NCBI GenBank assembly: GCA_902787415.1 | Contig: CADAGG010000003.1 | Coordinates: 1-21,053, forward strand | DNA length: 21,053 nucleotides | Reading direction: 5' to 3' | Origin: a methanogenic archaeon | GTDB lineage: Archaea; Thermoplasmatota; Thermoplasmata; Methanomassiliicoccales; Methanomethylophilaceae | In this document: piece after piece, positions 1-21,053 of the stretch | How the letters are laid out: each line of letters begins with the position of its first letter | How positions within the stretch are numbered: the first letter of the stretch is position 1 | Translations under genes and position numbers: made by a program | The notes under the pieces: model-generated | Seen by the model: only the letters and a program-made list of their open reading frames with translations | What the model was told of the DNA's origin: nothing | The model's database searches: none

Positions 1-3000
1 GCTGGTGTCGAGTGCGGTGAGCTTGCCGGCCAGGGTCGCGGGGACGTAGTTGGTGTCGCCGGCGACGGTGGTGTATCCGATGGTGGAGTAGACGGTTCCG
101 GCCGCTCCTCCCTCTTCGACGGCCTTGGCGACGGTGAGGGTCACGGACACGGAGCTGCTTCCTGCGGTGACGGTCTTGGACTCGGAGGAGACGTATGCGT
201 TGGTTCCGCCGGAGGCCTCTCCGCATACGTAGACGGTGTAGTCGCCTGCGTTGACGTAGGCGGTGGTCATACCGGGCTCTACCTCCCTGACGATGATGTT
301 GCCGGCGGAATCCACGAAGGTGACGGGGACGGTGTCGTCATCGGTGACGGTCTGTCCGAAGATGTCCTTTACGGTGACGCTGACCTCGCTCATGCCGGCG
401 CTGATCTCGAGGCCGGTGATGGCGTCTACGACAGAGACGGTAGCGGTGCCGAGCTGGACGTTGTCCTTGGTGTACACCTTGACGGAGTAGACGTCGGGCA
501 GCAGGCTGGCGGTGAATTCCTGGGGGTTAGAGACAGGGTCTGCGAACGATGCGGATACGACGTTGCCGTTGCTTCCGGTGAAGGTCATCTTGACCTGTTC
601 GGTTATGTAGTTTCCGCCGGTGGTGTAGGTGATGTTACCGCTGACTGCGACAGGGGACAGGGCCATGGCGGTCTGGACGCTGTCGAAGGTCTTGTAGAGG
701 GTTCCGTCCCTGAGGCCGGTGGATCCGACGTAGTACCTGACGACGTAGTCGGTGCCGGTGGGCACGGAGACGGTGTAGGTTCCGTCGGCGCTGACGTGGG
801 TGGTGCTGCGCTGCACGTAGGAGGTTGCTCCGCTGGCGAGGGGATCCTTCTCGAAGACGGAGACCCTGAGGCCGGAGACGTCCTCGGTGGAGGTGACGGT
901 TCCGCTCACGGCGGTCCTGGCGGAGGAGTTGTACTCGAGGACCACGACGGAGGAGAGGTAGTTGATGTAACCTCCCTCGGCCTTCTGCTTGGCGATGGCC
1001 GCGGTGGCATCCATGTCGGTCCAGGAGGCGGTGTCGTTGGCGCGGTACTTCACGTGCCAGTAGGAGACGGTGAAGTCGCTCATGCCGGCTGCGGGCTGTG
1101 CCTTGACGGTTCCGTCGGAGTTGCCGAGTGCCTCGAGGAGGGACAGGTTGCTGGATCCGGCGGTGGCGGTGAGGCCGTACTGGGAGGGGGTCACTCCGAT
1201 GAGTGCGTTCCACATGAAGGTCTCGTACATTCCGTCGAGGTAGTTGTAGTAGAGCTGTCCGAGTCCGCCGTACTGGTAGTACATCTGGGTGGTGGAACTG
1301 ACATCGTAAAGGGTGGCGATTCCGTTGTACTCAGTGGAGACGCGGTCTGCGTAGTATCCGATGGTGGAGGTGTAGCTTCCGTCGTTGTAGTAGGTCGGGA
1401 GCATGCTTCCGTCGACTGCGATGTAGGAGATGGTGCTGCCGCTGATTCCGCGGACGGTGTTGTAGAGATCGGCGAGCTGGTTCTCGCTGAGCTTCTCGGT
1501 GAGGTAGCTGACACCTACGATGTAGGGCAGGCTCTCGTCGTGGACGTTGGCGTTGTAGGCGACGAACTTGTCGACGTTGGCGGACATGTAGGCGCGGGCG
1601 TCGGCGGGGTTCTTGATGTACTTCGCGAGGTCGGGGACGCCTGCTGCGGTGAATGCGGAGCTGTAGGCGTCGGGGTTGCTCTCGGCGAGACGGATGATGA
1701 AGGATGCGATCGCACCGGAGCTGCCTGCGGACAGGTAGGCGGATGCCATGGCGGAGGTTCCGCCGCCCACGGAGCTGGTGACGGTGCTGAAGCCGCCTAC
1801 GGAGCTGGCGGCGTCGGAGTAGCCGTACCAGGACATGAGGGCGCCGGACTTGGCCTGGGAGCTGTAGGAATCCCAGGCGGCGTTGACCATGCTGGAGTCG
1901 GTGGTGTTCACGGTGTATCCGAGTCCTCCGAAGTAGTTGGAGTGCTCGTTGTTGGTGGGGGTGGCCGCATCGGCAGCGTACACCGCGGCGGGGGCCGCGA
2001 TGAGGCAGACAGCCACGAGGAGGGTGACGAGGGGGAAGAAGTCGAGTGCCTTCCTCAGTCCGCCCTTGACACCGAGGCCGCGGAGGGACTTGAGGTAGGC
2101 CTTGAGGTCGACCGCCCTGAACACCCTGACGATGAGTGCGGCGGATCCCACTGCGAATCCGGCACCGGCGACGATCGCATACTCGGCGCTGAACCAGCCG
2201 ATGAAGAAGCAGCAGAACAGCCACAGCATGACGAAGGTGTAGAGGTTGTATTTGGCGTTCGCACGGTACTTGTATGCCATCCATACGCCCAGGAACATGG
2301 GGAACCAGACGGTCAGCCATCCGTAGTAGGATGCCATGGAGGAGATGCTGGTCCTGCTGAACTGGTGGGCGAGGTCGTTGGCGAGGGCGCCCACCTGGGG
2401 GCTGCTGCCGTGGAGGAGGGCGGAGGATACGGAGGGTGCGAACACGGCGAGAACGGCCGCTACGGCGATGATCACCGCGAGGGTGAGGGGGATGGAGAGC
2501 ACCCAGGGCTGCTTCTCGAGGAGGAGGAACAGCACGCTGTAGGCCGCCACGAGGACCGCCAGGAGGCAGCCGCCCTGGAAGACGGTGCTCCACAGTCCGA
2601 GGGGGATGTAGTAGATGGCTCCGATTCCCACTCCCACCAGCACGATGAAGTTGCCGATGAGGACGGTGGCCAGGAGGTCCTTCCTGCCGATGCGCCTTAA
2701 CAGGAGGGTGACGAACATGATGGCCGCCGCGCATGCGATGATGGCCCAGAATCCGGTCCAGGTGAGGACGAGGAAGGCCATGAGCACCGCGGAGATGAAC
2801 ATGTTGGTCCTGAGGGGCTCGTTGGAGAACAGCTGTTTGAAGCCGGTGATCTCCACCGCGTCGGAAGCCTCGAGGGTCCTGATGACGAAGTAGACGAACC
2901 ATGCCATGAGGAAGCAGGTGAACGCATTCTCGGTTCCGTTGGAGAAGGCGGTCGTCATGATCATGAGCGGGAACAGTGCGTAGAACACCGCAGCCAGCAG

Positions 3001-3492
3001 TCCGACGAGCTCGTCCTTGAAGAGCTTCTTGCCGATGAGGTAGACAGGGAAGCAGGTCAGCGCGCCGATGATGGGTGCGGACCAGGCGAGGGTACCTGCG
3101 GCCGCCGTGGCCTGGCTGACCCCGCAGAGGGTCACGACGTAGGCGATGGCTGCCATGAGGTAGTCGAACAGGGGGCCGGAGATGCTTCCGGAACCGTACG
3201 GGAAGTTGATGGTTGCCTGGTTGGCAGGGTCGTAGGTTCCTGCAAGTATCTCGGTTACGATGCGAAGGTGACTGGATGCACTGGATCCGCCGGACAGGGC
3301 ATAATTGTCGCCGGCGGAGACCCCGTACGCGAACGCGAACCTAAGGATGAAGGCTACCGCGATGATCACGAACAGGGAGATCAGGCACCAGTGCGTTCTG
3401 AACCAGGATCCGTTGTTCCCGTTCTCGGAAACAGCGGCTGCCCCGCTTTCAGAAACGACGGGACTGGTTTTCTCTTTTGCAACTGTGCGCAT
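1..3492 (-). CDS. STT3/AglB-like membrane protein with degenerate catalytic motifs (3' end outside window)
   Basis: The frame is open for 1164 codons from ATG at 3492 to the window edge, so the C-terminus is missing. A GGAG lies 8 bases before the ATG. After a soluble N-terminus, residues about 32-500 hold many hydrophobic segments, followed by a Ser/Thr/Gly/Tyr-rich extracytoplasmic part. The STT3 fold is suggested by HLRIV at 75-79, by FPYG followed by GPLFD near 97-110, and by MSWYGYSD with W555. In active archaeal oligosaccharyltransferases, which move lipid-linked glycans to Asn in exported proteins, these areas carry DPYYH-, DxD- and WWDYG-type motifs. Here they read SASSH (71-75), TEN (187-189) and WYGYS (555-559). 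Residues from about 880 onward look like tandem beta-sandwich domains. It could be a catalytically dead paralogue, a divergent enzyme, or a scaffold. The fold is fairly sure; activity is doubtful. Confidence 0.8.
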   Translation of the reverse strand, partial: MRTVAKEKTSPVVSESGAAAVSENGNNGSWFRTHWCLISLFVIIAVAFILRFAFAYGVSAGDNYALSGGSSASSHLRIVTEILAGTYDPANQATINFPYGSGSISGPLFDYLMAAIAYVVTLCGVSQATAAAGTLAWSAPIIGALTCFPVYLIGKKLFKDELVGLLAAVFYALFPLMIMTTAFSNGTENAFTCFLMAWFVYFVIRTLEASDAVEITGFKQLFSNEPLRTNMFISAVLMAFLVLTWTGFWAIIACAAAIMFVTLLLRRIGRKDLLATVLIGNFIVLVGVGIGAIYYIPLGLWSTVFQGGCLLAVLVAAYSVLFLLLEKQPWVLSIPLTLAVIIAVAAVLAVFAPSVSSALLHGSSPQVGALANDLAHQFSRTSISSMASYYGWLTVWFPMFLGVWMAYKYRANAKYNLYTFVMLWLFCCFFIGWFSAEYAIVAGAGFAVGSAALIVRVFRAVDLKAYLKSLRGLGVKGGLRKALDFFPLVTLLVAVCLIAAPAAVYAADAATPTNNEHSNYFGGLGYTVNTTDSSMVNAAWDSYSSQAKSGALMSWYGYSDAASSVGGFSTVTSSVGGGTSAMASAYLSAGSSGAIASFIIRLAESNPDAYSSAFTAAGVPDLAKYIKNPADARAYMSANVDKFVAYNANVHDESLPYIVGVSYLTEKLSENQLADLYNTVRGISGSTISYIAVDGSMLPTYYNDGSYTSTIGYYADRVSTEYNGIATLYDVSSTTQMYYQYGGLGQLYYNYLDGMYETFMWNALIGVTPSQYGLTATAGSSNLSLLEALGNSDGTVKAQPAAGMSDFTVSYWHVKYRANDTASWTDMDATAAIAKQKAEGGYINYLSSVVVLEYNSSARTAVSGTVTSTEDVSGLRVSVFEKDPLASGATSYVQRSTTHVSADGTYTVSVPTGTDYVVRYYVGSTGLRDGTLYKTFDSVQTAMALSPVAVSGNITYTTGGNYITEQVKMTFTGSNGNVVSASFADPVSNPQEFTASLLPDVYSVKVYTKDNVQLGTATVSVVDAITGLEISAGMSEVSVTVKDIFGQTVTDDDTVPVTFVDSAGNIIVREVEPGMTTAYVNAGDYTVYVCGEASGGTNAYVSSESKTVTAGSSSVSVTLTVAKAVEEGGAAGTVYSTIGYTTVAGDTNYVPATLAGKLTALDTS

Positions 3493-3550
3493 TCTCGAAT
3501 CTCCGTAAATCGATTTGGAATAGCGCACAATACCCGAATCTGTATTTAAC

Positions 3551-3578
3551 CCCTTCTTATTTTATATTATAAGAAGGG
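3551..3578. promoter_or_regulatory. Perfect 10-bp inverted repeat enclosing an AT-rich TATA-like core
   Basis: CCCTTCTTAT (3551-3560) and ATAAGAAGGG (3569-3578) are perfect complements around the spacer TTTATATT. The element lies in the 109-base gap between the end of pyrF (3602) and the start of the STT3-like gene (3492), both on the minus strand. Its AT-rich centre is the best TATA candidate for the STT3-like gene and would put the start point near 3540 with a leader of about 48 bases. The same repeat could fold in the pyrF transcript as a terminator stem, although no T-run follows it. Promoter, operator and terminator roles are all possible. Confidence 0.5.
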
Positions 3579-3601
3579 AACAGGGACCGCGGAAAGGCCG
3601 T

Positions 3602-4249
3602 TCAGAGCACGCTCTGAATCTCTTTGCAGATCTGCTCGGCGACCGCCCTGGGGTTCTCGGCCTTGTAGATCGCCCTGCCCACGATGACGTAGTCGGCGCC
3701 GGCCTTGATGGCGTCCGCGGCGGAGCCTCCCTGGGCACCGACGCCGGGAGAGAGGATCTCGCGGTCGCCGATGATCTTCCTGATGGCGGCGATGCGCTCG
3801 GGACGGGTCGCAGGGGCGATGAAGCCTGCCACTCCGCACCTTACTCCCATCTGTGCCAGAGCCTCCGCGTTGGGGGCGGTGAACTCCTTGCCTCCGGGGT
3901 GGCTCATCTCGGTCACGGCGTAGATCACGGCACGGTCTCCGGCGGTCTTCACGGCCTCCTCGAGGGAGTCGCTGCCGGGGAAGGCGTGGACGATGACCGC
4001 GGCCGCGCCGCGGTTGACGGAGCCCTCCACGATGAGGTGGACGGTGTTGGGGATGTCCGCGACCTTGAAGTCGCAGATGACGTCGGAGAACTTGGACAGC
4101 TCGGTGATGATCTCGGGGCCGGCTGAGAGCACCAGGGGCCAGTTGATCTTGATGGCGTCCACGAGTCCGGCCACGGACCCGGCGATTGCCAAGGCTTTGC
4201 TCTTGTCGGTCTCGTCGAGTGCCAGAATAAGGCGCGAACTCTTTCTCAT
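3602..4249 (-). CDS. pyrF: Orotidine 5'-phosphate decarboxylase
   Basis: PyrF decarboxylates OMP to UMP, the last step of de novo pyrimidine synthesis, in the cytoplasm. The 215-residue protein has the usual archaeal length. LALDE at 9-13 supplies the N-terminal Asp (D12), K34 lies in DAIKINWP, and DFKVADIPNT (60-69) contains the catalytic Asp-Lys-x-x-Asp array D60, K62 and D65. GVGAQGG and IVGRAIY near the C-terminus match the phosphate-binding loops. ATG at 4249 was chosen because LILALDE follows at the expected distance and because it lies about 24 bases from the TATA box at 4270-4277, which suggests a nearly leaderless transcript. The frame stays open upstream across the opposite-strand radical SAM gene, but that part is not coding. 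No other pyr gene is nearby. Confidence 0.96.
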   Translation of the reverse strand: MRKSSRLILALDETDKSKALAIAGSVAGLVDAIKINWPLVLSAGPEIITELSKFSDVICDFKVADIPNTVHLIVEGSVNRGAAAVIVHAFPGSDSLEEAVKTAGDRAVIYAVTEMSHPGGKEFTAPNAEALAQMGVRCGVAGFIAPATRPERIAAIRKIIGDREILSPGVGAQGGSAADAIKAGADYVIVGRAIYKAENPRAVAEQICKEIQSVL

Positions 4250-4269
4250 ACATGCCCATCGCACGAATC

Positions 4270-4277
4270 TTATATAA
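4270..4277. promoter_or_regulatory. Symmetric TATA box shared by divergent pyrF and the radical SAM gene
   Basis: TTATATAA is its own reverse complement. Its centre (4273.5) lies 24.5 bases from the first base of the pyrF ATG (4249, minus) and 24.5 bases from the first base of the radical SAM ATG (4298, plus). Archaeal transcription starts about 25 bases from the TATA centre, so both transcripts would begin at or beside their start codons. This is the only strong AT-rich box in the 48-base intergenic gap. GAGG at 4293-4296 is too close to the plus-strand ATG to be a normal ribosome binding site, which fits leaderless expression. Confidence 0.7.
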
Positions 4278-4297
4278 CCCTCGCCAATGGAAGAGGC

Positions 4298-5359
4298 ATG
4301 AGCGTTCAGAGGTTCGAATCCGGCTCCGCCGCCAACGGCGAGCTCGCCAAGGGCTGCCAGTACTGCATCAGGGGATCCAAGATGGTGCTCCTGGTCACCG
4401 GCAGGTGCAGCGCGGGATGTTTCTACTGCCCCATATCCAACGAGAAGAAGGGCAGGGACGTGGTCTACGCCAACGAGGGCAGGGCCCACTCCGACGAGGA
4501 CATCATCCGCGAGGCCGAATCCATGGACGCGGAGGGCACCGGCATCACCGGCGGGGACCCCTCGGCCGTGATGGACCGCACCGTCCACTACATCGAGCTC
4601 CTGAAGGCACAGTTCGGCAGGGGCCACCACATCCACATGTACACCGCCGTCATCAGCCTCGAGAACGCCAAGAGGCTGGAGGCCGCGGGACTCGACGAGA
4701 TCAGGTACCATCCCACCGAGGACCTCTGGTCCAAGCTGGACACCACCGAGCTCGCCTCGATTGTGGAGCAGACCGCCCTGGACGTGGGCATCGAGGTGCC
4801 CGCCCTCCCCGGGAAGGAGGAGGAGCTCGTCTGGATGATCCAAAGCGCCTTCGATGCGGGGGTGCAGTTCGTGAACCTCAACGAACTGGAGTTCTCCGAG
4901 AGCAACTGGGGCATGATGGAGCGCTACGGCCTGGAGATCAAGGACGAGCTGTCGTCCGCGGTGAAGGGCTCGGAGGAGACCGCCATGAAGGTCCTCGAGA
5001 GGCTGCCGGACCTGCCGATCCACTTCTGCTCGTCCACCTTCAAGGACAGCGTGCAGCTCAGGAACCGCCTCGCCCGCCGTGCGGAGCATATCGCAAAAGA
5101 ATACGATGTAATCACAGATGACGGAACGCTGGTCAAGGGGATCGTCTACCACAAGGACCTTGACGAGGCATACCGCTTCCTGGCCGAGACTTACGATGTG
5201 CCAGACGAACTCATGTTCATCGACAGGGACCGTAACAGGCTCGAAATAGCCCCCTGGATCCTGGAAGAGGTTGGAACAGAGCTCCCATACAGATGCTACA
5301 TCGTCGAGGAGTATCCCACCGAGGACAGGCTCGAGGTCGAGAGGACCCCGATCAACTGA
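4298..5359 (+). CDS. Radical SAM protein, COG2108-like, function unknown
   Basis: This 353-residue protein carries the cysteine triad of radical SAM enzymes, CSAGCFYC with C37, C41 and C44, which ligates a 4Fe-4S cluster that cleaves S-adenosylmethionine. A second pair, C20 and C23 (CQYC), precedes it and could bind another metal. GITGGDPS further on resembles the SAM-binding GGE-type motif. The arrangement matches the archaeal group described as related to pyruvate formate-lyase activating enzyme (COG2108, from memory), whose substrate I do not know. It is divergent from pyrF on a shared TATA box and convergent with the RNA polymerase operon, whose terminator hairpin follows it after 19 bases. 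No partner protein adjoins it, so the context gives no substrate clue. The family call is firm; the reaction is unknown. Confidence 0.88.
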   Translation: MSVQRFESGSAANGELAKGCQYCIRGSKMVLLVTGRCSAGCFYCPISNEKKGRDVVYANEGRAHSDEDIIREAESMDAEGTGITGGDPSAVMDRTVHYIELLKAQFGRGHHIHMYTAVISLENAKRLEAAGLDEIRYHPTEDLWSKLDTTELASIVEQTALDVGIEVPALPGKEEELVWMIQSAFDAGVQFVNLNELEFSESNWGMMERYGLEIKDELSSAVKGSEETAMKVLERLPDLPIHFCSSTFKDSVQLRNRLARRAEHIAKEYDVITDDGTLVKGIVYHKDLDEAYRFLAETYDVPDELMFIDRDRNRLEIAPWILEEVGTELPYRCYIVEEYPTEDRLEVERTPIN

Positions 5360-5362
5360 AAC

Positions 5363-5396
5363 CGTAGAAAAAGGAAATATCCCCCGCAAGGGGGAT
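5363..5396 (-). terminator. Hairpin with GCAA loop plus T-run ending the RNA polymerase operon
   Basis: ATCCCCC (5379-5385), loop GCAA (5386-5389) and GGGGGAT (5390-5396) form a perfect 7-bp stem capped by a GNRA tetraloop. Read on the minus strand, the stem is followed by ATTTCCTTTTTC, the kind of T-rich tract at which archaeal polymerase stops. It lies 24 bases beyond the nusA stop and would end that long operon. The opposite strand could use the same stem for the convergent radical SAM gene, though with fewer T residues after it. Confidence 0.65.
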
Positions 5397-5420
5397 GTAA
5401 GGTGTTTGGGTTTTCAACAT

Positions 5421-5849
5421 TCAGTCAACGCTGATGCTCTGGATGTCGTGATGCCTGTTCACGATATCCCTGGCGATGCGGAGGTTCTTCCCCGCTTTGC
5501 CGATGGCGCGTCCCTTGAGTTTGGGATCCACAGTTACCGTGGCGTGGGTGATGTTTCCGCGCTGCTCGATAACGACCTTCTGAGGACCGTAGATGTGGAA
5601 TACGTTCATCACGAACTGCTGGGGATCATCGGAGTACTCGACGACCTGGATGTTCTTACCGGTCATGTCCTTGAGTTTGATGACATGCTCCCCTTTCTTT
5701 CCTACAGCGATGTTCCCCTGTCCATTCTCGACGACGAAGACGAGCTTGTCCTCAGTCTCCATGCAGTCGACCGCGTTGGTGTGGGTCAGCTGCTGGAAGA
5801 GTGCGATGTAACGCAGGGTATCCTCCGTTAGCACGATATCTGCGGCCAT
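5421..5849 (-). CDS. nusA: NusA-like transcription factor with two KH domains
   Basis: Archaeal NusA is a short protein made only of KH RNA-binding domains, without the S1 domain or N-terminal polymerase-binding domain of bacterial NusA. This 142-residue protein has the family's length and two GxxG loops, GKKG (50-53) and GKAG (117-120), one per KH domain. It likely binds nascent RNA and assists transcription by the polymerase encoded in the same operon. It is the last gene of that operon, starting 4 bases after the rpl30e stop, and is followed by the hairpin at 5379-5396. The rps12-rps7-elongation factor genes that often follow in other archaea are absent. The ribosome binding site before ATG at 5849 is weak, consistent with coupled translation. 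Confidence 0.94.
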   Translation of the reverse strand: MAADIVLTEDTLRYIALFQQLTHTNAVDCMETEDKLVFVVENGQGNIAVGKKGEHVIKLKDMTGKNIQVVEYSDDPQQFVMNVFHIYGPQKVVIEQRGNITHATVTVDPKLKGRAIGKAGKNLRIARDIVNRHHDIQSISVD

Positions 5850-5853
5850 GGTC

Positions 5854-6135
5854 TCACAGCGTTAAGATGTTGGAAGTACCCTTGTCGATGATGGCAAGAG
5901 CGGATACGGAGAAGGGCTTTCCACACAGAGCGCCGAGCTCCATGTTGTTTCCACTGTAGATGTGGATCTTGACGTCCTTGTTGTTGACAAGGGCCGCGCT
6001 GGGACAGTTGGAGGAAAGGACGATCATCTGTGCCTTTCCGGCCTTTACTGCCTTCTCGGTCTGGTCAACTCCGAACTCCACCTTACCGGTGGAGATCGCT
6101 GCCTTCAATGCCTTGCTAATATCTACTTCGCTCAT
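5854..6135 (-). CDS. rpl30e: Ribosomal protein L30e
   Basis: This 93-residue protein matches archaeal and eukaryotic L30e, a component of the large ribosomal subunit that binds kink-turn RNA. Diagnostic stretches are [15 protein letters not shown] near the start, the loop IVLSSNCP, and [18 protein letters not shown], where the RNA-binding loops and core of the L7Ae/L30e fold lie. Its ATG (6135-6133) overlaps the rpoA2 stop codon as ATGA, and GGAGG lies a few bases upstream within the rpoA2 3' end, so translation is coupled. A position between rpoA2 and nusA is the common archaeal arrangement. Nothing unusual was seen. Confidence 0.96.
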
Positions 6136-7649
6136 TCAATATCCTCCTTGTTTGCTTTGGGATCGTAATAAAGTTTGATTGCTCCGGTTCCTAAGGTCAC
6201 CGGCTGACCTACAATGATGTTTTCAGTCACTCCCTCGAGCCTGTCGACCTCTCCCACCATGGCTGCGTGCAGCAGGTGGGCGGCGGTGATCTCGAAGGCT
6301 GCCCTTGCCAGGACAGAGGACTTCTTTCCGGACACTCCGTTCCTTCCGATGGCCCTTACGGTTCCGTCGTTGGTCATGAGGTCCGCTACGAGCATGATGT
6401 GCCTGACGTCGACATCCAGACCTGCGTTGCCCAGGGTGGAGGTGGCCTCATAGATGATAGAGTTCCTGGCCGCCTCGATTCCGAAGACATCGCCGATCTC
6501 GATGATGGAGTTGGTCATGACGTTGTCCACGTCGACACCCTCGACCTGCAGGATCTCCTTCAGGTTGCTGCCCTCGGTGACGATGCTGTACTGACCGGTC
6601 TTGGGGTCAGGGTGGATGAGTGCCCTCTTGATGCCCTCGACTCCCTTGAGCCTGGCGTTCTTGATGGCCTCGTACATCTCCTGCAGCTTGGTGAAGGGTG
6701 CGGGGTTCTCGGGGTCGGACGAGATGATGATGTTGCATGCCACGTCGTTGTTGACGGGTCCGTCGAAGGAGACCGCGCTCTTCTCGACCAGACCGCGGAC
6801 GGCCTTGATCTTGTTGAGCTTCTCGACGATGTCGTCGACCTTCAGTCCGCGCTTGTCCATCTTCATCGCATCGGGGACGATCAGGATCCTCATGTTGGTG
6901 ATGTCGGTCTCGATGGAGGCGACGTCCAGCAGGGTGGTGATCTCGATCTCGGATGCGACGTGCTCGGCGAGTGCCTGGTCCTCCTGCGCCAGTCCCTTGA
7001 GGGGGATGTTCATCGAAGGGGTGCTGGGCTCGCGCCTGGCATCCACGATCTCGATGAGACGGGGAAGACCCTGGGTAACGGACACGGATGCGACTCCCGC
7101 GAAGTGGAAGGTACGCAGGTTCATCTGGGTACCGGGCTCTCCGATGGAGTGGGCCGCCATGACTCCGGCGGACTCGTTCTGGACCATCTTGTGGCTGGCG
7201 TACATCTCGGCCGCGCGGACGAGGAGCTTCTCGCAGATCTCGTCGGAGAGGTCCGCGCCCTCGATCCTGTCGGCGATGTCGTAGACGACCTTCTTGGGGA
7301 TCTCGAGCTTGAGAGATGCGACCATGTCCATGAGCTTGGTCTCGGTCTCGGTCTGCACGTGGGGGTTGGAGTACTCCTCCTGGGGTACCTGGGGCTCGGC
7401 GGGAGCCTCGGGCTCCTCCGCCACGACCGCCTTGGGGGCGGCGCGGGGCTTGGAGGTCTTGCGGGTACCGATCTTGTCGATGATCTCCTTGGCGACCGCC
7501 TCGTCGAGTCCTTTCTCGACGAGTCCGTCGACTCCTGCGGAGGAGATGTCTCCGAGGCTGCCGTAGCCGTACTGCTTCACGACGGTGGTCGCGACCTCGT
7601 CGGCGATGCCCCTCTTCACTAATGCTGCGATGGTATCTTTCTGTGCCAT
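6132..7649 (-). CDS. rpoA2: RNA polymerase subunit A'' with an HhH-like N-terminal extension
   Basis: RpoA'' is the C-terminal part of the split largest polymerase subunit and carries the trigger loop. [19 protein letters not shown] at 168-186 is the trigger-loop signature, and [15 protein letters not shown] near the C-terminus is a second conserved block. The protein has 505 residues, about 100 more than the usual RpoA''. The extra part is a helix-hairpin-helix-like module (about 1-61; [29 protein letters not shown]) joined by a Lys/Ala/Pro/Glu-rich linker (about 62-100). I chose ATG at 7649 because GGAGGTGA (7663-7656) lies 6 bases upstream; a GTG at 7655 is also in frame and overlaps the rpoA1 stop. 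It sits between rpoA1 and rpl30e. Confidence 0.96.
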
Positions 7650-7651
7650 TA

Positions 7652-10600
7652 TCACTCACCTCCCTCGTAGTCGGAGTCGCCGTCAGAGTCGAGGCTGTCC
7701 TCGTCGCTGTCGTAGTCTCCGTCGTCGTCGAAGCCCTCGAGGTCCTTCTCGCGGGATCCGTAGTCGTCTCCCTCGTTCTCCTTCTTGTCGACGTTGAGGA
7801 GCTTGTCGGCGTCCTCTCCGAGGACCTCGGCGAACAGGTCGTTGAGGTTGACCGCGTCTCCGCGGACTGCCCTGGAGGGGTCGATTCCGTCCTCTCCGTA
7901 CTTGAACTGCACGATGGTTCCGACGGTGTTGGTGATACGTCCGTCGTGGTAGACGGTGGCCGCGTTCTCGGTGGTGAGCTTGAGGTCCTCCAGTGCGGAG
8001 ATCAGACGCCTCTGCATGTATCCGGACCTGGCGGTACGGACGGCGGTATCGACCAGACCCTCCCTTCCTCCCATAGCGTGGAAGAAGAACTCGGTGGGGG
8101 TCAGACCGGTCTTGTAGGAATCCAGACAGAATCCCTTGGCGTATGCTCCGAGGTCTCCCTTGTGGAAGTGGGGCAGGGTCCTGTCCCAGTATCCCCTGGC
8201 GATCCTCTCACCACGGACGGACTGCTGTCCGACGCATCCTGCCATCTGGGACAGGTTGAGCATCGAACCACGGGCTCCGGTCTTGGCCATGATGACGGCG
8301 GGGTTGGTCATACCGAGGTAGTTTCCTGCGATCTTACCGGCCTGGTCACGGGCTCCGGACAGGATTCCCTGGGCCCTGACCTCGAGGGTCTCCCTGACGG
8401 ACCTTCCGGGCATCTGCTCGAGGGTTCCGTCCCTGAAGGACTCGACGAGCTCGTCGACCTGCTGGATGCACTCCTTGGAGTTCTCCCTGATCTGGTTGGC
8501 CGCCTCCTCGGGGATGTCCTCGTCGCTGATACCGGTGGAGAATCCGTGGTTCATGACGGCTCCGAGGGCGAGCCTGGTGGCGTCGTACAGGAACCTGGCG
8601 GCGCGGTCGGATCCGTAGTCGCGGGCGATCTTCTCGAGGATCTTACCCTTGCTGTTTCCGATTCCCTTCTCGTCGATGGTTCCGGTGATGAGCTTTCCGT
8701 TGCGGATCCTCACGAATCCGTCGGTGGGGCAGACTCCTCCGGGGTTCTGTCCCTGGCAGCGTCCGCCGCACTGGCAGACGGCCGCCCTGTAGGTGAGGTT
8801 GAGGTCCTCGGGGAGGGCGATGGAGAACAGGTCCTTTCCGGTCCAGTAGGGCTGGCCGTTCTCGTCGGTGCCGCTGGGCTCGGGGATGGGCCTTGCTCCG
8901 TCCCTGTTGAGCTCCTCGAAGAGCATGTTCTTCTTTCCGCCGAGTCCGACATCGCTCAGTTTGTAGAGGATGTTCATGGTCTCGTACTTGTTGAACCTGA
9001 CGTCACCGTGGGTGAGGAAGTACGAACCGGAGATATGGTCGTGGATTCCTCCGATGATGGGTCCTCCGTACCTGGGGGACAGGATGTTCTCCTGGACCTG
9101 CATGATGATGCGGGCCTCGGCCCTGGCCTCCTCGGACTGGAGGACGTGCAGGTTCATCTCGTCACCGTCGAAGTCTGCGTTGTAGGGGGCGCAGTCGGTG
9201 AGGTTGAACCTGAAGGTACGTCCCTTCATGACGACGACGCGGTGGGCCATGATGGACATCCTGTGCAGCGAAGGCTGCCTGTTGAACAGGACGATGTCCT
9301 TCTCTCCGTTGCGTCCGTCGCTGAGCTGCCTCTCGATGACGTAGTCGATGTTGAGGTTCTCCGCCACGGTGGGCGCGTTCTCGGAGGTGACCTTGATCCT
9401 CCTTCCGTCGTTCCTGAAGACGTAGTTGACTCCGGTCAGGAAGTCCTCGTCCATCTCGTCGTCGGTGAGTCCCTTGGCCACGTAGGCGTTGGATGCCTCG
9501 AGGTCGTAGGTTCCGTCCTCCTTGTTGAGGAACCTGCCGAAGGCGAGGGGCCCGCGCATGACGAACTTCCTCATCTCCTCGAGGTTCTGCTCGTTGACGT
9601 GCATGGGAACGGTGAGCTCCCTGGCGGCGCGGACGGGCACTCCGACGTGGTTGATGGAGAGGTTGGGGTCGGGGGAGATGACGGTACGGGCGGAGAAGTT
9701 CACACGCTTACCGGACAGGTTGGACCTGAACCTTCCCTCCTTACCCTTGAGCCTCTGGGCCAGGGTCTTGAGGGGCCTTCCGGACCTGTGCCTTGCGGGA
9801 GGGATTCCGGAGGTCTGGTTGTCGAAGTAGGTGGTGACGTGGTACTGAAGGAGCTCCCAGAGATCCTCGACGATGAGCTGGGGTGCACCGTTGTCACGGT
9901 TCTCCCTGAGCCTCTGGTTGATCCTGAGCACGTCGACCAGCTTGTGGGTGAGGTCGTCCTCGGACCTGTCTCCGGACTCCAGGGTGATGGAGGGCCTGAC
10001 GGTCACGGGGGGCACGGCGAGGGCGGTGAGGACCATCCACTCGGGCCTGCAGACGGCAGGGTCCATTCCGAGCGCCCTGAGGTCGTCGTCGGGGATCCTC
10101 TCGAGCCTCTCGCGGACCTCGAGGGGGGTCAGCTTCTTGTTGTTCTCGTTGACGATCCTGAAGGTGGTGGGCTTGTCGAGCTTGATCTTGCTCTGCTCAG
10201 CGTTACAGTAGGGGCAGATTCCCCTGTTGGAGGCCGCCTTGACGGTCTCCTTGCTGTAGTTCTTCTGATCGATGGTGTCTCCTCCGAGGTCGGAGATGGT
10301 GTTCAGCCTGTCGATCCTGTTCTGGATCTCCTCGGGGGAAAGCATGAGCCTGCCGCACTTGCAGCAGGTGGACTCCAGCATGAGCTTGATGTCCTTCACG
10401 AATCCGACGTGGATTACGGGCATGGCGAGCTCGATGCGTCCGAAGTGTCCGGGACACTCGTCGACCTTGCAGTTGCAGGTCTTGCAGCGGAGTCCGGGCT
10501 CGATGACTCCCATGCGGGGATCCATGAGACCGCCCTGGATGGGGTATCCCTCGTCGTCGTAGGTGTCGGCGGTGATGATCTTCACCGCGGACATGTTCTT

Positions 10601-10663
10601 GATCTCTTCGGGAGAGATGCAGGAGAACTTGATGGATCCGATTTTCCTATCTACAGTGTTCAT
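7652..10663 (-). CDS. rpoA1: RNA polymerase subunit A' with an acidic C-terminal tail
   Basis: RpoA' holds the catalytic centre of RNA polymerase. [10 protein letters not shown] at 495-504 contributes the three metal-binding aspartates D497, D499 and D501. The N-terminal zinc site is visible as C60, C63, C70 and H73 (GHFG), with further cysteines at C100-C103 and in CPYC. A later cysteine cluster, CQCGGRC with a following CPTDG, is in a place where archaeal A' subunits often carry one. The 1003-residue length exceeds the usual size of about 870-900, partly because of a tail (about 960-1003) in which roughly 21 of 44 residues are Asp or Glu, mixed with Ser and Gly. The start ATG overlaps the rpoB stop as ATGA. 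The function is certain; the tail's role is not known to me. Confidence 0.98.
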
Positions 10664-13600
10664 GAAAGGTCCTCCAGCTGAAGCCTCATGGCTACACCCA
10701 GCGACAGAAGCTCATCCATGAGGAGCTTGAACGCGTAGGAGGTCTGCACGAGGTGGATGTTCGTGTTGCTCTTGCAGACAGGACAGTAGCACTGGCCCTG
10801 CCTGTCGGTGATGGCGATGTGACCGCAGTTCGGGTTGCCGCAGACGTACTGCTGGGTTCCGTCAGACTGGTCGAGGAGACGGTCCTTGATGACCATGGAT
10901 ACACCGTGACCGATCAGACAGTCACGCTCCATCTCTCCGAACCTGAGACCTCCCTGCCTGGAACGTCCCTCGGTAGGCTGCCTGGTGAGGATCTGCACGG
11001 GTCCCCTGGACCTGTAGTGCAGCTTTCCGGAAACCATGTGGTGCAGCTTCTCGTAGAAGATGACTCCGGTGTAGATGTCGGCCTCGACCATGTGTCCGGT
11101 CCTTCCGTCGTACATGATCTCTTTTCCGGACCTTGCGAATCCGTTCCTGACGAGTCCGTCGCGGATGGAATCCTCGGACTCTCCGGAGAAGGCGGTACCG
11201 TCGATGGTGCGGGCCTCCATGGATCCGACCTTACCGGCGATCATCTCGAGGACGTGTCCGACGGTCATACGGGAAGGAATACCGTGGGGGTTGACGATGA
11301 TATCAGGGGTGATACCGTCGGAGGTGAAGGGCATGTCGCACTGGTCGACGAGCCTTCCGACGACTCCCTTCTGTCCGAACCTGGAACAGAACTTGTCACC
11401 GAGCTCGGGGATCCTCTCGTCCCTGACCTTGACGCGGACGAGCCTGGAGCCGTTCTCGCTGGCGGTGACGATGACGGAGTCGACGTATCCCTTCTCTCCG
11501 GGCCTGACGGTGACGGAGGTCTCCCTGTCCTTCTGGGTGGACAGCATGCTTCCGGTGTCCTCCTCGAGGAACCTGGGGGGAGAGGTCTTTCCGATGAGGA
11601 CATCGGATCCCTCGACGTAGGACTCGGGGGAGATGAGACCGTCCTCTCCGAGGTGGGCGTAGGCCTCGTCGGCGCGGACGCCGACCACATCGGGGGAGGG
11701 GATCTGGAACTTGTCAGCGGTTCCTCCGGGGTAGAGACGCTCCTCGGCACGGTAGGACCTCATGAAGGTGGACCTTCCGAGACCCCTCTGCACGGAGGAC
11801 CTGTTCATGACGATAGCATCCTCGATGTTGTATCCGTGGTAGCACATGACCGCGATGCAGAAGTTCTGTCCTGCGGGCCTGTACTTGTAGCCCATGAAAT
11901 CCATGGTCTGGGTCTGTACCAGGGGGACCTGGGGGTAGTGCATCAGGTGTCCGCGGGTGTCGGGCCTGATACGGTAGTTGGCGGTAGCGATTCCGAGGGC
12001 CTGCTTTGCCATTCCCGCACCCATGGTGATACGGGGTGCGGAGTTGTGCTCGGGGTAGGGGACGATACCGGCGGCGACTCCCAGGATGATCATGGGGTCG
12101 ACCTCGAGGTGGGTGTGCTCGGGGGTGATGTTGGAGGGCAGGGTGAACTTGCCGCTGCACCACCTGCAGGTGAGCTCGCAGTCCTCGGCCTTGCCGGGGT
12201 TCATCCAGTCTACGTCGGTCTGGGACAGTGCGTGACCGCAGCAGGGGCACCTGTGGGGCAGGTCGTAGGGGGAGACGAGAACGAGTGCGTCCTCCTCTTC
12301 CTCAGCGTCGATCCACTCGAGGATTCCCTCTCCGAAGAGGTCGTCCCAGGTGAATCCGCCGCGGGACTCGTCGCTGATGCTCTCGCGGATGGCCTCGAGG
12401 TGCTTCCTGGTGAGGACGGTCTTTCCGTCCTTGAGGACGAGCAGGGGCCTTCTGAGACGGCCCTCGTCGCAGTTGATGATGATCTCCTCCATCGCGGTGT
12501 CGTAGTGCACGTTGATGGTGTTGTTGATGAGTCCGTACCTCCTGCGGTTCCTGAGCTCGTCGACGAGCCTCTGGGGGTCGCGGGAGGTTCCGACCAGGTC
12601 ACCGTTGAGGAAGACACGGGTCTCCTCCTCGTTGACGGTGTCGAGTCCCAGCTCCTTGAGGAGCTTGTAGACGTCGCGCTCGTTGCAGGCGTGGGAGACG
12701 TCGATGATGAGGGCGGCGTTCTTCACCAGACCGCAGTTCTGACCCTCGGGGGTCTCGGAGGGGCACAGCCTTCCCCACTGGGTGGGGTGAAGGTCACGTG
12801 CCTCGAAGTGGGGCTGGCTCCTGGTCAGGGAGGAGGTGATCCTCCTGAGGTGGGACATGGCGGACATGTTGGAGGTCCTGTCGAGAAGCTGGGAGACTCC
12901 GGCGCGTCCTCCGACCCAGTTACCGGTTGCAAGGGCGTGGATCAGCTTGTGGGTGAAGAGGTCGGGGCGGATGGCGGATGCGATGTTGTAATCGTACTTC
13001 TTCCTGCCGAAGTTCCTCTCGAGCTGGTACTTCAGGTCCTTGATGAGGGAGGTGAAGCTGGTCCTGAAGAGATCCTCCATGAGGTCTCCGGACAGCTTGA
13101 GCCTCTTGTTGGCGTAGTGGTCCTTGTCGTCCTCCTTCCTGTTCTTGAGGGAGAGCTCGAGGACGGATTTGGCGATACGGCCGAGGAAGATGGCCTTCTT
13201 CTTCCTGGCGTCCTTGGTGTCTCCCAGGTGGGGGAGCAGGGAGCGGTCCAGGATGGACTCGACCTTCTTGGTCCTGTATTCCTTTGCCTGACCGGCGGCA
13301 AAGTTCCTCTCGAGGTATGCGATGGCATCCTCCTGGGTGTGGAATCCGTTGGGCAGCCAGTCCTTGGTGTTGAAGGAGTTCTCGATGTTGGCCATGACGG
13401 TGAGCTCCATGGCGTCGTCGGAACAGATGGTGTCGTGGATCTCTTTGTCGGATTCCATTCCGAGTGCTTTCATGAGGGCGACGAGGGGGATCTCCTGGGG
13501 GACGACGGGGACGGAGACCATCAGGGTTCCGTCCTTCTTCTTCTCCACCTGGGTCAGTGCACGGTATCCCTCTTTCTGGGAGAAGACCTTGGCGGTCTCC

Positions 13601-14325
13601 ACGGCGGCACCGTACCTCTCGCTGTACTCGACCATGACCCTGTTGGGGGCGAGGTCTTCAAGGGTGATGAGGACCCTCTCGGTTCCTCCGATGATGAAGT
13701 ATCCTCCGGGCTCGCGGGGGTCCTCCTTCTGCTCGATGAGGTACTGCTTGTACTCCTCATCGGTGAGCTTGCGGTCCTGGGCCTGGTCGACGATCTCCCT
13801 GTCCAGGTTGCATCCGTTGGACCTGACCATCATGGGGATCTCTCCGATGTGGATCCACTCGTCGGCCAGATCCTTCTTCACTCCGTCCTCGTAGACCTCG
13901 AAGTGGACCTCGACGCTGGACATGTAGTTGAGGTTCCTGAGCCTGGCCTCCATGGGGGAGAGCTTGTGCTTGTATCCGTTGGCCTCGGTGACCTCCGGAG
14001 GGTGGATCCTGATGGTGGACTCGCTCTGGGCGAGGATGTTTCCGTTCTTGTCCCTCTTCCTTCCGATGTGGATCTCGATGTCCTTACCGTTGGTGCGCTC
14101 GGGGTCGAGCTTGATGATACCTCTCTCGGCGTCATCGGTGGGAACCCTGATGTCATCGACGATCCTCTGCATCCTGCTGTTGAGGTTCTCGGAGACGATC
14201 TTGTCGGTACCTGCCTTGTCCGAATCGTGGACGGTGGCGAGGAAGTCGTTGAAGGACTCGACGTGGTGGTTGACGATGTCTTTGTCCTTGAAGTATAACT
14301 TGACTAAATCCCTCAAAAATATCAC
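10660..14325 (-). CDS. rpoB: RNA polymerase subunit B (unsplit) with a zinc-ribbon-like insertion
   Basis: RpoB is the second-largest polymerase subunit and forms the active-site cleft opposite A'. The 1221-residue chain is continuous, not divided into B' and B''. Hallmarks are DKFCSRFGQKGVVG, GEMERDCLIGHG and the C-terminal zinc site C1162, C1167, C1181 and C1184. Between EEEEDALVLV and EHTHLEVDP, where I expect a short linker in other archaea, there is an insertion with C693-x2-C696 and C720-x2-C723, probably a second zinc ribbon. The start is not ATG: GTG at 14325 overlaps the rpoH stop as GTGA, and TTG at 14316 has GGGTGA 5 bases upstream. Either works; GTG gives the listed coordinates. 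The subunit call is certain, the start codon is not. Confidence 0.97.
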   Translation of the reverse strand: MIFLRDLVKLYFKDKDIVNHHVESFNDFLATVHDSDKAGTDKIVSENLNSRMQRIVDDIRVPTDDAERGIIKLDPERTNGKDIEIHIGRKRDKNGNILAQSESTIRIHPPEVTEANGYKHKLSPMEARLRNLNYMSSVEVHFEVYEDGVKKDLADEWIHIGEIPMMVRSNGCNLDREIVDQAQDRKLTDEEYKQYLIEQKEDPREPGGYFIIGGTERVLITLEDLAPNRVMVEYSERYGAAVETAKVFSQKEGYRALTQVEKKKDGTLMVSVPVVPQEIPLVALMKALGMESDKEIHDTICSDDAMELTVMANIENSFNTKDWLPNGFHTQEDAIAYLERNFAAGQAKEYRTKKVESILDRSLLPHLGDTKDARKKKAIFLGRIAKSVLELSLKNRKEDDKDHYANKRLKLSGDLMEDLFRTSFTSLIKDLKYQLERNFGRKKYDYNIASAIRPDLFTHKLIHALATGNWVGGRAGVSQLLDRTSNMSAMSHLRRITSSLTRSQPHFEARDLHPTQWGRLCPSETPEGQNCGLVKNAALIIDVSHACNERDVYKLLKELGLDTVNEEETRVFLNGDLVGTSRDPQRLVDELRNRRRYGLINNTINVHYDTAMEEIIINCDEGRLRRPLLVLKDGKTVLTRKHLEAIRESISDESRGGFTWDDLFGEGILEWIDAEEEEDALVLVSPYDLPHRCPCCGHALSQTDVDWMNPGKAEDCELTCRWCSGKFTLPSNITPEHTHLEVDPMIILGVAAGIVPYPEHNSAPRITMGAGMAKQALGIATANYRIRPDTRGHLMHYPQVPLVQTQTMDFMGYKYRPAGQNFCIAVMCYHGYNIEDAIVMNRSSVQRGLGRSTFMRSYRAEERLYPGGTADKFQIPSPDVVGVRADEAYAHLGEDGLISPESYVEGSDVLIGKTSPPRFLEEDTGSMLSTQKDRETSVTVRPGEKGYVDSVIVTASENGSRLVRVKVRDERIPELGDKFCSRFGQKGVVGRLVDQCDMPFTSDGITPDIIVNPHGIPSRMTVGHVLEMIAGKVGSMEARTIDGTAFSGESEDSIRDGLVRNGFARSGKEIMYDGRTGHMVEADIYTGVIFYEKLHHMVSGKLHYRSRGPVQILTRQPTEGRSRQGGLRFGEMERDCLIGHGVSMVIKDRLLDQSDGTQQYVCGNPNCGHIAITDRQGQCYCPVCKSNTNIHLVQTSYAFKLLMDELLSLGVAMRLQLEDLS

Positions 14326-14585
14326 CCATTGATGACGAGCCTGTAGGCGATGAACTCACCTGCGGTCTCGCTCTTCCTGATTATCTTGATGATGCTTCCT
14401 TCCTGGATTTTGCCGTGGATCTGCTCCAGGTAGACCACAGCGGGGTCATCCATCCTGATTTTGGGAAGCTTGTCCTTCTCGACCTGAAGTTCTTTGAGAA
14501 CCTCGGCGGCCTGCTCCTCAGTGAGAAGGTGGTGCTCAGGCACGAGCCTGTGCGCTGGATTAAACGAGTTAGTAGTTGCTGCCAA
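14322..14585 (-). CDS. rpoH: RNA polymerase subunit H (Rpb5 C-terminal homologue)
   Basis: RpoH corresponds to the C-terminal domain of eukaryotic Rpb5 and sits at the polymerase jaw. The 87-residue protein shows the expected features: LVPEHHLLTEEQ near the start, KLPKIRMDDPAV in the middle, and SIIKIIRKSETAGEFIAYRLV at the end. TTG at 14585 is the only plausible initiation codon, because the frame is closed by TGA upstream with no ATG or GTG between; GGTGA lies 4 bases before it. It is the first gene of the rpoH-rpoB-rpoA1-rpoA2-rpl30e-nusA operon and its stop overlaps the rpoB start. I found no convincing TATA box in the 113 bases between this gene and the upstream tRNA, so it may be transcribed together with that tRNA. 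Confidence 0.95.
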   Translation of the reverse strand: MAATTNSFNPAHRLVPEHHLLTEEQAAEVLKELQVEKDKLPKIRMDDPAVVYLEQIHGKIQEGSIIKIIRKSETAGEFIAYRLVING

Positions 14586-14698
14586 ATTTTCACCATTCCT
14601 TTGGTCCCGTACCGGTCAACGGGAAAGACACTCACAAAACAATTTCCTGCATCCGTTCCTCATACTTGATCCGCCGTTGATCGCTCATGAAGTCCCAG
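14586..14698. other. 113-base gap between tRNA-Lys and rpoH; leader region
   Basis: No strong TATA box is visible on the minus strand here; the only AT-rich patch is AATTGTTTTG, reverse complement of about 14636-14645, which is a weak candidate. An 18-codon frame starting at 14688 (MSDQRRIKYEERMQEIVL) ends at 14632 and lacks a clear ribosome binding site. GGTGA just before the rpoH TTG start serves that gene. Confidence 0.5.
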
Positions 14699-14772
14699 CG
14701 GGCCTGGAGGGATTCGAACCCCCGACCACCTGATTAAAAGTCAGATGCTCTACCTAGCTGAGCTACAGGCCC
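14699..14772 (-). tRNA. tRNA-Lys (anticodon TTT)
   Basis: The minus strand from 14772 reads as a full cloverleaf. The acceptor arms GGGCCTG and CAGGCCC pair over 7 bp, the D arm has GCTC and GAGC, the anticodon loop is CTTTTAA giving anticodon TTT, and the T arm has GGGGG, loop TTCGAAT and CCCTC with one G-U pair. The discriminator base at 14699 is G. CCA is not encoded and no intron is present. The gene lies 113 bases upstream of rpoH on the same strand, and its probable TATA box is at 14812-14820. Confidence 0.97.
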
Positions 14773-14785
14773 ATTGTGTCTTAAG

Positions 14786-14809
14786 CTAGTAAAAACTTGC
14801 ATTTACTAG
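14786..14809. repeat. Inverted repeat at the tRNA-Lys/RNA polymerase promoter
   Basis: CTAGTAAA (14786-14793) and TTTACTAG (14802-14809) are perfect complements separated by 8 bases. The element lies directly downstream of the minus-strand TATA box and over the predicted start point near 14790, where a bound protein would block initiation. In RNA it would also make a weak AU-rich stem. Confidence 0.5.
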
Positions 14810-14811
14810 TC

Positions 14812-14820
14812 ATATATAAT
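14812..14820 (-). promoter_or_regulatory. TATA box for tRNA-Lys and possibly the RNA polymerase operon
   Basis: ATTATATAT on the minus strand is centred near 14816, which places the start point near 14790, about 18 bases before the tRNA 5' end at 14772. No equally good box occurs between the tRNA and rpoH, so this promoter may also feed the six-gene operon. Confidence 0.6.
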
Positions 14821-14865
14821 GGTATGTCAGTTTTCGCCGACTCAGTATAGTATATTATCCGCGCA

Positions 14866-14871
14866 TATATA
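14866..14871 (+). promoter_or_regulatory. TATA box for cdc48
   Basis: TATATA in an AT-rich patch predicts a start point near 14893 and a leader of about 50 bases before ATG at 14946. A second AT-rich patch, TATATTAT near 14851-14858, could serve as an alternative box. No good ribosome binding site is seen before the ATG. Confidence 0.5.
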
Positions 14872-14880
14872 GGATATGTG

Positions 14881-14900
14881 CCGAAAATCACCGTTTTCGG
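14881..14900. repeat. Perfect 7-bp inverted repeat at the cdc48 start point
   Basis: CCGAAAA (14881-14887), spacer TCACCG and TTTTCGG (14894-14900) form a perfect dyad between the cdc48 TATA box and the predicted start point near 14893. It could be a repressor operator, or a hairpin at the 5' end of the mRNA if transcription starts from the upstream AT patch. Confidence 0.5.
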
Positions 14901-14945
14901 GGGGTCATCATCGAGCTAAAATACTGATAGGATATCACCTGCCTG

Positions 14946-17171
14946 ATGGTCGAAGTTCTGACGATGAAAGTGGACATCCCCAAGCGCATCACCGAGGCGG
15001 GTTACGGACGCGCCCGTCTCGATCCCGAGGCCTACACGAAGCTCGGGCTCTCCATCGGCAACATCATCGAGATCACCGGCAAGAAGACCGTGGTCGCCAA
15101 GGTGTTCAGGAGCGATGCGGAGGACGAGGGGACCAACGTCATCAGGATCGACGGACTGACCAGGACCAGCGCGGAGGTCTCCCTCGGGGAGAACGTGAAG
15201 GTCCGCAAGTGCGACCCCCAGCGGGCCGAGAAGATCATCCTCGAGCCCAAGATCCCCGAGGGGTCCCGCATCAGCGTCGACAAGGGCTTCACCGAGATCT
15301 TCAAGAACAACCTCATCAGCCGCCCCGTCGTGGCGGGCATGGACATCACCGTCCAGAACATCTCGCTGATGGGCAACAGATCCATATTCAACGTGGTGTC
15401 CACCGTGCCCCAGGGGCCGGTCGTGGTCTCGTCCATCACCGACCTGGTCATCCTGGAGGAGCCCAGGAAGCGCAAGAGCACCTCCAAGACCGAGGAGGGC
15501 GGCATCGGCCGCGACAACAAGAACACCACCTACGACGACATCGGCGGACTCAACGACGAGCTGCGCCGCATCAGGGAGATGAGCGAGCTCCCCCTGAAGC
15601 ATCCCGAACTCTTCGAGAGGATGGGCATCTCCGCCCCCAAGGGACTCCTGCTCTACGGTCCCCCGGGAACCGGGAAGACGCTCATCGCCGAGGCGCTGGC
15701 CAACGAATCCGGCGCCAACTTCTTCTCCATCCGCGGACCGGAGATCATGAGCAAGTACTACGGCGAGTCGGAGAGCAAGCTCCGCACGCTGTTCCAGACC
15801 GCCGAGAAGAACTCCCCCAGCATCATCTTCCTCGACGAGATCGACTCCATCGCCCCCAACCGCGACAGCGCCTACGGGGAGCAGGAGCGCCGCGTGGTGG
15901 CCCAGCTGCTGTCCCTGATGGACGGCATGGGAGGCCGCGGTAACGTCATCGTCATCGGTGCCACCAACCGTGAGGATTCCATAGACCCAGCACTCAGAAG
16001 ACCGGGCCGTTTCGACAGGGAGATCGAGATCGGTGTGCCCAACAAGCAGGGCAGGGAGACCATCCTCGGGGTGCACACCCGCAACATGCCCCTGGCGGAG
16101 GATGTGGACCTGGCGGCGCTCTCCCGCATGACCCAGGGATTCGTGGGCGCCGACCTCGCCGCCCTGGCCCGCGAGGCCGCCATGAAATGCCTCAGCAGGC
16201 ACATGGTCAAGCTGGACCTGGACCAGCCCGTCCCCAGCGAGCTGCTGGAGACCATCAAGGTCAACATGAAGGACTTCGTCGATGCCCTCAGCGAGGTGGA
16301 GCCCAGCGGCATGCGCGAGGTCTCCATCGAGGTCCCCAAGGTCACCTGGGACGACATCGGGGGACTCGACAGCGTACGCAGGGAGATACAGGAGACCCTC
16401 CTGCCCGACGAGGACAAGAAGGACTTCGAGAGGCTTGGGATCACCCCCGGCAAGGGAGTCCTGCTCTACGGTCCCCCGGGAACCGGAAAGACCCTCATCG
16501 CCAAGGCGGTGGCCAACGAGTCCGGCGCCAACTTCATCCTGGTCAACGGTCCCGAGATCGCCAGCAAATGGCTGGGCGAGAGCGAGCAGGCCATCAGGAA
16601 GATCTTCAAGCGCGCCAAGCAGATGGCTCCCTCCATCATATTCTTCGACGAGATCGACTCCATCGCCCCCAGGAGGGGCTCCGAGGACAACGAGGCCTGG
16701 GAGAGGGTGGTCGCGCAGCTGCTGACCTCCCTGGACGGCGTCGAGCAGCTCAACCACGTGCTGGTCATGGCCGCCACCAACCGCCCCGACATGCTGGATC
16801 CCGCACTTCTCAGACCGGGACGCATCGACCGCCTGGTGCTCATCGGCAAGCCCGACACCAAAGGCAGGGTCAGCATCCTGAAGATCCACACCAAGAACAT
16901 GCCTCTCGACGATGATGTCGACCTGGAGGCGATTGCCGATGCGACCTCCGGTTACGTCGGTGCCGACCTCTTCGCGCTGTGCCGCGAAGCGGGACTCCAC
17001 GCCTACCGCAAGGACCACGATGCCAAGACCGTTTCCGCGGCGGACTTCGAGGCCGCGATGAAGATCATCAAGCCCTCGGTGGACGACAACGTTTTCAAAG
17101 CCTACGAGAAGATGGGCTCCGAGATCAAGAAAAGGAAGGACAGATGGAACGACGTCCCCTTCTACTCCTGA
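14946..17171 (+). CDS. cdc48: Cdc48/VAT-type AAA+ unfoldase with C-terminal HbYX-like end
   Basis: Cdc48/VAT is a cytoplasmic hexameric ATPase that unfolds proteins by threading them through its pore. The 741 residues match the usual length. An N-terminal substrate-binding domain (about 7-190) precedes two AAA domains. D1 has Walker A GPPGTGKT at 238-245, pore loop KYYG at 270-273 and Walker B with D297 and E298. D2 has Walker A at 509-516, pore loop KWLG at 541-544 and Walker B with D568 and E569. The last three residues, FYS, fit the hydrophobic-Tyr-any pattern that docks ATPases on the 20S proteasome. ATG at 14946 is the first after an in-frame stop at 14928; ATG at 14964 is an alternative. 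It is divergent from tRNA-Lys and ends against elp3. Confidence 0.97.
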
Positions 17172-18707
17172 TCACAGGTCCCTGACCATGTAAGGATGCT
17201 CGAGACGGTAGCCCAGCGAAGCGTAGTACTCCCTGACACCGATGCCACTGGTGATGCGCACCTTGGTCTTTCCCTCGGAACGGGCGACCCTCTCGGCCTC
17301 GGCCACCAGCTTCTTTCCGAATCCGCGGTGCTGCCAGCTCTCCGCCGCCGCCCCGATCGCGGTCTCGTTGCCGAATACCTTCAGTTCGCGAATCGACGCG
17401 ACGTCGCTGTCGTCGGTGCGGAGGCGGACGTAGCCCACCAGGGAATCCCCGTAGGTGTACGAGATGAAGCGTTCGGTCCCTCCGGCCGCTTCGTACTCCA
17501 GGGTCTCGAGCTTCAGTTTTGATTCGTCCTCGAGGACCGCGCCGGTGTGTCCGACCTCGCGGCAGCGGATGCACCTGCACTTCATGCCGTGCTCCTCCAT
17601 ATTCCTCTGAACGAGCTGACGGAGGTTGCTCTTGAGGATGCCGCAGGCGATCTCGGGCACCGGGATATCCCTCTGAATGCGCTGTATCCTCACATAGTCT
17701 GGCACTATCGATTTCATCCTCGAGAGGAGGTCGGTCGCCTGCTCCACCGTGTAGGGCACGTACTCCCCGTTCTCCCACATCTCGTAGAGCCTGGTGCCCG
17801 GGATCACCAGGGTCGGATAGAACTTCAGCATGTCCGGACGGAAGTCGGGGTTCTCGAAGCATTCCCTGAAGCATTCCAGGTCCTTCTCCGGGGTCGCCCC
17901 GGGAAGTCCCGGCATGAGATGGTAGCATACCTTCAGCCCGTGGGAACGGCATGCCCTGGTGGCCTCGATGACCTCCTTCACGCCGTGCCCGCGCTCGACG
18001 CCCGCCAGGATGCCGTCGTCCAGGATCTGGACGCCCAGCTCCACGCGGGTGGCCCCCAGGGCCATCATGCGCTCGATCTGCTGGTCGGTACGGAAGTAAT
18101 CGGGACGGGTCTCGACGGTGAGGCCTATGCATCTGCGCTGGGAGTGCGAGTTCTCCTCCTGGGCAGCCAGGAGGTTCGGGGAAGGATGGCCGTTCATGGC
18201 CTCCAGGCATCTCTGGACGAACCATTCCTGATACTGGGGGTTACGGGAGGTGAAGGTCCCGCCCATGATGATGAGATCTATCTTGTCGGTGTCGTGGCCG
18301 ATCTCCTCGAGCTGCGTGAGCCTGCTCTCCACCTGGTCGTAGGGGTCGAAGCGGTTCATGGCGGCCCTTCTGGCCGCGGGCTCCTTACCGGTGTACGACT
18401 GGGGGGAGTCGTTGGAGACCCCTCCGGGACAGTAGGCGCACTTGCCGTGGGGACACGGATAGGGGGAGGTCATCACGGCGACCACGGCGACGCCGCTGGC
18501 GGTGCGCATGGGCTTCTTGACGAGCAGCGGCAGGAACCTCTTCTTCTCCTCCTCGGTGACAAGTGCCAGCACCTCGGAATTGGAGGGTACCTTCTCGGCG
18601 CCGTACCTGGCGCAGAGCTTCATCTTGAGACGCTGAAGGTCCTCGCGGTCGGAGACCTCTCCTGAGCGCAGCGCTTCGAGGATGCGCTCGGCTACGATGC
18701 CTGCCAT
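17172..18707 (-). CDS. elp3: Elp3 tRNA wobble-uridine modification enzyme (radical SAM plus GNAT)
   Basis: Archaeal Elp3 acts without the other Elongator subunits and builds the carboxymethyl group on uridine-34 of tRNA from acetyl-CoA. The 511 residues show an N-terminal basic tRNA-binding part, a radical SAM domain with C85-x4-C90-x2-C93 (CPHGKCAYC), conserved MGGTFTSRNPQYQEW and ELGVQ blocks, zinc-site cysteines in MKCRCIRCREVGH, and a C-terminal acetyltransferase domain with the acetyl-CoA loop QHRGFG from Q459 and REYYASLGY. All expected cluster ligands are present. ATG at 18707 directly follows the stop of the winged-helix gene (18710-18708), so the two are cotranscribed. Its stop codon abuts that of cdc48 with no spacer. 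A tRNA-Lys(TTT), a possible substrate class, is encoded nearby, but that may be coincidence. Confidence 0.96.
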   Translation of the reverse strand: MAGIVAERILEALRSGEVSDREDLQRLKMKLCARYGAEKVPSNSEVLALVTEEEKKRFLPLLVKKPMRTASGVAVVAVMTSPYPCPHGKCAYCPGGVSNDSPQSYTGKEPAARRAAMNRFDPYDQVESRLTQLEEIGHDTDKIDLIIMGGTFTSRNPQYQEWFVQRCLEAMNGHPSPNLLAAQEENSHSQRRCIGLTVETRPDYFRTDQQIERMMALGATRVELGVQILDDGILAGVERGHGVKEVIEATRACRSHGLKVCYHLMPGLPGATPEKDLECFRECFENPDFRPDMLKFYPTLVIPGTRLYEMWENGEYVPYTVEQATDLLSRMKSIVPDYVRIQRIQRDIPVPEIACGILKSNLRQLVQRNMEEHGMKCRCIRCREVGHTGAVLEDESKLKLETLEYEAAGGTERFISYTYGDSLVGYVRLRTDDSDVASIRELKVFGNETAIGAAAESWQHRGFGKKLVAEAERVARSEGKTKVRITSGIGVREYYASLGYRLEHPYMVRDL

Positions 18708-19175
18708 TCAGCTTTTCTCCGCTCTCTCCCTGACGAGTTCCTGGAAGCGGAGGACGGTCTTCTTGTAGTTCTCCATCGCGAGGTTGACGTTGGCCTCGGT
18801 GAAGCTCCACGCCTTGACCAGGTCCCCGTACCTGATGCGGAATCCCTTCCTCATCTGCCCGTCCTCGGCGGGGACGTCGGCATTCTCCAGGAGGTCCATG
18901 GAACGGAGCTTGTTGATGTGGCGGTAGATGGTTGGTTTGGACGTGTCCAGAAGGGCTGCCAGCTCCTCGGCGGTCCACGCTTTGGAGGGGTTCTTCATGA
19001 AGAAGTCCATGAAAAGACGGTAGGGGATGCTGTCCCTGACCGAAAGGGCACCGGCCGAACGGGGATCGTATCCCTTGGGGAGATATCCGATCTGCACGAG
19101 GAAGGTCTCGGCAAGGACATCGAGGTCGTCGACGCCGGTCATGGGGGTGTTTGATACAACCTGTAGTTCGAACAT
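18708..19175 (-). CDS. Winged helix-turn-helix transcriptional regulator, ArsR-like
   Basis: This 155-residue soluble protein is a DNA-binding regulator of unknown target. Residues about 48-115 form a winged helix: a helix with SIPYRLFMDFFMKNP, the helix-turn-helix WTAEELAALLDTSKPTIYRH (67-86), NKLRSMDLLE, and a wing ending in KGFRIRYG (110-117). The last 30 residues are a predicted helix that could dimerise the protein. The N-terminal 45 residues match nothing I recognise. It precedes elp3 without a gap. ATG at 19175 lies about 27 bases from a TATA-like AACTTATT (19205-19198, minus strand), suggesting a leaderless transcript. Nested inverted repeats cover this promoter, which fits autoregulation. 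ArsR-like assignment is by pattern only. Confidence 0.85.
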   Translation of the reverse strand: MFELQVVSNTPMTGVDDLDVLAETFLVQIGYLPKGYDPRSAGALSVRDSIPYRLFMDFFMKNPSKAWTAEELAALLDTSKPTIYRHINKLRSMDLLENADVPAEDGQMRKGFRIRYGDLVKAWSFTEANVNLAMENYKKTVLRFQELVRERAEKS

Positions 19176-19238
19176 AATCAGGCCTGCTATACATGCAATA
19201 AGTTAAGCGTGATACTTAACTATTTTCGAACACAGGTT
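19158..19238. promoter_or_regulatory. Nested inverted repeats around the winged-helix gene promoter
   Basis: The outer arms are AACCTGTAGTTCGAA (19158-19172) and TTCGAACACAGGTT (19225-19238); they are complementary except for one extra base. The inner arms AGTTAAG (19201-19207) and CTTAACT (19215-19221) are perfect complements around CGTGATA. The inner dyad overlaps the probable TATA box (19198-19205) of the winged-helix gene, and the lower outer arm covers its first codons. Each outer arm contains the small palindrome TTCGAA. The upper arm touches the stop codon of the upstream regulator gene, so the stem might also act as a terminator for the trxA-trxB operon. Confidence 0.6.
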
Positions 19239-19753
19239 CAAAGGCTGCCCTTGATGCTGTCAAGGATGTTGATGACGCTGTCGAGCGGGAAAACGGTGTA
19301 CACCTTGATGGAGATGATCTTCTCCACGGTGTTGGCCACGATGGGCGCGCACACTATACCCAGAGCGTTGTCGCGCTCTGCGCGGACGGCGGCGATGATG
19401 GCATCCTCCACGGTGGACACGGGGTACTCGCGGATGGCGACCGGACCGTTGGCGCCGGTCTCCAGCGAACGGGGGAGACCCTCCATGAACCTGGGGGATG
19501 CGATGACGGCCACGAACTTCTCGGAGTCGCGGCGGTTGATCCTGTTGATGGCCTTGATGATCTGCCTGATGGTGCGGAGGTTGGGCTCGCGGCGCTCCTC
19601 CAGGATCTTGTACATGGTGCTCTGCGAGATGTCGGCGACCTGGCAGAACTCGTTCAGGGACATCTTCAGCTCGTTGTCGAGGATCTCCTTGAAGGCGGTC
19701 TGGAACCCTCCCTCGTCCCTCAGCATGCTGGAGATCAGGTCCTGTACGGTCAT
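19238..19753 (-). CDS. Helix-turn-helix transcriptional regulator in the thioredoxin operon
   Basis: This 171-residue protein has a Cro/cI-type helix-turn-helix: SLNEFCQVADISQSTMYKIL (32-51) followed by EERREPNLRTIRQIIKAINR. Residues about 78-171 form a separate alpha/beta domain starting FVAVIASPRFM, with REYPVSTVEDAIIAAVRAERD and ALGIVCAPIV. This resembles an archaeal regulator group I associate with COG1709, recalled with moderate certainty; its ligand is unknown to me. ATG at 19753 overlaps the trxB stop as ATGA, so it is the third gene of trxA-trxB-regulator. C37 in the helix-turn-helix region and C135 in the second domain could in principle sense redox state, but no CxxC pair is present. 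The N-terminal start is secure because of the overlap. Confidence 0.85.
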   Translation of the reverse strand: MTVQDLISSMLRDEGGFQTAFKEILDNELKMSLNEFCQVADISQSTMYKILEERREPNLRTIRQIIKAINRINRRDSEKFVAVIASPRFMEGLPRSLETGANGPVAIREYPVSTVEDAIIAAVRAERDNALGIVCAPIVANTVEKIISIKVYTVFPLDSVINILDSIKGSL

Positions 19754-20643
19754 TCTGCCACCTTCTTGGAATAATCCGCGGCGGAGAGACCGGCCACGGC
19801 CCCCTCGCCGACCGCCTTGGCCACCTGCCAGGGGCGTCCGGTGATGTCGCCGCAGGCGAACACGCCGGGGACGGAGGTCGCACACTTGGAGTCGATCTTC
19901 AGGGTGTCGTCCATCTCGGGCATCAGGTCGATGTCCATGGCGAGGTCCGCGGAGGACTTTCCGCCCAGTTCGATGAACACCCCGTCGAGGGCGATCTCCC
20001 TTCCGTCGGAGAGGGTCACGGAGGTCACCTTGGCATCGCCGTTGATGGATGCCACGGATGCCTCGATCCTCTCGACGGCTGCCTTGTCCGCAGCGTCGAT
20101 GAGGCTCCTGTCGGCCTCGAACTCCGATGCGATCCAATAGACCTTCGAAGCGTAGCGGGTCATGAACTCGGCGGAGACCGCTGCCTCCGACTGTCCGCCC
20201 ACCAATGCGACGACCTTACCCTTGTAGAAGTTGCAGTCGCACACTGCGCAGTAGCTGACGCCCTTGCCGTTGGCAAAGGCCGTCTCGCCGGGAACGCCCA
20301 GCTTCTTCCTGCTTATTCCGGTGGCGAAAATCAATGATCTGGCACTGATGACTTCGCCGTTCTCGAGCTTCACCGAGAAGAGGTTCCCGTCGCGTGAGAG
20401 GGAGAGGACGTTCATGTCGATGACCTCCCCTCCGAAGGAACGGACCTGCTCCGCGCCGTTGCGGAGGAGGTCGGTCCCGGACTGCACTCCCTGGAATCCG
20501 AAGTAGTTCTCGAGGCTGATGCCGTAGGCCGCGCTGTTGCGCATCCTTCCGACCACTACGGTCCTGACCTTCTTGCGGGCGGCGTAGATGCCTGCCTGCA
20601 GTCCTGCCGGACCTGCTCCGATGATCACGACGTCGGATTCCAT
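19750..20643 (-). CDS. trxB: Thioredoxin reductase-like flavoprotein lacking NADPH motifs
   Basis: The 297-residue protein is a low-molecular-weight thioredoxin reductase, an FAD enzyme that reduces thioredoxin through a Cys pair. The FAD-binding GAGPAG is at 9-14, the redox pair is C132-A-V-C135, and the second FAD block is GVFACGDITGRPWQ (260-273). In the pyridine-nucleotide domain the usual GGGxSA reads GGQSEA (149-154), and the HRR motif that binds the NADPH 2'-phosphate is absent; ASEFEAD occupies that place. The enzyme of Thermoplasma acidophilum is known not to use NADPH or NADH, and some methanogens use F420H2, so another electron donor is likely. It follows trxA after 9 bases and overlaps the regulator gene downstream. 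The fold is certain; the donor is inferred. Confidence 0.94.
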   Translation of the reverse strand: MESDVVIIGAGPAGLQAGIYAARKKVRTVVVGRMRNSAAYGISLENYFGFQGVQSGTDLLRNGAEQVRSFGGEVIDMNVLSLSRDGNLFSVKLENGEVISARSLIFATGISRKKLGVPGETAFANGKGVSYCAVCDCNFYKGKVVALVGGQSEAAVSAEFMTRYASKVYWIASEFEADRSLIDAADKAAVERIEASVASINGDAKVTSVTLSDGREIALDGVFIELGGKSSADLAMDIDLMPEMDDTLKIDSKCATSVPGVFACGDITGRPWQVAKAVGEGAVAGLSAADYSKKVAE

Positions 20644-20652
20644 GTGCCGCCC

Positions 20653-20964
20653 TCAGAGGGTGTTGATGTAGGCGATGATGTCCTCTTTGGGCCTGAGTCC
20701 GACGAGGGACTCCTGCTGGACCCCGTCCTTGAAGAAGAGCAGGGTGGGGATGGCGTTGATGCCGAAGTTCATGGCGACGCCCTGGTTCTCGTCGGTGTTG
20801 AGCTTGGCGACGGCGACCTTTCCTGCGAGGTCCGAGGCGAGCTCCTCCACGATGGGGCCCATCCTCCTGCAGGGTCCGCACCAGGGGGCCCAGCAGTCTA
20901 CCATGACGATTCCGCTCTGCTTCACAAAGTCGTTGAACTGTGCTTCGTTGAGTTCTGTAACCAT
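20653..20964 (-). CDS. trxA: Thioredoxin
   Basis: This 103-residue protein is a classical thioredoxin that reduces protein disulfides in the cytoplasm. The active site WCGPC is at 28-32 (C29 and C32), and the cis-proline loop AIPT at 71-74 is intact; WAP before the active site and the buried D23 also match. ATG at 20964 is preceded by AGGTG with 6 bases between, a good ribosome binding site. It is the first gene of trxA-trxB-regulator, with trxB starting 9 bases after its stop, which makes TrxB its likely reductase. A TATA box at 20998-21005 would place the start point near 20976. All family features are present. Confidence 0.97.
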   Translation of the reverse strand: MVTELNEAQFNDFVKQSGIVMVDCWAPWCGPCRRMGPIVEELASDLAGKVAVAKLNTDENQGVAMNFGINAIPTLLFFKDGVQQESLVGLRPKEDIIAYINTL

Positions 20965-20997
20965 AAGTCACACCTGCGTTCGGATTCCTGTCCATGA

Positions 20998-21005
20998 TTA
21001 TAATT
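20998..21005 (-). promoter_or_regulatory. TATA box for the trxA-trxB-regulator operon
   Basis: AATTATAA on the minus strand is centred about 37 bases before the trxA ATG, so transcription would start near 20976 and leave a short leader that contains the AGGTG ribosome binding site. The small dyad CACAAATGTG lies about 15 bases upstream of the box. Nothing else is visible out to the window edge at 21053. Confidence 0.55.
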
Positions 21006-21053
21006 GTATCCGATTTGCACAAATGTGATAAACGGCGAAAAGGAAGGTTAAGG

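Follow-up and report, generated by a model that had tools for sequence, protein, structure and literature searches.

AglB-dependent N-glycosylation is described for all sequenced archaea but two species, Aeropyrum pernix and Methanopyrus kandleri (PMC8993221). For Archaeoglobus fulgidus AglB, the structural literature names Asp47, Asp161 and His163 as metal ligands, together with the glutamate of the TIXE motif, assigns WWDYG to the Ser/Thr site of the sequon and places Arg426 near the phosphate (PMC8342417). The conversion of a GT-C protein into a scaffold has a precedent in PIG-U of the GPI transamidase, in which the DxD of EL1 reads SSW and the channel is closed (PMC12653191). Here we describe an STT3/AglB homologue from a methanogenic archaeon of the Methanomethylophilaceae (Methanomassiliicoccales), hereafter the window protein. 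It differs from A. fulgidus AglB (3waj, 5gmy, 7e9s) in that the metal ligands, TIXE glutamate, phosphate-site Arg and WWDYG are replaced, and the giant ectodomain of its family is extra. In its predicted structure it resembles PIG-U by joining a GT-C fold to a replaced catalytic motif, but PIG-U is not an STT3 and works in a eukaryotic multi-subunit complex; the window protein would work like PIG-U in fold and role only, not by membership.

The window, that is, the whole stretch of DNA analysed, comprises 21,053 nucleotides of contig CADAGG010000003.1 (assembly GCA_902787415.1). An open frame on its minus strand (1..3528) encodes 1,176 residues and has two possible starts, GTG at 3528 and ATG at 3492; the earlier note began at the ATG, so that the residue numbers used here are 12 higher. 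Because the contig (26,295 bases) begins at window base 1, the 3′ end of the gene is lost at the contig edge; complete relatives are mostly about 1,800–2,050 residues long. An NCBIfam search identified the protein as archaeal STT3 (TIGR04154, E 4.3e-27, 94.8 bits; the curated cut-off of 450 bits is reached by 0 of 151 genomes of the class). A Pfam search found no family in the window protein, and its plain sequence had no match in the PDB. A family profile of 25 members (the window protein plus 24 others, intact and altered) matched A. fulgidus AglB (3waj) at E 3.7e-32, and a profile of 12 intact members did so at E 5e-26. By this profile relationship the protein is a homologous member of the STT3/AglB oligosaccharyltransferase family. 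Close relatives include a protein named 'Candidatus Methanomethylophilus sp.' (P0004, 88% identity), and the Methanomethylophilus alvi homologue (P0022) is at 46%; judged by these names, the organism is probably a close relation of Methanomethylophilus.

Structure prediction, a check proposed in the earlier note, gave an AlphaFold2 model that keeps the AglB fold, with a multi-helix bundle and a C-terminal globular domain; a structure search with it returned AglB and also ArnT, DPY19 and PIG-U. The predicted STT3 transmembrane domain covers residues about 42–522 (1963..3405, minus), followed by an AglB-like extracytoplasmic globular domain (residues about 523–950; 679..1962, minus) and the beginning of a putative beta-sandwich ectodomain (residues 951–1176; 1..678, minus), which shows strands in the model and in relatives extends past the point where this contig ends. 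CarboxypepD_reg repeats are present in the ectodomains of P0022 and of the intact relative P0121, and none were found in P0002. The upstream neighbour (3602..4249, minus; tblastn), which we take from its sequence to be pyrF (orotidine 5′-phosphate decarboxylase), lies beside altered and intact STT3 loci alike.

The altered motifs reported in the earlier note are real. They comprise SASSH in the first loop (residues 83–87; 3268..3282, minus), TEN at residues 199–201 within GTEN of the second loop (residues 198–201; 2926..2937, minus) and WYGYS at the position of the sequon-binding WWDYG (residues 567–571; 1816..1830, minus). Aligning the 25-member profile with 3waj, together with family alignments, equates S83 with Asp47, T199 with Asp161, N201 with His163 and SWYGYS with SWWDYG, so that neither the first-loop Asp ligand nor the second DXD ligand pair (Asp161, His/Asp163) is retained. 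Two further losses add to those already noted: Glu360 of TIXE is Q389, in an EL5 segment (residues 386–390; 2359..2373, minus) that has also lost the Thr and Ile of the motif, and the phosphate-site Arg426 corresponds to residue 449 (2182..2184, minus), which is not Arg. Alignments and a pattern search revealed no intact Asp or WWDYG equivalent elsewhere in the window protein. On this alignment evidence all three functional sites are dismantled, namely those for the catalytic metal, for the sequon and for the lipid phosphate.

The same state prevails among relatives, as the earlier note had proposed to examine. Across the best 120 of 124 near homologues, scored only among candidates with the most words in common, Asp161 is kept in 0/120, Asp47 in 14, WWD in 6 and the full WWDYG in none; Glu occupies the TIXE column in 8, the Thr and Ile of that motif are kept at 0.01 and 0.08, and the phosphate-site Arg is absent from all 120. 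The complete absence of Asp161 indicates that the altered motifs are not due to chance, and an assembly error or frameshift is unlikely because G012 and P0001–P0120 carry the same altered state. In a comparison set, the best 120 of 590 matches of an intact relative, Asp47 is present in 115 of 115 sequences with a letter at that column, Asp161 in 119 of 119, and the TIXE Glu and WWDYG in all 120. The class search supplied 30 further loci, of which 30 keep Asp47, the TIXE Glu and WWDYG and 17 keep Asp161; these are the best-scoring matches in 151 genomes, four of them from the window's order, and the set therefore leans to intact copies. Intact motifs also occur within the window's own family (G022, G026, G035). 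The intact Methanomassiliicoccales proteins (P0121; P0218 of Methanomassiliicoccus luminyensis) share with the altered ones an orthologous locus behind pyrF and, as read from sequence, an STT3 domain with a large ectodomain and a C-terminal hydrophobic segment. Unlike the altered proteins, they keep DxxYH, DHD, TISE and WWDYG and have sequon-enriched ectodomains, and AglJ-like matches occur in genomes from the other families of the order.

In a tree of 49 sequences with the motif columns masked, the 32 altered sequences lie beyond a single branch (SH-aLRT 100), and one change suffices for Asp161. A FastTree of 175 sequences likewise needs one change for Asp161, with seven for Asp47, which is consistent with a loss of Asp161 first and of Asp47 later and repeatedly. 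A tblastn match to pyrF adjoins STT3 in 63 of 91 loci, altered and intact (some genomes are counted twice, and many loci from the class search have little flank). The one-branch altered clade and the presence of pyrF beside both kinds imply that the altered STT3 is the same gene rather than a replacement paralogue. The explanation we consider probable is that the window protein is a pseudo-oligosaccharyltransferase, that a single loss of N-linked glycosylation took place in the common ancestor of most of the family, and that the STT3 bundle is now a scaffold; we infer both the absence of N-glycans and the scaffold role. Some observations weigh against this explanation. One is partial retention (Asp47 in 14 and WWD in 6 of the best 120 of 124 near homologues), and another is that invariant positions besides the active site are often lost (68 of 167 are kept in at most 5%).

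The supply of glycans was approached through TIGR04182, which we take to be the AglJ-type family and the likely first step of the pathway. In the other families of the order, all 24 of 24 genomes sampled had a TIGR04182 match at E ≤ 3.8e-33, including G041 with its partly altered STT3; in the window's family, 6 of 102 genomes had one at 1e-20. Because it also rings at 1e-20 in four bacterial control genomes, and its own cut-off of 325 bits is reached by no match in these genomes, intact or altered, the assignment is loose and we speak only of AglJ-like matches. Of the 91 window-family genomes with an STT3 match, 6 have scores above 200 bits and the other 85 stay below 146; an AglJ-like match accompanies STT3 in 4 of these 6, and no strong one was found among the 85 (motifs were read directly in 3 and 31 of these genomes, respectively, and the others were classed by score). 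The remaining 11 of 102 have no STT3 match, although a protein search recovered an altered copy from one of them, G014; G020 and G228, both incomplete assemblies, have an AglJ-like match and no STT3 match. Two intact-type genomes without a strong AglJ match (G022 and G229, 73% and 67% complete) count against the loss explanation. GT2 matches number 0–7 in 36 of 37 window-family genomes (17 in G009) and 2–16 in 24 others, and are thus usually lower in the family; host-associated methanogens are reported to have fewer glycosyltransferases anyway (PMC9723798).

Loss of the polyprenol carrier itself can be set aside, as 58 of 61 genomes, drawn from both groups, retain the cis-prenyltransferase PF01255; PF00953 had no match in any of the 61 and is therefore uninformative on this point. 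The retention of polyprenol synthesis and of some GT2 glycosyltransferases counts against the loss explanation.

Sequon usage provides a further line of evidence. Relative to shuffled sequence, NxS/T sequons in the proteins' own ectodomains stand at 1.75 in 115 intact and 1.18 in 116 altered proteins of at least 1,700 residues, with 1.07 for the 32 proteins closest to the window protein and 1.31 for 34 of P0086–P0120. Per genome, the ratio ranges from 0.73 to 1.70 in altered and from 0.48 (short fragments) to 2.44 in intact cases, and as these proteins are related the ratios are not independent points. Under a stricter filter, secretome ratios were 0.95 (0.71–1.20) in G012 and 0.98 (0.64–1.23) in G017, both altered, and 1.56 (1.31–1.98) in G042 and 1.87 on three proteins (0–2.02) in G026, both intact. 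The intact G048 had no enrichment (0.98, 95% 0.61–1.50), which counts against the loss explanation. A laxer filter, without G026, gave 1.07, 1.01, 1.12 and 1.60 for G012, G017, G048 and G042, and proteins without membrane segments gave 0.83–1.05 in all five genomes. These secretome samples, which are small (11–15 proteins per altered and 3–12 per intact genome), agree with the loss explanation in G042 and G026 and not in G048. The slight sequon excess of the altered ectodomains (1.18, and 1.31 for P0086–P0120) is an observation against it.

Retention of the gene could have other causes. A functionless relic on its way to loss, with a frame open by chance, would fit the longer branches and somewhat higher dN/dS of altered copies relative to intact ones; we regard this as very improbable, since across many genera the altered frames stay open, most of them with at least 1,800 codons, dN/dS in the STT3 domain of altered pairs is 0.14–0.37, and the altered clade has acquired clade-specific invariant residues of its own. 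A less remote, though still unlikely, explanation is that the ectodomain alone, as an adhesin or envelope protein, drives retention, with the STT3 part serving simply as an anchor and having no role of its own. Altered members do keep the ectodomain, and class matches outside the window's family also have STT3 within long frames, mostly of about 2,050–2,430 codons. Against this, the STT3 domain has a lower dN/dS than the ectodomain in 6 of the 8 altered pairs for which both could be compared, a result that also speaks against decay, and fixed residues extend from TM1 as far as the C-terminal globular domain. Clade-wide fixation, the single origin of Asp161 loss, open frames, low dN/dS and the predicted AglB fold together bear out the earlier note's proposal of catalytic loss with a scaffold retained by selection.

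That note had suggested either a non-catalytic role, such as pairing with an active AglB encoded elsewhere, or a new chemistry, and here its proposals fare less well. Pseudoenzymes often pair with active paralogues, which would favour a regulatory partnership, but no second full-length STT3 was detected in the window's genome (82.6% complete) or in relatives, including genus members that are 99% complete (G007, G010, G011, G012), three of them single contigs (G010, G011, G012); we give this possibility almost no weight, as an active copy would have to sit in the unassembled part of the window's genome or be too diverged for the profiles used. The one extra piece in G008 is a 100-residue fragment (50% identity) on a separate contig, C163. 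Other extra matches in relatives are split contigs or weak and below cut-off (for example, G044, G047, G051 and G056), and L001, the sole PF02516 match in the window's genome at 18.4 bits, below cut-off, reads as an MMPL-like transporter. By sequence, the window protein is the only detected AglB of its genome and is vertically inherited. Enzymes of the ArnT and DPY19 types use a metal-independent GT-C route, and sugar transfer of that kind might persist here if H87 and E200, at the old metal site, had taken over catalysis and the donor were a dolichyl-phosphate monosaccharide. ArnT and DPY19 are among the matches of the predicted fold, some GT2 enzymes and cis-prenyltransferase are retained, and in the best 120 of 124 near homologues E200 is kept in 107 and H87 in 105, the two positions varying together (H/E 105, N/non-E 13, N/E 1, Q/E 1). 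This covariation does not prove a new site, as it is not significant once relatedness is corrected (independent pairs 3 to 0 at best, p 0.25 or more). Moreover, several subclades, that of M. alvi included, no longer have the pair, H87 occurs without E200 in four of 31 altered genome loci, the phosphate-site Arg is gone from all of the same 120, sequon enrichment is weak and no strong AglJ-like match accompanies the altered proteins. New chemistry is thus disfavoured, and we consider it improbable.

For the loss of glycosylation with conversion to a scaffold, we propose the following course. Judged from its descendants, the ancestral AglB would have been an STT3 domain fused to a giant surface ectodomain of CarboxypepD_reg/NOMO-like sandwich repeats that ends in a hydrophobic segment or membrane helix at its C terminus, and with this fusion the gene would already have had a second job. 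A single loss of N-linked glycosylation would have followed, in the ancestor from which most of the family, M. alvi included, descends. With the glycan supply gone, selection on the active site would have ceased, while the membrane bundle and ectodomain may have remained useful, the bundle serving as membrane anchor and assembly scaffold for a surface stalk. It may perhaps still sit beside the Sec translocon, a guess from the usual location of oligosaccharyltransferases.

On balance, we favour the broader view that most of this methanogen family abandoned N-glycosylation and that its sole STT3 became a membrane scaffold without catalysis, in which new residues were fixed within and near the old active site. 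The family would then be a third, far larger exception beside A. pernix and M. kandleri, which likewise apparently have no AglB activity; in those species the gene is reported missing (PMC8993221), whereas most members of this family retain it in altered form. Searches of the open-licence literature turned up no description of an altered AglB that is fixed throughout a lineage, and a prior description is possible. The explanation predicts no N-glycopeptides in M. alvi and N-glycopeptides in M. luminyensis, whose STT3 has intact motifs. If true, the presence of AglB could no longer be read as the presence of N-glycosylation, and the series of intact, Asp161-less and Asp47-less proteins would record, stepwise and in nature, the passage of a polytopic glycosyltransferase to a scaffold. 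These observations suggest that the group gave up a near-universal archaeal protein modification and kept the body of the enzyme for another job.

Several near homologues of the altered STT3/AglB protein, among those listed, retain part of the canonical active site (residue numbering by A. fulgidus AglB). WWDF is kept in P0113-P0117 and P0120, and Asp47 in five of these six, while Asp161 and TIXE are gone from them all; judged from their motifs, these proteins appear as intermediates in a stepwise series. A separate case is the STT3 of G041 (locus L048), a genome from another family of the same order, which lies on a long branch (1.01) and whose alteration is partial and independent. This protein retains both Asp47 and Asp161 and carries EADYFG and WNGYG, with TIXE lost. 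G041 also retains an AglJ-like match, and a search of this genome for a second STT3 copy found none.

In G008, a genus relative of the window organism, a 100-residue fragment on a second contig (G008:C163:20-319) is 50% identical to window residues 518-617, and its candidate origins are a split strain copy, a contaminant or a second gene. The AglJ-like match in G020 (C121:18801-19559), from the window's family, contains five internal TAG codons, with an open frame of 229 codons. TAG is the pyrrolysine codon in Methanomassiliicoccales, and the match may simply extend beyond the gene end.

Two further gene groups of the window are ordinary, with names assigned from sequence. The minus-strand RNA polymerase cluster (6132-14585), which we take to comprise a largest subunit split over two genes (A' and A''), rpoB and rpoH, presumably adjoined by L30e and a NusA-like protein, has an arrangement ordinary for archaea. 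The group at 14946-20964 presumably encodes a CDC48-like AAA ATPase, an Elp3-like radical SAM acetyltransferase, a regulator, thioredoxin reductase and thioredoxin.

Asn and Leu occupy the second-DXD ligand columns in 13 of the 30 best-scoring class loci (L067, L072, L074, L076, L078, L079, L080, L082, L085, L086, L087, L091 and L092), the segment reading ANYL or GNYL in the five with letters shown. Asp47, the TIXE Glu and WWDYG are all intact in these 13, which possibly represent active enzymes with a different metal site. In P0121, an intact Methanomassiliicoccales relative, the ectodomain (residues about 900-2000) matches NOMO_5th above the cut-off and a NOMO1-like domain below it. NOMO is part of the eukaryotic BOS complex, and these domain matches hint at an AglB-translocon link.
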